From: Acetivibrio thermocellus ATCC 27405
GTDB lineage: Bacteria; Bacillota; Clostridia; Acetivibrionales; Acetivibrionaceae
Reading direction: 5' to 3'
NCBI RefSeq assembly: GCF_000015865.1
Contig: NC_009012.1
Coordinates: 744,001 to 808,000, forward strand
DNA length: 64,000 nt
Shown here: piece after piece, positions 1 through 64,000 of the stretch
Layout: each line of letters begins with the position of its first letter
Numbering within the stretch: the stretch's first letter is position 1
Translations under genes and position numbers: made by a program
The notes under the pieces: model-generated
Database searches by the model: none
The model's input: the letters and a program-made list of their open reading frames with translations, nothing else
Told to the model about the DNA's origin: nothing

Positions 1-93
1 AAGGGTATATATGTCTTAAGAACCGATATATCCGGGGCCGTAGTACTGAAAACTTATGGGGAAAAGATTAGGATAAGACCAACCGTACCGTAA
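1..93 (+). CDS. C-terminal end of a ComEC/metallo-beta-lactamase-like protein (partial)
   Basis: An open frame runs from the window edge to a TAA at 91-93, giving 30 residues that contain the phrase YVLRTDISGAVVLKT. A tyrosine/arginine/threonine-aspartate turn followed by a glycine and alternating hydrophobic residues is typical of the last strands of ComEC-type or stand-alone competence-like metallo-beta-lactamase proteins. The catalytic part lies outside the window, so the family call rests on the tail only. No ribosome binding site can be judged. The 190 bases after it hold an AT-rich stretch with a TATAAT at 197-202 that may be the -10 element of the peptidase genes downstream. Confidence 0.5.
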   Translation, partial: KGIYVLRTDISGAVVLKTYGEKIRIRPTVP

Positions 94-283
94 ATTGTTT
101 TATGGGTGCCTAAAGGTATTTAAAGGATTGTTCAAATAAGACAATGCATTATAAAATTTAACAGTTTAAATAATAAATAAATCACGGTTTATTTGTTATA
201 ATTTATAGAGTATGGTTAAATTAAATTATTATGGTTAAATAAAATTTATTCAGAATTATTCTAAGACTTGGCGGGGTGAATAC

Positions 284-1333
284 ATGGACTATATAAATAT
301 ATTAAAGGATTTAAGTACATATCCCGGGGTATCCGGGCAGGAAGACAAGCTTTCCGGGTACATTGCAAAGCTGTTTGAAAAATACTGTGACAGTGTGGAA
401 ATAGATGAATTCTACAATGTTATCGGGATAAAAAAGGGCATAGGCGGTTCCGGAGGCAGAAGGATTATGGTTACAGCCCATCTTGACGAAATAGGTTTGA
501 TGGTAAAAAGTATTGACGAAAAGGGGTTTATCACTGTCTCAAACATTGGGGGTGTGGACAGCAAGGTCCTTCTGGCCCAGGAAGTTGTAATTCATGGAAA
601 GAAAGAGATATATGGCATTATAGGCGCAAAGCCTCCGCACCTTTTGACTCCGGAAGAGATAAAAAAGGCGGTTAAGATGGAGGACTTGGTTATAGATACG
701 GGGCTTTCTGCAGAAGAAGTGAGAAAATATGTATCTGTGGGAGATATTGTGACTTTTAAGGTCGAGCCGTTAGTCCTTCAGAACAACAGATTTAGTTCAA
801 AGTCTCTGGACAACCGGGCGGGAGTTGTTGCTTTGCTGGACATAATGGAAAATTTGACTTTGCTCAATCACAAAGATGATGTATGGTTTGTGGCTACGGT
901 TCAGGAAGAAGTGGGGCTTAGGGGAGCCAATATTGCCGCCTATAATATAAACCCGGATTTGGCAATAGTGATTGATGTCTGCCACGGCCAGATACCCGGC
1001 ACACCGAAGGAATCGGTGTTTCCTGTAGGTAAAGGTCCGGCTGTCGCCGTCGGTCCGAATCTTCATAGAAAATACACAAAAAAGATGATTGAGCTTGCCA
1101 AAGAGGAAAATATACCTTACCAGATAGATGTGGAGCCCGGGGACACCGGTACCGAGGCTTGGGCCGTACAGGTTTCAAGAGAGGGAATTCCGACGCTTTT
1201 GGTTTCAATTCCTCTAAAGTACATGCATACGGTAATAGAAACTTTAAGCATAGATGATATAAAAAATACCGGAAGACTGATTGCAAGATTTATTTCAATG
1301 ACAGGAAACGAAATGGAGGAAGGACTGTGCTGA
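284..1333 (+). CDS. M42 family metallopeptidase (TET-type aminopeptidase), copy 1
   Basis: This 349-residue cytosolic protein has the full M42 pattern. The dinuclear metal ligands appear as H66 and D68 (AHLDE), D176 (LDNRAG), E208/E209 (QEEVGLRG), D231 and H315. M42 enzymes form hollow dodecameric tetrahedra that trim amino acids from peptides left by other proteases; some members were long mislabelled as endoglucanase M. The ATG follows a GGCGGGGTG ribosome binding site. It is the first of three paralogues, and its last 7 bases overlap the next gene, so the set is probably co-transcribed and translationally coupled. Family membership is firm; the peptide preference cannot be read from sequence. 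Confidence 0.9.
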   Translation: MDYINILKDLSTYPGVSGQEDKLSGYIAKLFEKYCDSVEIDEFYNVIGIKKGIGGSGGRRIMVTAHLDEIGLMVKSIDEKGFITVSNIGGVDSKVLLAQEVVIHGKKEIYGIIGAKPPHLLTPEEIKKAVKMEDLVIDTGLSAEEVRKYVSVGDIVTFKVEPLVLQNNRFSSKSLDNRAGVVALLDIMENLTLLNHKDDVWFVATVQEEVGLRGANIAAYNINPDLAIVIDVCHGQIPGTPKESVFPVGKGPAVAVGPNLHRKYTKKMIELAKEENIPYQIDVEPGDTGTEAWAVQVSREGIPTLLVSIPLKYMHTVIETLSIDDIKNTGRLIARFISMTGNEMEEGLC

Positions 1334-2376
1334 TAAAAGAATTGACGGAGTTAAACGGGGTATCCGGAAATGAGGATGAGGTAAGAAAATTTATAAAAGA
1401 AGAGGCGCAAAAGTATGCAGACAGCATAACCGAGGACTCAATGGGAAATTTGATTTGCTATAAAAAAGGCGGATCCTCAAAATACCGCGTAATGTTGTCC
1501 GCCCACATGGACGAGGTCGGATTTATGGTAACGGGGTATGATGACGGTCTGATCAAATTTGCAAGTATTGGTGGAATAGATGAGAGAATACTTCCGGGAA
1601 AGAGGGTTTTGGTCGGGGAAAAGCGGATTCCCGGTGTTATAGGTTCAAAGCCCATTCATCTGCAGGAAAAGGCTGAAAGGGGAAATAATATCAAGCTGAA
1701 AAACATGTATATAGACATAGGTGCCGAAAAAAAGGAAGAAGCCGAAAAACTTGCTCCTTTAGGTGAATACATAGCCTTTTACAGCATGTATACTGAGTTT
1801 GGTGACGGCTGTATAAAGGCAAAGGCTTTGGATGACCGTGTCGGTTGTGCCATACTTCTTGAAATATTGAAAGAGAGGTATGGATTTGATTTGTATGTAT
1901 GCTTTACCGTTCAGGAGGAGATAGGATTAAGAGGCGCAGGCGTTGCTGCGTTCAGGGTAAATCCTGATATTGCAATTGTTGTTGAAGGAACCACCTGCTC
2001 TGATGTGCCGGGAGCCCGCGAACATGAGTATTCAACGGTAATGGGAAATGGAGCGGCACTAACTATAATGGACAGAACTTCCTATTCCAATAAAAAGCTG
2101 GTTGACTTTATGTACAAGACGGCGAAAGATAAAAACATACCGGTCCAGTACAAGCAAACCGCAACCGGCGGAAATGATGCCGGAAAGATACAGTTAACCC
2201 GTGAGGGAGTTGTGGTGGCATCGGTATCTGTTCCCTGCAGGTATATACATTCCCCTGTGTCGGTAATGAACCGAAGAGACTATGAAAGTTGCTTGAATCT
2301 CGTAAAAGCTGTGCTGGAGGAGTTTGACAACAATGAGAGCTTAATTGAAAGTTTTAAATTGCACAATGTGAAGTAA
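1327..2376 (+). CDS. M42 family metallopeptidase, copy 2
   Basis: A second 349-residue M42 peptidase, starting with GTG at 1327 inside the end of copy 1, just behind a GGAGG. It keeps AHMDEVG, LDDRVG, QEEIGLRG and the C-terminal YIHSPV histidine. It differs from both neighbours at the fourth metal-ligand site: it reads VVEGT where copies 1 and 3 read V/I-D-V, so an acidic residue is kept but Glu replaces Asp. That exchange separates M42 subgroups and may go with a different substrate preference. The length equals copy 1. About 46 bases separate it from copy 3. Confidence 0.9.
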   Translation: MLIKELTELNGVSGNEDEVRKFIKEEAQKYADSITEDSMGNLICYKKGGSSKYRVMLSAHMDEVGFMVTGYDDGLIKFASIGGIDERILPGKRVLVGEKRIPGVIGSKPIHLQEKAERGNNIKLKNMYIDIGAEKKEEAEKLAPLGEYIAFYSMYTEFGDGCIKAKALDDRVGCAILLEILKERYGFDLYVCFTVQEEIGLRGAGVAAFRVNPDIAIVVEGTTCSDVPGAREHEYSTVMGNGAALTIMDRTSYSNKKLVDFMYKTAKDKNIPVQYKQTATGGNDAGKIQLTREGVVVASVSVPCRYIHSPVSVMNRRDYESCLNLVKAVLEEFDNNESLIESFKLHNVK

Positions 2377-2422
2377 AATGAACTAAAATTACGTAAATCA
2401 CAGAAAAATGGAGGAAGAGGAT

Positions 2423-3400
2423 ATGTTTGACTTGCTCAAAAAGTTTACAGGAATCGTTGGAGTATCCGGAAACGAAGAAGAAATAAGGGAAGCTATAATT
2501 GAGGAAATTAAAGAATGTGTTGACGAAATAAAAGTTGATACTTTGGGAAACCTTATTGCCGTCAAAAAAGGCAAGGGCAAAAAAATCATGGTGGCGGCTC
2601 ATATGGATGAGATTGGCGTAATGGTTACATATATAGACGACAAGGGCTTTTTAAGGTTTTCTGCCGTCGGAGGGGTCAGCCGCTATGACTGTATAGGCCA
2701 GAGGGTGAAGTTTAAAAACGGAGTTGTCGGAGCTGTTTATTACGAGGAAAAACTTGAGGATATGAAGAATCTCCAGCTTTCCAAAATGTATATAGATATT
2801 GGAGCAAGAAGCAGAGAGGAAGCCCTGAAGATGGTAAATATCGGAGATGTCGCCTGCTTTGTCGGAGATGCGGTGCTTCAGGGGGATACCGTGATATCGA
2901 AGGCATTGGACAACAGAAGCGGCTGTGCGGTGGTTGTAAAGGCGATAAAAGAGTTGAAAAAGACGGATAATGAAATATATTTTGTGTTTACGGTTCAGGA
3001 AGAGGTCGGTTTGAGAGGAGCAAAAACCGCGGCTTTCAGTATAAAGCCTGATATAGCCATAGCTGTGGATGTTACAATGACGGGAGACACACCGGAATCG
3101 CATCCTATGGAGGTTAAGTGCGGCGGCGGGCCTGCAATTAAAGTAAAGGATCGTTCCGTCATTTGTCATCCGGAGGTAAGAAAACTTTTGGAAGAGTCAG
3201 CAAAAAGGAATAATATTCCTTATCAGTTGGAAATACTTGAAGCAGGAGGGAGCGACCCGGGCTCAATACATTTGACGGCGGGAGGAATACCTTCGGGTGC
3301 GATATCCATACCGGTGAGGTATGTTCACAGTCCGGTAGAGACCGCCAGCATGTCGGATATTAATAATGCCGTAAAATTGTTGGTTGAAGCCATTTGCTGA
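2423..3400 (+). CDS. M42 family metallopeptidase, copy 3
   Basis: The third M42 peptidase is 325 residues long from the ATG at 2423. An in-frame ATG lies at 2408, but the GGAGG at 2410-2414 overlaps that codon and sits 8 bases before 2423, so the later start is preferred. Metal-site motifs are AHMDEIG, LDNRSG, QEEVGLRG, VDVTM and YVHSPV. It is more like copy 1 than copy 2 at the Asp/Glu ligand site. A terminator follows, closing the three-gene unit. A hetero-oligomeric particle built from the paralogues, as described for some archaeal and Thermotoga M42 enzymes, is possible but not shown. Confidence 0.9.
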   Translation: MFDLLKKFTGIVGVSGNEEEIREAIIEEIKECVDEIKVDTLGNLIAVKKGKGKKIMVAAHMDEIGVMVTYIDDKGFLRFSAVGGVSRYDCIGQRVKFKNGVVGAVYYEEKLEDMKNLQLSKMYIDIGARSREEALKMVNIGDVACFVGDAVLQGDTVISKALDNRSGCAVVVKAIKELKKTDNEIYFVFTVQEEVGLRGAKTAAFSIKPDIAIAVDVTMTGDTPESHPMEVKCGGGPAIKVKDRSVICHPEVRKLLEESAKRNNIPYQLEILEAGGSDPGSIHLTAGGIPSGAISIPVRYVHSPVETASMSDINNAVKLLVEAIC

Positions 3401-3443
3401 TATTTATATGTATGAGATTAATAGATTAATAAAGAGATTTATA

Positions 3444-3478
3444 AAAGGCTTCCTGCCTTTATGGCGGGAGGCTTTTTT
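3444..3478 (+). terminator. Intrinsic terminator of the M42 operon
   Basis: A 14-base left arm ending in CTTCCTGCC pairs, with a few G-U pairs, with GGCGGGAGGC, around a short TTTAT loop, and is followed at once by six T residues. It lies 44 bases after the third peptidase. Confidence 0.85.
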
Positions 3479-3662
3479 AGTAAATCAGATTTTTTGATTA
3501 TGGGATATTAACCTAATTGGAACCTGTGATATAATACTGAGAGTGTGAATTTACATTCTGATTTGCAATATAAATGTTTTGGGGTTGCAAAATTTTTGAG
3601 CATATGATGTGTGTGTTAAAGTTTGAGAAAATGAGTAAAATTGGTTTAAGGGGTTTTTATTT

Positions 3663-4730
3663 ATGAGCAAATATTGGAGTAATATAGTTAAAAAAATAAG
3701 TCCATATGTTCCGGGAGAGCAGCCAAAGGACAAAAAGTACATAAAACTGAATACCAATGAAAATCCGTATCCGCCTTCGGAAAAAGTTTTAAAGGCAATT
3801 TCAGCGGCGGTAAATGAAAGCCTGAGGTTATACCCGGATCCGGCTTGTGAAAGCTTGAGGAATACTTTGGCTAAGTATTACGGGATTAAAGCTTCGGAAG
3901 TTTTTGTGGGTAACGGCTCTGATGAACTTTTGGCTTTTTCGTTTATGGCGTTTTTCAATCCCGGAGACACTATTATTTTTCCGGATATAACCTATAGCTT
4001 TTATGAGGTTTATTCCTCGATGTTTTCCGTAAACTACAGGTTGATTCCCTTGGATGATGAATTTAACGTCCCTGTGGAAGAGTTTTTCACCGAAAACGAC
4101 GGAATAATACTGGCAAACCCGAATGCCCCGACCGGCAAAGCTCTTCCGCTTCAAAGCATAAGAAAAATACTTGAAAAGAATGATGACAAAGTCGTTATTA
4201 TTGACGAAGCATATGTTGATTTCGGAGCCCGGTCATCTGTACCGTTGATAAAGGAATTTGAAAATCTTTTGGTTATTCAGACACTGTCAAAATCCAGGGC
4301 CCTGGCAGGTCTTCGTGTGGGTTTTGCTTTGGGAAGCGAACAGTTGATAGAGGGTTTGGATCGTGTAAAGAATTCCATAAACTCATATACTCTGGACAGA
4401 CTTGCCCTTATTGGTGCGGAAGAAGCCATAAAGGATCATGAGTATTTTTGTGAAATCAGAGATAAGATAATCAACACCAGGGAGTGGGTTTCAAAGAAGC
4501 TGTCTTCCATGGGTTTTAAAGTGATTGAGTCAAAGGCCAACTTCATTTTTATAAGTCATCCAAAAATAAACGGCAGGCTGTTGTTTGAGAAGTATAAAGA
4601 AAACAATATCCTGGTTCGGCATTTTAACAGCCCGAGAATTGACAATTTCCTTCGTGTCAGTATCGGTTCTGATGAAGAAATGAATATCTTTTGTGAGAAA
4701 ACAAAAGAAATTATTGAATCGTTAAATTAA
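3663..4730 (+). CDS. hisC: Histidinol-phosphate aminotransferase
   Basis: This 355-residue fold-type I PLP enzyme converts imidazole-acetol phosphate and glutamate to histidinol phosphate and 2-oxoglutarate in histidine synthesis. The sequence shows the N-terminal KLNTNENPYPPS motif, GNGSDELL, the substrate-side NPNAPTG, the DEAYVDF strand and the PLP lysine in TLSKSRALAGLRVGF. The C-terminal LRVSIGS motif that binds phosphate is present. It is not next to other his genes here, so it is a stand-alone copy; such copies sometimes also serve aromatic transamination. A TATAAT at 3530-3535 lies in the 260-base gap upstream. Confidence 0.9.
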   Translation: MSKYWSNIVKKISPYVPGEQPKDKKYIKLNTNENPYPPSEKVLKAISAAVNESLRLYPDPACESLRNTLAKYYGIKASEVFVGNGSDELLAFSFMAFFNPGDTIIFPDITYSFYEVYSSMFSVNYRLIPLDDEFNVPVEEFFTENDGIILANPNAPTGKALPLQSIRKILEKNDDKVVIIDEAYVDFGARSSVPLIKEFENLLVIQTLSKSRALAGLRVGFALGSEQLIEGLDRVKNSINSYTLDRLALIGAEEAIKDHEYFCEIRDKIINTREWVSKKLSSMGFKVIESKANFIFISHPKINGRLLFEKYKENNILVRHFNSPRIDNFLRVSIGSDEEMNIFCEKTKEIIESLN

Positions 4731-4840
4731 TCTTTTGAAAAATAAGAAAATTTGTAAAAATTCAATTTTTTAAAAGGTAAAAATGTTCGTGTGTAGAATA
4801 ATTCAAGTATGGAATAAATAAAAAATTTGTGAGGTGTAAA

Positions 4841-6466
4841 ATGAAGATAACCTTTTTAGGTGCTGCAAAAACGGTTACCGGCTCATGTTTTTTTGTGGAG
4901 ACGGCGTCTACTAAATTTCTTGTCGATTGCGGCATGTTTCAGGGATATTCCAAGAACAATGCGTTAAATGAAGAGGAATTTCCTTTTAATGTTGAAGAAC
5001 TTGATTATATTTTTCTTACCCATGCGCATATAGACCACAGCGGAAGAATTCCGAGAATTTATATCAAAGGGTTCAGGGGACAGATAATTGCCACAAAGGC
5101 TACGGTAGAACTTTGTGCCATTATGCTTCCCGACAGCGGTCATATTCAGGAGTATGAAAATGAATGGACGAACAGAAAAAGATTGCGTGCGGGAAAGCCG
5201 CCGGTTGAGCCTTTGTATACATATCAGGATGCGGTGAATTGTTTGGAGCTTTTCAGAAAAGTTTCCTACGATGAAGTAATAAAAATAAATGACGAAATAA
5301 GGGTAAGATTTAGAGATGCCGGACATATCCTGGGCTCTGCCATTATTGAAATGTGGATTAACGAGAGAGGCGAAGAGATAAAAATTGTATTTTCAGGAGA
5401 TTTGGGAAACAAGGACATTCCAATATTGAGAGACCCTTCGATAATTGAAAGTGCGGATTATCTTGTAATTGAGTCAACTTACGGAAACAGACTGCACAAT
5501 GAACGAGTGGACAAAGCGGAGTATTTCCTCAATTTGATAAACAGTACAATTGAAAAAGGTGGAAATGTCATCATACCTTCTTTTGCGGCGGGAAGAACCC
5601 AGGAACTCATATATGAGCTGAATAAAAAGAAGGAAGTATACGATGAAAAATTGAAAATGCTGTTTGCCACGCCGGTTTATATTGACAGCCCTATGGCCAT
5701 ATCTGCGACAGAGGTGTTTAGAAATAATCTGGACTGTTATGATGAGGAAGCAAGGGAATATATTGAAAACGGTGACAATCCTCTGGATTTTCCGGGGCTT
5801 CAGTTTACCCGGACGGCAGAGGAGTCAAAGGCATTGAATGAGAGGAAGGAAAGCTCGATAATAATTGCCGCCAGTGGCATGTGCGAGGCGGGAAGAATCA
5901 GACATCATCTAAAACATAACCTTTGGAGAAAAGACAGCACGATAATTTTTGTAGGGTATCAGGCGGAAGGTACATTGGGAAGAAGGCTTTTGGACGGAGC
6001 GAAAAAAGTAAGACTGTTTGGCGAAGAGATTTCCGTGGAAGCCAGAATAGAGATGATTGAAGGCTTTTCCGGTCATGCGGATAAAGAAGGGCTTTTAAAA
6101 TGGATCGAAAGGTTTAACAGAAAGCCGAAAAAAATTTTTATAGTGCATGGCGAAGAAGATGCGATGATTGAGTTTTCAGAAGAAATTAACAGAAGATTCA
6201 ATATTGAAACGGTGATACCTTCCAGAGGGGAAAGCTTTATATTAAATGCACACAATGTAATTGCAATTGACGAAAAAGTAAGACCTGACAATTCCTTCAG
6301 GATACTTCAGGTGGTTGAAAAGCTTGAAAATATTAAAGAAGAAGTGGAAGAGTTGTCCTATATATTAAAGTCGGACTTAAAGCAGGATAAAACCGATCTT
6401 GAACTTGATGAGTTGATGGCAAAGCTTAAGAATATAGAAAAATCAATTTTGGAGGCTTTAAAATAA
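4841..6466 (+). CDS. Beta-CASP metallo-beta-lactamase RNase (YSH1/CPSF-like)
   Basis: This 541-residue protein belongs to the beta-CASP branch of the metallo-beta-lactamase fold (COG1236), which are zinc-dependent RNA nucleases. It starts FLGAAKTVTGS and has the signature HAHIDHSG, then HILGSA, FSGDLG, IEST-YG and the beta-CASP motifs ending in GFSGHAD and FIVHGE. The frame opens earlier at a GTG (4829), but GAGGTG at 4831-4836 overlaps that codon and serves the ATG at 4841. The last 60 or so residues are charged and predicted helical (EKLENIKEEVEEL), an extension beyond the usual core. The RNA target is unknown. Confidence 0.88.
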   Translation: MKITFLGAAKTVTGSCFFVETASTKFLVDCGMFQGYSKNNALNEEEFPFNVEELDYIFLTHAHIDHSGRIPRIYIKGFRGQIIATKATVELCAIMLPDSGHIQEYENEWTNRKRLRAGKPPVEPLYTYQDAVNCLELFRKVSYDEVIKINDEIRVRFRDAGHILGSAIIEMWINERGEEIKIVFSGDLGNKDIPILRDPSIIESADYLVIESTYGNRLHNERVDKAEYFLNLINSTIEKGGNVIIPSFAAGRTQELIYELNKKKEVYDEKLKMLFATPVYIDSPMAISATEVFRNNLDCYDEEAREYIENGDNPLDFPGLQFTRTAEESKALNERKESSIIIAASGMCEAGRIRHHLKHNLWRKDSTIIFVGYQAEGTLGRRLLDGAKKVRLFGEEISVEARIEMIEGFSGHADKEGLLKWIERFNRKPKKIFIVHGEEDAMIEFSEEINRRFNIETVIPSRGESFILNAHNVIAIDEKVRPDNSFRILQVVEKLENIKEEVEELSYILKSDLKQDKTDLELDELMAKLKNIEKSILEALK

Positions 6467-6496
6467 TAAGTGTGAAAATATTAATATGTTATGTAA

Positions 6497-6536
6497 AAAA
6501 ATAAAGAAGTTTAAAATTCTTCTTTATTTTTTTTGC
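6497..6536 (+). terminator. Intrinsic terminator after the beta-CASP gene
   Basis: A perfect 13-base inverted repeat (AAAAATAAAGAAG and its complement) around a 9-base loop runs into a long T stretch, 30 bases past the stop. Confidence 0.85.
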
Positions 6537-6622
6537 CCTTTATTGTACAATAAAAGTGAATCACAGTAGTATGGCAGGATGGCAGGTAGTGAAATTTGAT
6601 TTTTTTGGAGGATGGTAGGAAT

Positions 6623-8134
6623 ATGTTTATGAAATTCTTGTTTCTTGCTCTCTTCGTTGCCGTTATGATCGGCGTCGGAATTTACAGCCGGAAAAAAATA
6701 AATAACGAACAGGACTTTTTATTGGGTGGAAGAAAAATGGGACCGTGGATTTCGGCTTTTGCCTATGGTACAACATATTTTTCAGCGGTTATTTTCATAG
6801 GCTATGCCGGAAAAAACGGATGGAATTTTGGAATTTCTGCCGTTTGGATTGGAATCGCAAATGCAGTTTTAGGTTGTCTTCTCTCCTGGCTTGTCCTTGC
6901 AAAGAGAACCCGTAAGATGACGCATGATTTAAACGTCTCAACAATGCCCGATTTCTTTGAAAAAAGATATGACAGCAAGGGTTTGAAAATAGTTTCGTCA
7001 ATCATTATCTTCGTATTCCTTGTTCCTTATTCGGCATCGGTTTACCAGGGATTGAGCTATTTAATTGAAAAAACAATTGCAGAGCCTTTGGGTGCAACTT
7101 TTGGAATTACGATTTCTTTTGAGGCAATTATGCTGATAATGGCAGCCTTGACGGGAATATATCTTTTGCTTGGAGGATATGTTGCCACTGCAATTAATGA
7201 TTTAATACAGGGCATTATAATGATACTCGGAATTATTTTAATGGTAGCCTTTGTTGTAAATCACGAAAATGTAGGAGGAATTGCCGAAGGACTGTCGAGG
7301 CTTTCACAAATTCCGGACGTGGGAGAAGGGCTGGTCAAGCCTTTCGGACCGCAGCCTTTAAGCCTTCTTTCTTTGGTTATACTTACGAGCCTTGGCACTT
7401 GGGGATTACCTCAGATGATTCATAAATTTTATGCGGTAAAAGACGATGATTCCATAAAGAAGGCTACTATTGTTTCGACGATTTTCGCAACATTGATATC
7501 CGGCGGAGCTTATTTCATAGGTGTCTTTGGGAGGCTCTTTGTTACACTGGATGAAATAGGCGGAGATCTTGACAGGATTGTACCTACCATGCTTGAAAAG
7601 GCATTGCCGGATTATTTGATGGGTATTGTAATTATTCTGGTGCTTTCGGCTTCGATGTCAACTCTTTCTTCACTGGTGCTTGTATCAAGTTCGGCAATTT
7701 CCATGGACCTTGTAAAGGGAGTATTTTTCCCGAAGATGAAGAGTGAAAAGGTCATGGTTCTTATGAGAATACTTTGTGCTTTGTTTGTGGCATTTTCCTT
7801 CGTCGTCGGTGTAAGACCCAGCTCCATTTTGACACTTATGTCATTGTCCTGGGGAACTGTTGCAGGTTCATTCCTTGCTCCTTTCTTGTACGGCCTGTAC
7901 TGGAAAGGTACTACAAAGGCGGGAGCGTGGACGGGTATGATAGTTGGGTTCTTATGCTCCGTGGGAGGTTCAATGATTTTTGGTTTAAAGAATGCACCGA
8001 ATGTGGGAGCGGCAGCCATGCTCATATCTCTTATAGTGGTACCTGTGGTAAGCCTCTTTACGGCAAAGCTTCCAAATGCGCATATTAACATGATATACGG
8101 TGAGGAAGACAGTAAGCAGAAATTGGCCTCATAA
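6623..8134 (+). CDS. Sodium/solute symporter family (SSS) transporter
   Basis: A 503-residue polytopic membrane protein of the SSS/SLC5 family, which couples Na+ entry to uptake of a small solute. Recognisable stretches are the first helix, then NEQDFLLGGRKMGPWISAFA, the YGTTYFSA segment of helix 2, GYVATAINDLIQG, and the SASMSTLSSLVLVSSSAI Na+-site helix. About 13 membrane segments can be drawn. The longest frame starts at a TTG (6596), but GGAGG at 6607-6611 and the ATG at 6623 give a better start. The substrate is not determinable; proline/PutP-like or monocarboxylate are both possible. It stands alone between two terminators. Confidence 0.85.
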   Translation: MFMKFLFLALFVAVMIGVGIYSRKKINNEQDFLLGGRKMGPWISAFAYGTTYFSAVIFIGYAGKNGWNFGISAVWIGIANAVLGCLLSWLVLAKRTRKMTHDLNVSTMPDFFEKRYDSKGLKIVSSIIIFVFLVPYSASVYQGLSYLIEKTIAEPLGATFGITISFEAIMLIMAALTGIYLLLGGYVATAINDLIQGIIMILGIILMVAFVVNHENVGGIAEGLSRLSQIPDVGEGLVKPFGPQPLSLLSLVILTSLGTWGLPQMIHKFYAVKDDDSIKKATIVSTIFATLISGGAYFIGVFGRLFVTLDEIGGDLDRIVPTMLEKALPDYLMGIVIILVLSASMSTLSSLVLVSSSAISMDLVKGVFFPKMKSEKVMVLMRILCALFVAFSFVVGVRPSSILTLMSLSWGTVAGSFLAPFLYGLYWKGTTKAGAWTGMIVGFLCSVGGSMIFGLKNAPNVGAAAMLISLIVVPVVSLFTAKLPNAHINMIYGEEDSKQKLAS

Positions 8135-8145
8135 AAGGAAATATC

Positions 8146-8189
8146 TTAACATAAAATAGAATTAAATAGAATTAACATAAAATAGAATT
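8146..8189. repeat. Short direct repeat, 26-base period
   Basis: The 18-mer TTAACATAAAATAGAATT occurs at 8146-8163 and again at 8172-8189, with further copies of AATAGAATT between. It is AT-rich and lies between the symporter stop and its terminator. No function is evident. Confidence 0.6.
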
Positions 8190-8205
8190 TAATTTGTATA
8201 TTGAA

Positions 8206-8241
8206 AAAGCAGCCGAAGATTACTTTTCGGCTGCTTTGCTT
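8206..8241 (+). terminator. Intrinsic terminator after the symporter gene
   Basis: AAAGCAGCCGAA pairs perfectly with TTCGGCTGCTTT around an 8-base loop, followed by a T-rich tail. Confidence 0.8.
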
Positions 8242-8299
8242 TTTATGGCGGGGCAATGGATCTATTTTCCGATTTTAAAGGTTTTCACTTTTGGACTGC

Positions 8300-8320
8300 A
8301 GGCTGTTTACAGCCTTTTTT
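8300..8320 (+). terminator. Second short terminator before the ior operon
   Basis: AGGCTG-TTTA-CAGCCT followed by five further T residues. It lies 60 bases past the previous hairpin and just upstream of the ior promoter, so the ior operon is insulated from the symporter gene. The 315-base gap 8135-8449 contains only these hairpins, the direct repeat and the promoter. Confidence 0.7.
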
Positions 8321-8335
8321 GAAAGCAATTAATAA

Positions 8336-8364
8336 TTGACAATAATCCGTCAATAAAAGATAAT
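8336..8364 (+). promoter_or_regulatory. Sigma-A type promoter of the iorAB-paaK operon
   Basis: TTGACA at 8336-8341 and GATAAT at 8359-8364 with a 17-base spacer: a perfect -35 and a one-mismatch -10, about 86 bases before the iorA start. Confidence 0.75.
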
Positions 8365-8449
8365 AATAAAAGGGTTTAATATGCTTGAATTATGTGATAA
8401 GATAGAAATAATATTATTCCATTATTTATGGTTAGATGGGGGATTGTTG

Positions 8450-10186
8450 ATGAAAAAACTAATGCTCGGAAACGAGGCGGTAGCCAGAGGAGCTTATGAA
8501 GCAGGAGTCAGAGTGGCAACGGCTTACCCTGGAACGCCAAGTACCGAAATAACGGAAAGTATAGCAAAATACGACGAAGTGTATTGTGAATGGTCACCGA
8601 ATGAAAAAGTTGCTCTGGAAGTAGCTATAGGCTCGGCAATTGCCGGTGGAAGAGCAATTTGTTCGATGAAGCATGTCGGACTTAATGTGGCGGCCGATCC
8701 TTTGTTCACCGTATCCTACACCGGAGTTAATGCAGGACTGGTTATCATGGTTGCGGATGATCCGGGAATGCATAGCTCTCAAAACGAACAGGACAGCAGA
8801 ATGTATGCAAAAGCTGCAAAAGTGCCCATGGTTGAGCCTGCCGACAGTAGAGAGTGTAAAGAATATGTGAAGGCGGCTTTTGAAATAAGCGAAAAATTTG
8901 ATACTCCGGTTATTTTCAGACTTTCGACTAGGATATCCCATTCACAGAGTGTTGTTGAAATCGGTGAAAGAGAGGATGTACCGCTTAAGGAATACAAAAA
9001 GGATCCCGAAAAATATGTCATGATGCCTGCAATGGCGCGTAAAAGACATGTTGCGGTAGAAAGCAGAATGGCTGCTTTGGCCGAGTTCTCCAATACAACT
9101 CCTCTAAACAGGATTGAATGGGGAAGCACGGATATCGGTGTAATAACCAGCGGAATTGCCTACCAGTATGCAAGAGAAGCCTTCGGTGATGTCTCATATC
9201 TCAAGCTCGGAATGATTTATCCACTTCCGGACAAGTTAATTAAAGAGTTTTCCGAAAAAGTAAAAGTATTATATGTTATAGAGGAACTGGAACCGTTTTT
9301 TGAAGAGCATATAAGAAAACTGGGAATCAAGGTTATAGGCAAGGATTTACTGCCCGTTACAGGGGAATACAGTGCCAACCTTATCAGGGAAAAAGTATTT
9401 GGAAAACAAATCGGCGGAAAGAAAATTGAGGGAGTCCAGGTTCCGGTCAGACCTCCTGTAATGTGTCCGGGATGCCCGCACAGGGGAATGTTTTATGTGT
9501 TAAACAAACTGAAACTTACCGTAAGCGGAGACATCGGATGTTACACATTGGGAGCGTTGCCGCCCACCCAGGCGATGGACACTTGTATCTGTATGGGTGC
9601 AAGTATCGGTGCGGCTCACGGTATGGAAAAAGCAAGGGGCAGAGAGTTTAGAACAAAAACTGTTGCCATACTGGGAGATTCCACATTTGTGCATTCGGGA
9701 ATAACCGGACTTATTGACGTGGTTTACAATAAAGGAAATTCCACGGTGATAATACTGGACAACTCCATTACCGGTATGACAGGTCATCAGCACAATCCTA
9801 CAACCGGTTTTACAATAAAGGGAGAACCCACAAAACAGGTGGATCTTGTAAAGCTTTGCAATGCCGTTGGAATTGACAGGGTCAAGGTTGTAGATCCTTT
9901 TAATATAAAAGAGTTTGAAAAAACCGTAAAAGAAGAAATTGAAGCTGATGAGCCTTCGGTCATAATTTCCCAAAGACCGTGTGCCCTTTTAAAACATGTA
10001 AAATTTGAAGGCCCGCACAGGATAGTCATTGAAAAGTGCAGAAAATGCAAGATGTGTATGAGAATAGGATGTCCTGCCATTGTTGACATGGGGGACCATA
10101 TAGAAATAAATGATGCTTTGTGTGTGGGTTGCGGGCTGTGTTCAAAAGTATGTAATTTCGATGCGATTGAAAAGGCTGGTGAATAA
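8450..10186 (+). CDS. iorA: Indolepyruvate ferredoxin oxidoreductase, alpha subunit
   Basis: The 578-residue large subunit of the thiamine-diphosphate, iron-sulfur enzyme that oxidatively decarboxylates aryl pyruvates (indolepyruvate, phenylpyruvate) to aryl-acetyl-CoA and reduces ferredoxin. The N-terminal pyrimidine domain starts GNEAVARGAYEAGV; the PP domain shows CPGCPHRG and GDSTFVHSGI...LDN; two C-terminal 4Fe-4S motifs are CRKCKMCMRIGCP and CVGCGLCSKVC. The frame opens at 8381, but GGGGGA before the ATG at 8450 and the family N-terminus favour 8450. iorB follows 2 bases later. In clostridia this enzyme runs in aromatic amino-acid fermentation, or in reverse to make aryl pyruvates from aryl acids. 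Confidence 0.93.
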   Translation: MKKLMLGNEAVARGAYEAGVRVATAYPGTPSTEITESIAKYDEVYCEWSPNEKVALEVAIGSAIAGGRAICSMKHVGLNVAADPLFTVSYTGVNAGLVIMVADDPGMHSSQNEQDSRMYAKAAKVPMVEPADSRECKEYVKAAFEISEKFDTPVIFRLSTRISHSQSVVEIGEREDVPLKEYKKDPEKYVMMPAMARKRHVAVESRMAALAEFSNTTPLNRIEWGSTDIGVITSGIAYQYAREAFGDVSYLKLGMIYPLPDKLIKEFSEKVKVLYVIEELEPFFEEHIRKLGIKVIGKDLLPVTGEYSANLIREKVFGKQIGGKKIEGVQVPVRPPVMCPGCPHRGMFYVLNKLKLTVSGDIGCYTLGALPPTQAMDTCICMGASIGAAHGMEKARGREFRTKTVAILGDSTFVHSGITGLIDVVYNKGNSTVIILDNSITGMTGHQHNPTTGFTIKGEPTKQVDLVKLCNAVGIDRVKVVDPFNIKEFEKTVKEEIEADEPSVIISQRPCALLKHVKFEGPHRIVIEKCRKCKMCMRIGCPAIVDMGDHIEINDALCVGCGLCSKVCNFDAIEKAGE

Positions 10187-10188
10187 TA

Positions 10189-10764
10189 ATGAAAAAGTGT
10201 AATATAATGATAGTTGGAGTAGGCGGACAGGGTACTTTGCTTGCCAGTAGAATTATAGGAAATGTTGCACTGAAACAAAACTATGACGTTAAAGTTTCTG
10301 AAGTACACGGAATGTCCCAGCGGGGAGGAAGTGTCGTAACTTATGTAAAGATAGGAGACAAGGTTTACTCTCCCATAATTGAAAAGGGTGAAGCCGACAT
10401 AATTATGGCTTTTGAGATGCTTGAAGCTTTAAGATGGGCGGAATATTTGAAAGAAGACGGCAAGCTCCTGGTTAATGAACAGAAGATCAATCCTATGCCC
10501 GTTATCATCGGAAAAGAAAAATATCCTGAAAACATAATGCAAATGCTTAAGGAAAACTATAAAAATGTTATTTCCCTGGACGCCCTTAAAATAGCCAGAG
10601 AGTGCAAAAACATAAAAGCGGTGAATACGGTTTTGATTGGGCTTCTGGCAAAGGTGCTGGAGATTGATAAAGAAGTTTGGATTGAATCAATTAAGGAAGT
10701 CGTTCCTTCAAAAGCCGTTGATGTAAATCTTAAAGCTTTTGAAGAAGGGTACAGCAGAGGTTGA
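10189..10764 (+). CDS. iorB: Indolepyruvate ferredoxin oxidoreductase, beta subunit
   Basis: The 191-residue gamma-type small subunit of the keto-acid:ferredoxin oxidoreductase family, partner of iorA. It begins with the typical IVGVGGQGTLLASRIIG segment, followed by SEVHGMSQRGGSVVTYVKIG. Length and motifs are standard for IorB. It starts 2 bases after the iorA stop, which implies coupled translation and a fixed subunit ratio. Confidence 0.93.
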   Translation: MKKCNIMIVGVGGQGTLLASRIIGNVALKQNYDVKVSEVHGMSQRGGSVVTYVKIGDKVYSPIIEKGEADIIMAFEMLEALRWAEYLKEDGKLLVNEQKINPMPVIIGKEKYPENIMQMLKENYKNVISLDALKIARECKNIKAVNTVLIGLLAKVLEIDKEVWIESIKEVVPSKAVDVNLKAFEEGYSRG

Positions 10765-10873
10765 TATAAATATTGCCGGCAAGGCGGATATATCAGGACA
10801 GATATATAAAGTCCACGGGCGAAGTGCCCAAGGTAATAATATAAAATTATAATTTTGTATTGGGGGTTGTCGT

Positions 10874-12175
10874 ATGAAGTACTGGAATCCTTCATGTGAA
10901 TGTATGTCAAGAGATGAAATGACGAAGCTTCAGACGGAAAGGCTGATTGAGACTGTAAAAAGAGTTTACCATAATGTTCCGTTGTATAGGGAGAAAATGC
11001 AAAAGAAGGGCATTGAGCCCGGAGACATTAAAACGTTGGATGACCTGAAGAAACTTCCTTTTACTTACAAAGACGATTTGAGGGATACATATCCTTATGG
11101 TATGTTTGCCGCTCCGCTGAGCGAAATTGTAAGAATACACGCTTCTTCCGGAACAACCGGAAAACCGACGGTGGTAGGTTACACGAGGAAAGACATTGAC
11201 ACTTGGTCGGAGGTTACGGCAAGAACTTTGGTTTCAGCCGGTGCAGACAAAAATTCTCTTATTCAGGTTGCCTATGGATACGGACTTTTTACGGGAGGAC
11301 TGGGAATACACTACGGTGCTGAAAGGATCGGAGCATCGGTTATACCTATTTCAGGAGGAAATACAAAAAGGCAGATTCAGATAATGAAGGATTTTGGTAC
11401 TACTATTTTGGCATGTACCCCTTCATATGCTTTGTATATGGCAGAAGTAATGGAAGAACTCGGTATCAAAAAAGAAGATTTGAAACTTAAAGCAGGCGTT
11501 TTCGGAGCGGAGCAGTGGTCTGAAAATATGAGAAAAGAGATAGAGGAAAGGCTTGGAATAATTGCCATAGATATTTATGGATTGAGCGAAGTAATCGGAC
11601 CGGGAGTTTCCACTGAGTGTTATTGCAAGTGCGGACTTCATGTTCAGGAGGACCATTTTATTCCTGAGATTATTGACCCTGAAACTGGAGAAGTGCTTCC
11701 GCCGGGTTCAAAGGGTGAACTGGTATTTTCAACGATTACCAAGGAAGGAATTCCTCTTTTAAGATACAGAACAAGGGATATTTCTTCTCTCAATTATGAA
11801 AAGTGCGAATGCGGAAGAACTACCGTCAGAATGAGCAAAGTATCGGGAAGAACCGATGATATGCTTATAATAAGAGGTGTGAATGTCTTCCCGTCACAGA
11901 TTGAATCTGTTCTCCTTGAGTTTGGAGATACTGCTCCTCATTATCTGCTGATAGTGGACAGAGTGGATAATCTGGATGTGCTTGAAATATGGGTGGAAAT
12001 GAATCAACAGTTGTTCTCCGATCAGGTTAAGAAGATAGAAGACAGTGAGAAAAAGATAAGAAAGGCCATAGAGGAGACTCTTGGAATAAGTGCGACAGTA
12101 AAGCTTGTTGAACCAAAAACCATTGAAAGAAGCGAAGGAAAAGCCAAGAGGGTTATTGACAAGCGTAAGTTCTAA
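10874..12175 (+). CDS. paaK: Phenylacetate-CoA ligase
   Basis: A 433-residue AMP-forming ligase of the PaaK type, which activates phenylacetate or related aryl acids with ATP and CoA. The adenylate-forming motifs are [14 protein letters not shown] (P-loop) and [10 protein letters not shown], then YRTRDIS with the hinge region and a C-terminal [11 protein letters not shown] paaK-type ligase behind iorAB is a recurring arrangement in anaerobes: the ligase makes the aryl-CoA that IorAB consumes or produces. The ATG follows GGGGGTTG. The gap from iorB is 109 bases with no clear terminator, so it probably belongs to the same transcript. Confidence 0.92.
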
Positions 12176-12229
12176 GCTCGCTATTTGAGCTGTTGGAATT
12201 ATTCCAAAATAAAAATGGAGGGATAAGAC

Positions 12230-12661
12230 ATGCTTGTAAAACAGATTTCCGTATTTTTGGAGAACAAATCCGGCAGACTTGCTGAAGTTACAAGAATTCT
12301 TGGAAACAACAACATAGACATCAGCGCTCTGTCAATAGCCGACACCACTGATTTTGGAATTTTAAGACTCATTGTAAATGACCCGGAAACGGCCGAAAAA
12401 GTTTTGAAAGATAACGGTTTTACAGTAAGTTGCTGTGATGTGATTGCCATTTCAGTTCCCGACAAGCCGGGAGGACTGGCAAAAGTGTTAAGTGTTTTGG
12501 AACCGGAGTCCATAGGAATAGAATACCTGTATGCCTTTGTGGGAAAAGCGGAAAATGAGGCACTGGTTATATTAAGAATTGATAGTCCGGAAAAAGCTGT
12601 GGAGTTGCTTGAAAAAGCCGGAGTGAAGGTGTTGGATTCCAAGACGGTTTACAAACTCTAG
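12230..12661 (+). CDS. Tandem ACT-domain protein
   Basis: A 143-residue cytosolic protein made of two ACT domains: residues about 1-66 (KQISVFLENKSGRLAEVTRIL) and about 70-143 (ISVPDKPGGLAKVLSVL). ACT domains bind amino acids or similar small ligands. Stand-alone tandem ACT proteins commonly follow paaK/ior genes and are thought to sense an aromatic amino acid, but the ligand is not known. It has a good GGAGGGATAAG ribosome binding site and ends 33 bases before rarA. Confidence 0.85.
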   Translation: MLVKQISVFLENKSGRLAEVTRILGNNNIDISALSIADTTDFGILRLIVNDPETAEKVLKDNGFTVSCCDVIAISVPDKPGGLAKVLSVLEPESIGIEYLYAFVGKAENEALVILRIDSPEKAVELLEKAGVKVLDSKTVYKL

Positions 12662-12694
12662 TTTAAACTTGCCACAAATCCAGAGGATGGTGTT

Positions 12695-13993
12695 ATGGAC
12701 ATTAAAAAAGAGCCACTGGCATATAGAATGAGACCCAGGACCCTGGAGGAGTTTTACGGACAGGAAGAAATAGTCGGCGAGGGAAAGCTTTTAAACAGGA
12801 TGATAAAGGCAGACAGGATTTCATCGATTATTCTTTACGGTCCGCCCGGAACGGGTAAAACTTCTCTAGCAAGGATTATTGCCAACAGTACCAAGGCCAA
12901 TTTTGAAAAACTTAATGCTGTCACTGCCGGTGTTGCGGATATAAAGAGGATTGTGTCGGATACACAGAATCCGATATTAAATCCAAAGGGAAGAACCGTA
13001 TTGTTTATTGATGAAATTCACAGATTTAACAAGTCCCAGCAGGATGCACTTCTTCCGTATGTGGAGGACGGTACTATTATCCTTGTGGGGGCAACCACCG
13101 AGAACCCTTTTTTTGAAGTCAACAAGGCGTTGATTTCAAGGTCTTCGGTATTTATGCTAAAACCCCTTGGCAGTGACGCAATAAAAAAGATAATAAGAAA
13201 TGCCTTAACTGACAAAGAACGGGGTCTGGGCAATATGGATATTGAAATAGAAGAGGATGCGCTGAACTTTTTGGCGGATATATGTGACGGTGATGCCAGA
13301 ATAGCTTTAAATGCCCTTGAACTTGCAGTTTTGACTTCCCCTGTCGGAAGTGACGGTAAATTTCATATTGATATACAACTGATTGAGGAATGCATCCAAA
13401 AAAAAGCTGCAAGGTATGACAAATCCGGTGAGGAACATTATGACAATATCAGTGCTTTTATAAAGTCCATGAGGGGAAGCGATCCGGACGCGGCAGTGTT
13501 TTATCTTGCACGGGCGTTGTATGCCGGAGAAGATCCGATGTTTCTGGCAAGAAGGATAATGATATGTGCTGCCGAAGATGTGGGTATGGCAAACCCAGCT
13601 GCTTTGCAGGTGGCAGTTGCAGCTGCGCAGGCTGTGCATATGGTAGGTATGCCGGAGGCCAGAATAATTTTGTCTCAGGCTGCGATTATGGTGGCCACCA
13701 GTCCAAAATCAAACTCATGTTATGTGGCAATTGACCGTGCTTTGGATGATGTGAAAAACAAAAGAACAGGAGAAGTCCCGATGCACCTTAGAAATGCGGT
13801 GACATCGGGAATGAAAGAATTAGGATACGGAAAGGGTTATAAATATGCCCATGATTATCCCGGCAATATCGTTGACCAGGATTACCTTCCGCAAGAGATT
13901 AAGGGGACTGTTTACTATAATCCCAGCGCAAATGGTTATGAATTAAAAATTAAGGAATGGCTTGAAAAAAGAAGAAACAAGAGGGAAATATAA
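12695..13993 (+). CDS. rarA: Replication-associated recombination protein A (MgsA-type AAA+ ATPase)
   Basis: A 432-residue clamp-loader-like AAA+ ATPase that acts at stalled replication forks. The N-terminus carries the family signature AYRMRPRTLEEFYGQEE; Walker A is GPPGTGKTS, Walker B with the MgsA extension is FIDEIHRFNKSQQD, sensor 1 is GATTENPFF. The C-terminal tetramerisation part shows RSGDPDAAVFYLAR-like text and AEDVGMANP. The length matches the family. It may be read through from the ior operon. No strong terminator is visible in the 159 bases to the convergent small Cys-rich gene. Confidence 0.93.
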   Translation: MDIKKEPLAYRMRPRTLEEFYGQEEIVGEGKLLNRMIKADRISSIILYGPPGTGKTSLARIIANSTKANFEKLNAVTAGVADIKRIVSDTQNPILNPKGRTVLFIDEIHRFNKSQQDALLPYVEDGTIILVGATTENPFFEVNKALISRSSVFMLKPLGSDAIKKIIRNALTDKERGLGNMDIEIEEDALNFLADICDGDARIALNALELAVLTSPVGSDGKFHIDIQLIEECIQKKAARYDKSGEEHYDNISAFIKSMRGSDPDAAVFYLARALYAGEDPMFLARRIMICAAEDVGMANPAALQVAVAAAQAVHMVGMPEARIILSQAAIMVATSPKSNSCYVAIDRALDDVKNKRTGEVPMHLRNAVTSGMKELGYGKGYKYAHDYPGNIVDQDYLPQEIKGTVYYNPSANGYELKIKEWLEKRRNKREI

Positions 13994-14152
13994 ATATATG
14001 TCTATGCTTTAGAGTGTATAACAAGCCATAAAGTTAATTTTTTATACAGTCTTTCAATATTTCATACAATCTTCCTGTGCAAAGATTTTTCTATAAAGCT
14101 TAAATAAAATAAACAATCTATTCTATTTATATATTTATATTAGTTTTATTTA

Positions 14153-14317
14153 TCAGTCTTTGTGGCAAATTTGAGATTGAGGGCATCCTGAGCAGCCGCA
14201 GCTGCAGGATCCCTTTTTCCTGTCTTTTATTATTTTTACAATGGCCAAAACGGCTAAACATATTAAAACAGCACTTATTATAATATTTGCAAGATTTTCA
14301 GTTATAAATTTAATCAT
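14153..14317 (-). CDS. FeoB-associated Cys-rich membrane protein
   Basis: A 54-residue frame that starts with ATG at 14317 and overlaps the feoB stop by ATGA. It has one N-terminal membrane segment (about residues 9-30, ILISAVLI-like hydrophobic text) followed by a basic KIIKDRKKG and a cysteine-rich tail with CSCGCSGC and a further Cys near the end, five in the tail and one in the membrane segment. This is the pattern of the small proteins that follow feoB in many Firmicutes and are thought to take part in Fe(II) transport. The overlap implies translational coupling. Confidence 0.85.
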   Translation of the reverse strand: MIKFITENLANIIISAVLICLAVLAIVKIIKDRKKGSCSCGCSGCPQSQICHKD

Positions 14318-16479
14318 AATTTTGCTCCTCCCAACAATGCTCTTGATATTTTTTTCGTAGAAGAATTTTTACTGTCTTTATTATCCGGTCGGCGAAGAAG
14401 CAGATAAACAAATCCTGCAAAAACTACTATTGCAACAGCAGTGAATATATTAAATCCATGACCTGTAAACAGCATACCGAACTGATATATGCAAAGAGAA
14501 ACCGCATATGCCAAACCTGTTTGATAGCCTACCGCTATAAGGGTCCACTTTGCATTCTTCATTTCTCTTCTTATGGCTCCGATGGCGGCAAAGCATGGTG
14601 CGCAAAGCAGGTTGAAAACCAGCAGTGAATATGCTGAAAGTGCCGTAAATGAGGCTTGAAGGTTACCCCAGATTTCTGCACCGTCTTCGGCAACTTCATG
14701 AAATCCGTAAAGAACTCCGAAAGTTCCTACGACATTTTCCTTTGCTGCAAGGCCTGTGAGCGTTGCAACAGCTGCTTCCCAAGTTCCCCAGCCCAGAGGA
14801 ATGAAGAGCGGAGCGACAATGTTTCCCAGGCCGGCAAGCATTGAATCTGACGCATCCACCATTTGAAGCCGCCAGTTAAAGTTGGACAGGAACCATACAA
14901 GTGTGCTGGCAAGGAATATAATTGTTCCCGCTTTTTTGATGAAGGATTTGGTTTTGTCCCAAATATTAAGCGCCACGTTCTTAACTCCCGGTACATGGTA
15001 GGCAGGAAGCTCCATAACGAAAGGGGAGGGGTTTCCTGACAATGCTTTGGTTTTCTTTAAGATTATTCCCGAACAAATAATTGCGGCGATGCCGATGAAA
15101 TAAACAGAAGGAGCTACCCAAACGGACCCGGGGAAAAATGCTCCCGCTATGAGTGAAATAATCGGCAGCTTCGCCGAGCAGGGAATAAATGTTGTGGTCA
15201 TGATGGTCAGTTTTCTGTCTTCTTCGCTTTCGATAGTTCGTGAAGCCATTATGCCCGGAACACCGCATCCCGTTCCTATGATAATCGGAATGAAGGATTT
15301 ACCGGAAAGGCCGAATTTTCTAAATATTCTGTCCATGATAAAGGCAATTCGCGCCATGTATCCGCAATCTTCAAGGAGTGAAAGGCACAAAAACAGTACT
15401 ATCATTTGAGGCAGAAAACCAAGTACGGATCCAACACCGGCGATTATACCGTCAACAATTAAAGATGACAGCCAGTCAGCACAGTTGACTGATTCTAAGA
15501 AGCTTTCCACGGCAGTCGGAATGATTTCACCAAACAACACATCATTTACCCATTCGGTTGCCCATCCTCCTACAGTGGTAACTGATATAAAATAGACAAG
15601 GAATATGACGGCGGCAAAAATGGGAAACGCCAGCCACCGGTTTGTGACAACTTTGTCTATTTTATCAGATATTGTGTCGCGGGAGGTGTTTTTCCGCACA
15701 TAGCAGTCTTTTATTGCGTCAACGATATATTTATATCTTTCATTGGTAATAATGCTTTCGCTGTCGTCATCAAGCTGTTTTTCGCATTTGGCAATAATGT
15801 TTTCAATTCTGGCTTTGGTGGCGTCGTCCAAAGACAGCTCTTCCAGTACTTTTTGATCCCGCTCAAAAAGTTTGATGCTGTACCAGCGCAGAAGGTCCGG
15901 ACTGACACGATCTTTAATACAGGAAGAAATCTCTGTCAACGAGTCTTCGACCGGTTTGGAAAATTTATGCCTGGGTGTCATCTTTGCTTTTTGCTTTGCG
16001 AGAGCGATTGCTTTTGATACAGCTTCTTTTGAACCGGTACCTTTTAAGGCTGAGGTTTCAACCACTTCACAGCCGAACTTTTCAGAAAGCTTTTTAATAT
16101 CTATGTTGTCGCCTTTCTTGCGCACAATATCAATCATATTAAGTGCAATAACAACAGGTATGCCCATTTCAGTAAGCTGTGTCGTAAGATATAAATTTCT
16201 TTCAATATTTGCTCCGTCGACAATATCTATTATTGCATCAGGCTTTTCATTTATCAAATAGTTTCTCGAAACAATTTCCTCCGGTGTATAAGGGGAGAGA
16301 GAGTAAATACCTGGCAGGTCGGTTAAAATAACATCCTTGTGCCCTTTAAGTCTCCCTTCCTTTTTTTCAACTGTAACACCGGGCCAATTGCCAACATACT
16401 GGTTGCTTCCGGTTAAATCATTAAACATTGTGGTCTTGCCGGAGTTTGGATTGCCGGCAAGAGCAATTCTTATCGACAT
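14314..16479 (-). CDS. feoB: Ferrous iron transport protein B
   Basis: A 721-residue GTPase-linked membrane transporter for Fe(II). The N-terminal G domain has G1 GNPNSGKTT (residues about 9-17), G2 VTVEKKEG, G3 DLPG and G4 NMID. A GDI-like helical spacer follows to about residue 270. The membrane part has the two Gate motifs, including CGVPGIMASRT and the CAPCFAAIGAIRREM region. It starts at ATG 16479 behind GAGGAGGG. An operator-like palindrome lies just upstream (16500-16517). feoA precedes it by 73 bases; the Cys-rich protein overlaps its stop. Confidence 0.96.
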   Translation of the reverse strand: MSIRIALAGNPNSGKTTMFNDLTGSNQYVGNWPGVTVEKKEGRLKGHKDVILTDLPGIYSLSPYTPEEIVSRNYLINEKPDAIIDIVDGANIERNLYLTTQLTEMGIPVVIALNMIDIVRKKGDNIDIKKLSEKFGCEVVETSALKGTGSKEAVSKAIALAKQKAKMTPRHKFSKPVEDSLTEISSCIKDRVSPDLLRWYSIKLFERDQKVLEELSLDDATKARIENIIAKCEKQLDDDSESIITNERYKYIVDAIKDCYVRKNTSRDTISDKIDKVVTNRWLAFPIFAAVIFLVYFISVTTVGGWATEWVNDVLFGEIIPTAVESFLESVNCADWLSSLIVDGIIAGVGSVLGFLPQMIVLFLCLSLLEDCGYMARIAFIMDRIFRKFGLSGKSFIPIIIGTGCGVPGIMASRTIESEEDRKLTIMTTTFIPCSAKLPIISLIAGAFFPGSVWVAPSVYFIGIAAIICSGIILKKTKALSGNPSPFVMELPAYHVPGVKNVALNIWDKTKSFIKKAGTIIFLASTLVWFLSNFNWRLQMVDASDSMLAGLGNIVAPLFIPLGWGTWEAAVATLTGLAAKENVVGTFGVLYGFHEVAEDGAEIWGNLQASFTALSAYSLLVFNLLCAPCFAAIGAIRREMKNAKWTLIAVGYQTGLAYAVSLCIYQFGMLFTGHGFNIFTAVAIVVFAGFVYLLLRRPDNKDSKNSSTKKISRALLGGAKL

Positions 16480-16499
16480 GTAATTCCCTCCTCGTATTT

Positions 16500-16517
16500 G
16501 GTTAGTTTCAACTAACC
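16500..16517. promoter_or_regulatory. Operator-like palindrome between feoA and feoB
   Basis: GGTTAGTT-TC-AACTAACC is a perfect 8+8 palindrome with a 2-base centre, sitting directly upstream of the feoB Shine-Dalgarno. It shares its core with two palindromes upstream of feoA, so it is probably a site for the DtxR-type regulator encoded divergently. The assignment to that protein is inference. Confidence 0.65.
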
Positions 16518-16552
16518 GCAGGGCACAATTTTGCTCATTACAAATTATGCCA

Positions 16553-16774
16553 CTACTCTACTTCTATCATTTCTGCAGCAGATTTTCTGAGGCTTAACTC
16601 GTATCCTCTTACATTTATTTGAATCGGATCACCTAAGGGAGCCACTTTGCGGATGTAAATTTCACAGCCTCTGGTGATGCCCATGTCCATTATACGCCTT
16701 TTTAAAGCGCCCGTACCATGCAGCTTGACAACCTTGACTGTTTGACCGCATTTGGCATCTCTCAAACTAAACAT
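16553..16774 (-). CDS. feoA: Ferrous iron transport protein A
   Basis: A 73-residue SH3-like cytosolic protein, the usual partner of FeoB. Family text is visible: LRDAKCGQTVKVVKLHGTG, RRIMDMGITRG, then a strand with VAPLGDPIQINVRGYELSLR. The length is normal. It is the first gene of the feo operon, with two operator-like palindromes in the 320-base region between it and the divergent regulator. Confidence 0.93.
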   Translation of the reverse strand: MFSLRDAKCGQTVKVVKLHGTGALKRRIMDMGITRGCEIYIRKVAPLGDPIQINVRGYELSLRKSAAEMIEVE

Positions 16775-16828
16775 TCATATCATCTCCTTTCCTGGAGAAT
16801 ATGGCTTCGTTTATTGTTTATCAAACAA

Positions 16829-16844
16829 GTTAGTTGAGACTAAC
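16829..16844. promoter_or_regulatory. Operator-like palindrome 1 upstream of feoA
   Basis: GTTAGT-TGAG-ACTAAC, 55 bases before the feoA start. It shares the TTAGTT/ACTAA core with the sites at 16864 and 16500. The rest of the 16775-17094 intergenic region holds the second palindrome, AT-rich sequence and the regulator promoter. Confidence 0.65.
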
Positions 16845-16863
16845 TCTCGTTCAAAAAAATATA

Positions 16864-16879
16864 GTTAGTTAAAACTATC
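16864..16879. promoter_or_regulatory. Operator-like palindrome 2 upstream of feoA
   Basis: GTTAGTTAAAACTATC, a slightly imperfect copy of the same palindrome, 35 bases from palindrome 1 measured start to start, roughly three helical turns. Two sites in phase would allow side-by-side binding of regulator dimers. Confidence 0.55.
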
Positions 16880-16983
16880 CGCTTTATCTACTTTTAGTTT
16901 AGCAAGGCAGTTTTAATTTGTCAATAAAAAATATGTTAAATGCTTCACAAATTTTTTTGATGCAATAATTTTTAAAAGACAGG

Positions 16984-17013
16984 TTGTTCTGCAATTCACA
17001 AATATGGTATAAA
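16984..17013 (+). promoter_or_regulatory. Candidate promoter of the DtxR-type regulator
   Basis: TTGTTC at 16984-16989 and TATAAA at 17008-17013 with an 18-base spacer, about 80 bases before the chosen start. It points away from feoA. Confidence 0.4.
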
Positions 17014-17094
17014 TAGCATAATTTCTATTGTTAAGAAGATAAATTTGTGATAATATTAAAATGTAGTCCTCTTGTGTCAGGTGGTGATATTGGG

Positions 17095-17487
17095 TTGAAA
17101 ATTCAAGAGTCGGCAGAAAATTATCTTGAGACTATTCTCATACTGAGGCAGAGGATAGGTCAAGTCAGATCCATTGACATAGTAAATGAGATGAATTTTT
17201 CAAAACCGAGCATCAGTTATGCCATGAAGCAGCTTAGGGAAAACGGGTATATTTCAATGGACGAATCGGGATATATAACATTGACAGAAAAAGGACTTGA
17301 AATTGCCGAGCGTGTTTATGAGCGTCATAAAGTACTTACGGACTATCTTGTCTCTCTGGGAGTGGACGAGGATGTTGCAAAGGCGGATGCATGTCGCATA
17401 GAACATGTTATCAGTCCGATGAGCTTTGAAATGATTAAAAAAGCATATAAAGAAATCTTGGAAAACAAGCAGGCAAAAAAAGAATAA
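17095..17487 (+). CDS. DtxR/MntR-family metal-dependent transcriptional regulator
   Basis: A 130-residue metalloregulator from the TTG at 17095. The frame extends back to a GTG at 17047, but AGGTGGTGAT sits just before 17095 and the family begins close to the text IQESAENYLETI. The winged helix contains VRSIDIVNEMNFSKPSISYAMKQL; the dimer/metal part has ERHKVLTDYL and CRIEHVIS, matching the Cys/Glu/His ligands of the DtxR/MntR primary site. There is no SH3-like third domain, as in MntR. It lies divergent from feoAB and probably represses that operon when Fe(II) or Mn(II) is plentiful. Confidence 0.85.
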   Translation: MKIQESAENYLETILILRQRIGQVRSIDIVNEMNFSKPSISYAMKQLRENGYISMDESGYITLTEKGLEIAERVYERHKVLTDYLVSLGVDEDVAKADACRIEHVISPMSFEMIKKAYKEILENKQAKKE

Positions 17488-17509
17488 AAAGAATAATAAA
17501 GAAAAACAG

Positions 17510-17546
17510 AGCCTCAAATTTTGACATTGAATTTGAGGCTTTTAAA
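17510..17546. terminator. Bidirectional terminator between the regulator and mtnA
   Basis: AGCCTCAAATT and AATTTGAGGCT form a perfect 11-base stem around a 9-base loop, with a T-rich run on the plus side and an A-rich run before it. The flanking genes converge here. Confidence 0.8.
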
Positions 17547-17563
17547 TTTTTGCGGAAGTTTAT

Positions 17564-18592
17564 TTACCTGTATTTTTTTATATTTTCATCATATGGCGGG
17601 TAGATAATACCTTTTTCGGTTATAATTGCTGAAATGTATTTGTTTGGTGTTACGTCAAAGGCCGGATTCCTTACCTTTACACCTTCGGGAGCAATTCTGA
17701 TGCCTTTGATATGAGTTATTTCAGCAGGGCTTCGCTCTTCTATCGGAATTTGCTCTCCCGTTTCTATGGAAAAGTCAATGGTTGTTGTGGGAGCGGCAAC
17801 ATAGAACGGAATATTGTTTTCCTTTGCCAAAACAGCAAGGGAATAAGTTCCGATTTTGTTTGCAGTATCTCCGTTTAAAGCTATTCTGTCAGCTCCGACT
17901 ATTACACAATCTATTAATCCTTCTTTCATGAAATGCCCTGCCATATTGTCGCATATAAGCGTTACGGGAATATTGTCCTGCATCAATTCCCAGGCGGTAA
18001 GCCTTGCACCCTGAAGATAAGGCCTTGTTTCGTCTGCAAAAACCTGTATGTTTTTTCCTGACTCATGAGCCGCCCGGATAACTCCTAAAGCAGTGCCGTA
18101 GTCGCAAGTCGCCAAAGCGCCTGCGTTACAATGGGTGAGGATTGTCCAATTTTCTTTTATCAACTCATTGCCGAACCGGCCTATGCTTCTGTTGGATTCA
18201 ATGTCTTCTTTTTCCATGAGGTATGCCTCTTCTTCAATGAGTTTTTTGATTTCCTCTATGGTCTTGTCCCGGTTTGAGACGGCTCTACTGTACACTCTGT
18301 CAACAGCCCAGAACAGATTTACGGCTGTAGGGCGCGTGCTTTTAATTATATCACACACCTTTGCAAGTTCGGCAAAAAATTCTTCTTTGGAATCAGTATT
18401 TATTGCCTTTGAAGCTATTGCCACACCGTAGGCGGCAGTTACACCTATGGCGGGAGCACCTCTTACAATCATATTTTTTATTGCATCGGCAACCTCAATA
18501 TAGTTTTTCAGTTCTACAATCTTTTGCTCTCCCGGAAGCAAAGTCTGATCCAATAATTTTAATACTCCGTTACAATATTCCAATGGTTTCAT
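17564..18592 (-). CDS. mtnA: S-methyl-5-thioribose-1-phosphate isomerase
   Basis: A 342-residue aldose-ketose isomerase of the eIF2B-like family; it converts 5-methylthioribose-1-phosphate (or 5-deoxyribose-1-phosphate) to the ribulose form. Signature text includes IKNMIVRGAPAIGVTAAYG, the catalytic-Cys segment HCNAGALATCDYGTALGVI and GADRIALNGDTANKIGTY with the catalytic Asp. It lies 44 bases downstream of mtnP on the same strand, so the two form an operon that would process methylthioadenosine in two steps. No later methionine-salvage genes (mtnB, mtnC, mtnD) are in the window. Confidence 0.93.
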   Translation of the reverse strand: MKPLEYCNGVLKLLDQTLLPGEQKIVELKNYIEVADAIKNMIVRGAPAIGVTAAYGVAIASKAINTDSKEEFFAELAKVCDIIKSTRPTAVNLFWAVDRVYSRAVSNRDKTIEEIKKLIEEEAYLMEKEDIESNRSIGRFGNELIKENWTILTHCNAGALATCDYGTALGVIRAAHESGKNIQVFADETRPYLQGARLTAWELMQDNIPVTLICDNMAGHFMKEGLIDCVIVGADRIALNGDTANKIGTYSLAVLAKENNIPFYVAAPTTTIDFSIETGEQIPIEERSPAEITHIKGIRIAPEGVKVRNPAFDVTPNKYISAIITEKGIIYPPYDENIKKYR

Positions 18593-18636
18593 AAGGTTCT
18601 CCTTTTCAAAATGTAATAAACAAGTTTGTTTTTAAA

Positions 18637-19443
18637 CTACAGGTCGAGACCGCTTAAATCCACGTTGCAGCATGTGCAATTGCTGTTTTCAAGGTCAATT
18701 CTTTTAATTACTTCAAAAAGCATGTTTTTAACTTTTTCATTGTTTTCCGCAAATACTTTCAGCACAGCCTCTTCGGTAACGGGCTCAATGTCGTCGCGGC
18801 CTTCGAGACCTGCGTCATAGTCGGTGATAAGCGCTATGTTGGCATAGCAGATACCCAGCTCCCTGGCCAGATAAACTTCAGGGTACTGGGTCATGTTAAT
18901 TACATCCCAGCCCATTTTGCTAAACCATCTGCTCTCTGCCACAGTGGAAAATCTCGGTCCCTGGATGACAACCACGGTACCTTTTTCGTGGGTTGTTATT
19001 CCAAGGTCTTTGCCCACCTGAATTGCAATTTTTCTAAGCTCGGGGCAGTAAGGATGAGCAGAGCTTATATGCTTGGTTACAGGCCCGTCGTAAAATGTGT
19101 CTTTACGTCCTGTTGTCCTGTCGACAAACTGATCGCAGATAACGAAATCTCCCGGCTTTATATCGGCTCTGAGACTTCCTGAGGATGTGGGAGCCAGTAT
19201 TTTTTTTACTCCAAGCTTTTTCATAGCGTAGAGATTTGCTCTGTAAGGTATCATATGAGGCGGAAATTGATGGTTTTTGCCGTGGCGGGGCAAAAAAGCT
19301 ATTCTTTTGCCTTCATAGGTTGCAATTGCAATTTTGTCGCTTGGTTTTCCGTAAGGAGTTTCCATTTCTATTTCTTCAACATTTTCAAGAAAAGAATAAA
19401 AACCTGAACCGCCAAAAACGCCAATATCAGCTTTATAATTCAT
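18637..19443 (-). CDS. mtnP: S-methyl-5'-thioadenosine phosphorylase
   Basis: A 268-residue nucleoside phosphorylase of the MTAP/PNP-II family that splits methylthioadenosine into adenine and methylthioribose-1-phosphate. It shows GVFGGSGFYSFL at the N-terminus, FLPRHGKNHQFPPHMIPYRAN, TSSGSLRADIKPGDFV, QGPRFSTVAESRWF and GWDVINMTQYPEVYLARE. The asparagine-methionine pair and the downstream TDYDAG aspartate agree with the 6-aminopurine-using group. The gene starts at ATG 19443 behind CAGGAGG. It feeds mtnA directly. Confidence 0.92.
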   Translation of the reverse strand: MNYKADIGVFGGSGFYSFLENVEEIEMETPYGKPSDKIAIATYEGKRIAFLPRHGKNHQFPPHMIPYRANLYAMKKLGVKKILAPTSSGSLRADIKPGDFVICDQFVDRTTGRKDTFYDGPVTKHISSAHPYCPELRKIAIQVGKDLGITTHEKGTVVVIQGPRFSTVAESRWFSKMGWDVINMTQYPEVYLARELGICYANIALITDYDAGLEGRDDIEPVTEEAVLKVFAENNEKVKNMLFEVIKRIDLENSNCTCCNVDLSGLDL

Positions 19444-19456
19444 TGTAAACCTCCTG

Positions 19457-19495
19457 AAAAATTTATTTTAATATAAAAAATTTATTTTAATATAA
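19457..19495. repeat. Two-copy 19-base tandem repeat upstream of mtnP
   Basis: AAAAATTTATTTTAATATAA occurs twice with a 19-base period in the divergent region between mtnP and the yteA-like gene. It is very AT-rich and could be an UP-element-like or chance duplication. Confidence 0.5.
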
Positions 19496-19712
19496 CTTAT
19501 TATATTTATAAAAGTATAAAGTTTCAATTATATTATTGAATTTACTTTGTTAAATTGCATATGCCCGGGCTTCCATCATAAACCTTCAATAAAAATAGTT
19601 TTTTCAAGGCAATCTAAAAATAATATTATCAATAAAATTCTTTTTAAAATTTTTGTTTCCGTATATATAAAAAAAACATTGCACATCGAATATTATAAAG
19701 GAGGAAAATGGA

Positions 19713-20351
19713 GTGGATGACAGCAAAAAAGAGTTTTTCAGGCAACTGCTTGTGGAAGAGAAGAAGAATATAGAAAGAACCATAAATCTTATGGAGGAAC
19801 ATGGGATATCAAAGCAAAATGTGGAATCTGCCGATGAGCTGTCCGGCTATGACAATCACCCTGCAGAATTGGGGACACAGCTTTTTCAGACAGAGCTCAA
19901 TAACGCTTTGAAGGTTCATGAAGAACGTTTGTTGGAAGATATTAATGAAGCTTTAACAAAAATGGACAAAGGAAGTTTTGGAAAATGTGAATTGTGTGGA
20001 AAGGAAATTGATGAAGAAAGACTTGAGGCATTGCCTTATACAAGACTTTGCATAGATTGTGAAAACGCCAAAGAGTCATCTGACGTGAATTTAGACAGAC
20101 AAAGGCCGGTGGAGGAATTGATTTGGGATGCGCCTTTTGGAAGAAAGTACCTAAATAAGCAGGAAGATGACGAAAATGAAGGTATGGACCAGTTTAACGA
20201 CCTTGTAAAATACGGTTCATCGGACACCCCACAAGATATGGGGGGCTATTATGATTTTGATGAATATTACACGAATGAGTTGGACAAACAGGGGATAGTT
20301 GATATAATGGATAATATTTCTAATGAGGAATATAAAAAACAATTGCCTTAA
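19713..20351 (+). CDS. TraR/DksA-type zinc-finger protein, YteA family
   Basis: A 212-residue protein starting with GTG at 19713, 8 bases after AAAGGAGG; an ATG at 19708 is out of frame. The N-terminal part is a DksA-like coiled coil (VEEKKNIERTINLMEEHG, ELSGYDNHPAELGTQLF), followed by the C4 zinc finger CELCGKEIDEERLEALPYT...CIDC at about residues 92-112. The acidic C-terminal tail contains PVEELIWDAPF, a phrase seen in Bacillus YteA-like proteins. YteA is a predicted sporulation-associated protein of unknown function. The gene is monocistronic between mtnP and celJ. Confidence 0.82.
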   Translation: MDDSKKEFFRQLLVEEKKNIERTINLMEEHGISKQNVESADELSGYDNHPAELGTQLFQTELNNALKVHEERLLEDINEALTKMDKGSFGKCELCGKEIDEERLEALPYTRLCIDCENAKESSDVNLDRQRPVEELIWDAPFGRKYLNKQEDDENEGMDQFNDLVKYGSSDTPQDMGGYYDFDEYYTNELDKQGIVDIMDNISNEEYKKQLP

Positions 20352-21031
20352 GTATTGTTTGAACTACAGCCTTCATTTATCCAATAAGGAATATGAAACG
20401 ACGTGAATGCTTATTTGGGTATTTGTATAAATATTTTTTTATAAATATTTATAAAAAACATGTAAGATTGATAAATGAAGGCTTTTTATATTATTTTTTG
20501 TAATTATTGCATTTTGCCCCCTTAAAAAATTTTAAAATTCGAAATTAATTTTTGCGTATGGATTGTGCAATAAAAATATGATAATATTTAGGTGAATATA
20601 AAAAGATTGTATTAATCAATTGCTTACAGGTATAAAAATTAAGAAAATTGCGCACTGTGTTGGCGTAACCTTAATCAACAATTGGAAATGGGGTTTGGGA
20701 AGTATACTTGGAAGCAACTGGTTATTATTGAAATTTACAGACGATGTGAAAGACTGTGAACAAACCAATCAATGCCCAAATTATACTTTGCAGCAAAATC
20801 ATCCTTGCATATCCCTTCAGATTTAAAAGCCGCGACAATTAGCGTTTCCGATGAAGCTCATTTATGTGAACCTCGATTCCTTCCTATAAAATTTACTCTA
20901 TTTTCATTTCAATTTTTCCAGTTTGCATGTGGAATTATTTCCCGAAGCTCCGTATTTCTGTTGTTGATGGTTTGTATGTCAACATATGCGTGCATTTTAA
21001 TATAAAATGAATTGTTAAAGGAGTGTGAAAT
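20352..21031. other. 680-base non-coding region before celJ with a long-range stem
   Basis: No convincing gene is present: two short frames at 20620-20826 and 20772-21005 lack family character and ribosome binding sites. A perfect 14-base inverted repeat, AGCCTTCATTTATC at 20369-20382 and its complement at 20470-20483, encloses a second stem (TCCAATAAG at 20381 with CTTATTTGG at 20408) and is followed by a T-rich run, so it may end the yteA-like transcript or form a structured RNA. The remainder is the celJ upstream region; the celJ ribosome binding site is AAAGGAGTG. Confidence 0.55.
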
Positions 21032-24000
21032 ATGGCAAAGAGAAGATTATCGCTACTTTTGGTACTTGCCATAATGTTTACGATGGTCGTTCCACAGATA
21101 TCTGCAAGTGCCGAAACAGTTGCTCCTGAAGGCTACAGGAAGCTTTTGGATGTACAAATTTTCAAGGATTCGCCTGTAGTCGGATGGTCAGGAAGCGGTA
21201 TGGGCGAGCTTGAAACTATCGGCGATACCCTTCCGGTTGATACCACAGTTACATATAACGGTTTGCCGACTTTAAGACTGAATGTCCAGACAACCGTTCA
21301 GTCAGGATGGTGGATTTCTCTTCTTACATTAAGAGGATGGAACACCCATGACCTTTCCCAGTATGTCGAAAACGGTTATCTTGAGTTTGACATCAAGGGT
21401 AAGGAAGGCGGAGAAGACTTTGTTATTGGTTTCAGGGACAAGGTTTATGAACGCGTTTACGGACTTGAAATTGATGTTACCACAGTAATATCAAATTATG
21501 TAACGGTAACTACGGACTGGCAGCATGTTAAGATTCCTTTGAGAGACCTGATGAAGATTAATAACGGATTTGATCCTTCATCAGTTACATGCCTGGTGTT
21601 CTCAAAAAGATATGCAGATCCGTTTACAGTATGGTTCAGTGATATAAAGATTACATCAGAAGACAATGAAAAGTCCGCTCCTGCAATCAAGGTAAACCAG
21701 CTTGGCTTTATTCCTGAAGCTGAAAAATACGCTTTGGTTACAGGTTTTGCAGAAGAGCTCGCAGTATCGGAAGGTGACGAATTTGCCGTTATAAATGCTG
21801 CGGACAATTCTGTTGCTTATACCGGAAAATTAACTCTTGTAACAGAATATGAACCTCTTGATTCCGGAGAAAAAATACTTAAGGCAGATTTCAGCGACTT
21901 GACTGTACCTGGCAAATACTACATTAGTATTGAAGGTCTTGACAATTCACCCAAGTTTGAAATCGGTGAAGGTATTTACGGTCCACTGGTTGTTGACGCT
22001 GCAAGATATTTCTATTATCAGCGTCAGGGTATAGAACTTGAAGAGCCTTATGCGCAGGGATATCCCCGCAAGGACGTTACTCCTCAGGACGCATATGCTG
22101 TATTTGCATCCGGAAAGAAGGATCCGATTGACATAACAAAGGGTTGGTATGACGCAGGAGACTTCGGTAAGTATGTAAATGCCGGAGCAACCGGTGTTTC
22201 CGATTTGTTCTGGGCATATGAAATGTTCCCTTCCCAGTTTGTTGACGGTCAGTTCAATATTCCTGAAAGCGGAAACGGTGTACCGGACATCCTTGACGAA
22301 GCTCGCTGGGAGCTTGAATGGATGCTGAAAATGCAGGACAAAGAAAGCGGAGGATTCTATCCCAGAGTTCAATCTGACAATGACGAAAACATAAAATCAA
22401 GAATAATCAGGGATCAGAACGGCTGTACCACTGATGATACTGCATGTGCCGCCGGAATACTTGCTCATGCATACTTGATTTACAAGGATATTGACCCTGA
22501 TTTTGCACAAGAGTGCCTGGATGCGGCAATAAATGCATGGAAATTCCTTGAAAAGAATCCTGAAAACATTGTTTCACCTCCGGGTCCATACAACGTATAT
22601 GACGACAGCGGAGACAGACTCTGGGCTGCAGCTTCGCTGTACAGAGCTACCGGTGAAGAGGTTTATCATACATACTTTAAACAAAACTACAAATCTTTTG
22701 CACAAAAGTTCGAAAGCCCGACTGCATATGCTCATACATGGGGTGATATGTGGCTTACGGCATTCCTTTCGTATTTGAAAGCTGAAAACAAGGATCAGGA
22801 AGTTGTAGACTGGATTGATACAGAGTTTGGAATCTGGCTTGAAAACATACTCACAAGATATGAGAACAATCCATGGAAGAATGCAATTGTTCCCGGAAAC
22901 TACTTCTGGGGAATCAACATGCAGGTTATGAATGTTCCGATGGATGCTATCATAGGTTCACAGCTTCTTGGAAAATACAGTGACAGAATAGAAAAATTAG
23001 GTTTTGGTTCACTTAACTGGCTGCTTGGTACAAATCCGCTTCGCTTCAGCTTTGTATCAGGATATGGAGAGGATTCTGTAAAAGGAGTATTCAGCAATAT
23101 TTACAATACGGACGGCAAGCAGGGAATTCCGAAAGGATACATGCCTGGTGGACCAAATGCTTATGAAGGTGCAGGCCTGTCAAGGTTTGCAGCAAAATGC
23201 TACACCAGAAGTACCGGTGACTGGGTAGCCAACGAACATACAGTATATTGGAACTCAGCTTTGGTATTTATGGCTGCTTTTGCAAACCAGGGTTCAGAGG
23301 TTAATCCGGGACCTGCGCCGGAACCGGGAGTAACTCCGAATCCTACAGAACCTGCAAAAGTGGTTGACATCAGGATAGATACTTCTGCTGAAAGAAAGCC
23401 AATCAGCCCGTATATATACGGAAGCAATCAGGAACTTGATGCAACAGTTACTGCAAAGAGGTTCGGCGGAAACAGAACTACAGGATACAACTGGGAAAAC
23501 AACTTCTCAAATGCAGGAAGTGACTGGCTGCATTACAGTGATACATACCTTTTGGAGGACGGCGGAGTACCTAAGGGAGAGTGGAGTACACCTGCTTCTG
23601 TAGTTACCACGTTCCATGACAAGGCACTTAGCAAAAATGTTCCTTACACACTTATCACTCTTCAGGCAGCAGGTTATGTTTCCGCAGACGGAAACGGACC
23701 GGTTTCCCAGGAAGAAACTGCACCGTCTTCAAGATGGAAGGAAGTTAAGTTTGAAAAGGGAGCACCTTTCTCACTTACACCGGACACAGAAGATGATTAT
23801 GTTTACATGGATGAGTTTGTAAACTATCTTGTAAACAAATACGGAAATGCATCCACACCTACAGGAATAAAGGGTTATTCAATAGATAACGAGCCGGCAT
23901 TGTGGAGTCATACTCATCCGAGAATTCATCCGGACAATGTAACTGCCAAAGAGCTTATTGAAAAATCTGTAGCTCTTTCCAAGGCGGTTAAAAAGGTAGA

Positions 24001-25837
24001 TCCATATGCAGAAATATTCGGACCTGCTTTGTACGGATTTGCCGCATATGAGACACTTCAGTCAGCTCCTGACTGGGGAACTGAAGGAGAAGGATACAGG
24101 TGGTTTATAGATTATTACCTCGATAAGATGAAAAAGGCTTCTGATGAAGAAGGAAAGAGACTTTTGGACGTACTTGACGTACACTGGTATCCGGAAGCCA
24201 GGGGCGGCGGTGAAAGAATATGCTTTGGAGCCGATCCAAGAAATATTGAGACAAACAAAGCAAGATTGCAGGCGCCCAGAACATTGTGGGATCCTACATA
24301 TATTGAAGACAGCTGGATAGGACAATGGAAGAAGGATTTCCTCCCGATATTACCTAATCTTTTGGATTCCATTGAAAAATATTATCCGGGAACGAAGCTT
24401 GCTATAACTGAATATGACTATGGCGGAGGAAATCATATTACAGGCGGTATTGCTCAAGCCGATGTTCTTGGTATATTCGGTAAATACGGTGTTTACCTTG
24501 CAACATTCTGGGGAGATGCAAGCAATAACTATACTGAGGCCGGTATAAACCTTTATACCAACTACGACGGCAAAGGCGGCAAATTTGGAGATACATCCGT
24601 AAAATGTGAAACGTCCGACATAGAAGTAAGCTCTGCTTATGCATCCATTGTCGGTGAAGATGACAGCAAACTCCATATCATTCTTTTGAACAAGAACTAT
24701 GACCAGCCGACGACATTCAATTTCTCAATTGACAGCAGCAAGAACTACACAATAGGAAATGTATGGGCATTTGACAGAGGAAGCTCCAATATTACTCAAA
24801 GAACTCCTATAGTGAACATAAAGGACAATACCTTCACATATACAGTACCGGCTTTGACAGCGTGCCATATTGTGCTTGAAGCTGCGGAGCCCGTAGTGTA
24901 CGGAGACTTGAACAATGACTCTAAAGTAAACGCAGTAGACATTATGATGCTCAAACGATATATTCTCGGAATAATAGATAATATAAATCTGACAGCAGCT
25001 GACATTTATTTTGACGGTGTTGTAAATTCAAGTGACTATAATATAATGAAGAGATATTTGTTAAAGGCAATAGAAGATATTCCTTATGTTCCGGAAAACC
25101 AGGCACCTAAAGCAATATTTACTTTCTCGCCCGAAGATCCGGTTACTGACGAGAATGTAGTGTTCAATGCATCAAATTCAATAGATGAAGACGGAACAAT
25201 TGCCTATTATGTATGGGATTTCGGTGACGGATATGAAGGAACTTCAACAACACCGACTATTACCTATAAGTATAAAAACCCCGGAACATACAAAGTAAAA
25301 CTGATTGTTACAGACAACCAGGGGGCTTCAAGTTCGTTTACAGCTACCATAAAAGTAACCTCAGCTACCGGGGACAATTCCAAATTCAACTTTGAAGACG
25401 GCACGCTGGGAGGATTTACAACATCCGGAACAAATGCTACGGGTGTTGTTGTGAACACTACTGAAAAAGCATTCAAAGGCGAAAGAGGTCTTAAATGGAC
25501 TGTAACAAGCGAAGGAGAAGGAACTGCAGAATTGAAACTTGACGGAGGTACTATTGTAGTTCCCGGTACCACTATGACGTTTAGAATCTGGATACCTTCC
25601 GGTGCGCCTATTGCTGCCATCCAGCCGTATATTATGCCTCATACACCTGATTGGTCGGAAGTCCTCTGGAATTCGACATGGAAAGGATACACCATGGTGA
25701 AGACCGATGACTGGAATGAAATTACCCTGACACTGCCGGAAGACGTGGATCCGACTTGGCCGCAGCAGATGGGTATACAGGTACAGACCATAGATGAAGG
25801 TGAATTCACTATCTATGTAGATGCTATTGACTGGTAA
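21032..25837 (+). CDS. celJ: Cellulosomal bifunctional cellulase CelJ (Cel9D-Cel44A)
   Basis: A 1601-residue secreted modular cellulase. In order: signal peptide 1-26 (cleavage after ISASA); CBM30 about 30-215; Ig-like domain about 222-310; GH9 about 310-756 with WYDAGDFGKY (D374, D377) and the acid E735 in WVANEHTVYW; a Pro-rich linker; GH44 about 776-1288 with acid/base E954 (IDNEPALW) and nucleophile E1127 (ITEYDYGGG); dockerin about 1289-1355; PKD about 1360-1446 (WDFGDG); CBM44 about 1447-1601. GH9 and GH44 cut beta-1,4-glucans and xyloglucan, and the dockerin docks it to scaffoldin cohesins. The internal dockerin is unusual and typical of CelJ. Its first calcium loop has Ala-Val where Ser-Thr/Ser-Ser is usual. 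The start follows AAAGGAGTG. Confidence 0.97.
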   Translation: MAKRRLSLLLVLAIMFTMVVPQISASAETVAPEGYRKLLDVQIFKDSPVVGWSGSGMGELETIGDTLPVDTTVTYNGLPTLRLNVQTTVQSGWWISLLTLRGWNTHDLSQYVENGYLEFDIKGKEGGEDFVIGFRDKVYERVYGLEIDVTTVISNYVTVTTDWQHVKIPLRDLMKINNGFDPSSVTCLVFSKRYADPFTVWFSDIKITSEDNEKSAPAIKVNQLGFIPEAEKYALVTGFAEELAVSEGDEFAVINAADNSVAYTGKLTLVTEYEPLDSGEKILKADFSDLTVPGKYYISIEGLDNSPKFEIGEGIYGPLVVDAARYFYYQRQGIELEEPYAQGYPRKDVTPQDAYAVFASGKKDPIDITKGWYDAGDFGKYVNAGATGVSDLFWAYEMFPSQFVDGQFNIPESGNGVPDILDEARWELEWMLKMQDKESGGFYPRVQSDNDENIKSRIIRDQNGCTTDDTACAAGILAHAYLIYKDIDPDFAQECLDAAINAWKFLEKNPENIVSPPGPYNVYDDSGDRLWAAASLYRATGEEVYHTYFKQNYKSFAQKFESPTAYAHTWGDMWLTAFLSYLKAENKDQEVVDWIDTEFGIWLENILTRYENNPWKNAIVPGNYFWGINMQVMNVPMDAIIGSQLLGKYSDRIEKLGFGSLNWLLGTNPLRFSFVSGYGEDSVKGVFSNIYNTDGKQGIPKGYMPGGPNAYEGAGLSRFAAKCYTRSTGDWVANEHTVYWNSALVFMAAFANQGSEVNPGPAPEPGVTPNPTEPAKVVDIRIDTSAERKPISPYIYGSNQELDATVTAKRFGGNRTTGYNWENNFSNAGSDWLHYSDTYLLEDGGVPKGEWSTPASVVTTFHDKALSKNVPYTLITLQAAGYVSADGNGPVSQEETAPSSRWKEVKFEKGAPFSLTPDTEDDYVYMDEFVNYLVNKYGNASTPTGIKGYSIDNEPALWSHTHPRIHPDNVTAKELIEKSVALSKAVKKVDPYAEIFGPALYGFAAYETLQSAPDWGTEGEGYRWFIDYYLDKMKKASDEEGKRLLDVLDVHWYPEARGGGERICFGADPRNIETNKARLQAPRTLWDPTYIEDSWIGQWKKDFLPILPNLLDSIEKYYPGTKLAITEYDYGGGNHITGGIAQADVLGIFGKYGVYLATFWGDASNNYTEAGINLYTNYDGKGGKFGDTSVKCETSDIEVSSAYASIVGEDDSKLHIILLNKNYDQPTTFNFSIDSSKNYTIGNVWAFDRGSSNITQRTPIVNIKDNTFTYTVPALTACHIVLEAAEPVVYGDLNNDSKVNAVDIMMLKRYILGIIDNINLTAADIYFDGVVNSSDYNIMKRYLLKAIEDIPYVPENQAPKAIFTFSPEDPVTDENVVFNASNSIDEDGTIAYYVWDFGDGYEGTSTTPTITYKYKNPGTYKVKLIVTDNQGASSSFTATIKVTSATGDNSKFNFEDGTLGGFTTSGTNATGVVVNTTEKAFKGERGLKWTVTSEGEGTAELKLDGGTIVVPGTTMTFRIWIPSGAPIAAIQPYIMPHTPDWSEVLWNSTWKGYTMVKTDDWNEITLTLPEDVDPTWPQQMGIQVQTIDEGEFTIYVDAIDW

Positions 25838-25891
25838 GAAATTTAATTGGTCAAACAAAAATCAAATCAGTTGCAAGTTATAAGGCCGGGC

Positions 25892-25926
25892 AAAAAAGGA
25901 GGAACCTTTGCGGTTTCTCCTTTTTT
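25892..25926 (+). terminator. Intrinsic terminator of celJ
   Basis: AAAAAAGGAG(G)AACC pairs with GGTTTCTCCTTTTTT around TTTGC, ending in a T run, 55 bases after the celJ stop. Confidence 0.85.
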
Positions 25927-26400
25927 GCTTTTAAAATTTTTTTATCGAGATTAGTTCAAAAAACAAAAACGGGAAACAGGATTTGACCCACTTAAAAATG
26001 TGTATGTGCACGGATTTCTATTTGGAGGGAAGCAGAAATTCATAAAAACTTTAAAAATCTTATTAAGTTTGGCTGTGTAAAGAGAGATGGAGTTATGATA
26101 TAATAATATTTGAATAATATTATTTATATCATTAAACAGTTTAAATAAATAAGCACTATGCAAAACAAAACGCCAATCAGTTTCCATGGTGGTTTCCGCT
26201 TTCTATACAGCAAATCTATTTTACACATATTCTCCATTTTGATTGAAGCAAGTTTTGTAGTTAAATGCTATGGGAAAGTTATAATTTTTATATAACTTTG
26301 TTATTGATTTTTTGTATTTTTTCCTTATGGAGGTGATTTTGTAAAATACAAACAATAAATATAATCAAATATATTATTAAATTATTTTGAAGGAGGAATC
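25927..26400. other. Non-coding celJ-celQ intergenic region
   Basis: No gene is evident. It carries the AT-rich inverted repeat listed at 26095-26132 and a perfect 9-base repeat AAAGTTATA (26275-26283) / TATAACTTT (26291-26299) followed by T-rich sequence. Because a terminator precedes it, celQ should have its own promoter here; weak candidates (TTGGCT at 26069, TATGAT at 26094) are too widely spaced to be trusted. Confidence 0.5.
26095..26132. repeat. Inverted repeat upstream of celQ
   Basis: ATGATATAATAATATT and AATATTATTTATATCAT flank a 5-base centre; the right arm has one extra T. There is no T run, so an operator or a cruciform-prone AT element is more likely than a terminator. Confidence 0.5.
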
Positions 26401-28533
26401 ATGGTGAAAAAGACATTATGCTTTGTACTGACTTTGGCTATGCTGACGGCATTTATTCTTCCTCAGGGGATTGTGTCCGCAGCAGGAAGCTATAACTATG
26501 CGGAAGCACTTCAGAAAGCCATTTACTTTTATGAGTGTCAGCAGGCCGGCCCTCTACCTGAATGGAACCGCGTTGAGTGGCGTGGCGACGCAACAATGAA
26601 TGATGAGGTACTTGGTGGATGGTATGACGCAGGTGACCATGTCAAGTTTAATCTGCCTATGGCGTATTCGGCGGCAATGCTTGGCTGGGCTCTTTATGAG
26701 TATGGCGATGACATTGAGGCATCGGGGCAGAGACTTCATCTTGAAAGGAACCTTGCCTTTGCCCTTGACTATCTTGTTGCCTGCGACAGAGGTGACAGTG
26801 TCGTTTATCAGATAGGTGACGGTGCCGCTGACCATAAATGGTGGGGTTCTGCGGAAGTTATTGAAAAAGAAATGACAAGACCTTACTTTGTAGGAAAGGG
26901 ATCCGCCGTTGTAGGTCAGATGGCTGCAGCTTTGGCTGTAGGTTCCATAGTTCTTAAAAATGATACATACCTCAGATATGCGAAGAAGTATTTCGAACTT
27001 GCAGATGCAACAAGAAGTGACAGCACTTATACTGCTGCAAATGGTTTCTACAGTTCCCACAGCGGATTCTGGGATGAGCTGTTGTGGGCTTCCACTTGGC
27101 TCTATCTTGCAACAGGTGATAGAAATTATCTTGATAAAGCTGAGTCCTATATTCCAAAATTAAACCGTCAGAATCAGACCACAGATATAGAATATCAGTG
27201 GGCACATTGCTGGGATGACTGCCACTATGGAGCAATGATCTTGCTTGCAAGAGCTACAGGTAAAGAAGAGTATCACAAATTTGCACAAATGCATCTGGAT
27301 TGGTGGACACCTCAAGGTTATAACGGAAAGAGAGTTGCATATACTCCCGGCGGACTTGCGCATCTTGATACCTGGGGACCGTTGAGATATGCTACAACTG
27401 AAGCATTCCTCGCTTTTGTATATGCCGATTCAATAAATGACCCGGCTCTCAAGCAAAAATATTATAATTTTGCGAAAAGCCAGATTGACTATGCATTGGG
27501 TTCAAATCCTGACAACAGAAGCTATGTAGTCGGATTTGGAAACAATCCGCCACAGCGTCCTCACCACAGAACCGCTCATGGAACTTGGTTGGATAAAAGA
27601 GATATTCCGGAAAAGCACAGACATGTACTTTACGGTGCTCTGGTCGGAGGACCCGGAAGAGATGACAGTTATGAAGACAATATAGAGGATTATGTAAAAA
27701 ATGAAGTTGCCTGCGACTACAATGCAGGTTTTGTAGGCGCGCTCTGCAGATTGACTGCTGAATACGGCGGAACTCCTCTTGCGAACTTCCCGCCACCGGA
27801 ACAAAGAGATGATGAGTTCTTCGTAGAAGCGGCTATAAATCAGGCAAGTGATCATTTCACTGAAATAAAAGCATTGCTCAACAACCGTTCATCCTGGCCG
27901 GCAAGACTTATTAAGGACCTTTCATACAACTATTATATGGATTTGACTGAAGTTTTTGAGGCAGGTTACAGTGTTGACGATATTAAAGTAACAATAGGCT
28001 ATTGCGAAAGCGGTATGGATGTCGAGATTTCGCCGATTACTCATTTGTATGACAATATTTATTACATAAAAATATCATATATCGACGGAACCAATATTTG
28101 TCCGATAGGTCAGGAACAGTATGCCGCTGAGCTTCAGTTCCGTATTGCGGCACCTCAAGGTACTAAATTCTGGGATCCGACAAATGACTTCTCATATCAG
28201 GGACTTACCAGAGAGTTGGCAAAGACAAAATATATGCCCGTTTTTGACGGAGCAACAAAAATCTTTGGAGAAGTTCCAGGCGGCTTTGAACCGGTTCCTT
28301 CACCTTCGCCGACTCCTGCTCAATATAAAGTCGGTGACTTAAACGGTGACGGAGTGGTTAATTCAACTGACAGTGTAATATTGAAAAGACATATAATTAA
28401 ATTTTCTGAAATAACAGATCCAGTTAAATTGAAAGCTGCTGATCTTAACGGAGATGGCAATATAAACTCCAGCGATGTTTCATTAATGAAGAGATATCTG
28501 CTCCGTATAATAGATAAATTTCCGGTAGAATAG
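26401..28533 (+). CDS. celQ: Cellulosomal endoglucanase CelQ (Cel9Q)
   Basis: A 710-residue secreted GH9 endoglucanase of the theme-B type, GH9 joined to CBM3c. Signal peptide 1-27 (GIVSAAG); GH9 about 30-465 with GGWYDAGDHVKF (D76, D79), the HHRTAHGTW substrate loop and general acid E435 in KNEVACDYNAGF; CBM3c about 480-630, which feeds single chains to the catalytic cleft; a Pro-Ser-Thr linker (VPSPSPTPA); type I dockerin about 645-710 with two calcium loops, DLNGDGVVNSTD and DLNGDGNINSSD. Ser-Thr and Ser-Ser at the recognition positions are standard. It lies directly after celJ, which matches the known celJ-celQ order. The ATG follows AAGGAGGAATC. Confidence 0.95.
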   Translation: MVKKTLCFVLTLAMLTAFILPQGIVSAAGSYNYAEALQKAIYFYECQQAGPLPEWNRVEWRGDATMNDEVLGGWYDAGDHVKFNLPMAYSAAMLGWALYEYGDDIEASGQRLHLERNLAFALDYLVACDRGDSVVYQIGDGAADHKWWGSAEVIEKEMTRPYFVGKGSAVVGQMAAALAVGSIVLKNDTYLRYAKKYFELADATRSDSTYTAANGFYSSHSGFWDELLWASTWLYLATGDRNYLDKAESYIPKLNRQNQTTDIEYQWAHCWDDCHYGAMILLARATGKEEYHKFAQMHLDWWTPQGYNGKRVAYTPGGLAHLDTWGPLRYATTEAFLAFVYADSINDPALKQKYYNFAKSQIDYALGSNPDNRSYVVGFGNNPPQRPHHRTAHGTWLDKRDIPEKHRHVLYGALVGGPGRDDSYEDNIEDYVKNEVACDYNAGFVGALCRLTAEYGGTPLANFPPPEQRDDEFFVEAAINQASDHFTEIKALLNNRSSWPARLIKDLSYNYYMDLTEVFEAGYSVDDIKVTIGYCESGMDVEISPITHLYDNIYYIKISYIDGTNICPIGQEQYAAELQFRIAAPQGTKFWDPTNDFSYQGLTRELAKTKYMPVFDGATKIFGEVPGGFEPVPSPSPTPAQYKVGDLNGDGVVNSTDSVILKRHIIKFSEITDPVKLKAADLNGDGNINSSDVSLMKRYLLRIIDKFPVE

Positions 28534-28554
28534 TTTGGCATTTGAAATACTCTT

Positions 28555-28592
28555 TGAGTACGGGCTGTCCTGAAAAACAGGACGGCTCTTTT
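28555..28592 (+). terminator. Intrinsic terminator of celQ
   Basis: GGGCTGTCCTG pairs with CAGGACGGCTC (two G-U pairs) around AAAAA and runs into TTTTGTTTATTTTT. Confidence 0.85.
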
Positions 28593-28616
28593 GTTTATTT
28601 TTATTAATGTTGAGAA

Positions 28617-28645
28617 TTGAAATAAAATAATTATCATGGTATACT
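28617..28645 (+). promoter_or_regulatory. Promoter of the Tad-type operon
   Basis: TTGAAA at 28617-28622 and TATACT at 28640-28645, spacer 17 bases, directly after the celQ terminator and about 100 bases before the first Tad-type gene. Confidence 0.65.
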
Positions 28646-28746
28646 TTTTCATTATATTTCTTCATTTGACAAGTTTAGCGTGAAGAATTTTAATTTTATC
28701 GGAGAATGTTTGAGCAAGAGGAAATATGATGTGAAGGGTGAGTGTA

Positions 28747-30159
28747 ATGAAGTTATACCTTGTTGCCGGTTCAAAAAGCGATATGCTGAAAAGATCCCTG
28801 GAAGAAAACCAGGATATTGAAGTGGTATATATTGCAAACTCTTTTGAAGAAGCTCTTAATCATTTGATTAGAAACAGCCTGGATTTTGACAGCATGCTGT
28901 TGATGGATGCCGGCATTGTCGAAAATACAGAAAGTTTTACGGATACCCTGAACACTTTAAGAGAGTTGATGAACAGCTCATATCCAAATATTACAATAAA
29001 GTTCATTACAAAAGATCCGGTATATCTTAATAATTACAATAATATTGTGTCCGGGGACGATAGGTTTGAAGTGTATTTTGTTGACAATGTGAGAATACCG
29101 ATATCATATATTCAGGAAGTCTGCTTGAAGAACCAGAACAAAAAATCTTCAAGAATTCAACCTGTGGAAAAACAAGTTGCGGATGACTCTTCCAAAACTT
29201 CTGACGAGAAACTTACTCAAACATTGACCGCAAAGTCAAAGACCATATTTGGAGTGAGATTGCCGTTTTTTTCAAAATCAAACGCGAGTGAAGAAAAACT
29301 TGAAAATGGAGAAACAAATAATTCTATAATTGGTAGTTATGTACAGCCAAAACAGAAAATTTCTCTTGTTTCCAAAGACTTCAGAAAAGTGATTGTAGTT
29401 ACCGGATGCAGAGGAGCGGGGGCTACAAGCACGGCAGCAAATCTTGCCATTGAGTCCAGTGCGCAGGGGCTTTCTACAATACTGGTAGACATGGATATCC
29501 AATACAGAGGTGTAAATTTGTATTTCCCGAAATTCGGAGATGAAGTGGAATATAATCCTGATTTGTCCTATTCGCTGGTCAGGTGTGTTATAAAGCCCGA
29601 TTCTTATGATATAAATTCGTGCAGAATCAATGACAATTTGTTTGTTACCACTTTGGCTTATTCAATATCCTCGAAAGACAAGCTGCTGGAGATAATTGAC
29701 CTGAAAAAACTTTCGGCTTTTATAAATTTTTTAAGGTTGAAATTTAACGTGGTTTTAATTGATATGCCTATAAGTACTCTAAGTAAATATTCCCAGCTGC
29801 TGACGCAGATAGACAGCATAGCCTTGTGTGTAAACAATAATTTGTATTCGGTAATCAGTACCGTACGGACTGTGGAAGACCTATTTGTCAAAGAGGACTT
29901 GGTTTTGTTTACTGTTAAATCCCGACCTGTGTTGACAAAATATAACGAAGCCAACAGGCATAACGGCAAAACTTTCACTCCGGAACTGGCATGCAAAATT
30001 ATATGCGAATTGGGAGGATACAACAGTGATTTAACTCCTGCCGGGATTGTTCCGTATTCCAGGGAATTTGACCTTCAAATTGATTCGGGACAAAAGATTA
30101 CATCGACAAACAAAGTTTACAAAAATCATTATTTTACAATACTTAAAAATTTGTTGTAA
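28747..30159 (+). CDS. TadZ/CpaE-like protein with deviant Walker A
   Basis: A 470-residue protein with an N-terminal receiver-like domain (residues about 1-125: LYLVAGSKSDM, DFDSMLLMDAG), a Ser/Thr-rich linker and a C-terminal MinD/ParA-type ATPase fold from about residue 212. TadZ/CpaE proteins place Tad pilus machines at a cell site. The Walker A region reads GCRGAGATST (220-229): the signature lysine of the deviant P-loop (KGGxGKT/S) is missing, replaced by Cys/Arg, and the second lysine by Ala. Several TadZ proteins are known to be atypical here, so a structural role is likely. GTG at 28738 abuts the ribosome binding site, so ATG 28747 is chosen. Confidence 0.75.
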   Translation: MKLYLVAGSKSDMLKRSLEENQDIEVVYIANSFEEALNHLIRNSLDFDSMLLMDAGIVENTESFTDTLNTLRELMNSSYPNITIKFITKDPVYLNNYNNIVSGDDRFEVYFVDNVRIPISYIQEVCLKNQNKKSSRIQPVEKQVADDSSKTSDEKLTQTLTAKSKTIFGVRLPFFSKSNASEEKLENGETNNSIIGSYVQPKQKISLVSKDFRKVIVVTGCRGAGATSTAANLAIESSAQGLSTILVDMDIQYRGVNLYFPKFGDEVEYNPDLSYSLVRCVIKPDSYDINSCRINDNLFVTTLAYSISSKDKLLEIIDLKKLSAFINFLRLKFNVVLIDMPISTLSKYSQLLTQIDSIALCVNNNLYSVISTVRTVEDLFVKEDLVLFTVKSRPVLTKYNEANRHNGKTFTPELACKIICELGGYNSDLTPAGIVPYSREFDLQIDSGQKITSTNKVYKNHYFTILKNLL

Positions 30160-30346
30160 AGCTCAATAGAGTTGTGTTATATAAAAGTTTTTTATTTATT
30201 ATTGAAAAAGATTCCTGTAGTTAGTATAATCTATATTATTAGAGTACAAAAACTGTTATTTTATGTTATAATTTATAGAAAAAAAGCGGGTTTTATTTAA
30301 ATAAATAGGACATAAGCTTTTTGCTATTTTTCGTAGGGGGGATAAT

Positions 30347-31222
30347 ATGGATATTAACAGCATAAAAAGTATAAAGCCCGGCAATCAACTTCCTAAAAAA
30401 TTGTTGGCGATATTTGTAAGCGTGGCGGTTATTATTGGTTCATTTATTTATTTAAACAGCGTAAATGATTCTGCAAAGGATACTGTTGATATTGTTGTTG
30501 TCAAGGCTTCCGGAGGTATACCTGCCAACACTCTCATTACAAAAGATAATATTGGGAAATATTCTATTATCAGAAAAGAATTTAATGATGACATGATTAC
30601 TTATGATAAAGTGGACAGCATTCTTAACAAATACAGCCTGTATTATTTAAGAAACGGGGCTCCTATCTATTATGATCAGCTTACGGACGAAAAACCGCGT
30701 GATACTGAATGGCTGTATGATTTGGAAGAGAATTATGAAGTTCTTACCATAAAGTATGATTATCTTGAATGCGGTGGAAGCATACTGCGGCCGGGAGATC
30801 TGGTAAGAGTCAGGGTTACATATACAGAAGAGATTCCGTCGTCGGACGGTATGATGTACGGCGGTTCGAAAAAAGTAAAGAAAACTGAGATATTGTTTGA
30901 CAGTATTCGCGTAAAGGATCTTATCAACTCTTCGGGACGCTCCATATATGAAGTTTTGAAAGAGGTTTTCAAGCTAAGTGAAAAAGACAGACGGGAAGTA
31001 ATGAAAAGCCGTGATTTTATGCAGAGCATTAAGGCTGAATCATTGCTTCTGGCGGCTACAGAGGAGCAGGTAAACAAATTTGCAAAATTTAAGTCTCAAC
31101 AGGATGCCGTATTTACTTTTACCATTCTGTCGAGAAATGGAAACGATGAAGTATTTGACCAGCTTCCTGTAGTTGAGAAGGAGGTAGAGTCGTGGATAAC
31201 AGAGAGCGAAGCGAAGGATTAG
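30347..31222 (+). CDS. CpaB-like SAF-domain membrane protein
   Basis: A 291-residue protein with an N-terminal cytoplasmic stub, one membrane anchor (about 19-36, LLAIFVSVAVIIGSFIYL) and a SAF domain (about 48-115: VVVKASGGIPANTLITKDNI...RNGAPIYYDQL). SAF/CpaB proteins are periplasmic or cell-wall-side factors in Tad/Flp pilus assembly; in a Gram-positive cell it would face the wall. The rest (about 150-290) is alpha-beta with a charged C-terminus and no recognised domain. It starts behind TAGGGGGG. Its last 31 bases overlap the next frame. Confidence 0.72.
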   Translation: MDINSIKSIKPGNQLPKKLLAIFVSVAVIIGSFIYLNSVNDSAKDTVDIVVVKASGGIPANTLITKDNIGKYSIIRKEFNDDMITYDKVDSILNKYSLYYLRNGAPIYYDQLTDEKPRDTEWLYDLEENYEVLTIKYDYLECGGSILRPGDLVRVRVTYTEEIPSSDGMMYGGSKKVKKTEILFDSIRVKDLINSSGRSIYEVLKEVFKLSEKDRREVMKSRDFMQSIKAESLLLAATEEQVNKFAKFKSQQDAVFTFTILSRNGNDEVFDQLPVVEKEVESWITESEAKD

Positions 31223-32028
31223 AGCTAAAGTCCCTTCTTGAGAAGTTGTCCCCGAGAGATAAGATATATAACGAAATGGAGACAAATAAAATTATTGATA
31301 ATGTTATAGGGTTTATTCCCGCCTCGGATTGTGCGGATTCTTCCATTTTGCTTGTGAATCTGGCGGTGGCAATTGCTCAAAAAGGGTTTAATACTTGTAT
31401 TTTGGATGCCAAGGTTTTTTACCCGAACATATACAAGCTGCTTGATTGCGAAGCAAATGCGGCGGGAAAGGGTCTTATAAGGATTTGCAGAAGTGATAAG
31501 GTTGACATAAGAGATGTGATAAATGAGACCAAATACAAGAATTTATATCTATTGTCTCCAAGTCCCTCTGATCCTATGGAGGACTATTTTGATTTTCAAT
31601 TGGATGATGTCGACAGGGTTATAACCACCCTAAAGGAGACTTTTGATTTTGTGCTTATAGATATTCCGAATAATCCGCCGTTGGAGTTTTGCATTTCGTC
31701 CGTCAAGAATTGCAACGTGGGATTTTTTATATGGAGTGAACGTATTGACTGCCCTCAAAATACCAGCAGATTTTTGGAGTTTGTGGGATCATTGGGAATT
31801 GGTGTATCGAAGCTTATGAATGTGATTTTAAATAATTTATACGGTGTCAAATTTGACAAAACAATAATAGAAGATATGAAATTGAAGCTTATTGCCGAAT
31901 TTCCGTTTGTGTCAGGCGCCATTGATCTTTCGCTTGAAGGAAGGGTGTATATCGCTGACAGCCTGATAATCAACAAAAAGTACAAGGAATCGATGAATTC
32001 GTTGGTTAATATATTGACGAAAAAGTAA
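31192..32028 (+). CDS. Degenerate MinD/ParA-like protein of the Tad cluster
   Basis: A 278-residue protein starting with GTG at 31192, 7 bases after GGAGG and inside the previous gene. Fold cues are FIPASDCADSSILLVNLAVAIAQ and TCILDAKVFYPNIYKLL at the places where a MinD-type ATPase has its P-loop and switch I, then FVLIDIPNNPPLE at Walker B. The P-loop (residues 41-51) has lost every glycine and lysine, so nucleotide binding in the usual way is unlikely. With the TadZ-like protein this makes two altered members of the family in one operon; they could pair as a positioning scaffold (inference). Confidence 0.65.
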   Translation: MDNRERSEGLELKSLLEKLSPRDKIYNEMETNKIIDNVIGFIPASDCADSSILLVNLAVAIAQKGFNTCILDAKVFYPNIYKLLDCEANAAGKGLIRICRSDKVDIRDVINETKYKNLYLLSPSPSDPMEDYFDFQLDDVDRVITTLKETFDFVLIDIPNNPPLEFCISSVKNCNVGFFIWSERIDCPQNTSRFLEFVGSLGIGVSKLMNVILNNLYGVKFDKTIIEDMKLKLIAEFPFVSGAIDLSLEGRVYIADSLIINKKYKESMNSLVNILTKK

Positions 32029-32049
32029 CTGTTTTTTGGAGGGTTTGTA

Positions 32050-33495
32050 ATGTTATCGAGAAGTACTGTAAGTGAACTTCAAAAGAAAGCAAAGTATATA
32101 CATAGAACCAATACTTCAGGAAGCAAGCTCACATCCATGACTTTTGAAGAATGTCTAAAGCAGTGTCAGCAGTATATAAGCAATGTGGCGACAAATTATT
32201 ACAGAAGAATTGAAGACCCGGCCAAAAAGAGGGAAATGACGGAAAGGTATATAATTGACTATGTTGAAACACAGAAGCCTGAAGTGGAAGGATTTGAGGA
32301 ACTTTCGGCCTTAAGAAATGCCCTTATTGATGAGATTACCCAATACGGTCCGATAACAGATGCGATGGAAGACCCTCTAATAGACGAAATCAGAGCCAAT
32401 GGTCCGCAGCAGATATTTGTAGAGAAAAAGGGTAGAACCGAGATTTGGGACAAATGCTTTACCGACAGGGAGCATATGGAAAGAATAATTGCAAAGCTTA
32501 TTGGAGTATCCAAGGTGAGGCTTACCCCAAGAACGCCAATGGTAAATGCCCGTACCATAGAAGGCTACAGGGTCAATGCCACCCATGCGGATATTTCACC
32601 TTACGGCAATCCGGCGTTTGTGGTAAGAAAGTTTAAAAAGTACACTCTGACTCCGGAAGAGATGATAAAGGAAAAATCATTTTCAGTTAATATGTACAAG
32701 CTTCTTTCGCTTATACCCAAGGCCAATCTTTCCTGGATGACGGCCGGGCCTACCGGCAGCGGAAAGACCACTTTGAATGAAGTTTTGATAAAGCATATTG
32801 ATCCGCTGTGTCGTATTATAACAATTGAAAACCCTGCAGAGTACAGGCTGCTAAGGTACAAAAACGATGACCCCAATGAAAGGGTTATAAATGACGTGCT
32901 TCAGTATGAGTGTGTTCCTGATGATGACGACAGCAGTCCGGCAACAATGGAAAATTTGTTGATAAATGCCATGAGACAGTCTCCTCACTGGATAGGTCCC
33001 GGTGAGCTTCGTTCTCCGGGAGAGTTTGAGACTGCCCTGCGCGCTGCGCAAACCGGTCACTATTTCTTTACAACCCTGCATGCGGAAGGAGACCAGGAAG
33101 CAATTTACAGGTTCCTTACTGCTTACCTTATAAAATCAAAAGAACCTGCGGAACTGGCCCTGAGAAATATATGTACCGCCGTTAAATTTGTCATATTCCA
33201 GGAAAAGCTGGCCGACGGAACCCGTAAAGTTACATCAATTTCTGAAGTCAGAGGTTCTGAAGGCTTAAAGCCTATTATTAACCAGATATACAAATTTATT
33301 CCTGAGGATGTTGATGAGGATCCTGTTACAGGGCAAATCAGAGCAATAGTAGGCAAGCACAAGAGAGTAGGCCGTATATCGGATGAGCTTGTTGACAGAA
33401 TGATGAAAGCAGGAATAAAAAAGAGTAAGTTTGAATTCCTCACGCGTCCGGTTGACCCCGATGAAGAGGAGGTTTACGATATAGATGCTCTTTAA
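32050..33495 (+). CDS. TadA/CpaF-type secretion ATPase
   Basis: A 481-residue hexameric traffic ATPase of the VirB11/GspE superfamily, CpaF subgroup, which drives pilus extension. The N-terminal domain ends with PLIDEIRANGPQQIFVEKKGR; Walker A is AGPTGSGKTT (lysine at about 239); the Asp box holds TIENPAEYRL; Walker B region ends in WIGPGELRSPGEFETALRAAQTGH with the His box TTLHAEG. It is the one complete ATPase of the cluster. It has a GGAGGG ribosome binding site, and its last 11 bases overlap tadB. Confidence 0.9.
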   Translation: MLSRSTVSELQKKAKYIHRTNTSGSKLTSMTFEECLKQCQQYISNVATNYYRRIEDPAKKREMTERYIIDYVETQKPEVEGFEELSALRNALIDEITQYGPITDAMEDPLIDEIRANGPQQIFVEKKGRTEIWDKCFTDREHMERIIAKLIGVSKVRLTPRTPMVNARTIEGYRVNATHADISPYGNPAFVVRKFKKYTLTPEEMIKEKSFSVNMYKLLSLIPKANLSWMTAGPTGSGKTTLNEVLIKHIDPLCRIITIENPAEYRLLRYKNDDPNERVINDVLQYECVPDDDDSSPATMENLLINAMRQSPHWIGPGELRSPGEFETALRAAQTGHYFFTTLHAEGDQEAIYRFLTAYLIKSKEPAELALRNICTAVKFVIFQEKLADGTRKVTSISEVRGSEGLKPIINQIYKFIPEDVDEDPVTGQIRAIVGKHKRVGRISDELVDRMMKAGIKKSKFEFLTRPVDPDEEEVYDIDAL

Positions 33496-34462
33496 CGTAC
33501 TTTTTAGTGTAGCTATTGGATTGGTGATTTTGTACATATTGAATGTGGTGCTGGATCTTAGGCTTCTTAACGATTTGAAAAAGCTTGTCAGTTATATAGT
33601 AGACTCCATAGCAAACCATAACACGAAGAAATATCTTGAGAGGATAAAAAGAAGTAAAATAGTCAAGACAAATGACAACATTATATCAAAATACAACAGG
33701 CTGGTGGAGAATATAATTTTCGATTATAATCTGCCGCTGACATTGGAAGGATTTAATTCTTTTATCAGTATACTCTTTGCAATACTGGTTTTGATAGTTG
33801 TGCTTTTTTTAAAGGATATTACGCTTTCAGCTTTGGTTTCCATATCTTTACTGGTAGGCGCAATTACATATTTTACTATGAGATCTAGAAATCTGAAAGC
33901 CGCTAAAATTGAGAGTATAATGGATGCCGAAGACCTGATATGTCCTCTGGCAAGGGACGGAGTTCTTGTGGCGATAAAAAAAGTTTTGGAGTCTGACGAA
34001 TATATTAATGCAGATATAAGGCCGTTTTTTGTTCAGTTTGTGGAAAACTGCGAAAACTACGGTTATTCTTTCAGAAGAGCAATGGAAATACTGAATCGCC
34101 AGTTGGGGCCGAAGTTTGACAACTTTGCGAAAAAAGCGGTTATTTTTGAGTACAACGAACGTAAAGGTATGGCTGATATTTTCCTTGATATTGTTGAAGA
34201 AAATGCTGCTTTAAGAGAAATAAATGCAAGAAAAAACAGAATCTTTAAAAAGATGAACATGAACTTTATAATGAAAACTGCATTGATAGTTATATTTGTT
34301 GCGTATTCGATGACAGTTCCGGAATTAAGGATTTTTATGCTGGAAAGTACAGCGGGGCGCTTTATCCTTACGATGACCATAGTGGCCATCTGTTTAAGCT
34401 TTGCCAGGTGTCAGGCATTGCAAGCCGATATTGGAAGTTTTGGAGGGGATAATAAATGGTAA
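33485..34462 (+). CDS. TadB-like inner-membrane platform protein
   Basis: A 325-residue membrane protein of the T2SSF/TadB type that forms the platform under the pilus with TadC. There is an N-terminal hydrophobic segment (FNVLFSVAIGLVILYIL), a pair near residues 90-135 (ILFAILVLIVVLFL, SALVSISLLVGAITYF), a cytosolic helical domain (SFRRAMEILNRQLG, FDNFAKKAVIFEY) and a C-terminal pair (MKTALIVIFVAYSMTV, ILTMTIVAICLSF). It begins within the end of tadA and overlaps tadC by 7 bases. Confidence 0.8.
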   Translation: MLFNVLFSVAIGLVILYILNVVLDLRLLNDLKKLVSYIVDSIANHNTKKYLERIKRSKIVKTNDNIISKYNRLVENIIFDYNLPLTLEGFNSFISILFAILVLIVVLFLKDITLSALVSISLLVGAITYFTMRSRNLKAAKIESIMDAEDLICPLARDGVLVAIKKVLESDEYINADIRPFFVQFVENCENYGYSFRRAMEILNRQLGPKFDNFAKKAVIFEYNERKGMADIFLDIVEENAALREINARKNRIFKKMNMNFIMKTALIVIFVAYSMTVPELRIFMLESTAGRFILTMTIVAICLSFARCQALQADIGSFGGDNKW

Positions 34463-35340
34463 TACTCTCCAAACTGTGTGCTTTGGCAGCAATAATTTAT
34501 CTTGTTTTCACTTTAATATACCCTCTTTTTAAACCCATGACCCGCAAAAGAAAAGAGCATTCCAGGGATTTTATAAAGCGAAAGAGGAATCAGAAAAAGG
34601 TTGAAAAATATTTGTATTTTAAGGATATAGTGTTAAGAAGACTTTCCAATAAATTTTTCCTTAGTGACATAAAAAGAAATGAACTTAATTTTTTGATAAA
34701 AAGGCTGGACTTGAAAATAACACCGGAAGAGATAAGATTGAAGCAGATTTTGTATGTTATAGGTGCCGTAGGAATATCCTTGATTGCCATGAACATTAAC
34801 ACCCTTATTGGCTATGGATGTTTGATATTTGTTGTGTTGGGATGGCTCTATCCGGTTGATGAACTGGAAAAAATGATTGAAAAAAAGAACAACAACATAT
34901 TGGCAGACTTTCCTTCATTCTACAACATGCTTTACTATCAATACGCCAGATCCATAAACATATATTTGGCGGATGTGGTCAAGGACTTTCTTCCCAATGC
35001 CAATGAGGATATGGCTGCAGAACTGGAGGTTTTTCTTGACAATATTGAGTATGGAGAGGAATATGCATTAAAACAGTTAAAAAAACGTGTTCCGTTAAGA
35101 CACATTATCAAGTTTTGTGATATAATGGAAACAAGATTGAGAGGATACGACAATATTTCTCAGATGACATATTTAAAGAATGAGCTTTATGATTTAAGAG
35201 TTATGTCCCTTGAAGATGAACTGCACAGAAGGGAGCAAAAGAACGCGAGGATGCAGTTTGTTTTAATTGTTGTATTGGCGATTTACATCGTGATCTACTA
35301 TTACTTCATGTTTGTTGATGCCATCAGAATGTTTAGCTAG
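34456..35340 (+). CDS. TadC-like inner-membrane platform protein
   Basis: A 294-residue membrane protein paired with the TadB-like protein. Segments at about 3-22, 98-135 (VIGAVGISLIAMNINTLIGYG) and the C-terminal FVLIVVLAIYIVIYYYFMFV; the central cytosolic part is helical with a leucine/arginine-rich core (VPLRHIIKFCDIMETRLRG). It starts behind GGAGGGG at the tadB stop. Weakly conserved, but position and topology fit TadC. Confidence 0.75.
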   Translation: MVILSKLCALAAIIYLVFTLIYPLFKPMTRKRKEHSRDFIKRKRNQKKVEKYLYFKDIVLRRLSNKFFLSDIKRNELNFLIKRLDLKITPEEIRLKQILYVIGAVGISLIAMNINTLIGYGCLIFVVLGWLYPVDELEKMIEKKNNNILADFPSFYNMLYYQYARSINIYLADVVKDFLPNANEDMAAELEVFLDNIEYGEEYALKQLKKRVPLRHIIKFCDIMETRLRGYDNISQMTYLKNELYDLRVMSLEDELHRREQKNARMQFVLIVVLAIYIVIYYYFMFVDAIRMFS

Positions 35341-35401
35341 TCGTTGGTTATATTTTTACATATAAAAATAATATATTTAGAAAAATAAGGGGGTAATTAT
35401 A

Positions 35402-35617
35402 ATGAATAAAAAATCAAAAAAGGATGTATTGAAAAACTCAATCAAAAAATTTTTGAAAGATGAGAGAGGAGAATTCGGAGTAAAGCAGATTGCTTACACC
35501 GTAGCGGTGATAGTGGTTGTAGGACTTGTTCTCGCTATATTGAGGGATCAGATGGAAGGTATAGTAACTACTATATGGAATTTCTTGTGGGAGAAAATTC
35601 AGGATCTGATGGGTTAA
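35402..35617 (+). CDS. Flp-type pilin-like protein
   Basis: A 71-residue protein with a basic N-terminus, then DERGEFGVKQIAYTVAVIVVVGLVL, one membrane helix (about 29-47) and an amphipathic tail. This aligns with Flp pilins, which usually read DExGxxxIEY before the helix; here IEY is IAY, so the conserved glutamate at position 5 after cleavage is absent. A prepilin peptidase site would fall after G26, which is uncertain. Four to six genes of assembly machinery precede it, with a 61-base gap and a strong AAGGGGG ribosome binding site, as expected for an abundant subunit. No prepilin peptidase gene is in the window. Confidence 0.75.
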   Translation: MNKKSKKDVLKNSIKKFLKDERGEFGVKQIAYTVAVIVVVGLVLAILRDQMEGIVTTIWNFLWEKIQDLMG

Positions 35618-35628
35618 TAAATTGTATG

Positions 35629-35677
35629 TAAGGAGGTTAGACCCGGCGGTATTAACGAAACCGGGTGATTTTCCATG
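35629..35677 (+). promoter_or_regulatory. Shine-Dalgarno separated from its start codon by a hairpin
   Basis: TAAGGAGG at 35629-35636 is followed by an ACCCGG (35641-35646) / CCGGGT (35661-35666) hairpin and then ATG at 35675. The linear distance is 38 bases; with the hairpin folded it falls to about 12. No in-frame start is available closer to the Shine-Dalgarno: the in-frame ATT at 35651 soon meets a TGA. Confidence 0.55.
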
Positions 35678-36277
35678 GCGGGTTTTGCAAAAAGTTTGGT
35701 AATTGTGCTCATAGTTTGCGTTGTATTTTTGATAACAACGAATTTCATATTTTTCTTTCCCTGGTACATGACTTTGGCCTATGAGACATACAATTTATCC
35801 ACATTGGCGGCACAGCACAACTATATAGACAGGGATGAGGCGCAAATGATACTTGACAACCTGAACAAAAAACCTTTTTTCAAGGAAAACCCTGTTACTT
35901 TTGATGATATAGATGGAGAAACCGAGCCTGGAAAGCTGCAAAGAGGAGAGCAGTTTACTGTTAGCATAACGGCAAAGTATCCCATCCGTATGGATATGGG
36001 AATTGTTAACATAAGGAGAGACTGGCCTGTAACTTTTTCGGTGGAGACAACGTGCCTGTATTATGATAAAAATTTGGACCCGCTGTATAAAAGTGATGAC
36101 CTGATTTTTGACGAGCCAATATATGATGAACCAATATATTATGATGAGCCGGCATATGACGATCCATCATATACTGGTCCGACAGAAGATGAGCCATTAT
36201 ATGATGAACCGGCATATGATGATCCAACGCATGCTGTGCCGACAGAAGGTGCTCCACCATTTGAGGAGCCGATATAA
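35675..36277 (+). CDS. Single-pass pseudopilin/TadE-like protein with acidic Pro-Tyr repeat tail
   Basis: A 200-residue protein with one N-terminal hydrophobic helix (about 6-30, SLVIVLIVCVVFLITTNFIFFF), an extracytoplasmic domain to about 140 (SITAKYPIRMDMG, WPVTFSVETTCLYY), and a C-terminal tail of residues 145-200 built from DEP-[IAL]-Y units. The tail includes an internal duplication of about 22 residues (YDEPAYDDP twice). TadE-like minor pilins share the topology, but I cannot name the family with certainty. The tail is strongly acidic and probably extended. It follows the Flp gene and precedes a second single-pass protein by 19 bases. Confidence 0.6.
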   Translation: MAGFAKSLVIVLIVCVVFLITTNFIFFFPWYMTLAYETYNLSTLAAQHNYIDRDEAQMILDNLNKKPFFKENPVTFDDIDGETEPGKLQRGEQFTVSITAKYPIRMDMGIVNIRRDWPVTFSVETTCLYYDKNLDPLYKSDDLIFDEPIYDEPIYYDEPAYDDPSYTGPTEDEPLYDEPAYDDPTHAVPTEGAPPFEEPI

Positions 36278-36295
36278 CTGCAAAAAGGTGATACT

Positions 36296-36781
36296 ATGAG
36301 AAATTTGGCAATAGCAATCCTGATTATTGTAGTTGCGTCAATGTTGTTTCAACCCTTTTTCGAAATGGTTGAAATTTTCGCTGAAAAGGCACAGATAGAT
36401 TCTGCCGTTGAGTCAGCGGCGAAATCCGCACGATTGACAGGCTTTAAGTTGTCGGATATCAGAGATTTGGAAAAAAAGTTTAATTTTGATATGGACAGTG
36501 AAGATGAAAACTTTATCAGCGTATTTTGTGATGTATTTGCCGCAACCCTTAATTTGGAGTTTTTATATGTGATTGATAATAAAGCATACTTTAAATCAAA
36601 TAATGAAAGATATAATGATTTTGTGGTTGAATTCCAATATGACAAAGATTATCCCGACAGATGTCACGTTATTGTCACGACGAATTATAAATTTAAAAGA
36701 AATTACTTAAAGCAATTTGTAGGGGATAATTCTTTTGAACTGGTAAGGGAAAGAACATTGTTTGCCCGTATGGAAAATTAA
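36296..36781 (+). CDS. Single-pass pseudopilin-like protein of the Tad cluster
   Basis: A 161-residue protein with an N-terminal hydrophobic helix (about 3-25, LAIAILIIVVASMLFQPFF), then DSAVESAAKSARLTGF, the small-residue helix typical of TadE/TadF minor pilins, and an alpha-beta domain. I do not recognise a specific family. It is the last gene of the Tad-type operon; the kinase gene converges on it 31 bases away. The shared end has a long GATGAGGG (36791) / CCCTCATC (36828) inverted repeat, which could act as a weak two-way terminator. Confidence 0.6.
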   Translation: MRNLAIAILIIVVASMLFQPFFEMVEIFAEKAQIDSAVESAAKSARLTGFKLSDIRDLEKKFNFDMDSEDENFISVFCDVFAATLNLEFLYVIDNKAYFKSNNERYNDFVVEFQYDKDYPDRCHVIVTTNYKFKRNYLKQFVGDNSFELVRERTLFARMEN

Positions 36782-36811
36782 TGTTTTTATGATGAGGGTA
36801 TGAGGACAGGT

Positions 36812-38899
36812 TTAAAGGTAAAACCAGCCCTCATCATCATCTTCATTATGGTTTTTATCCATGCTTATTTTTGTCCGGTTGCTTCCGCCTAAAGATATGC
36901 TGTAAAGCTTCCCGCTGTTAAGTTTGCTGCAATAGTATATGTGTTCGTTGGCCAAATTTATAAATTCGGAATTTTCATTATTGAGTTTTGTTTTATCAGT
37001 GCCTTCTGTCCTGATTCTGTAGATACTGCCGCCGTCGCTTTTGTTGCAGTAGTATATCCAGCCGTTTGACACGTTTATATTGTAGGATATATCATCATTC
37101 AGCTTGTTTTTGGAACGACCGTCAATACTTGCTCTGTACAGCTTGAATCCGTCACTTTTATTGCAGTAGAAAATATAATCACCGTAAACATTGATGTAAC
37201 TGGCTTCATCGTTTACGATTCTTGTTCTTCCTTTACCGAGAGTATTTATTTTGTATATTTTTCCTCCGTCGCTTTTGTTGCTGTAGTACAGCCAATCATC
37301 CTTCAAAAAGAGACTCTGGGTGAAATCATTATTCAGCTTGGTCCTTTCGGTACCGTCGGTTTTTATTTTGTAAAGTTTGTATCCGTCACTTTCGTTTATA
37401 TAGTAAATCCACTCTCCGCAAACTGTTATGTCCCAGGAACGGTCAGTGTTGAGTCTGGTCTTACCGTTTCCTTCCAAATCAATTCTGAATATATTGTCAT
37501 CATTATTCGGGTCGGTGTAATAAATCCAGTTTCCGCAGACATTAAGAAACCACGATTCGTCATTGTTTATCCTTTGAAGGTCGCTTCCATCAAGTTTCAC
37601 TTTGTAAATATTAAAGTCACAGCCGGCATTGGAGAAATAAAGCCAGGAACCCTGCGTGCACACCAGTCCGCCGTTTAATATGTTGCCGGAATGGTTTCCC
37701 GTAAGATTATAAACCATTTCTCTTCTTAACAAACTTCCGAATATGCTGACTGTCCTGTCCAGTGTTTTTTTCGGCGCTTGTGGCGGTTTTGGAACTTCCA
37801 GCAGCACGGTATCCATACACTCATCATCTGTATTTTTTTCGTTCTGGTTTGCAATGTCAGACTGCGGCAGAATTACAGTATCAATCACTTTTTCAGTATC
37901 GTCAGCTTTTTCAGCCTCATCGGCAGCGGCCGGCGGAACGACCCAGTATGAACGTTCTTCACTGCTCATTTCCGACAAAATCTCATAAAGCGCCTTTTTT
38001 GCCTCTGTGGCTGAAGCATATCTTTCGTCTGGATTGTAAGCACATATTTTCAATATAAACTGCGAGAGCTTTTCTCCGGCAAGCATCGGGGGAGTGATTG
38101 CCTCTCCGGAAAGCCTCTTGTCCAAAGCTGTTTCACTGTCTTTATATTTCAACTCCTGGGGATAGGGAGGCATAAACGGAAATCTTCCGTGGTTTAAAAG
38201 TTTATACATCACAATACCTAGGGAATACAGGTCGGATCTTGAATCATAGGGCTTTCCTCTGTAGACTTCCGGTGCCATATAGAGGGGAGTGCCCCGTATG
38301 GAGGAAGCCAGCGAGAGCCGGGTCAGCTCTTTTGCAATACCGAAATCACCGAGCTTGAATTTGCCGTCTGATGTGACAAATATATTTTCATCCTTTATAT
38401 CTCTGTGAATTATTCTTTTTTGCTCACAGATTTCCAAAGCAGAACAAATATCCAAAGCAAGGTTTACTACCCCTACCCGGGTAAGGCCGTTTTTCAATAT
38501 GTATTTATTAAGTGTTGTAAGATACTCCATCCGTATGAGTATGTCCCAGCCAAAACGATTACTGCTTTTTTGCACCAGGTGGTCTTCGTAGCTTACTATA
38601 TTTGTGTTTCCGCGCAAGGTGTACATCATATGTATTTCGTTGACTATATTTTTAACAGCGCTTTCAAAATATTGTTCCAGAGAATTTTTATCGTTACCGA
38701 TGGTAGCAAGAGCTTCGCGGTGCTGTTCCTGAGTGGGAATGCTTATGAATTTTAAAGCAGACTGGTATTTAAAGCCCCACTCTTCTTTATAAATCTTATA
38801 CACTTTACCATAGCTTCCTTCGCCGATAAAGGATTCTACAAACCATGCTCCCCACAAAGGTTCGTATTTTTTTATATAGTCATCAGAAGAAACGAGCAT
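36812..38899 (-). CDS. Ser/Thr protein kinase with C-terminal seven-repeat (DUF5050-like) domain
   Basis: A 695-residue soluble Hanks-type kinase. Kinase domain about 20-310: glycine loop GEGSYGKVY (26-34), Lys50, HRDIKDEN (D167), DFG (D185), GTPLYMAPEV. A flexible acidic linker (about 311-385) holds three T-V-x-[L/I] sites at T341, T364 and T383. Residues about 405-680 are seven repeats of about 42 residues with W-[IL]-Y-Y and SDG-x-x-[IL]-Y-[KR]-I, the DUF5050/beta-propeller-like pattern. No membrane segment or PASTA domain is present, so unlike PrkC the sensor would be in the cytosol. It is the last gene of the type VII-like group, after its cognate-looking phosphatase. Confidence 0.85.
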   Translation of the reverse strand: MLVSSDDYIKKYEPLWGAWFVESFIGEGSYGKVYKIYKEEWGFKYQSALKFISIPTQEQHREALATIGNDKNSLEQYFESAVKNIVNEIHMMYTLRGNTNIVSYEDHLVQKSSNRFGWDILIRMEYLTTLNKYILKNGLTRVGVVNLALDICSALEICEQKRIIHRDIKDENIFVTSDGKFKLGDFGIAKELTRLSLASSIRGTPLYMAPEVYRGKPYDSRSDLYSLGIVMYKLLNHGRFPFMPPYPQELKYKDSETALDKRLSGEAITPPMLAGEKLSQFILKICAYNPDERYASATEAKKALYEILSEMSSEERSYWVVPPAAADEAEKADDTEKVIDTVILPQSDIANQNEKNTDDECMDTVLLEVPKPPQAPKKTLDRTVSIFGSLLRREMVYNLTGNHSGNILNGGLVCTQGSWLYFSNAGCDFNIYKVKLDGSDLQRINNDESWFLNVCGNWIYYTDPNNDDNIFRIDLEGNGKTRLNTDRSWDITVCGEWIYYINESDGYKLYKIKTDGTERTKLNNDFTQSLFLKDDWLYYSNKSDGGKIYKINTLGKGRTRIVNDEASYINVYGDYIFYCNKSDGFKLYRASIDGRSKNKLNDDISYNINVSNGWIYYCNKSDGGSIYRIRTEGTDKTKLNNENSEFINLANEHIYYCSKLNSGKLYSISLGGSNRTKISMDKNHNEDDDEGWFYL

Positions 38900-39021
38900 T
38901 TCAGAACCTCCAAGGCAATTTATCTTATAGTGCTTCTATAAAATTATAGCACCAAATCCGGTATACAGACAATGAAAGATGTAATTATAATATTATAAAT
39001 TGTAATTATGATATTGCAAAT

Positions 39022-39852
39022 TTATGATAAGATGTCTTCAATTTTAACAACAATGCAGGTTATATTGTCAAATCCTCCGTTTTCCAGTGCCTCGTTTATA
39101 AGCTTTGATGCAGCTTTTGAAGGTGTGTTTTCAGTGTTTATAACATCTTTTATGCGCTCATTTTCAACCATGTTCGTAAGACCGTCGGTGCAAAGAAGAA
39201 ATACATCTCCTTTTTTTACAAAAAAGCTTTCCGATATGTCTGCCTCAATAATTCCTTCTTTAGGAGGTATGCCCAGAAACTTGTAAAGCATGTTTTTACT
39301 TGCGCTTTTTGATGCTTCTTCGGGACTTAAAATGCCCAATCTTACAAGTCTTTCCGCTTCCGTGTGGTCTTTGGTGAGTTGAACAATTTCACCGTCTGTC
39401 ACATGATATATACGGCTGTCTCCCAGGTTGAACGTTTGTGCCCGGTCACCGCATATCAGAAGAGCGGCAAAGGTTGTTCCCATTCTTGCACCGTATTGAA
39501 CACTCATATTATATATCAGATTATTGGTATTTTTAATATAAGAATTAATATTGACTGCGCAACTGTTAATATTGCCGTTGTTATTGTTTTTAATGAGATT
39601 GTGGGCTTTTTTTAATTCCCTCATGGCAGTAAGAGAGGCTTCATCTCCACGGATTTCTCCGCCCAGGCCGTCACTTACCGCAAACAGAAAAAAGGAATCA
39701 GCTTCGTTTATATCAAAAAGAATTGTTTTTTCCGTCATGGACGGAGAAAAAAATATGCCGTTAAGATAAAAATTGTCTTCATTGGCGCTGCGCACATAAC
39801 CGATATGAGTCGCGGCTGTAGCGCGAAGAATTATATTTTTTTCACTATACAT
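39022..39852 (-). CDS. PP2C-type Ser/Thr protein phosphatase
   Basis: A 276-residue PPM phosphatase that would remove phosphate from Ser/Thr sites set by the neighbouring kinase. The metal-site motifs are TAATHIGYVRSANEDNFYL, SDGLGGEIRGDEAS, NLGDSRIYHV, LLCTDGLTNMV and GGFDNITCIVV. The length is slightly above the 240-250 residues usual for Stp/PrpC enzymes owing to an insertion near residues 88-115 (NNNNGNINSCAVN). The gene lies 122 bases upstream of the kinase on the same strand. Confidence 0.9.
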   Translation of the reverse strand: MYSEKNIILRATAATHIGYVRSANEDNFYLNGIFFSPSMTEKTILFDINEADSFFLFAVSDGLGGEIRGDEASLTAMRELKKAHNLIKNNNNGNINSCAVNINSYIKNTNNLIYNMSVQYGARMGTTFAALLICGDRAQTFNLGDSRIYHVTDGEIVQLTKDHTEAERLVRLGILSPEEASKSASKNMLYKFLGIPPKEGIIEADISESFFVKKGDVFLLCTDGLTNMVENERIKDVINTENTPSKAASKLINEALENGGFDNITCIVVKIEDILS

Positions 39853-39987
39853 GGCTTATCCTTTCATCTTAAATTTGTTTATTATATTCTTGCCGGTATT
39901 TTAAGTTACATAGTATTTTTATTTAGTATTATTATCAATTGATATAATTGTGATATTGAATACAGCAGGATTGCGGATTTATGACAA

Positions 39988-40236
39988 TTATAGAATTGTT
40001 AGAATAGAACCGTCCCATACACCGGCGTCTTCCAGTGTTTCGTCATCCCTGAGAACCCGTCCCAAGGGCTCGGCATACAGATGAAACTTCGAGGTGACGC
40101 TGGTTAAATCATCGTCAAGGCGAAGGGCATAGGCTATCAAGGATGACAGATGCTTTGCCGGTATATCGGTGGGGAGTTCTAAATCACGAGTGTCTTTTTT
40201 ATTTTTGCACTTGACGGTAACAATTACACTGTTCAT
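39988..40236 (-). CDS. YukD/EsaB-like ubiquitin-fold protein of a type VII-like system
   Basis: An 82-residue protein predicted to have a ubiquitin-like beta-grasp fold. Text such as VIVTVKCKNKKDTRDLELP, a central helix (AKHLSSLIAYALRL) and the closing LEDAGVWDGSILTIL match YukD/EsaB, which accompany WXG100 systems in Firmicutes. It lacks a C-terminal Gly-Gly. It is between the WXG100 gene and the phosphatase, separated from the former by two hairpins. Its role in secretion is regulatory or structural in known systems. Confidence 0.82.
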   Translation of the reverse strand: MNSVIVTVKCKNKKDTRDLELPTDIPAKHLSSLIAYALRLDDDLTSVTSKFHLYAEPLGRVLRDDETLEDAGVWDGSILTIL

Positions 40237-40255
40237 AACTTTACATCCTCACTTT

Positions 40256-40289
40256 AAAAAAAGCTATGCAATTTTTACATAGCCTTTTT
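40256..40289 (-). terminator. Terminator hairpin upstream of the YukD-like gene
   Basis: On the minus strand GGCTATG...CATAGC is followed by seven T residues. It is the second hairpin after the WXG100 gene. Confidence 0.7.
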
Positions 40290-40322
40290 ATAATTTAATT
40301 TGATATCAAAATAAACGGAGGC

Positions 40323-40360
40323 AAAAACGATGGGGCTCAAAAGCCCCTTGTTTTCGTTTT
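40323..40360 (-). terminator. Terminator of the WXG100 gene
   Basis: On the minus strand AAAACGA...GGGGCT-TTTG-AGCCCC...TCGTTTTT forms a strong stem with an outer extension and T run, 28 bases after the WXG100 stop. Confidence 0.8.
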
Positions 40361-40387
40361 ATGTATAAATGTAATTATATATGAATT

Positions 40388-40690
40388 TTATGACCCACTG
40401 CGAAGTTTAGCAGCTACATCCTTGTCAGCCTGTTCAAGAGCATTTGCAACAGATGTGAGGGACCTTTCAAGGTCTGACAGACATTGATTCAGCTTGGTTT
40501 CAAGTTCTTTTCTCAGTGCCATAAACTGTTCTACATAAGCTTCAGCAGCTTTACCTTCCCAAATACTTTTCAGGCTGTCTATTTCTCTTTGAATACTGTT
40601 AAGAAAATTGGTAGTTTCACTAGTCTTTTTACCTATTTTCACAGCAGCGCTTCGCACTTGCTCAGGTGTAATACGAATAACACTTGCCAT
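40388..40690 (-). CDS. WXG100 family protein (EsxA/ESAT-6-like)
   Basis: A 100-residue helical-hairpin protein from the ATG at 40690, 8 bases after GGGGG; the frame extends 11 residues upstream without a ribosome binding site. The turn motif is W44-E45-G46 in KSIWEGKAAEAY, at the middle of the chain as expected, with long helices on both sides. WXG100 proteins are small substrates and structural parts of type VII secretion. I see no C-terminal YxxxD/E export signal in the LEQADKDVAAKLRSGS tail. The gene has its own promoter and a strong terminator, suggesting high independent expression beside the essC-like gene. Confidence 0.9.
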   Translation of the reverse strand: MASVIRITPEQVRSAAVKIGKKTSETTNFLNSIQREIDSLKSIWEGKAAEAYVEQFMALRKELETKLNQCLSDLERSLTSVANALEQADKDVAAKLRSGS

Positions 40691-40763
40691 TTTCATATCC
40701 CCCTTTAAAAAGCATTTTGGCATAAATTTCGCCTATATGAAGTCTGTACCAAATAACAATAAT

Positions 40764-40792
40764 ATTATCTCAGAAAAACAACCAAAAATCAA
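40764..40792 (-). promoter_or_regulatory. Promoter of the WXG100 gene
   Basis: On the minus strand TTGATT (40787-40792) and GATAAT (40764-40769) with a 17-base spacer, about 75 bases before the start codon and after the end of the essC-like gene. Confidence 0.6.
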
Positions 40793-40826
40793 GAGAAAAT
40801 TTTACTTTTCATAATTTGAATTTTAA

Positions 40827-43800
40827 TTATTCGACAGATTGATTGTTTTTTCTGTAACTTTTATTAATCTGTGTTATCCATGCTTTTAAGATATTGTTTT
40901 CCAGCAAGGCGGTTTTTACCCTGCAGAAACGACCGCGGTTTATAAGATAACCGTCACCGGGCTTTATCGCTTTTTCGGTTGTTCCATAGGGAAGTCTTAC
41001 GGAAAATACCTGCTGGTCCGATATGCTTCCCAGTAGCAAACCTGTTTGCATGTCCTTCATAGCCTTTGCAAAATTGTCCCAGCTGGAACCTATATCTTCG
41101 GTGTAAGATGCCATGATAATACTTATGCCGAGATTACGCTCCTTTTTTACCAGGCGTTCAAACAAGTCCGTGACGATAGAGTCGGCATACTGGGAAAAGT
41201 CATTTAAGTCGTCAATAAGAATAAGACTTAACCGGCGATTTAAAACAAATTCCTTTTCATTAATCAATCCTCCGGATCGAATTCTTTCTTCGTTAAGTTC
41301 AGCTTTTCTGTTATCAATTTCTTGTTGAAGGGCTTCTGCAAATTCACTTATGTTGTGCCCGTCATTTGTATAGTTTTTTGTATGGGGAAGCTGGCTTAAC
41401 GCATAAAGCCCCAGAGAGCTTGAGTCAAAAATGTGTATGTCCAGCTTTTCCGGAGAAAATTTAAGGGCAAGGGTGACGGCCAGCGCCTGAAGAAATGTTG
41501 TCTTACCGCTTTGAATATCTCCGGATACCAAAAAATGAGGAGTTTCCAGAAGATCTATGAAACATGGTTCCATTTCATTTTCTTCGATTCCCAGAGGTAT
41601 GCACAAAGGCTTACGGGCAATAGTCTTTTTTACATCGTCCCGTGTAATAAGATCCTTGTAATATACAATTTCCGGCATGACGGGAATAGGCTTGGCTTTA
41701 GGTCCTGTCCAGCTTTGGGATATTGCACCGATGGTTGATTTAATTTTAATTGTTCGTTCAATTTCTGATTCTCCTTCTGCCGGCAAGGCAGTCTGAAATT
41801 CAAGGGGAGGATTGCCTTTTACAAGACCGCGTCCGTTTACAGGACTTGGTTCCAGTCCATTGGTTCTTCCCACAATAAGTGCATAATCCCCTTTGTCGGC
41901 CATCTGGAGTGCCACAGCCAGCTTGAAGTTGGAACTTAGTTTATAGCTTATGGACGATGTGCTGCTGTTGGTTATTACTATATGCAATCCAAGATTGCCG
42001 CCTTCCCTCGAAATCTGAATCAGATAATCCTCATATTCTGAGTACATTTCGCTGAAGGCGGAGTAATTGTCAATGACAATTACAATTGCAGGAAGCGTTT
42101 CTCCGCAGGAATCCCTGTAAGCTGTGAGGCTGCTTACTCCTTTGTCGGAGAAGAGGTCTTTTCGGGTATCCATTTCTTTTATGAGGAATTTGAAAAGTTT
42201 GCTTAGTTTTTCTTCCTCGTCGACCATTACCGTTCCTCCGACATGGGGAAGTCCGGAGAATATACCCAGAGTTCTTACGCCAAAGTCAAGGATGTAAATG
42301 TTTACATCGGAAGGAGAGTAGTTTAACGCCAGCGACATAATGAGTGTCTGCAAAAATGTGGTTTTGCCGTATCCCGGTGAGCCGTATACGATTAAATGCC
42401 CTTCTTTTCCAAGGTCAACTGTCAAAGGAACCTGGCGCTGATTTTCCGGGTCATCCAAAAGTCCGACGACCGGATTTAACCATGAATCCGCCTTTGTCCA
42501 TTTTTCACCGTCCCAGCATCCTTTCACATCGGCAAGGAGACTTTCAAGGTAAAGCTTTTCCGGAAGAGGCGGAAGCCATGGGCCTTTAAGACGAACAATA
42601 TTTTCTTTTTGCGCCACGTTTGCTATATGGGAAACGGCAGCCTGAAGCTGGGTAAACTCGGCTTTTCTTATTTGTGATGCGGATCTTGTATAAAGTTGGT
42701 GGCGTTTACCGTTTATGGCCACTTCTGAAATTTCATTGTGAGTGGTAATTTCCTCACTGGCATCGGGAGTATAACCTGCTCCGCTCCATGCGGACTGGAA
42801 AAGCTCAAAAATTTCATCGTTTCCAACCTGGATGTAGGCTCTTCCGGGTTGTTTGATATTTGCGGCATCCGGACGTTTGATTACATCCTGGCTGTCCTGA
42901 GGTCCCTGAACTTTAAGACAGATACGGAAGCGGGCGTTACTCCATATCTGGTCATCAACTACCCCGGCCGGCTTTTGTGTTGCGAGAATAAGGTGCACTC
43001 CAAGGCTTCGGCCGACTCTTGCGGTACTTACCAATTCCCTCATGAAATCCGGCTGTTCACTTTTTAACTCGGCAAACTCATCCGCAATTATCACAAGATG
43101 GGGAAGAGGTTCTTTGGCTTTTTGGCTGTGATAAAGCTTTTGATAGCTGTCTATATGATTTACTCCGTATTGGGCAAAAATTGTCTGTCTTCTTTTAAGC
43201 TCGCTCTTAATGGATACGAGGGCACGGGTTGTCTGGTTTCCTCCAAGGTTGGTTATTGTTCCGACCAAATGGGGCAAATCAAGGAAAGCGTTTGCCATGC
43301 CTCCTCCTTTATAGTCTATAAGCACAAAAACTACGTCATGAGGATGAAAGTTTATTGCAAGAGAGATTATAAATGACTGTAAAAGCTCACTTTTACCGGA
43401 ACCTGTGGTACCTGCCACCAAACCATGAGGACCCTGGCCACGTTCGTGAAGGTCAAGAGTAAGTATTTCATTGCCTGTGCGTATGCCAAGAGGTGCCGCC
43501 AGTGTCCGGAAAGATTTGTTGTTTTTCCAGCGTTCCAGTACGTTTAATTCTTCAACAGTTCTGACGGAATACATCTGCAAAAGAGTTATTGATGAAGGCA
43601 GACTTACGGAAGTCAACAATTCCTTTATGCGTATTGGTGCCATTCTTCTTGCAAAATGCTCGGCATCTTTTATGGACACAATATCCGGCAAAAAAGGCAT
43701 GGGGGAGGAGCCTTGGTTTCTTTGCACCATATGTCCGGATTTTGGAGCCAGCTCAATGATAGCCTGGCAATCTTTCGGAAGATATTCAATTCTGTCAAAA

Positions 43801-45506
43801 AGATAAATGGTTGATATACCCAAGGCTTGATTGTTATGAGCCAAATAATTCATAATCGGCTCATCTTCAATCAAACGAATATCGGCCAGAATAAATACAT
43901 AATGAGGCAAATTTACCGGAGTTGGCGGTATATTATCTTTATCTTTGCCGGTGCGTTGCTCCCGTTCTTTTATTACGTCGTATAAATGGCTGAACAGCTG
44001 ATGTGTCATGTCCTTGTCATTTGCCAGAAAACGAATTTGCCGATTTTCATTCCATACATGGGGCAGCCAGCGAATCCATTCCCATTCGTCGGCTTCCTCT
44101 TTTGGATAAACCAGCACGATTTTTACCTCTTCATAGGAGTGAAAAGTTGCCAGTTGTATAATCAAAGCTCTGACGTTTTTCAGAACTTCGCTTCTTGATC
44201 CTATTATTCCGGCCGTGCCTGAATGAAACAAAGGGACGCAAACAGGTATGTCCGATACCTGGCTAAATTCATCGTAAATTTTTTGAGGTTCTGACATCAA
44301 AGGATCGCTGTCGATGCTCAGCAGCTGACTTTGAACATTAATCTTAATTGCCAGGGGCGTGGTTCCTATACCTATGCGCGCCGACAGAAAGTCTTTAAAC
44401 TGGGGAGTTCTTTCCCAAAGTCTTCTGTCTATGGTTTCAACACGTCTGATACATTCCGCCGGGTCAGGATTCATGATAAGCATACCTTTTTTTTGCTGTT
44501 CCCGGGCTATTTCAAGTTCTTTGCGTATTGAATGGATGATTTCTCCGTATTTTTTGTTTCGCAGCTCAATATCATCTTTGAACTTTTTATTTTGAGATAT
44601 ATATTGAGATATTGATACAATTACCGATACAAAGGTCATTGAAACCGAAAGCAGCATATAGAGCGATTTGCCCACAATTGCTGTAATTATTGTTATTAAG
44701 GACATTACTATCGGGGGCAGCAAAATACTTATCCATGATGCGGTAGGTTTGGATGCCAGCGCCGGCGGATTGGGGATTGTTTTTTCACCCTCGGGCATTT
44801 CAGGTATAAGTCTTGGAGAACGCTGTATATAGGGGTAAGGCGGTTTGGTTTGTTTTAAGGCTGCTTTAAGCCCGTTGACATATACTCTGTCCCCTATGTG
44901 GTATACTGAAATAAATGAACCTTCAAAAACAATTTTATATCCGCAAATATATATTACGTCACCTTGGCTTAAGACGCTGTCATAAACCTTTTTACCGTTT
45001 AGAAAGGTGCCGTTTAAACTCTCAAGATCCGCGATATGATATTTTCCGTCAATGGATTTATATATCTTGGCATGCTCACCTGAAACCAATTTGTCAGAAT
45101 AAACTATGTTGCAGGATTCACTTTTTCCGATGGTGATTTCGGAAACACCCCGTATTTCAAAGTTTTCCACAACATTATCATAAGGATCTTCTGGTTTTAC
45201 AATTATGGCGGCTCTGCTCATGGTTTCCGGTGAATTTCCAATAATATAAGTATCATAGGGAACGAGCATTTTCCTGCTTATTGTGCTTCCATCGTAGAAA
45301 ATGCCCGATTTACTGTGATTGTAGATATACCACTGGTTATCTTCTTTTTTAAGGGAGCAGTGATTTTCATCAATACAAGATGAGTCAATCACTATGTCAT
45401 TTGTACCGGAACGCCCGATGGATATTATGTTTTTATTAAAAGCATCAATTTCAACAATCTTAAAAAAATTATCAAAATATATATGCAGAAGATATTTATT
45501 ACTCAT
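40827..45506 (-). CDS. FHA-FtsK/SpoIIIE ATPase of a type VII-like secretion system (EssC-like)
   Basis: A 1559-residue membrane ATPase with EssC/YukBA architecture. Two N-terminal FHA domains: the first (about 25-85) has IGRSGTNDIVID; the second (about 120-195) is canonical with IGKSES, SGEHAKI and DLESLNGTFLNG. Two membrane helices follow near residues 255-305 (ISILLPPIVMSLITIITAIVG). Three FtsK-type ATPase domains have Walker A sequences GTTGSGKSE (about 700), GSPGYGKTT (about 1047) and GDIQSGKTT (about 1330). It would push WXG100 proteins across the membrane. The canonical FHA domain binds phosphothreonine, and a kinase and phosphatase are encoded just downstream. EssB/YukC and EsaA homologues are not in the window. 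Confidence 0.92.
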   Translation of the reverse strand: MSNKYLLHIYFDNFFKIVEIDAFNKNIISIGRSGTNDIVIDSSCIDENHCSLKKEDNQWYIYNHSKSGIFYDGSTISRKMLVPYDTYIIGNSPETMSRAAIIVKPEDPYDNVVENFEIRGVSEITIGKSESCNIVYSDKLVSGEHAKIYKSIDGKYHIADLESLNGTFLNGKKVYDSVLSQGDVIYICGYKIVFEGSFISVYHIGDRVYVNGLKAALKQTKPPYPYIQRSPRLIPEMPEGEKTIPNPPALASKPTASWISILLPPIVMSLITIITAIVGKSLYMLLSVSMTFVSVIVSISQYISQNKKFKDDIELRNKKYGEIIHSIRKELEIAREQQKKGMLIMNPDPAECIRRVETIDRRLWERTPQFKDFLSARIGIGTTPLAIKINVQSQLLSIDSDPLMSEPQKIYDEFSQVSDIPVCVPLFHSGTAGIIGSRSEVLKNVRALIIQLATFHSYEEVKIVLVYPKEEADEWEWIRWLPHVWNENRQIRFLANDKDMTHQLFSHLYDVIKEREQRTGKDKDNIPPTPVNLPHYVFILADIRLIEDEPIMNYLAHNNQALGISTIYLFDRIEYLPKDCQAIIELAPKSGHMVQRNQGSSPMPFLPDIVSIKDAEHFARRMAPIRIKELLTSVSLPSSITLLQMYSVRTVEELNVLERWKNNKSFRTLAAPLGIRTGNEILTLDLHERGQGPHGLVAGTTGSGKSELLQSFIISLAINFHPHDVVFVLIDYKGGGMANAFLDLPHLVGTITNLGGNQTTRALVSIKSELKRRQTIFAQYGVNHIDSYQKLYHSQKAKEPLPHLVIIADEFAELKSEQPDFMRELVSTARVGRSLGVHLILATQKPAGVVDDQIWSNARFRICLKVQGPQDSQDVIKRPDAANIKQPGRAYIQVGNDEIFELFQSAWSGAGYTPDASEEITTHNEISEVAINGKRHQLYTRSASQIRKAEFTQLQAAVSHIANVAQKENIVRLKGPWLPPLPEKLYLESLLADVKGCWDGEKWTKADSWLNPVVGLLDDPENQRQVPLTVDLGKEGHLIVYGSPGYGKTTFLQTLIMSLALNYSPSDVNIYILDFGVRTLGIFSGLPHVGGTVMVDEEEKLSKLFKFLIKEMDTRKDLFSDKGVSSLTAYRDSCGETLPAIVIVIDNYSAFSEMYSEYEDYLIQISREGGNLGLHIVITNSSTSSISYKLSSNFKLAVALQMADKGDYALIVGRTNGLEPSPVNGRGLVKGNPPLEFQTALPAEGESEIERTIKIKSTIGAISQSWTGPKAKPIPVMPEIVYYKDLITRDDVKKTIARKPLCIPLGIEENEMEPCFIDLLETPHFLVSGDIQSGKTTFLQALAVTLALKFSPEKLDIHIFDSSSLGLYALSQLPHTKNYTNDGHNISEFAEALQQEIDNRKAELNEERIRSGGLINEKEFVLNRRLSLILIDDLNDFSQYADSIVTDLFERLVKKERNLGISIIMASYTEDIGSSWDNFAKAMKDMQTGLLLGSISDQQVFSVRLPYGTTEKAIKPGDGYLINRGRFCRVKTALLENNILKAWITQINKSYRKNNQSVE

Positions 45507-45711
45507 GCTGATTACCTCACAATAAAAATACTTTTAATATAATTAACAGATTTATGAAGAAATTTACAAATTGATTCTTGTAAAAGAATAATAACAAAAT
45601 TTGAAATAATTCATTATTAGCTTGAAGTAATTCGTTATTTATATAAAAAATTAATCATATAATTATAGAAATTAATAGAAATTAAAGGTATCACAGATTT
45701 TTTAAATCAAT

Positions 45712-46914
45712 TCAATCAGTTCTATTTTTTATATCTATAAATATGTCACTGATATCTTCTTCATTTGCTTCTTCCCCGGATTTGCCGCCGGAGGACTCAA
45801 TTGAGTCTTTTTCGGAATTCTGAGAGGAATCAATAAACTCTCTTAGTTCAAGCAGCTCATCAATAGCACTGTCGGATTCTTCCGCCTCTTTTGAAGTACT
45901 TTCGGTATTGTTTTCCGTATCCTGTGCTTTTTCGTCTTTTAATTCCGAAATTCTAATTTCATCAAACAAATTCATAATATTGCCGTCGGCCGGCATTTCA
46001 GTTTCATCCGGGGCAGGAGTTTTTTGATTGCCAGATGTATCTTTCTCTGGCATATCTATTTCTTTAATATCATCAAAGAGTCCCAACAAGTCTTCCTCCG
46101 AAATTTCTTCTTTTTCGGCGTTGGTTTGCAAATTGGATTCCACTTCAAATTCAGGTGCTTCAAACTCGTTCTGCATATCCTCTTCGATTAAGAAATCAGG
46201 TACTTCCAGGTCCGCGGACAGCATGGCAGCATCGTCCAAAGCCGTTTTATCCAAGACTTCCGGTTGTTTTAATTCTACTGTGAAACTGTCTTCTAAAGCG
46301 AGGCTGCCGTTTATAAATATTTGCAGTTTCCATTCGCCCGCAATTGTATCATCATTTATATTGATCTGAAATAAAGCTTCATTTTTCCTGTTTTCATTTT
46401 TTTCGCCGTCGTTTAGGACACTTTCCTGAATCTCATGGATTTCGTTATTGGGAGCATACCATATTGCGTTTACCGTATGCAAGCCCGTTATGTCGGAAAA
46501 ACCGATTTTCAGCATAATACTTGAGTGTTTGTCCTTATAGCATTTTCTTTCACCGTTTTCACAGTATGAAAGTTCTTTGTCAACGCTCAAAAAGCTGTAA
46601 CTTTCAATATTGAGCGAAGCGGGTTTCGTATTGATAATCCTCTTGTTGCTTTCATCAATTATGATAAAAGACGCAGTGCCGCCCTTGTCATCATAGGTGT
46701 AAATCAGGGCGTTTGGGTCATTAAAAAGTATGCTGTCATTTATTAAAAATTTGTATCTATATTTGCCGGGAGACAGTTCGATTTCCGTCATCCATGTACC
46801 GTCATCATGCCTTTTCAAAATATTTTTGCCGCCGTCCCAGTTATTGAAATCTCCTATAACAGATATACTTTTAATATCAAGATTGTCGCAACAATAATAA
46901 AACGGATATTTCAT
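45712..46914 (-). CDS. CBM48/AMPK-beta-like domain protein with acidic repeat-motif tail
   Basis: A 400-residue soluble protein. Residues 1-88 are a CBM48 (E-set, AMPK-beta-like) domain: VIGDFNNWDGG, GTWMTEIELSPGKYRYKFLING-like text. Residues about 100-216 look like a second beta-sandwich (MLKIGFSDITGLHTVNAIWY). Residues 217-400 are acidic and low-complexity, with three copies of a short motif: DLLGLFDDIK (275-284), NIMNLFDEIR (312-321) and DISDIFIDIK (387-396). No signal peptide or membrane helix is present. CBM48 normally binds alpha-glucans, so it may sense glycogen or have been reused as a protein-binding module. It is the first gene of the type VII-like set, 205 bases before the essC-like gene. 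Confidence 0.7.
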   Translation of the reverse strand: MKYPFYYCCDNLDIKSISVIGDFNNWDGGKNILKRHDDGTWMTEIELSPGKYRYKFLINDSILFNDPNALIYTYDDKGGTASFIIIDESNKRIINTKPASLNIESYSFLSVDKELSYCENGERKCYKDKHSSIMLKIGFSDITGLHTVNAIWYAPNNEIHEIQESVLNDGEKNENRKNEALFQININDDTIAGEWKLQIFINGSLALEDSFTVELKQPEVLDKTALDDAAMLSADLEVPDFLIEEDMQNEFEAPEFEVESNLQTNAEKEEISEEDLLGLFDDIKEIDMPEKDTSGNQKTPAPDETEMPADGNIMNLFDEIRISELKDEKAQDTENNTESTSKEAEESDSAIDELLELREFIDSSQNSEKDSIESSGGKSGEEANEEDISDIFIDIKNRTD

Positions 46915-47132
46915 AAAAATTCCTAACCCCTTTATAAGTGGAATATATAGATACTATAGTAACAATAAAATCTTACCATAAAATTTACCATTATACCAGA
47001 TATTTTATAGCAATGTACTTTTATATTCATAACTTTTTATACCTTGAAAGCCATATCATGTCAAGAGCATTGTAAAATTATTGGCCGTTATATAAAATTA
47101 TAAATAGAGGGGTATATGATGGGGGGAGAAAT

Positions 47133-48881
47133 ATGCCAAAAAAAGTATTATGCGTTGTAATGATTTTTGTGCTGTTTATGAGTTTTACTATAAGTACAGC
47201 GGCTTACAACGCGGAAATAAACGGTGAAGTTATTGTGTGGAACCCGGGAATAAAAGGAGGAATCCCTACAAAGCCTGTTGTGGCCAATGTTAAGGATTTT
47301 GGAGCAAAGGGTGATGGTCTGACCGATGATTCAAATGCTTTTAAAAAAGCCGTTGAATCTGTGAAAGACGGAGGAGCCGTTCTGATTCCCTCGGGAGAAT
47401 ATCTTATAAAATCCAAAATTACATTGGACAAGCCTGTTGTTTTAAGAGGGGAAGGACCCGGAAAAACCATCCTTTTGATAGATCACTCATCCGACGCCTT
47501 TGAGGTCATAACTTACAAAAGGGGAAACTGGGTAAGTCTTGTCGGAGGATATACCCGCGGCTCGACGGAACTGGTGGTATCCGATCCGACAGGCTTTGAA
47601 GCCGGCAAATATGTGGAAATACAGCAGGATAACGACCCTGACGTAATGTATACTTTGCCGGAATGGAACCAAGGGTGGGCGGCAGGCAGCGTAGGACAGA
47701 TAACAAAGGTGGTTTCGATCTGGGGCAATAAAATAACCATTGAAGAGCCTCTCAGAATCACATACAGATCGGAATTAAATCCTGTAATCAGAACTCAAGG
47801 ATTTGCGGAATATATCGGGTTTGAAGATTTTACGGTGAAGCGTATTGATACCAGCGACACAAATATGTTTTTCTTTAAGAATGCGGCCAACTGCTGGATA
47901 AAAAATATCCACAGCATTAAGCCTGCAAAAGCCCATGTCAGTGTCACCACAGGATACAGGATTGAAGTTAGGGACAGCTTTTTCGACGATGCGACAAATT
48001 GGGGCGGAGGCGGGCACGGATATGGTGTGGAACTTGGATTTCATGTATCGGACTGCCTGATTGAGAACAACATTTTCAAGCATTTGAGACATTCGATGAT
48101 GGTGCACCTTGGCGCCAATGGAAATGTTTTTGGCTACAATTATTCAACACAGCCCTATCAGAGTGAAGGAGGCAACTGGACACCGGCCGATATTTCAGTG
48201 CATGGACACTATGCCTATTCCAATTTGTTTGAAGGAAATATAGTGCAGGAAATAACTGTTTCCGATTATTGGGGACCTTCCGGTCCGTACAACACATTCC
48301 TTAGAAACAGAATAGAGTCAGAAAGTGTATGCCTTGAGGATTCATCAAACTATCAGAACTTTATCGGCAATGAAATTGTAAACGGCAATATCCTTTGGGA
48401 TACCGACAATAGATATCCGCATAAAATAGATCCTTCCACGCTGTTTTTACATGGCAATCTCATAAATGGTTCAATTCAGTGGAATCAACAAACTCAGGAC
48501 CGTACAATACCAAATTCTTATTATCTTGACTCAAAACCGGCTTTCTTTGGAGGTATTAACTGGCCGTCAACGGGAAGTGACCGAACAGATGGCACCATCC
48601 CTGCAAAAGAAAGATATTATGGAAATACAATTCCGCCTGCTTCACCGACACCCGACAAGCCCGTTAAATATGGTGACTTAAACGGCGATAACAATGTCAA
48701 CTCAACGGATTTGACACTGCTGAAGAGATACCTGACAAGGGTCATTAATGATTTCCCTCATCCGGACGGCAGTGTAAATGCTGACGTAAACGGAGACGGA
48801 AAAATAAACTCCACTGATTATTCAGCAATGATAAGGTATATTTTGAGAATAATTGATAAGTTTCCTGCCGAAAAGAGTTAA
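47133..48881 (+). CDS. Cellulosomal right-handed beta-helix protein (pectate-lyase-like) with dockerin
   Basis: A 582-residue secreted protein: signal peptide about 1-24 (ISTAAYNA); a beta-helix domain about 45-500 that opens with VKDFGAKGDGLTDDSNAFKKAV, the signature of the pectate-lyase-3/GH28-related superfamily; a linker (PPASPTPDKP) and a type I dockerin about 508-582 with loops DLNGDNNVNSTD and DVNGDGKINSTD. It is therefore a cellulosome component that probably acts on a plant wall polysaccharide other than cellulose, such as pectin or a beta-glucan. I cannot place it in a numbered CAZy family, nor show the catalytic residues. The ATG follows GGGGGGAG, and the gene is divergent from the CBM48 gene. 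Confidence 0.82.
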   Translation: MPKKVLCVVMIFVLFMSFTISTAAYNAEINGEVIVWNPGIKGGIPTKPVVANVKDFGAKGDGLTDDSNAFKKAVESVKDGGAVLIPSGEYLIKSKITLDKPVVLRGEGPGKTILLIDHSSDAFEVITYKRGNWVSLVGGYTRGSTELVVSDPTGFEAGKYVEIQQDNDPDVMYTLPEWNQGWAAGSVGQITKVVSIWGNKITIEEPLRITYRSELNPVIRTQGFAEYIGFEDFTVKRIDTSDTNMFFFKNAANCWIKNIHSIKPAKAHVSVTTGYRIEVRDSFFDDATNWGGGGHGYGVELGFHVSDCLIENNIFKHLRHSMMVHLGANGNVFGYNYSTQPYQSEGGNWTPADISVHGHYAYSNLFEGNIVQEITVSDYWGPSGPYNTFLRNRIESESVCLEDSSNYQNFIGNEIVNGNILWDTDNRYPHKIDPSTLFLHGNLINGSIQWNQQTQDRTIPNSYYLDSKPAFFGGINWPSTGSDRTDGTIPAKERYYGNTIPPASPTPDKPVKYGDLNGDNNVNSTDLTLLKRYLTRVINDFPHPDGSVNADVNGDGKINSTDYSAMIRYILRIIDKFPAEKS

Positions 48882-48937
48882 GAACAAAAAGGCATAAAAA
48901 ATATTCATCTTTCGAACTAATATTTCGAACGAGATAC

Positions 48938-48959
48938 TCCAAGTGCTTTTACACTTGGA
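48938..48959. other. Small perfect hairpin after the beta-helix gene
   Basis: TCCAAGTG-CTTTTA-CACTTGGA. It has no T run and lies 57 bases after the stop. It could be a pausing or processing element with the larger hairpin at 49006. Confidence 0.45.
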
Positions 48960-49005
48960 TGTGGAACGTTTATATATTCTACTCATTTTTTTACCTTTTC
49001 CACGG

Positions 49006-49047
49006 TAAGGAATATGTCTGAATTTATAAATTCGGATATATTCCTTA
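49006..49047. terminator. Long 20-base-pair hairpin, probable terminator or mRNA end
   Basis: TAAGGAATATGTCTGAATTT pairs with its near complement at 49028-49047, leaving a 2-base loop and two G-U pairs. The tail is T-rich rather than a pure T run, so stabilisation of the mRNA end is as likely as termination. Confidence 0.5.
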
Positions 49048-49146
49048 TTTTGAATAATTATATGTGCCAATGTCCATATTATTATTAACTGTTATTGAGT
49101 TTATCCAATATTGACCTTGGTATCATTAAAATGTGGAGGTAATAAA

Positions 49147-49332
49147 ATGGGTGAAAGAGAAATTTTTGAACAAATCAACGATGTGCTGAGAGAAAACGGA
49201 TACAACACAAGAATTAACGGACTTATGGACCTTACGCATTTTTTAAATGAAAAAAGGGATACGGACAGTTTGGTGTATGACAAAGTCAGGGAATTGTATG
49301 CTCAATTTATGATGGGTATCGGTATGTGGTGA
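49147..49332 (+). CDS. Small hypothetical protein, 61 aa
   Basis: A 61-residue frame from the ATG at 49147, 7 bases after GGAGG; the frame extends upstream without a start signal. It is charged and helical (REIFEQINDVLRENGY, LTHFLNEKRDTDSLVYDKVRELYAQ) and ends with a Met/Gly-rich MMGIGMW. I do not recognise a family. A strong terminator follows, so it is a discrete transcription unit. The tail of the small-protein cluster (CotF-like genes) converges on it. Confidence 0.7.
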   Translation: MGEREIFEQINDVLRENGYNTRINGLMDLTHFLNEKRDTDSLVYDKVRELYAQFMMGIGMW

Positions 49333-49363
49333 TTTTTCAATATCAATGGCAAATATTTATGCA

Positions 49364-49395
49364 AAAACGGCTTCAAGATTAAATGAAGCCGTTTT
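49364..49395. terminator. Terminator after the 61-aa gene
   Basis: AAAACGGCTTCA pairs perfectly with TGAAGCCGTTTT around an 8-base loop. The symmetric A and T ends let it serve the convergent CotF-like gene as well. Confidence 0.8.
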
Positions 49396-49439
49396 CGTGT
49401 TGGAGTTTGATATATCAATTGCTGCTTTATTGCCACTTA

Positions 49440-49682
49440 TTATAAAAACAGGGATTTTACCTGGGCAATATCACTTTGGTCTGCCATTTGAGCTGCATGA
49501 TAATATCCCTTTTGTTCTGCTAATTTGTAGAGGTCATACTGAAAAGTTTCGCAGCTGTTTCTTATTTGCTGCAAAGTTTGTCTCAGCTGTGGATTGGAAG
49601 ACTGTGCAATAGCGTTTGCATAACCTGTAAGACTGCTGTTTATTTGTGACAACACGTCATTTACCATTTCTTTATCCTGCAT
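49440..49682 (-). CDS. Spore coat protein CotF-like, small
   Basis: An 80-residue helical protein. Text such as MVNDVLSQINSSLTGYANAIAQSSNPQLRQTLQQIRN and YDLYKLAEQKGYYHAAQM matches the CotF-type spore coat domain found in many clostridia as short paired genes. The start follows AAAGGAGG. It lies 16 bases downstream of a related 61-residue gene, so the pair is an operon, expected to be expressed in the mother cell late in sporulation. Confidence 0.8.
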   Translation of the reverse strand: MQDKEMVNDVLSQINSSLTGYANAIAQSSNPQLRQTLQQIRNSCETFQYDLYKLAEQKGYYHAAQMADQSDIAQVKSLFL

Positions 49683-49698
49683 TATTGTTTTACCTCCT

Positions 49699-49884
49699 TT
49701 AGTTTAAGAATGACATTAATTGCTGCTTTGTGTTTCTTGCATCCTGTGCGGATTTTTGGAACATTTGTTTTACCTGTGGGTCTGTAGCCTGCTGTGCGTA
49801 TGCTTCCAGTTTTTTCGCTGAAGTTTCATGAGAATAGATAAGGTGTCTTAAGTTTTCAAGTTCTAACTGGTTGATTTGTGGCAT
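49699..49884 (-). CDS. Small CotF-like/coat-associated protein
   Basis: A 61-residue helical protein (LENLRHLIYSHETSAKKLEAYAQQATDPQVKQMFQKS). The longest frame starts at 49902, but the GAGGAG ribosome binding site lies inside that extension and serves the ATG at 49884. The helix pattern with DPQVKQMF resembles the N-terminal half of CotF-like coat proteins. It is the first gene of the small coat-type pair. Confidence 0.75.
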   Translation of the reverse strand: MPQINQLELENLRHLIYSHETSAKKLEAYAQQATDPQVKQMFQKSAQDARNTKQQLMSFLN

Positions 49885-50075
49885 ATAAAACACTCCTCTC
49901 ATTTATATTTCACTATTAGTTTCTTTTAAATCACATAAAATATTCAAAAAAATATACAATTAAACTAATTTTATTTGTCCTGCTTGTTAACTGCCATAGT
50001 ATTTATTACATACTATAAGAAGTTTTATTAAGGGCACATTAAATATTGAAATTTGTTTTAAAAGAAGCAAAAGTC

Positions 50076-50103
50076 GAAGGAGATGAATCAGAAGGAGATG
50101 AAT
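50076..50103 (+). promoter_or_regulatory. Duplicated Shine-Dalgarno block before the YkvI-like gene
   Basis: GAAGGAGATGAAT occurs at 50076-50088 and 50091-50103, 5 bases before the ATG at 50108. The first copy creates an ATG at 50083 that opens a seven-codon frame ending in TAA over the second Shine-Dalgarno. Confidence 0.5.
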
Positions 50104-50107
50104 TAAG

Positions 50108-51181
50108 ATGGAAAATAGCAGAGTATCCACCTTTAAGGTTGCTGCGACATATATAGGAACTGTGGTGGGGGCGGGATTTGCATCGGGACAGGAAATGCTT
50201 CAGTTTTTTGCGGTTTTTGGTTTGAAGGGTTTTTGGGGATTAATTGTTGTTACGGCTTTGTTTATTGTATTTGGCTATATTGTTATGGAAGTCGGAAGAA
50301 ATCTTCAGTCAGAATCCCACCTTCAGATAATCAAACATTCCGGCGGAAAGTTTTTAGGCCCGTTAATGGACTGGTTAATAACTTTTTTCCTGTTTGGTGC
50401 CCTTACTGCGATGATTGCGGGTTCCGGTGCTTTGGTAAAACAGCAGTTTGGAATAAATCCTTTTTGGGGAAATTTGTTTATGGCCGCTTTTACGGCATTG
50501 ACCGTGCTTACGGGAATCAATGGGGTAATAAACTCTATCAGTGTTGTGGTTCCTTTTTTGGTTACTTCAGCGGTGGGTATCAGCCTGGCTTCAATTTTGT
50601 TAATGCCGCTGCGGACAAATCCTTATGAACTTGTTGCGGCAGCCGAGTCTGTGTCACGAAACGGATTAATTGGCAACTGGCTGTGGGCGGCCGTTCTTTA
50701 CGTTTCATACAACTTAGTGCTGGCCATTTCCGTATTGGGGCCTTTGGGAGTGCAGGCAAAAAACAAAAACGCGATTAGAAACGGGGCAATACTTGGAGGA
50801 ATTGGGCTTGGGGTCTCGGCAACAGCAATTTATTTTGCCATGGAAAGAAATTTTGAAATTGTCCGCGACATGGAAATACCCATGATTTATCTTGCGGGCA
50901 GCCTGTCTTATATATTGCAGATTGTATATGCATTGGTGCTTATCGGTGAAATATATACTACGGCTGTTGGAAGCTTGTACGGATTTTCGGCCAGAATCAC
51001 CGACATAAATGAAGGTAAAGCAAAGTTTTATATAATCGGAGCGACCCTTTTGGCGCTGGCCGCAAGTCAACTGGGATTTTCAAATATGGTAAAATACCTT
51101 TATCCCGTTGTGGGTTATGGAGGAGTTGTACTTCTTGCATGCCTTGCCGTCACAAGATTTAAGCTTGCAAAGAGAGCTTAG
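50108..51181 (+). CDS. YkvI-family membrane protein
   Basis: A 357-residue integral membrane protein with about 10 helices. It opens with VAATYIGTVVGAGFASGQEMLQFF, the signature of the COG3949/YkvI family, a branch of the APC-like transporters related to spore germinant receptor B subunits. Family members are putative transporters with no assigned substrate. A glycine-rich first helix (GAGFASGQE) would be the unwound substrate site. It sits alone between spore genes and the metH pair. The start is supported by AAGGAG 10 bases upstream. Confidence 0.82.
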   Translation: MENSRVSTFKVAATYIGTVVGAGFASGQEMLQFFAVFGLKGFWGLIVVTALFIVFGYIVMEVGRNLQSESHLQIIKHSGGKFLGPLMDWLITFFLFGALTAMIAGSGALVKQQFGINPFWGNLFMAAFTALTVLTGINGVINSISVVVPFLVTSAVGISLASILLMPLRTNPYELVAAAESVSRNGLIGNWLWAAVLYVSYNLVLAISVLGPLGVQAKNKNAIRNGAILGGIGLGVSATAIYFAMERNFEIVRDMEIPMIYLAGSLSYILQIVYALVLIGEIYTTAVGSLYGFSARITDINEGKAKFYIIGATLLALAASQLGFSNMVKYLYPVVGYGGVVLLACLAVTRFKLAKRA

Positions 51182-51275
51182 AGGAAGAAAAACAAAGTCA
51201 ACTTATTTGTATTGTTGATTTTTTTTTCTTATAATATATAATTATTATACTATTGCAATTGTGCGGTGAATATTT

Positions 51276-51920
51276 ATGGAGAAATACACAAGACTTAAGT
51301 TTTTTGAGCATATTCCGGCTGTTCCGGATAACGGAATGATACTTACGAGGCTGGGCTACAGAAAAACTACAACAATACTTGATGATGATTATAAAAAAAC
51401 CCTTATGGAAAATATAAACAAGGGTCTGATGCTGTGCAACACAAAGGGGGTGTTTGGAACATTCAAGATAGAAAAAAGGGATGAAGAATCCGTTGAGCTT
51501 GACAATGGTGTGGTTTTAAAGAGCAAAAGCCTGTCAAAACTTCTTTCAAACAGTATGGATGTTGTTTTAATGGCATCTACGGTGGGAAAGGAAATTGTGG
51601 ACAGGATAGTTGATGAAATAAATAACAACAATGCCTCTTTCGGAGTTGTCCTGGATGCTGTGGCTTCCGAAACGGCAGATGCCGCCCTTGACTGGATGGT
51701 TGATTTTATTAACAAAATGATAAGAAGAGAAGGGAAGAAACTTACCAAAATGAGATACAGTCCCGGTTATGGAGACCTCCCTTTGTCAAATCAGAAATTG
51801 ATTTATGATGTTTTAAATTTAGAAAGGCTGGGAATCAGCATTACTGAAAGGTTTATGCTTGTGCCCGAAAAATCGGTCATTGCTATAGCAGGTGTGGAAG
51901 GGGTTGGTTGTAATGAATAA
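51276..51920 (+). CDS. Stand-alone methionine synthase reactivation-domain protein
   Basis: A 214-residue protein resembling the C-terminal AdoMet-binding activation domain of MetH, which reloads the oxidised cobalamin by reductive methylation. Visible are VLMASTVGKEIVDRIV, DAVASETADAALDWM and the RYSPGYGDLPLSNQKLIYDVL motif that binds AdoMet. The following metH lacks this domain, and its start overlaps this gene by 8 bases, so the pair is a split MetH. Such an arrangement is known in clostridia and Thermotoga. Confidence 0.88.
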   Translation: MEKYTRLKFFEHIPAVPDNGMILTRLGYRKTTTILDDDYKKTLMENINKGLMLCNTKGVFGTFKIEKRDEESVELDNGVVLKSKSLSKLLSNSMDVVLMASTVGKEIVDRIVDEINNNNASFGVVLDAVASETADAALDWMVDFINKMIRREGKKLTKMRYSPGYGDLPLSNQKLIYDVLNLERLGISITERFMLVPEKSVIAIAGVEGVGCNE

Positions 51921-54327
51921 GAAAGATTTTTTGGATTTTCTAAATCAAAATATACTGATTCTTGACGGTGCTACAGGTACCGAGCTTCAAAAAAGAGGGA
52001 TGCCCGGCGGGGTATGCCCTGAGATGTGGGTAATTGAAAATCCGGATGTGATTATGGATATACAAAAAGATTACATAAATGCTGGGTCAAATGCTGTATA
52101 TACCTGTACCTTTGGAGGCAATAGAATAAAGCTTTCCGAGTTTGGATTGGGTGACAAGGTGGTTGAAATAAACAAAAAACTGGCACAGCTTTCAAGAAAG
52201 GCCGCAGGAGAAAAGGGATTGGTTGCGGGGGATCTTGCACCTACCGGAAGATTCGTAAGACCCTTTGGGGACATGCCCTTTGAAGAGGCGGTGGATGTTT
52301 ACAAGGAACAGGTAAAGGGCCTTTTGGAAGGCGGTGTGGACTTTTTTGTAATAGAAACCATGATGGACATACAGGAAGCAAGAGCGGCTCTGCTGGCCGT
52401 AAAAGAAAGCTGTGACCTTCCTGTGTGCGTCAGCATGACCTTTGACGAAAGCGGAAGAACTCTTACGGGAACCGATTCGGTGTCGGCTCTGATTATTCTG
52501 CAAAGCCTTGGAGCGGATGTTGTAGGATGCAACTGTTCCACAGGACCGCAAGACATGATAAAAATAATCAGAGAAATGAAACCCTATGCAAAAGTGCCTC
52601 TGCTTGCAAAGCCAAACGCAGGACTTCCCAAATTGATTGACGGAAAAACCCGGTTTGATATGGAACCTGAAGAATTCGGAAGTTACATAAAAGAGTTTGT
52701 GGAAGCGGGAGTAAATCTTTTGGGAGGCTGCTGCGGTACATCTCCTGTGTACATTGAGCAGATTCGAAAAAATATTGAGGGATTAAAACCCATACCTCCA
52801 CAGCCAAAAGAAATTTGTGCCGTTGCTTCCGCCAGAAAAACGGTTTTCGTTGATGCCAATGAACCCGTTGTGGTGGTGGGAGAGAGGATTAATCCAACAG
52901 GGAAAAAGAAACTGCAGGAGGAATTGCGTCAGGGCATGACATCCCTGGTAAGGCAATTCGCAGTAGAACAGGTGGAAAAAGGTGCGGACATACTGGACGT
53001 TAATGTGGGCATGCCAGGAATAGATGAAAAGGAGACAATGGTAAAAGTAGTAGAACTTTTGTCTTCCATCACTGACGCTCCGCTTTGTCTGGATTCTTCT
53101 TCTCCGGAGGTTCTTGAGGCTGCTCTTAGGATTTATCCCGGCCGGGCCCTTATAAATTCCATTTCGGCGGAAAAGGTAAAAATAGAGAAGCTTCTTCCGA
53201 TTGCTGCAAAATACGGAGCGGCGTTTATACTTCTTCCATTGGGTGATGCAGGAGTGCCCAAGAGTGCCGGAGAAAGGTGTAAAATAGTTGAAGAAGTTTT
53301 TAATGAAGCGTCAAAATGGGGATATACAAAGAAAGATGTCATAGTGGACGGACTTGTTATGACTGTCTCGGCCGACCAGGAGGCGGCTGTTGAAACATTA
53401 AAGGTCATAGAATGGTGTACCCAAAGTTTTGGCTGCGGAACAATAGTGGGACTTTCGAACGTGTCTTTCGGAATGCCTGAGAGAGCTTGGATAAACTCGG
53501 CTTTTCTCGCTATGGCAATCGGATACGGACTTACCATGGCCATATTAAATCCGTCCAGCGATACTCTTATGAGCATAAAGATGGCTTCGGATGTATTGAA
53601 GGTCAAGGATAGGAACAGTAAAAAATATATTGAGCATTTTGCGGCTTTAAAGAGTGACAAGCCCCAGGTTGTTGAAAAAAAGGATACGGCAAGCCCTGTT
53701 GAAAAAGTGTATGATGCCGTGGTAAAGGGTGACAGGGAGAATATTCGAAAATATATTGATGATGCGTTAAAAGACGGAACAGAGCCTTCGATAATTGTTG
53801 ATAAATATCTTATTCCCGCCATAACTCATGTGGGCGACCTTTACGACAGAAAAGAGTATTTTTTGCCTCAGCTTATACAAAGTGCGGAGACGATGAAAGA
53901 AGCCTTCGGCATTTTAGAACCTCTTCTTAAGAAAGAACCAGTGGACGAAAAAGGTAACAAGGTAAAAGTGATACTTGCCACCGTAAAAGGAGATATCCAC
54001 GACATCGGAAAAAATATAGTTGGATTGATGCTTAGAAACTATGGATTTGAAGTATACGATCTTGGAAAGGATGTAAGCGCCGAAGAAATAGTGAAAAAAG
54101 CAAAAGAGACAAATGCGCCGATTATAGGTCTTTCCGCTCTTATGACAACAACAATGCTCGAAATGAGGGAAGTTGTAAGCTTAGTCAGACAAGAGGGGCT
54201 TAACGCTAAAATAATGATTGGCGGAGCGGTGGTAAATGCTGATTATGCAAAAGAAATCGGTGCAGACGGATATTCCGAGGATGCTTACGGTGCGGTGAAA
54301 CTTGCGTCAAAACTTGCAGGAATTTAA
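51913..54327 (+). CDS. metH: Cobalamin-dependent methionine synthase lacking the activation domain
   Basis: An 804-residue enzyme that moves a methyl group from methyltetrahydrofolate to homocysteine. Domains: homocysteine-binding barrel about 1-290 (LDGATGTELQKRG; zinc Cys pair in GGCCGTSP); pterin-binding barrel about 320-580 (VVVGERINPTGKKKL, DILDVNVGMPGID); cobalamin cap about 605-675; B12-binding Rossmann domain about 676-804 with DIHDIGKN, whose His696 ligates cobalt. The fourth, activation domain is the separate upstream gene. The frame begins at 51892, but the ATG at 51913 matches the family start. Confidence 0.95.
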   Translation: MNKKDFLDFLNQNILILDGATGTELQKRGMPGGVCPEMWVIENPDVIMDIQKDYINAGSNAVYTCTFGGNRIKLSEFGLGDKVVEINKKLAQLSRKAAGEKGLVAGDLAPTGRFVRPFGDMPFEEAVDVYKEQVKGLLEGGVDFFVIETMMDIQEARAALLAVKESCDLPVCVSMTFDESGRTLTGTDSVSALIILQSLGADVVGCNCSTGPQDMIKIIREMKPYAKVPLLAKPNAGLPKLIDGKTRFDMEPEEFGSYIKEFVEAGVNLLGGCCGTSPVYIEQIRKNIEGLKPIPPQPKEICAVASARKTVFVDANEPVVVVGERINPTGKKKLQEELRQGMTSLVRQFAVEQVEKGADILDVNVGMPGIDEKETMVKVVELLSSITDAPLCLDSSSPEVLEAALRIYPGRALINSISAEKVKIEKLLPIAAKYGAAFILLPLGDAGVPKSAGERCKIVEEVFNEASKWGYTKKDVIVDGLVMTVSADQEAAVETLKVIEWCTQSFGCGTIVGLSNVSFGMPERAWINSAFLAMAIGYGLTMAILNPSSDTLMSIKMASDVLKVKDRNSKKYIEHFAALKSDKPQVVEKKDTASPVEKVYDAVVKGDRENIRKYIDDALKDGTEPSIIVDKYLIPAITHVGDLYDRKEYFLPQLIQSAETMKEAFGILEPLLKKEPVDEKGNKVKVILATVKGDIHDIGKNIVGLMLRNYGFEVYDLGKDVSAEEIVKKAKETNAPIIGLSALMTTTMLEMREVVSLVRQEGLNAKIMIGGAVVNADYAKEIGADGYSEDAYGAVKLASKLAGI

Positions 54328-54433
54328 AAATATAATAAAAATTGATATGGAAAACAAATTAATTATTAAAAATTAAAAACATATTGTTATTAAAAAATTA
54401 TAAAAAATATGGGTTGGGAATATAAGAATCCTA

Positions 54434-54462
54434 TTGACACTATATATGGTGTATGGTATAAT
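54434..54462 (+). promoter_or_regulatory. Consensus sigma-A promoter of the riboswitch-nrdDG transcript
   Basis: TTGACA at 54434-54439, TATAAT at 54457-54462 and a spacer of exactly 17 bases: both hexamers are perfect. It is about 450 bases before nrdD, and the cobalamin riboswitch begins directly behind it. Confidence 0.9.
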
Positions 54463-54484
54463 TAACTACAACAAGATATTGATA

Positions 54485-54720
54485 AAGATATGGGTGCCTG
54501 GGAAGTTGCCGTCTCAGGTTAAAAGGGAAGCAGGTGAGAATCCTGCACGGTCCCGCCGCTGTATTGAGGAGATGTTTCAAATTTGTGCCACTGAATTAAT
54601 TGCAGAATTAATTTGGGAAGGCTTGAAACGTCGATGATTCTAAGTCAGAAAACCTGCCTGTATCTGAGAAACACCGTTGCTCTACGAAGGATAGGGAGGT
54701 GTTGAGAGTTTCTGTTTTTC
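54485..54720 (+). promoter_or_regulatory. Cobalamin riboswitch upstream of nrdD
   Basis: The leader has the conserved B12-box pieces in order: GGGAAGCAGGTGAGAATCC near 54528, GCACGGTCCCGCCGCTGTA near 54545, a peripheral stem (TTTCAAAT...GGCTTGAAA), and AAGTCAGAAAACCTGCCTG near 54642. The tail may form the expression platform: AACACC at about 54670 pairs with GGTGTT at about 54700, followed by a T-rich stretch, and a further CAGTCTC/GAGACTG hairpin lies at 54726-54751. The gene controlled, class III ribonucleotide reductase, does not need B12, so the switch would lower it when B12 is plentiful. The rest of 54328-54911 is unstructured AT-rich sequence. Confidence 0.92.
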
Positions 54721-54911
54721 CAAAGCAGTCTCAAATTTGTAAAAGAGACTGTTCAGTTTGCCATGTCCATATAAATATCATCATACAGATCATCTTATTT
54801 TCTCATGAACTTGAGCTTTTCTTGGGAGTGTTAATTTGTCCGGCGTACACAAGGATACGTACACAAGGATATTTTTGTGTCTGCGAAAAAAATCAGATGG
54901 GAGATGTATTA

Positions 54912-57002
54912 ATGGTTACGAAAATTTCAAAAAGGGATGGAAGAATTGAAAAGTACCAGCCTGAGAAAATAACCTGGGCAATATTTAAAGCTGCAACTGC
55001 CTGCGGAGGAAGTGATTTTGGCCGTGCTGAAGAACTTTGCCGCCAGGTAAATGAAATACTCAACAAACAGTTTAAAGACAGGATACCTGGAGTAGAAGAT
55101 ATCCAGGACATTGTTGAAAAGGTTTTGATTGAGAACGGTCATGCCAAAACTGCAAAGGCGTACATATTGTACCGTGAGAAAAGGAAAAGCGCCCGGGATT
55201 TGAATGCCTTGGTGGGAGCCACTATTAACATGTTTTCAGACTACCTGGGGGACAGGGACTGGCATATTAAGGAGAATGCCAATACTCAAAAAAGTGTAAA
55301 CGGCCTGAACAATTATGTGAGAGAGGTTTTTACAAAAAAATACTGGCTTTATGAAATTTATCCCGCTGAAGTAAGAGAAGCGCATGAAAACGGAGACTGC
55401 CACATACATGACCTGGGTTTCTTCGGTCCTTACTGCGCAGGTTGGGATTTACGCCAGTTGCTTTTAGACGGATTCGGCGGTGTTGAAGGTAAAGTGGAAA
55501 GCAGGCCGGCAAAGCATTTGAGATCATTTTTGGGACAAATTGTAAATTCCACTTTCACAACTCAGGGAGAAACAGCCGGAGCTCAGGCATGGTCCAGTTT
55601 TGATACATATTGTGCGCCGTTTATACGTTATGACAACATGACGTATGAACAGGTAAAACAGTGCCTTCAGGAGTTCGTTTTTAACATAAATGTACCCACA
55701 AGAGTAGGATTTCAGTGTCCTTTTTCAAATCTTACATTTGACATAAAGGTACCAAACACTTTGAAAGATGAGCCGGTTATTATCGGCGGAAAATATATGG
55801 ATGCAACTTACAAAGAATTCCAAAAGGAAATGGATATGTTTAATACGGCCTTTTGTGATGTAATGTTGGAAGGCGATGCGAAGGGAAGAGTGTTTACCTT
55901 TCCGATACCTACTATTAATATCACAAAGGATTTTGACTGGGATAACCCGGTAGTGGATAAATTTATGAAAATAACTTGCAAATACGGCATACCGTATTTT
56001 GCAAATTATATAAACTCGGATTTGTCGCCGGAAGATGCCGTATCTATGTGCTGCAGGCTGAGAATTGACACTACCGAGCTTAGAAAAAGAGGAGGAGGGC
56101 TTTTTGGAAGCAACCCACTGACCGGGTCCATTGGAGTTTTTACAATCAACCTTCCAAGAATCGGTTATCTTTCAAAATCTGAAAGTGAATTTAAGGAAAG
56201 ACTTTGGAAAATCGCGAATATAGGCAAAACATCTCTGGAGATCAAGAGAAAGATAATTGAGCAGCAGTCGGAAAAGGGACTTTATCCGTATTCAACCCAT
56301 TACTTAAGGCACGTTAAGCAAAGGACAGGAGAATATTGGTTCAATCACTTCAATACTATTGGAATTGTTGGAATGAATGAAGCGCTCAAAAACTTTATGG
56401 GAAAAGATATAACGACTCCGGAAGGCCAAAAGTTTGCCATTGATATAATGCATTATTTGAGGGATATTTTGTTGGAATTCCAGAACGAAACCGGACATTT
56501 TTACAATCTGGAAGCCACTCCTGCGGAAGGAACATCTTACAGGCTTGCCAAAATTGACAAGGAAAGATATCCTGACATAATTACAGCAGGACGTGATATC
56601 CCATATTATACAAACTCAACCCAGCTTCCTGTGGATTATACGGATGATATTTTTGAGACTTTGGAACTTCAGGACGAACTCCAGTCTCTCTACACCGGAG
56701 GTACGGTTCAGCATCTTTATCTTGGCGAAAGCATTGAAGATGTCAATGTGTGCAAGAATCTTATAAGAAAGGTGTTTACAAATTACAAAATGCCCTATAT
56801 CTCAATTACTCCAACCTTTAGCATCTGCAAGGACCATGGATATATAAAAGGAGAGCATTTCAAATGTCCTGAATGCGGCAACGATACCGAGGTATGGTCA
56901 AGGGTAACCGGGTATTTAAGACCGGTGGCAAATTATAATATTGGTAAAAAGGAAGAGTATTTCAACAGGAAGAAATTTAAACTGGCGGAGAAAGTGTCAT
57001 GA
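54912..57002 (+). CDS. nrdD: Anaerobic (class III) ribonucleoside-triphosphate reductase
   Basis: A 696-residue glycyl-radical enzyme that makes dNTPs without oxygen. The N-terminal ATP-cone starts VTKISKRDGRIEKYQPEKI; the barrel has HIHDLG, TQGETAGAQAW and RIDTTELRKRGGG; the C-terminus has the zinc cysteines (CPECG) and the radical site RVTGYL, with Gly667 as the radical carrier. The frame runs back to 54699 through unrelated leader text; GGGAG 8 bases before 54912 sets the start. It overlaps nrdG by ATGA. Its leader holds a cobalamin riboswitch. Confidence 0.95.
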   Translation: MVTKISKRDGRIEKYQPEKITWAIFKAATACGGSDFGRAEELCRQVNEILNKQFKDRIPGVEDIQDIVEKVLIENGHAKTAKAYILYREKRKSARDLNALVGATINMFSDYLGDRDWHIKENANTQKSVNGLNNYVREVFTKKYWLYEIYPAEVREAHENGDCHIHDLGFFGPYCAGWDLRQLLLDGFGGVEGKVESRPAKHLRSFLGQIVNSTFTTQGETAGAQAWSSFDTYCAPFIRYDNMTYEQVKQCLQEFVFNINVPTRVGFQCPFSNLTFDIKVPNTLKDEPVIIGGKYMDATYKEFQKEMDMFNTAFCDVMLEGDAKGRVFTFPIPTINITKDFDWDNPVVDKFMKITCKYGIPYFANYINSDLSPEDAVSMCCRLRIDTTELRKRGGGLFGSNPLTGSIGVFTINLPRIGYLSKSESEFKERLWKIANIGKTSLEIKRKIIEQQSEKGLYPYSTHYLRHVKQRTGEYWFNHFNTIGIVGMNEALKNFMGKDITTPEGQKFAIDIMHYLRDILLEFQNETGHFYNLEATPAEGTSYRLAKIDKERYPDIITAGRDIPYYTNSTQLPVDYTDDIFETLELQDELQSLYTGGTVQHLYLGESIEDVNVCKNLIRKVFTNYKMPYISITPTFSICKDHGYIKGEHFKCPECGNDTEVWSRVTGYLRPVANYNIGKKEEYFNRKKFKLAEKVS

Positions 57003-57688
57003 GAATTGCAGGGATACATAAAAACTCCTTTGTGGATTTCCCAGGAAAAATAGCAATTGTTGTTTTCACACCGGGCTGCAACATGAATTGCTTTTACTGT
57101 CACAATAAAACACTGATTTCCGGAGGCAACGAGGAGTTTATTGATAATGATGAGGTTCTTGAACTGCTTGTCAAAAGAAGAGGATTTATCGACGGCGTGG
57201 TTATAAGCGGAGGAGAGCCCACACTTCAGAAGGATCTGGAAGGTTTTTTGGAAAAGGTCAAATCCCTGGGATATGCGGTAAAGCTGGATACCAACGGGAC
57301 AAATCCCCATGTGGTTGAAAACCTTGTCCAAAATGGGCTGGTGGATTATATTGCAATGGACGTGAAAGCTCCTTTTGGCAAATATAATGAAATTTGCCGC
57401 ACAAACGTGGATGTTGATAGCATTAAAAAGAGCATTGAAATTATAAAAAGCGGCAAAGTAGACTATGAGTTCCGCACTACCGTTGCTCCGGGGCTTGAAA
57501 TGGACGATATCTTTGAAATAGCAAGAGGTATTGAAGGGGCAAGACTGTATGTCCTGCAGAAATATCGGGATGTGTCGGAAAGCGCTGTGAAGGACTTCCG
57601 TAATCCTCAATTTCTGCTGGATGCGGCAGTAAGGATAAAAGGAATTGTTCAGAGAGTGGAAACAAGAGGAGTGGCGTTTTGCGCTTAG
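56999..57688 (+). CDS. nrdG: Anaerobic ribonucleotide reductase activating protein
   Basis: A 229-residue radical-SAM activase that generates the glycyl radical on NrdD. The 4Fe-4S motif CNMNCFYC (C27, C31, C34) and the SAM-binding SGGEPTLQKDLEGFL are present, with DTNGTNP and DVKAPFGKY further on. It overlaps the nrdD stop by ATGA, so translation is coupled. A strong terminator follows. Confidence 0.93.
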   Translation: MRIAGIHKNSFVDFPGKIAIVVFTPGCNMNCFYCHNKTLISGGNEEFIDNDEVLELLVKRRGFIDGVVISGGEPTLQKDLEGFLEKVKSLGYAVKLDTNGTNPHVVENLVQNGLVDYIAMDVKAPFGKYNEICRTNVDVDSIKKSIEIIKSGKVDYEFRTTVAPGLEMDDIFEIARGIEGARLYVLQKYRDVSESAVKDFRNPQFLLDAAVRIKGIVQRVETRGVAFCA

Positions 57689-57713
57689 TTTCTGTTATCA
57701 ATTACTGTTAAAC

Positions 57714-57744
57714 AAAAGCGATGGATGAAATCTCCATCGCTTTT
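57714..57744 (+). terminator. Intrinsic terminator of nrdDG
   Basis: AAAAGCGATGGA pairs perfectly with TCCATCGCTTTT around a 7-base loop, 26 bases after the nrdG stop. Confidence 0.85.
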
Positions 57745-57865
57745 ATAATATATAATCTTGTAATAATTATTCTTTAAAATAAATAAATATAATTTCTTTT
57801 ATATAATTTTTTATAACAAAATCTAATTTTGTAACATTTACTACAACAATTCTTTGCAACATTCT

Positions 57866-59506
57866 TTATAGCAATCTTTGAATTCTTTCTCTTACTTTTT
57901 CTTCGCCCATAATCTGCTGTATCTCCCAAAGGTCCGGTGAACTGCTGCGGCCTACTATGGCGATTCTTATAACAGTGCTTACATCACCCACATGTCCTTT
58001 GTACATGTCGGGATTTTTCTTGTAGTCCTTTGGTTTTGCCGCATATCCGTTTTCTGTGGCAATAACCTTGATTTTTTCAAACCACTGTGTTTGATCATCG
58101 TTGTGGTCGTAGGTTTCAAGGTATGCCTTAAGTATTTTTTTGGCTTCCTCTTCGTCTACGTTGTCCGGATATTTGTCAACTATTGCAAAGTATTCATCAA
58201 AGAAATATTTAATGAACTCAAATATTTGTTCACAATAGATTAAGTCTTTGCGCGGTTTTTCAGAATTTCTGCCCACAGACAAAAGTTTTATTACCGAATC
58301 CTTATGTTCTTCGAGCAGATTAACAATCTCTTTTTTGTATTCCTTTGCCCATTTCAGCAAAAATTCATAAATTTCTTCCGCCGGAATTTTAGCCAAAACA
58401 TTTTTGCTTACATCGTTAAGTTTGTCCAAGTCAAACAAAGCACCGGAATTACTCATTTTATTCAGAGAGAAAGGAAAATCATTTATATCGCTGTCCGGAT
58501 TTTGAATTCTCCACTCTTCAAAGTTGGAGTTTAATATTGTCATAAGATACTCTCTTACTGCAGCGGGGTGATACCCCAGTTGCATGTAATATTCCAATCC
58601 CAATTCCGGATCCTTTCTTTTTGAAAGCTTTCTTTTAACTCCGTTGTCTATTTTCATCAAATGGGCTGTATGACAGTATACCGGCAAATCCCATCCCAGT
58701 GTCGTAAACAATTCATAATGGATGGGAAGGGTTGAAAGCCATTCCTCACCTCTTACCACATGGGTAACTCTCATCAAATGGTCATCCACCACATGGGCAA
58801 AATGGTAGGTTGGTATACCGTTTGCTTTTAGAAGCACTATGTCCTGAAAGTTAACCTGCATGGAAAGACGGCCTCTTATGGCATCATCAATTTCAAAGGT
58901 TTCTTCAGGATTACCCATGGATTTAAAACGAATAACGAAGCTTTCGTTGTTTTCCAGATGCTTTTGAACTTCTTCCAAGGTCAAATTTCTGTGAACAGCC
59001 CATTTGCCGTAGTAACCTGTATTAACGTTTTCAGCCAGTTGCTGTTTTCTTATTTCCTCAAGTTCTTCTTCCGAGCAGAAACAAGGATAGGCTCTGCCCA
59101 TTTCAACCAAATGTTTGGCCACGGTTTGATAAATTTCAGCACGATTGCTCTGAAAATACGGGCCGTAATTGCCTGTTTCTCCGTTGATGCCTGCTCCTTC
59201 GTCAAATTTGAGGTTGAAGAACTCCAAAGAGGATATAATGGTTTCCACTGCTCCTTCAACTTTACGCTTGTCATCAGTATCCTCTATGCGGAGAATAAAC
59301 ACTCCGTTGCTCTGATGAGCCAGACGTTCATCCACGAAAGCCCCGTACAGATTGCCAAGATGGATAAAACCTGTCGGACTTGGCGCCAGCCGCGTAACTT
59401 TTGCTCCGGGGCTTAAATTTCTGGCAGGAAATACAACGTCTTCGTAATAGGAAACCGATTTGGTTATGTGCGGGAAAAGCATGTCCGCCAACTTTTTATA
59501 ATCCAT
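57866..59506 (-). CDS. gltX: Glutamyl-tRNA synthetase
   Basis: A 546-residue class I aminoacyl-tRNA synthetase. The HIGH-type motif is APSPTGFIHLGNLY, followed by ILRIEDTDDKR, the acceptor-binding part, and the KMSKS-type motif KRKLSKRKDPE. The C-terminal anticodon-binding helices end with IVGRSSSPDLWEIQQIMGEEKV. The frame begins at 59518, but the GAGGTG that overlaps it serves the ATG at 59506. A tRNA-Glu gene lies 94 bases upstream on the same strand, so enzyme and substrate may share a transcript. Whether it also charges tRNA-Gln cannot be judged here. Confidence 0.93.
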   Translation of the reverse strand: MDYKKLADMLFPHITKSVSYYEDVVFPARNLSPGAKVTRLAPSPTGFIHLGNLYGAFVDERLAHQSNGVFILRIEDTDDKRKVEGAVETIISSLEFFNLKFDEGAGINGETGNYGPYFQSNRAEIYQTVAKHLVEMGRAYPCFCSEEELEEIRKQQLAENVNTGYYGKWAVHRNLTLEEVQKHLENNESFVIRFKSMGNPEETFEIDDAIRGRLSMQVNFQDIVLLKANGIPTYHFAHVVDDHLMRVTHVVRGEEWLSTLPIHYELFTTLGWDLPVYCHTAHLMKIDNGVKRKLSKRKDPELGLEYYMQLGYHPAAVREYLMTILNSNFEEWRIQNPDSDINDFPFSLNKMSNSGALFDLDKLNDVSKNVLAKIPAEEIYEFLLKWAKEYKKEIVNLLEEHKDSVIKLLSVGRNSEKPRKDLIYCEQIFEFIKYFFDEYFAIVDKYPDNVDEEEAKKILKAYLETYDHNDDQTQWFEKIKVIATENGYAAKPKDYKKNPDMYKGHVGDVSTVIRIAIVGRSSSPDLWEIQQIMGEEKVRERIQRLL

Positions 59507-59600
59507 ATTGCACCTCATTGTTATTTTTTTTATAGTTATTTATAGTCAAAATTAAAGACGGCTTTTGTTGTTAAAACAAAGAACCGTCGTATTATTCCTT

Positions 59601-59675
59601 TGGTGACCCATAGGGGAATCGAACCCCTGTTTCCACCTTGAGAGGGTGGCGTCTTAGCCGCTTGACCAATGGGCC
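59601..59675 (-). tRNA. tRNA-Glu (anticodon CUC)
   Basis: A 75-base cloverleaf on the minus strand: acceptor GGCCCAT paired with ATGGGTC, D arm with GGTCAAGCGG, anticodon stem CCACC/GGTGG with loop CTCTCAA (anticodon CTC, codon GAG), T arm with GGTTCGATTCC, and an encoded CCA end. It precedes gltX. Confidence 0.96.
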
Positions 59676-59714
59676 GTATTGCAATGAATATATTATGCAC
59701 TGTACACGCAACAT

Positions 59715-59743
59715 ATTATACACTCAACGGATTTTTTTTTCAA
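59715..59743 (-). promoter_or_regulatory. Promoter of the tRNA-Glu (and possibly gltX) transcript
   Basis: On the minus strand TTGAAA (59738-59743), 17 bases, TATAAT (59715-59720); the -10 ends 40 bases before the tRNA. The rest of 59676-60016 is AT-rich with no gene or clear structure, ending in the AAAGGAG of the first broken gene. Confidence 0.7.
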
Positions 59744-60016
59744 TATTAAATTAGAAAAAATTTTTGGCAGTATATTTAATTAAGTAATGTTTTTTACTTT
59801 CACGTCAGTTTTTCGGCAAAATTTTGTTAATGTTCGCAGGTTTTAAAATTTGTTGCTAAAAGGTAAATGTTACGAAGATAAAAAAAGTAGTGGACTGCTA
59901 CATGTATAATCTGATAAAATATGGGAGATAGGGCTAATAAAGTTTATTTTTCTTGTTTTTCACGGTTTTGAAGAATATTTTTGACGACATATTATCCGGC
60001 TTAATAAAGGAGTATA

Positions 60017-60471
60017 ATGTATGACGGATTTGTTTATGAAGATAAAAAATTTTTCACCTTCAGTAAGATGGGAAACACAGGCTGTCTGATTTCCTGCGTT
60101 GCAACGGCCATAACGAATCTGAATGTTCCGATAACTCCAAAAGAATTAAACGCGGCTTTGACTGAAAAGGACGGTTTTCTTGGTGTCGATTTAATCTGGT
60201 ATAAAATAAACGAGGCCATACCGGAAGTTGACTATAGATACAGCCGTATTTTTAACAGCAAAACCATAGAAAAGGATCTTGAAAGAGGACTTTTACCCAT
60301 TGTAAATGCCCGCTACCATAAAACCGGAGAACTCATTGAGTGCTGATTGTGAGGGCAAAAGAAGGGGAGTTTATTATCTGTTACCCACTGGATGACGGAA
60401 CTGAAACAAGATTGCTTTCAGACCACGGGAGGGTTTATGCTTACAGGGTAACTGAAAGGGCAGAAAGGTGA
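60017..60471 (+). pseudogene. Broken peptidase-C39-like protein
   Basis: The first frame gives 109 residues starting MYDGFVYED with NTGCLISCVATAITNLNV, the Cys nucleophile region of C39-like (papain-fold) proteins. It ends at TGA 60344-60346 after KTGELIEC. In the next frame the missing half continues, reading H-stop-VLIVRAKEGEFI then PLDDGTETRLLSD, ending at 60471. The expected His-Trp-Val-Leu-Ile-Val catalytic His motif is therefore broken twice: a one-base shift near 60325-60333 and TGG changed to TGA at 60337. It has a good AAGGAG and ATG, so the protein was once expressed. This is decay, not a small gene. Confidence 0.75.
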
Positions 60472-60858
60472 TTTTGTTGAAAGAAAAAAATGTCTTTGTA
60501 ATCACAGGACCATGCGGTGTGGGTAAATCCACGGCATCTCGCAGGCTGGCGCAAACTTTGGACAAGAGTTGTCATATAAATGCGAATTTGATTTATGAGA
60601 TGGTAGTTGGCAGATATTTGTTTCCGTGGCAGGAAGTATTAAAATATATAGTCCTGATGGCAGATGAGAACACTGTCAGAATGAGGGACGGTAAAAGACC
60701 TCCTCAAGAGGTTATGGGGGACAGGGCTATAGAGGTTTTTAATGAATTTAAAGATAAAAAAAATTGACTGCAAATATATTCTTGATACGTCTTGCAAGAG
60801 TATTGAGGATATTGTTTTAGAGATTAAAAGGGAAGAGCGCTTTATAATGGAAAAATAA
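60468..60858 (+). pseudogene. Broken P-loop nucleotide kinase-like gene
   Basis: A frame from GTG 60468 (TTG 60474 or 60477 are better placed behind AAAGGTGA) encodes FVITGPCGVGKSTASRRLAQ, then jumps after only about 40 residues to LKYIVLMADENTVRMRDGKRPP. In related small kinases the P-loop and the VLMADE strand are about 90 residues apart, so a middle section seems lost. The frame ends at 60767 in KDKKN-stop after an eight-A run (60756-60763); in another frame the natural C-terminus continues (CKYILDTSCKSIEDIVLEI) to TAA at 60856-60858. The A8 shift could be a base-calling error; the missing section could not. Confidence 0.65.
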
Positions 60859-60889
60859 CTCTACTGAAGGTTTGCAGGAGGATGGTAAT

Positions 60890-61407
60890 ATGAATAGTGT
60901 TAAGATAAATGTAAAATATACAACGAAAGACTTTAAGGATTTTTTTCTGTCCACAAGATTTATGGGTATAATAGGAAAAATGAATATTGCAATATCTTTA
61001 TTCTTTCTTTTGGTAATCGGTGTGCTGGTTTTAAATACAATAGGTTATATAATCCTGCTACTGTAATAGTGGCTTTTCTTGCATTTCCTCAGTTTATTTT
61101 CTTGCCAATAGCCGTAAGTTTCGGATACAATAAGTTATATAAAAATGATGATAATTTAAAAAAGTCTGTTAAATACATTTTCTACAAAGATTATTATGTA
61201 ATCAAGAATTTTGCGGGAGAAAGACGAATTGATTGTATAAATATTGAGAAGGTTGTTGAGAAAGAATCTTGTTTTGTTTTGCATTTAACCTCTAAATTGT
61301 TACAAATAATGCCAAAAAAAGTTTTTGAAGAAAAAGAACGTGAGCTAAAGAAATTCAGACAGCTCATGAATGAATATCAAAGCTGTAAGTCTTCGGTGAG
61401 AGTTTAA
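60890..61407 (+). pseudogene. Frameshifted YcxB-like membrane protein
   Basis: The first part (from ATG 60890, behind AGGAGG) reads VKYTTKDFKDFFLSTRFMG and one membrane helix, and stops at 61064-61066. The second part continues in the next frame with NPATVIVAFLAFPQFIFLPIAVSFGYNKLYK, a second helix and YIFYKDYYVIKNFAGERRIDC, ending at 61407. Joined, they make one YcxB-like protein of about 170 residues with two helices and a C-terminal PH-like domain. A single missing T near 61045-61050 (TTATTATA to TTATATA) would explain it. The function of YcxB is unknown. Confidence 0.7.
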
Positions 61408-61489
61408 TAAGGAGTTCTATCCAGCTTAGCGGTTTTAAAAAGCTTTTTTCTGATGGTATAAATAACTAATTGTCAGGGAGGAATACGAA

Positions 61490-61726
61490 ATGCCGCATGT
61501 TATCGTTAAATTATGGCCCGGAAGGACGGAAGAACAAAAACAGGAGCTTGCAAACAGAATCGCAAAGGATGTCATAGAAACATTAAATGCTCCTCAAACC
61601 AGCGTTTCCGTAAGCATTCAGGAAGTTCCAAGAGAAAAATGGGTTGATGAAGTGTATAATCCTGATATAATGGACAAAGAAGAAACACTTTATATTAAGC
61701 CTGGATACAAACCGGAAAATCTTTAA
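61490..61726 (+). CDS. 4-oxalocrotonate tautomerase family protein
   Basis: A 78-residue protein that begins Met-Pro; after Met removal Pro1 would be the catalytic base. VIVKLWPGRTEEQKQELANRIAKDV and SVSVSIQEVPREKW match the PptA/YdcE-type branch of the tautomerase superfamily, slightly longer than the 62-residue classical 4-OT. The substrate is unknown. It follows GGGAGG and stands outside the broken cluster, intact. Confidence 0.85.
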   Translation: MPHVIVKLWPGRTEEQKQELANRIAKDVIETLNAPQTSVSVSIQEVPREKWVDEVYNPDIMDKEETLYIKPGYKPENL

Positions 61727-61783
61727 AGGGAGTTTGTAAGGGAAGCTTTGAATATAAAAAGCCTAAAATAATATGAATTTCTG

Positions 61784-61813
61784 TTTACATTTCATATAGA
61801 TTTGGTATATAAT
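61784..61813 (+). promoter_or_regulatory. Promoter of the TM1266-like gene
   Basis: TTTACA at 61784-61789 and TATAAT at 61808-61813, spacer 18 bases, about 40 bases before the start codon. Confidence 0.6.
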
Positions 61814-61853
61814 TAATATAGTTAATTTTTTAACGAAGGCAGAAGAATTAGAA

Positions 61854-62117
61854 ATGGAGAAAGAAAATAGGAAGGAAAACCGCATAGCCGTTATAGGAAT
61901 TGTAATTCACAACCGTGAGGAAAGTTCAAGGAAAGTAAACGAGATATTGAGTGATTACGGCAATATAATTGTCGGAAGAATGGGTGTGCCGTACAAGGAA
62001 AAAGGCATTTCTGTAATAGCAATAATTGTTGACGGCACAACTGATGAAATAGGGGCTCTTACAGGCAAGCTTGGCAACATAAACGGAGTGAAGGCAAAAG
62101 TTGCTTTAACAAATTAA
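61854..62117 (+). CDS. TM1266-type iron-only hydrogenase system regulator
   Basis: An 87-residue ferredoxin-like/ACT-like protein: IAVIGIVIHNREESSRKVNEILSDYGNIIVGRMGVPY, then GISVIAIIVDGTTDEIGALTGKLG. This matches the small protein that precedes [FeFe]-hydrogenase maturase genes in Thermotoga and clostridia (TM1266 type), a putative nickel- or ligand-responsive regulator of the NikR C-terminal fold without the DNA-binding half. The hydG gene follows, supporting the call. Its mode of action is not known. Confidence 0.85.
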   Translation: MEKENRKENRIAVIGIVIHNREESSRKVNEILSDYGNIIVGRMGVPYKEKGISVIAIIVDGTTDEIGALTGKLGNINGVKAKVALTN

Positions 62118-62430
62118 AGCCCTTAAATTAAACTTGAATTAAAATGAAAATTTGATATTGGTTTCTAAGATGCAGGAATTGTTAAAATTCTGACATCGAG
62201 GAACGTATTTATGGTTTTACCTGACGTGACGGATTGCCATTTATGGTAACTACGGGAATCTGAGCGAAGGGGGAATAGATATGGTAGTTTTGTCTATAAA
62301 CTCTTCCTGACTTATGTAGGTCACGAAGAGTTTTTGTTTTTCTGATTCCATATAGTGGAACTGGCAAAAGGTAAATTTATACAATATGTGCCGATACAAG
62401 GTTTGTAAATTGAAAGTGGGGGATATTCAA
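62118..62430 (+). promoter_or_regulatory. Structured non-coding leader upstream of hydG
   Basis: The 313-base gap contains, in order, a TTGCCAT/ATGGTAA hairpin (62234-62249), an ATAGA/TCTAT hairpin (62275-62297), a strong terminator (62298-62338) and a small TTCCA/TGGAA hairpin near 62345. The terminator lies before hydG on the same strand, which is the layout of an attenuator. I could not match it to a known riboswitch class. The hydG Shine-Dalgarno is TGGGGGAT. Confidence 0.5.
62298..62338 (+). terminator. Terminator-like hairpin between the TM1266-like gene and hydG
   Basis: AAACTCTTC...TGAC pairs with GTCA...GAAGAGTTT around an 8-base loop and ends in TTTTTGTTTTT. It either ends the TM1266-like transcript or attenuates hydG. 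Confidence 0.75.
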
Positions 62431-63807
62431 ATGGTTGAAAAAGTTGATTTTATAAAAGAAGATTTGATTTTTTCTCTTCTTGAAAAAGGTAAAATTACTG
62501 ACAGGAATGAAATAAGAGAAATATTGGCAAAAGCCAGGGAGTGCAAGGGCATAAGCCTGGGAGAAGTTGCAAAGCTGCTTTACCTGGAAGACGAAGAGCT
62601 GTTGGAAGAACTCTATGATGTGGCCAAATATATAAAAAACAAAATATACGGAAAAAGAGTGGTTTTGTTTGCTCCTTTATATACAAGCAATGAGTGTACA
62701 AACAACTGCCTTTACTGCGGTTTCAGGCATGACAACAAAGAGCTTCACAGAAAGACTTTAAGTCTTGAAGAAATAGTGGAAGAAGCAAAAGCTATTGAAA
62801 GACAGGGACATAAAAGATTGCTCCTTATTTGCGGAGAAGATCCCAGAAAGACTAATGTAAAGCATTTTACCGATGCAATGGAGGCAATATATAAATCCAC
62901 CGATATCAGAAGAATCAATGTCGAGGCCGCGCCGATGACGGTGGAAGATTACAGGGAGCTGAAGAAAGCCGGTATAGGAACTTATGTGATATTCCAGGAG
63001 ACATATCACAGGGAAACCTATAGAATAATGCATCCTGTGGGCAAAAAAGCGAATTATGACTGGCGTATAACGGCAATAGACAGAGCCTTTGAAGGCGGTA
63101 TTGACGATGTGGGTGTCGGAGCGCTCTTCGGACTTTATGATTATAGATTCGAAGTTTTAGGCCTTTTGATGCATTGTATGCACTTTGAAGAAAAATATGG
63201 TGTAGGGCCGCACACCATATCTGTTCCGAGACTTCGTCCTGCCTTGGGAGCTCCTTTGAAAGAGATTCCGTACAAAGTTACCGACAAGGATTTCAAGAAA
63301 ATTGTGGCCATATTCCGAATTGCTGTTCCATATACGGGAATTATTCTTTCAACAAGAGAAAGAGCTGAATTCAGGGATGAACTTTTAAGTGTTGGAGTAT
63401 CTCAGATAAGTGCAGGTTCCAAAACCAATCCCGGAGGATACCAGGAGGATGACGACCATGCGGATCAGTTTGAAATAAGTGACAACAGGAGTTTGCCGAA
63501 AGTAATGGAAACAATATGTCAACAAGGTTATATTCCAAGCTTTTGCACCGCTTGCTACAGAAGATGTCGTACCGGGGAGCATTTCATGGAATATGCAAAG
63601 GCCGGGGATATACATGAATTCTGTCAGCCGAATGCCATTCTAACTTTCAAGGAAAACTTAATGGATTATGCCGATGAGCCTTTGAGAAAAATGGGTGAGG
63701 AAGTAATACTTAAGGCTCTGGAAGAAATTGAAGATGAAAAAATGAAGACTCTTACTATTGCAAAACTTGAGGAAATTGAAAAAGGAAAGAGAGATATTTA
63801 TTTTTAA
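62431..63807 (+). CDS. hydG: [FeFe]-hydrogenase H-cluster radical SAM maturase HydG
   Basis: A 458-residue radical-SAM enzyme that cleaves tyrosine to supply CO and cyanide for the hydrogenase H-cluster. The 4Fe-4S motif is CTNNCLYC (C89, C93, C96); further signatures are GFRHDN, LLICGEDPR, VEAAPM, HPVGKKANYDWR and HTISVPRLRPA. The C-terminal CTACYRRCRTGEHFM provides the auxiliary-cluster cysteines that set HydG apart from HydE and ThiH. The frame begins at 62386, but the ATG at 62431 has GGGGGAT in place. It is transcribed behind a structured leader and after the TM1266-like gene. Confidence 0.95.
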   Translation: MVEKVDFIKEDLIFSLLEKGKITDRNEIREILAKARECKGISLGEVAKLLYLEDEELLEELYDVAKYIKNKIYGKRVVLFAPLYTSNECTNNCLYCGFRHDNKELHRKTLSLEEIVEEAKAIERQGHKRLLLICGEDPRKTNVKHFTDAMEAIYKSTDIRRINVEAAPMTVEDYRELKKAGIGTYVIFQETYHRETYRIMHPVGKKANYDWRITAIDRAFEGGIDDVGVGALFGLYDYRFEVLGLLMHCMHFEEKYGVGPHTISVPRLRPALGAPLKEIPYKVTDKDFKKIVAIFRIAVPYTGIILSTRERAEFRDELLSVGVSQISAGSKTNPGGYQEDDDHADQFEISDNRSLPKVMETICQQGYIPSFCTACYRRCRTGEHFMEYAKAGDIHEFCQPNAILTFKENLMDYADEPLRKMGEEVILKALEEIEDEKMKTLTIAKLEEIEKGKRDIYF

Positions 63808-63994
63808 AAGCTGAAAAATTTAAGTGATATTAGAAGCAATAAACTGAATATATATGTATATGAAAAAAGATTTAGAAACATAAATACAATTTGTTTTCCG
63901 GAATTTGTTTTCGATACCCGGACATTTTATTACAGAATATAGAACAGTTGGCAAACTCCTTGGATATTTATAAAAATTGTAAGGATGGAATAAA

Positions 63995-64000
63995 ATGATT
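63995..64000 (+). CDS. Possible start of the next gene (cut by the window edge)
   Basis: ATG at 63995-63997 follows AAGGATGG at 63981-63988, a plausible ribosome binding site 6 bases away. Only two codons are visible, so the product cannot be judged. The 187 bases between hydG and this site show no clear terminator. Confidence 0.3.

Follow-up and report, generated by a model that had tools for sequence, protein, structure and literature searches.

The locus studied here raises the question of whether a Ser/Thr kinase in a T7SS gene cluster carries, in the linker behind its kinase domain, threonines that are ligands for FHA domains once they are phosphorylated, and which FHA proteins would read them. 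The window, that is the whole stretch of DNA analysed, comprises 64,000 nucleotides of the Acetivibrio thermocellus ATCC 27405 genome (NC_009012.1, positions 744,001 to 808,000), and all coordinates below refer to it. A sequence-only reading had claimed three sites of the type TVx[LI] in the linker and had proposed that they recruit the ATPase encoded in the same operon. The kinase is built as follows:

36812..38899, minus strand: Ser/Thr kinase of 695 aa with a DUF5050 propeller at its C-terminus (Pkinase E 1.4e-42, DUF5050 E 4.1e-84)
37994..38836, minus strand: kinase domain, aa 22-302, containing HRDIKDEN (Pkinase match)
37697..37993, minus strand: kinase linker, aa 303-401, acidic and polar (62.5% DEKRSTPNQG over aa 306-401)
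37877..37879, minus strand: codon of T341 (VIDTVILPQ), TVxL type
37808..37810, minus strand: codon of T364 (CMDTVLLEV), TVxL type
37751..37753, minus strand: codon of T383 (LDRTVSIFG), TxxPhiF type
36896..37696, minus strand: DUF5050 propeller, aa 402-668 (domain match)

The three sites lie exactly where they had been placed, and T341, T364 and T383 are the only matches to TVx[LI] in the protein. The linker holds 7 of the 35 threonines of the kinase and all three sites, for which random placement among the threonines gives a chance of 0.005. The context of T383, DRTVSIFG, is a textbook copy of TxxPhiF and the single strict occurrence of this pattern among the window ORFs of at least 70 aa retained by our script. 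No transmembrane stretch was found in the kinase by a simple hydropathy scan, in which the highest 19-residue value (1.37) falls within the kinase domain. Against the NCBIfam equivalog for PASTA kinases (PrkC/PknB) the protein scores 138.9 bits, below the cut-off of 450.

Upstream of the kinase and in the same direction lies a series of genes with a candidate reader among them:

39022..39852, minus strand: PP2C-family phosphatase, upstream neighbour of the kinase (NCBIfam Stp1/IreP 187.9 bits, below the cut-off of 230)
39988..40236, minus strand: YukD/EsaB-like small protein (PF08817)
40388..40723, minus strand: WXG100 protein (PF06013)
40827..45506, minus strand: EssC-type ATPase with two FHA and three FtsK/SpoIIIE stretches (T7_EssCb_Firm above cut-off)
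45270..45425, minus strand: EssC FHA1, pocket degenerate as judged by eye
44946..45137, minus strand: EssC FHA2, with G127-K128, S142, H145 and N165; Arg-to-Lys in the pThr pocket
45712..46914, minus strand: CBM48/AMPK-type domain protein, head of the cluster (PF16561)

The plus-strand genes at 28738-36781 were read as Tad genes by eye.

The canonical phosphothreonine-binding pocket of FHA domains consists of Arg, Ser, His and Asn. The second FHA domain of EssC had been called canonical, a description that has to be corrected at one residue: G127-K128 takes the place of the conserved Arg, while Ser142, His145 and Asn165 are retained. Its fold is modelled by AF2 with a pLDDT of 92-97 in every 10-residue block of aa 121-190. 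The whole EssC N-terminus was modelled as two FHA folds, with 9qks (the B. subtilis T7b core unit) and 5fwh (EssC), then GarA, as the nearest PDB entries.

Whether the linker sites are a property of this one protein or of its family was addressed with related kinases. The pattern acidic-x-T-x-x-[ILVM]-F was taken from searches of the order and the class, in which the kinase occurs in 13 of 58 and 26 of 391 genomes, and was fixed in writing before the held-out loci were fetched. The held-out set comprised 78 further loci and the loci matched in 3 of 398 genomes when the phylum was searched. From 175 kinase matches 150 were kept, those with a cut domain end, a score below 350 bits or a tail shorter than 30 aa being dropped, and a 90% identity filter reduced the training kinases from 47 to 35 and the held-out kinases from 103 to 86, so that no held-out kinase shares 90% identity or more with another or with a training kinase. 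The held-out tails had already been inspected when they were tested, and a wider [ILVMAD] class was added following that inspection.

In the 86 held-out tails T..[ILVM]F occurs 34 times, in 26 tails, compared with a shuffle mean of 1.67 and a maximum of 7 in 1000 shuffles. The Ser form occurs once (shuffles 2.01) in tails where Ser is commoner than Thr (788 vs 708), and neither Ser nor Asn nor Ala is enriched at the Thr position. The excess persists under two-residue block shuffles (34 vs 2.79) and after collapse to 30 kinases at 60% identity (6 vs 0.62). A logo of every held-out tail Thr displays E/D at -2, K/R/G at -1, V/E at +1, S at +2, L/M/I at +3 and F at +4, the last with 57 seen and 14.2 expected. 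Per Thr, the pattern is found at 34 of 708 in the tails, at 159 of 17073 in the remaining ORFs of these loci and at 0 of 983 in the kinase domains. In its stricter form, it reaches 3.81 per 10,000 aa in the kinases and 0.24 in unclassified ORFs, some of whose 12 matches are pieces of kinases.

The second form, TV.[LI], was found at 18 sites in 16 held-out tails (shuffle mean 2.25; none of 1000 shuffles reached 18) and its Ser counterpart once (2.42). Eight of these 18 sites are followed by Phe, so that the two patterns overlap; without the next Phe, as in T341 and T364, there are 10 sites vs 2.18 expected and a single Ser form vs 2.40, a count that was added at the end of the analysis. Over whole proteins, the strict TVPhiL with an acidic residue or Asn at -2 is not in excess in kinases (1.02 per 10,000 aa, 0.99 in unclassified ORFs), and its Ser counterpart stands at 0.28 and 0.91, respectively. 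The held-out tails thus favour Thr over Ser and L, M or I at +3, the preferences by which FHA ligands are recognised, and specificity for Thr rather than Ser is what such ligands should show. PASTA kinases, of which 30 remained after 6 of 36 with tails shorter than 30 aa were dropped and several of which come from the window's own family, are a clean negative control for T..[ILVM]F only (0 of 30 tails). They carry T[VI].[LIVM] in 13 of 30 tails (shuffles 1.26) and TV.[LI] in 3 of 30 (0.39), and the looser form is therefore not special to the T7SS-linked kinase family.

Conservation of the three threonines had been named beforehand as a check, and here the outcome is divided: the motif is kept, the positions are not. 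Among 14 genomes of the family, including the window's own, we found 7 intact kinase orthologues and a broken one (G013). G009 and the broken gene of G013 retain T364 and T383, whereas T341 is present in neither, and conservation of all three positions is rejected. Three orthologues have one [DE]TV[IL]L site apiece in the linker (G001 PDTVLL, G002 PETVLL, G003 PETVIL). The linkers of G011 and G012 are without TVxL and have KTEVY and KTGIY instead. Counterparts of T383 are EETVSIFS in G026 and NRTVSLFG in G028, and the linker of G031 is an array of six GT[VI]xL sites, five of them TxxLF. Of the 13 order genomes with the kinase, 9 have a site of either type and 4 (G011, G012, G048 and G049) have none. 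Judged from these alignments, what is conserved is the motif, and the sites turn over.

EssC was the reader originally proposed, and it was searched for in 18 genomes, 12 of which encode it. The p values that follow are too favourable, since the genomes, like the kinases, include relatives of one another, and in some cases one locus contributes more than one kinase. An FHA-bearing EssC and the kinase occur together in 9 genomes and are both missing in 3 (G004, G005 and G006), with no discordant case (p 0.0045; the three belong to one genus). In these three, the sister genus g3, EssC is without FHA: the match begins after the FHA region in a frame of 1289-1307 aa, which is adjoined by a stand-alone DUF5050 protein. 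Across training and held-out loci, the motif is positively associated with EssC or WXG100 in the locus (22/29 vs 31/92, p 8.7e-5). The mere presence of any FHA in the locus is not a significant predictor of the motif (18/32 vs 35/89, p 0.15).

The state of the EssC pocket was compared with the motif in tests conceived after viewing the data, with table entries set by hand and a lenient definition of 'intact' ([RK], [SGT], H, N). In 13 genomes of the order TxxPhiF goes with an intact pocket (5/6 vs 1/7 without, p 0.029), and in the class-wide table the relation is not significant (11/15 vs 1/5, p 0.11). This table leaves out L118 (identical to L051), L035 (broken), L066 (FHA cut) and L084 (kinase ORF without linker), and the pocket of L099, whose first residue the script had missed, was judged by eye. 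TVLL bears no relation to the pocket (3/6 vs 3/7). It persists in two genomes without EssC at E<=1e-30 (G002 and G003) and in G001 together with a degenerate EssC FHA pocket (GY); in G012 the pocket is intact and adjacent to a kinase without either motif type. These cases, together with the Lys in FHA2, suggest that EssC is not the sole candidate reader and that TVLL sites are probably not read by it. That it reads some of the kinase linker sites, as predicted, remains a real prospect to which we give slightly less than even weight.

A second candidate is a protein that combines DUF6382 with an FHA domain. Matches to DUF6382 were obtained in 60 of 245 genomes of the class. The window's own genome (G000) has one, a DUF6382-FHA protein encoded at 1.62 Mb (locus L071, 5441-7021), far from the window at 0.74-0.81 Mb, and ETTVIF and EETVYLG precede its FHA domain. 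Linkers were counted in 30 DUF6382 proteins, of which the 27 with an FHA domain in the sequence stretch were aligned. TV.[LI] is found 18 times in the 30 linkers vs 4.08 expected (SV.[LI] 8 vs 5.40) and [DE].T[VI].[LIVM] 15 times vs 1.77 (Ser form 3 vs 2.29); T..[ILVM]F is not enriched there (4 vs 3.20). An aligned Thr ahead of the FHA domain was found in 26 of the 27 proteins, that of the window genome included, with Leu or Ile at +3 in 26 of 27, some of the sequences being close relatives. In 15 further DUF6382-FHA proteins, mostly from the window's family, we saw such a Thr by eye, single or paired. Where the kinase linker reads PDTVLL, PETVLL or PETVIL (G001-G003), the DUF6382-FHA protein of the same genome has the parallel NETVYL, NETILL or NETVLL. 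The pocket of the 27 aligned domains holds Arg in 20 and Lys in 7, His and Asn in all 27, and at the Ser position Gly in 19 and Ser in 8. An AF2 model of motif and FHA (L090), unphosphorylated as AF2 has no phosphate, left the motif disordered (pLDDT <50) and undocked.

Several other explanations have to be weighed against a role in docking. That the sites result from chance or from the compositional bias of acidic, low-complexity linkers is hardly credible. Three sites in one protein are a small number and T341 is absent in G009 and G013, so T341 taken alone could still be chance; for the family, however, chance is contradicted by the held-out shuffles, the block shuffles and the controls with Ser, Asn or Ala in place of Thr, and the sites form a recurrent, threonine-specific motif of the tails of these kinases. 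The residue controls argue against a plain hydrophobic short linear motif that docks partners without phosphorylation, because a phosphate-independent motif should tolerate Ser. This explanation appears improbable to us, even though the usual Ser is missing from most DUF6382-FHA pockets and the FHA region of the Bacillus subtilis ATPase is described, in the excerpt of the study available, as binding a pseudokinase independently of phosphate (PMC9600267). Bacterial Hanks-type kinases prefer Thr with a hydrophobic residue at +3. The sites might be autophosphorylation sites that fit the substrate preference of the kinase and tune it, or do nothing, with no FHA reader involved; both the Thr specificity and the hydrophobic +3 could reflect such a preference. 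T[VI].[LIVM] in the tails of PASTA kinases is in line with this, and so are the juxtamembrane threonines of StkP, which are phosphorylated in vivo and for which, in the part of the article at hand, an FHA reader is only proposed (PMC12077195). However, if many substrates carried the motif, other proteins of the same loci should display a Thr excess for T..[ILVM]F, and they do not (159/17073 for Thr, 234/21775 for Ser). Moreover, the TVxL type is fixed directly before FHA domains, and in the genomes searched the kinase co-occurs with FHA-bearing EssC and is absent where EssC is without FHA. We regard an explanation without any reader as possible, though rather unlikely.

The proposal in its original form, in which autophosphorylation of the linker brings in EssC by way of FHA2, with EssC as the sole reader of the three sites, is unlikely as well. 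It agrees with the common gene cluster, with the joint presence or absence of the kinase and the EssC FHA, with the association of TxxPhiF and an intact pocket in the 13 genomes of the order, and with the binding of the EssC homologue's FHA region to YukC in B. subtilis, as given in the accessible text (PMC9600267), YukC itself being above cut-off in none of 16 genomes here. Nevertheless, it does not account for TVLL in G002 and G003 without EssC or in G001 with its degenerate pocket, for the missing TVxL in G012 beside an intact pocket, or for the Lys in place of Arg in FHA2, and EssC as the only reader is not supported. What stands of the earlier proposal is the threonine-specific motif, its TVxL form ahead of FHA domains and the co-occurrence of EssC FHA and kinase.

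Since the motif recurs in the tails of T7SS-related kinases and one of its forms is found before FHA domains, the sites are probably docking sites. Our preferred reading is that the kinase linker forms a small array of phosphothreonine docking sites which recruit FHA proteins, namely EssC and the DUF6382-FHA protein, and from the sequence comparisons this seems fairly probable. We hold the prediction that T341, T364 and T383 are FHA ligands with a similar degree of confidence. We favour two predicted readers, EssC for TVSIF and a DUF6382-FHA switch for TVLL. The kinase would phosphorylate its own linker. Phosphorylated T383, of the TVSIF type, would then most likely recruit EssC via FHA2, and phosphorylated T341 and T364, of the TVLL type, would most likely recruit the DUF6382-FHA protein, whose gene lies outside the window. 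The latter carries a like site ahead of its own FHA domain, as GarA does, and so might first dock on the kinase and, once phosphorylated, close on itself. The adjoining PP2C phosphatase might reset the system. A more far-reaching and speculative idea, which we put forward only tentatively, is a two-letter phosphothreonine code in clostridia, linking kinases to secretion, with TxxPhiF on the kinase addressing the FHA domain of the T7SS ATPase and TVPhiL addressing DUF6382-FHA switch proteins, whose gene in this genome lies beside Tad-like genes, so that one kinase would address both machines.

Our results may be compared with known systems. In OdhI, a Thr site lies in an unstructured stretch before the FHA domain. 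For GarA, the available portion of one study reports that, within a peptide with VETTSVFR at its end, ETTS is phosphorylated on its first Thr, a site that GarA's own FHA domain binds (PMC5448819); this Thr fits T..[ILVM]F. The DUF6382-FHA proteins resemble both switches in having the Thr site in an unstructured stretch ahead of the FHA domain, and the fixed place of the Thr that marks such switches is seen in 26 of 27. They differ in being larger and in often having Gly for Ser in the pocket, and self-closing is here only a proposal. Our searches found no literature match for ETTSVF with FHA or for the M. tuberculosis motif.

Phosphothreonine signalling through FHA domains is also known from kinases and from another secretion machine. 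In M. tuberculosis, the phosphorylated juxtamembrane region of PknB is read by FhaA, as stated in the accessible section of a report (PMC12077195). Both PknB and the kinase of the window are of the Hanks type, carry Thr sites beyond the catalytic domain and have an FHA reader, here a candidate; PknB, however, is of the PASTA type, whereas the window kinase belongs to a T7SS cluster, its linker leads to a DUF5050 propeller and its candidate readers are EssC and DUF6382-FHA. In the Agrobacterium T6SS, the excerpted account has Fha binding phosphorylated Thr14 of TssL (PMC3953482). This pathway (PpkA, PppA, Fha, TssL) likewise attaches a kinase, a phosphatase and an FHA protein to a secretion machine, but the machine is a different one, and in the window it is the kinase that carries the candidate ligand.

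Within the T7SS, neither T7SSb nor T7SSg describes the system of the window, as no YukC was above cut-off and EssC has FHA domains. DUF5050 is listed for T7SSg, whose ATPase is without FHA according to the portion of the survey available (PMC11217815); the window has DUF5050 and adjacent Tad genes (by eye) in agreement with T7SSg, and its EssC has two FHA stretches. Like the EssB/YukC of T7SSb (PF10140), the window kinase has a kinase fold and stands next to an EssC carrying two FHA domains; our search for EssB/YukC gave one below-cut-off match (G005) and a positive Bacillus subtilis control. YukC is a pseudokinase, whereas the window kinase keeps its catalytic motif. In the available parts of the T7SSb literature the FHA pocket is described as not conserved and the binding of the YukC pseudokinase is taken as phosphate-independent (PMC9600267; also PMC4925161). 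If the two-letter code were true, the contact of pseudokinase and EssC in T7SSb would be a phosphate-free descendant of a contact between kinase and EssC.

Literature searches on T7SS with phosphothreonine and FHA, and on DUF6382, returned no title or abstract opening on such sites, and no phosphoproteomics study of C. thermocellum was found among the titles listed. The closest description is that of Garrett et al. for T7SSe and T7SSj, with the kinase TsxD, the PPM phosphatase TsxF, an FHA-bearing ATPase and the DUF6382-FHA protein TsxJ, in which control by phosphorylation is raised; the portion of the text at hand names no ligand or docking sites (PMC11217815). Compared with these systems, the window kinase carries a fused DUF5050 propeller and, by a simple hydropathy scan, no transmembrane stretch, and the single DUF6382 match of its genome lies outside the T7SS cluster, in which TsxJ is found in T7SSe and T7SSj. 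As far as the accessible text goes, kinases, phosphatases and FHA domains in clostridial T7SS clusters are known (PMC11217815), and what is new here is a candidate docking site. It would link DUF6382-FHA proteins, an uncharacterised family, to switches of the GarA and OdhI kind, and a few phosphopeptides would suffice to test the exact residues and the consensus that the motif specifies.

Kinase-propeller genes of other genomes include the following:

L038:9047-11929, kinase-propeller protein with a long linker (genome G031)
L042:6290-7372, kinase and propeller in two separate open frames (genome G028)

The long linker of the G031 protein carries six GT[VI]xL sites, five of them in the TxxLF form, and in G028 the motif NRTVSLFG is retained in the propeller frame, split off from the kinase frame. 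In G013 (locus L035), frame breaks interrupt both the kinase and the EssC gene, which could be an assembly error.

Possible FHA ligands, and a possible reader, were also noted among other proteins:

L072:3437-5563, PASTA kinase of the window's genome
L070:6562-7086, small FHA protein whose pocket appears complete
L049:3230-4621, L049:11344-12282 and L141:7336-7995, small proteins near kinases, each with one apparent transmembrane stretch

The juxtamembrane site of the PASTA kinase, SPTVRIPS, is unlike the sites of the window's kinase and common to its own relatives; it is a possible ligand of the small FHA protein. In the small proteins, two of which have a zinc-ribbon-like N-terminal stretch as judged by eye, QTVGVF, STVSVF and KTVSVF precede the transmembrane stretch. 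These are possible additional FHA ligands.

Two observations, one on the sister genus g3 and one on the window itself, concern published T7SS subtypes:

L233 (G004), L234 (G005) and L235 (G006), g3 loci
28738-36781 of the window, plus strand, Tad pilus-like gene cluster, read by eye

At each of the three g3 loci, YukD is encoded along with a free-standing DUF5050 protein and an EssC that lacks FHA domains; L234 additionally has a WXG100 gene. They match T7SSg as published (PMC11217815), and therefore FHA and kinase seem to have been acquired or lost jointly. The Tad-like cluster adjoins the window's T7SS cluster, an arrangement which, with the Tad assignment made by eye, resembles that reported for T7SSg and T7SSh.
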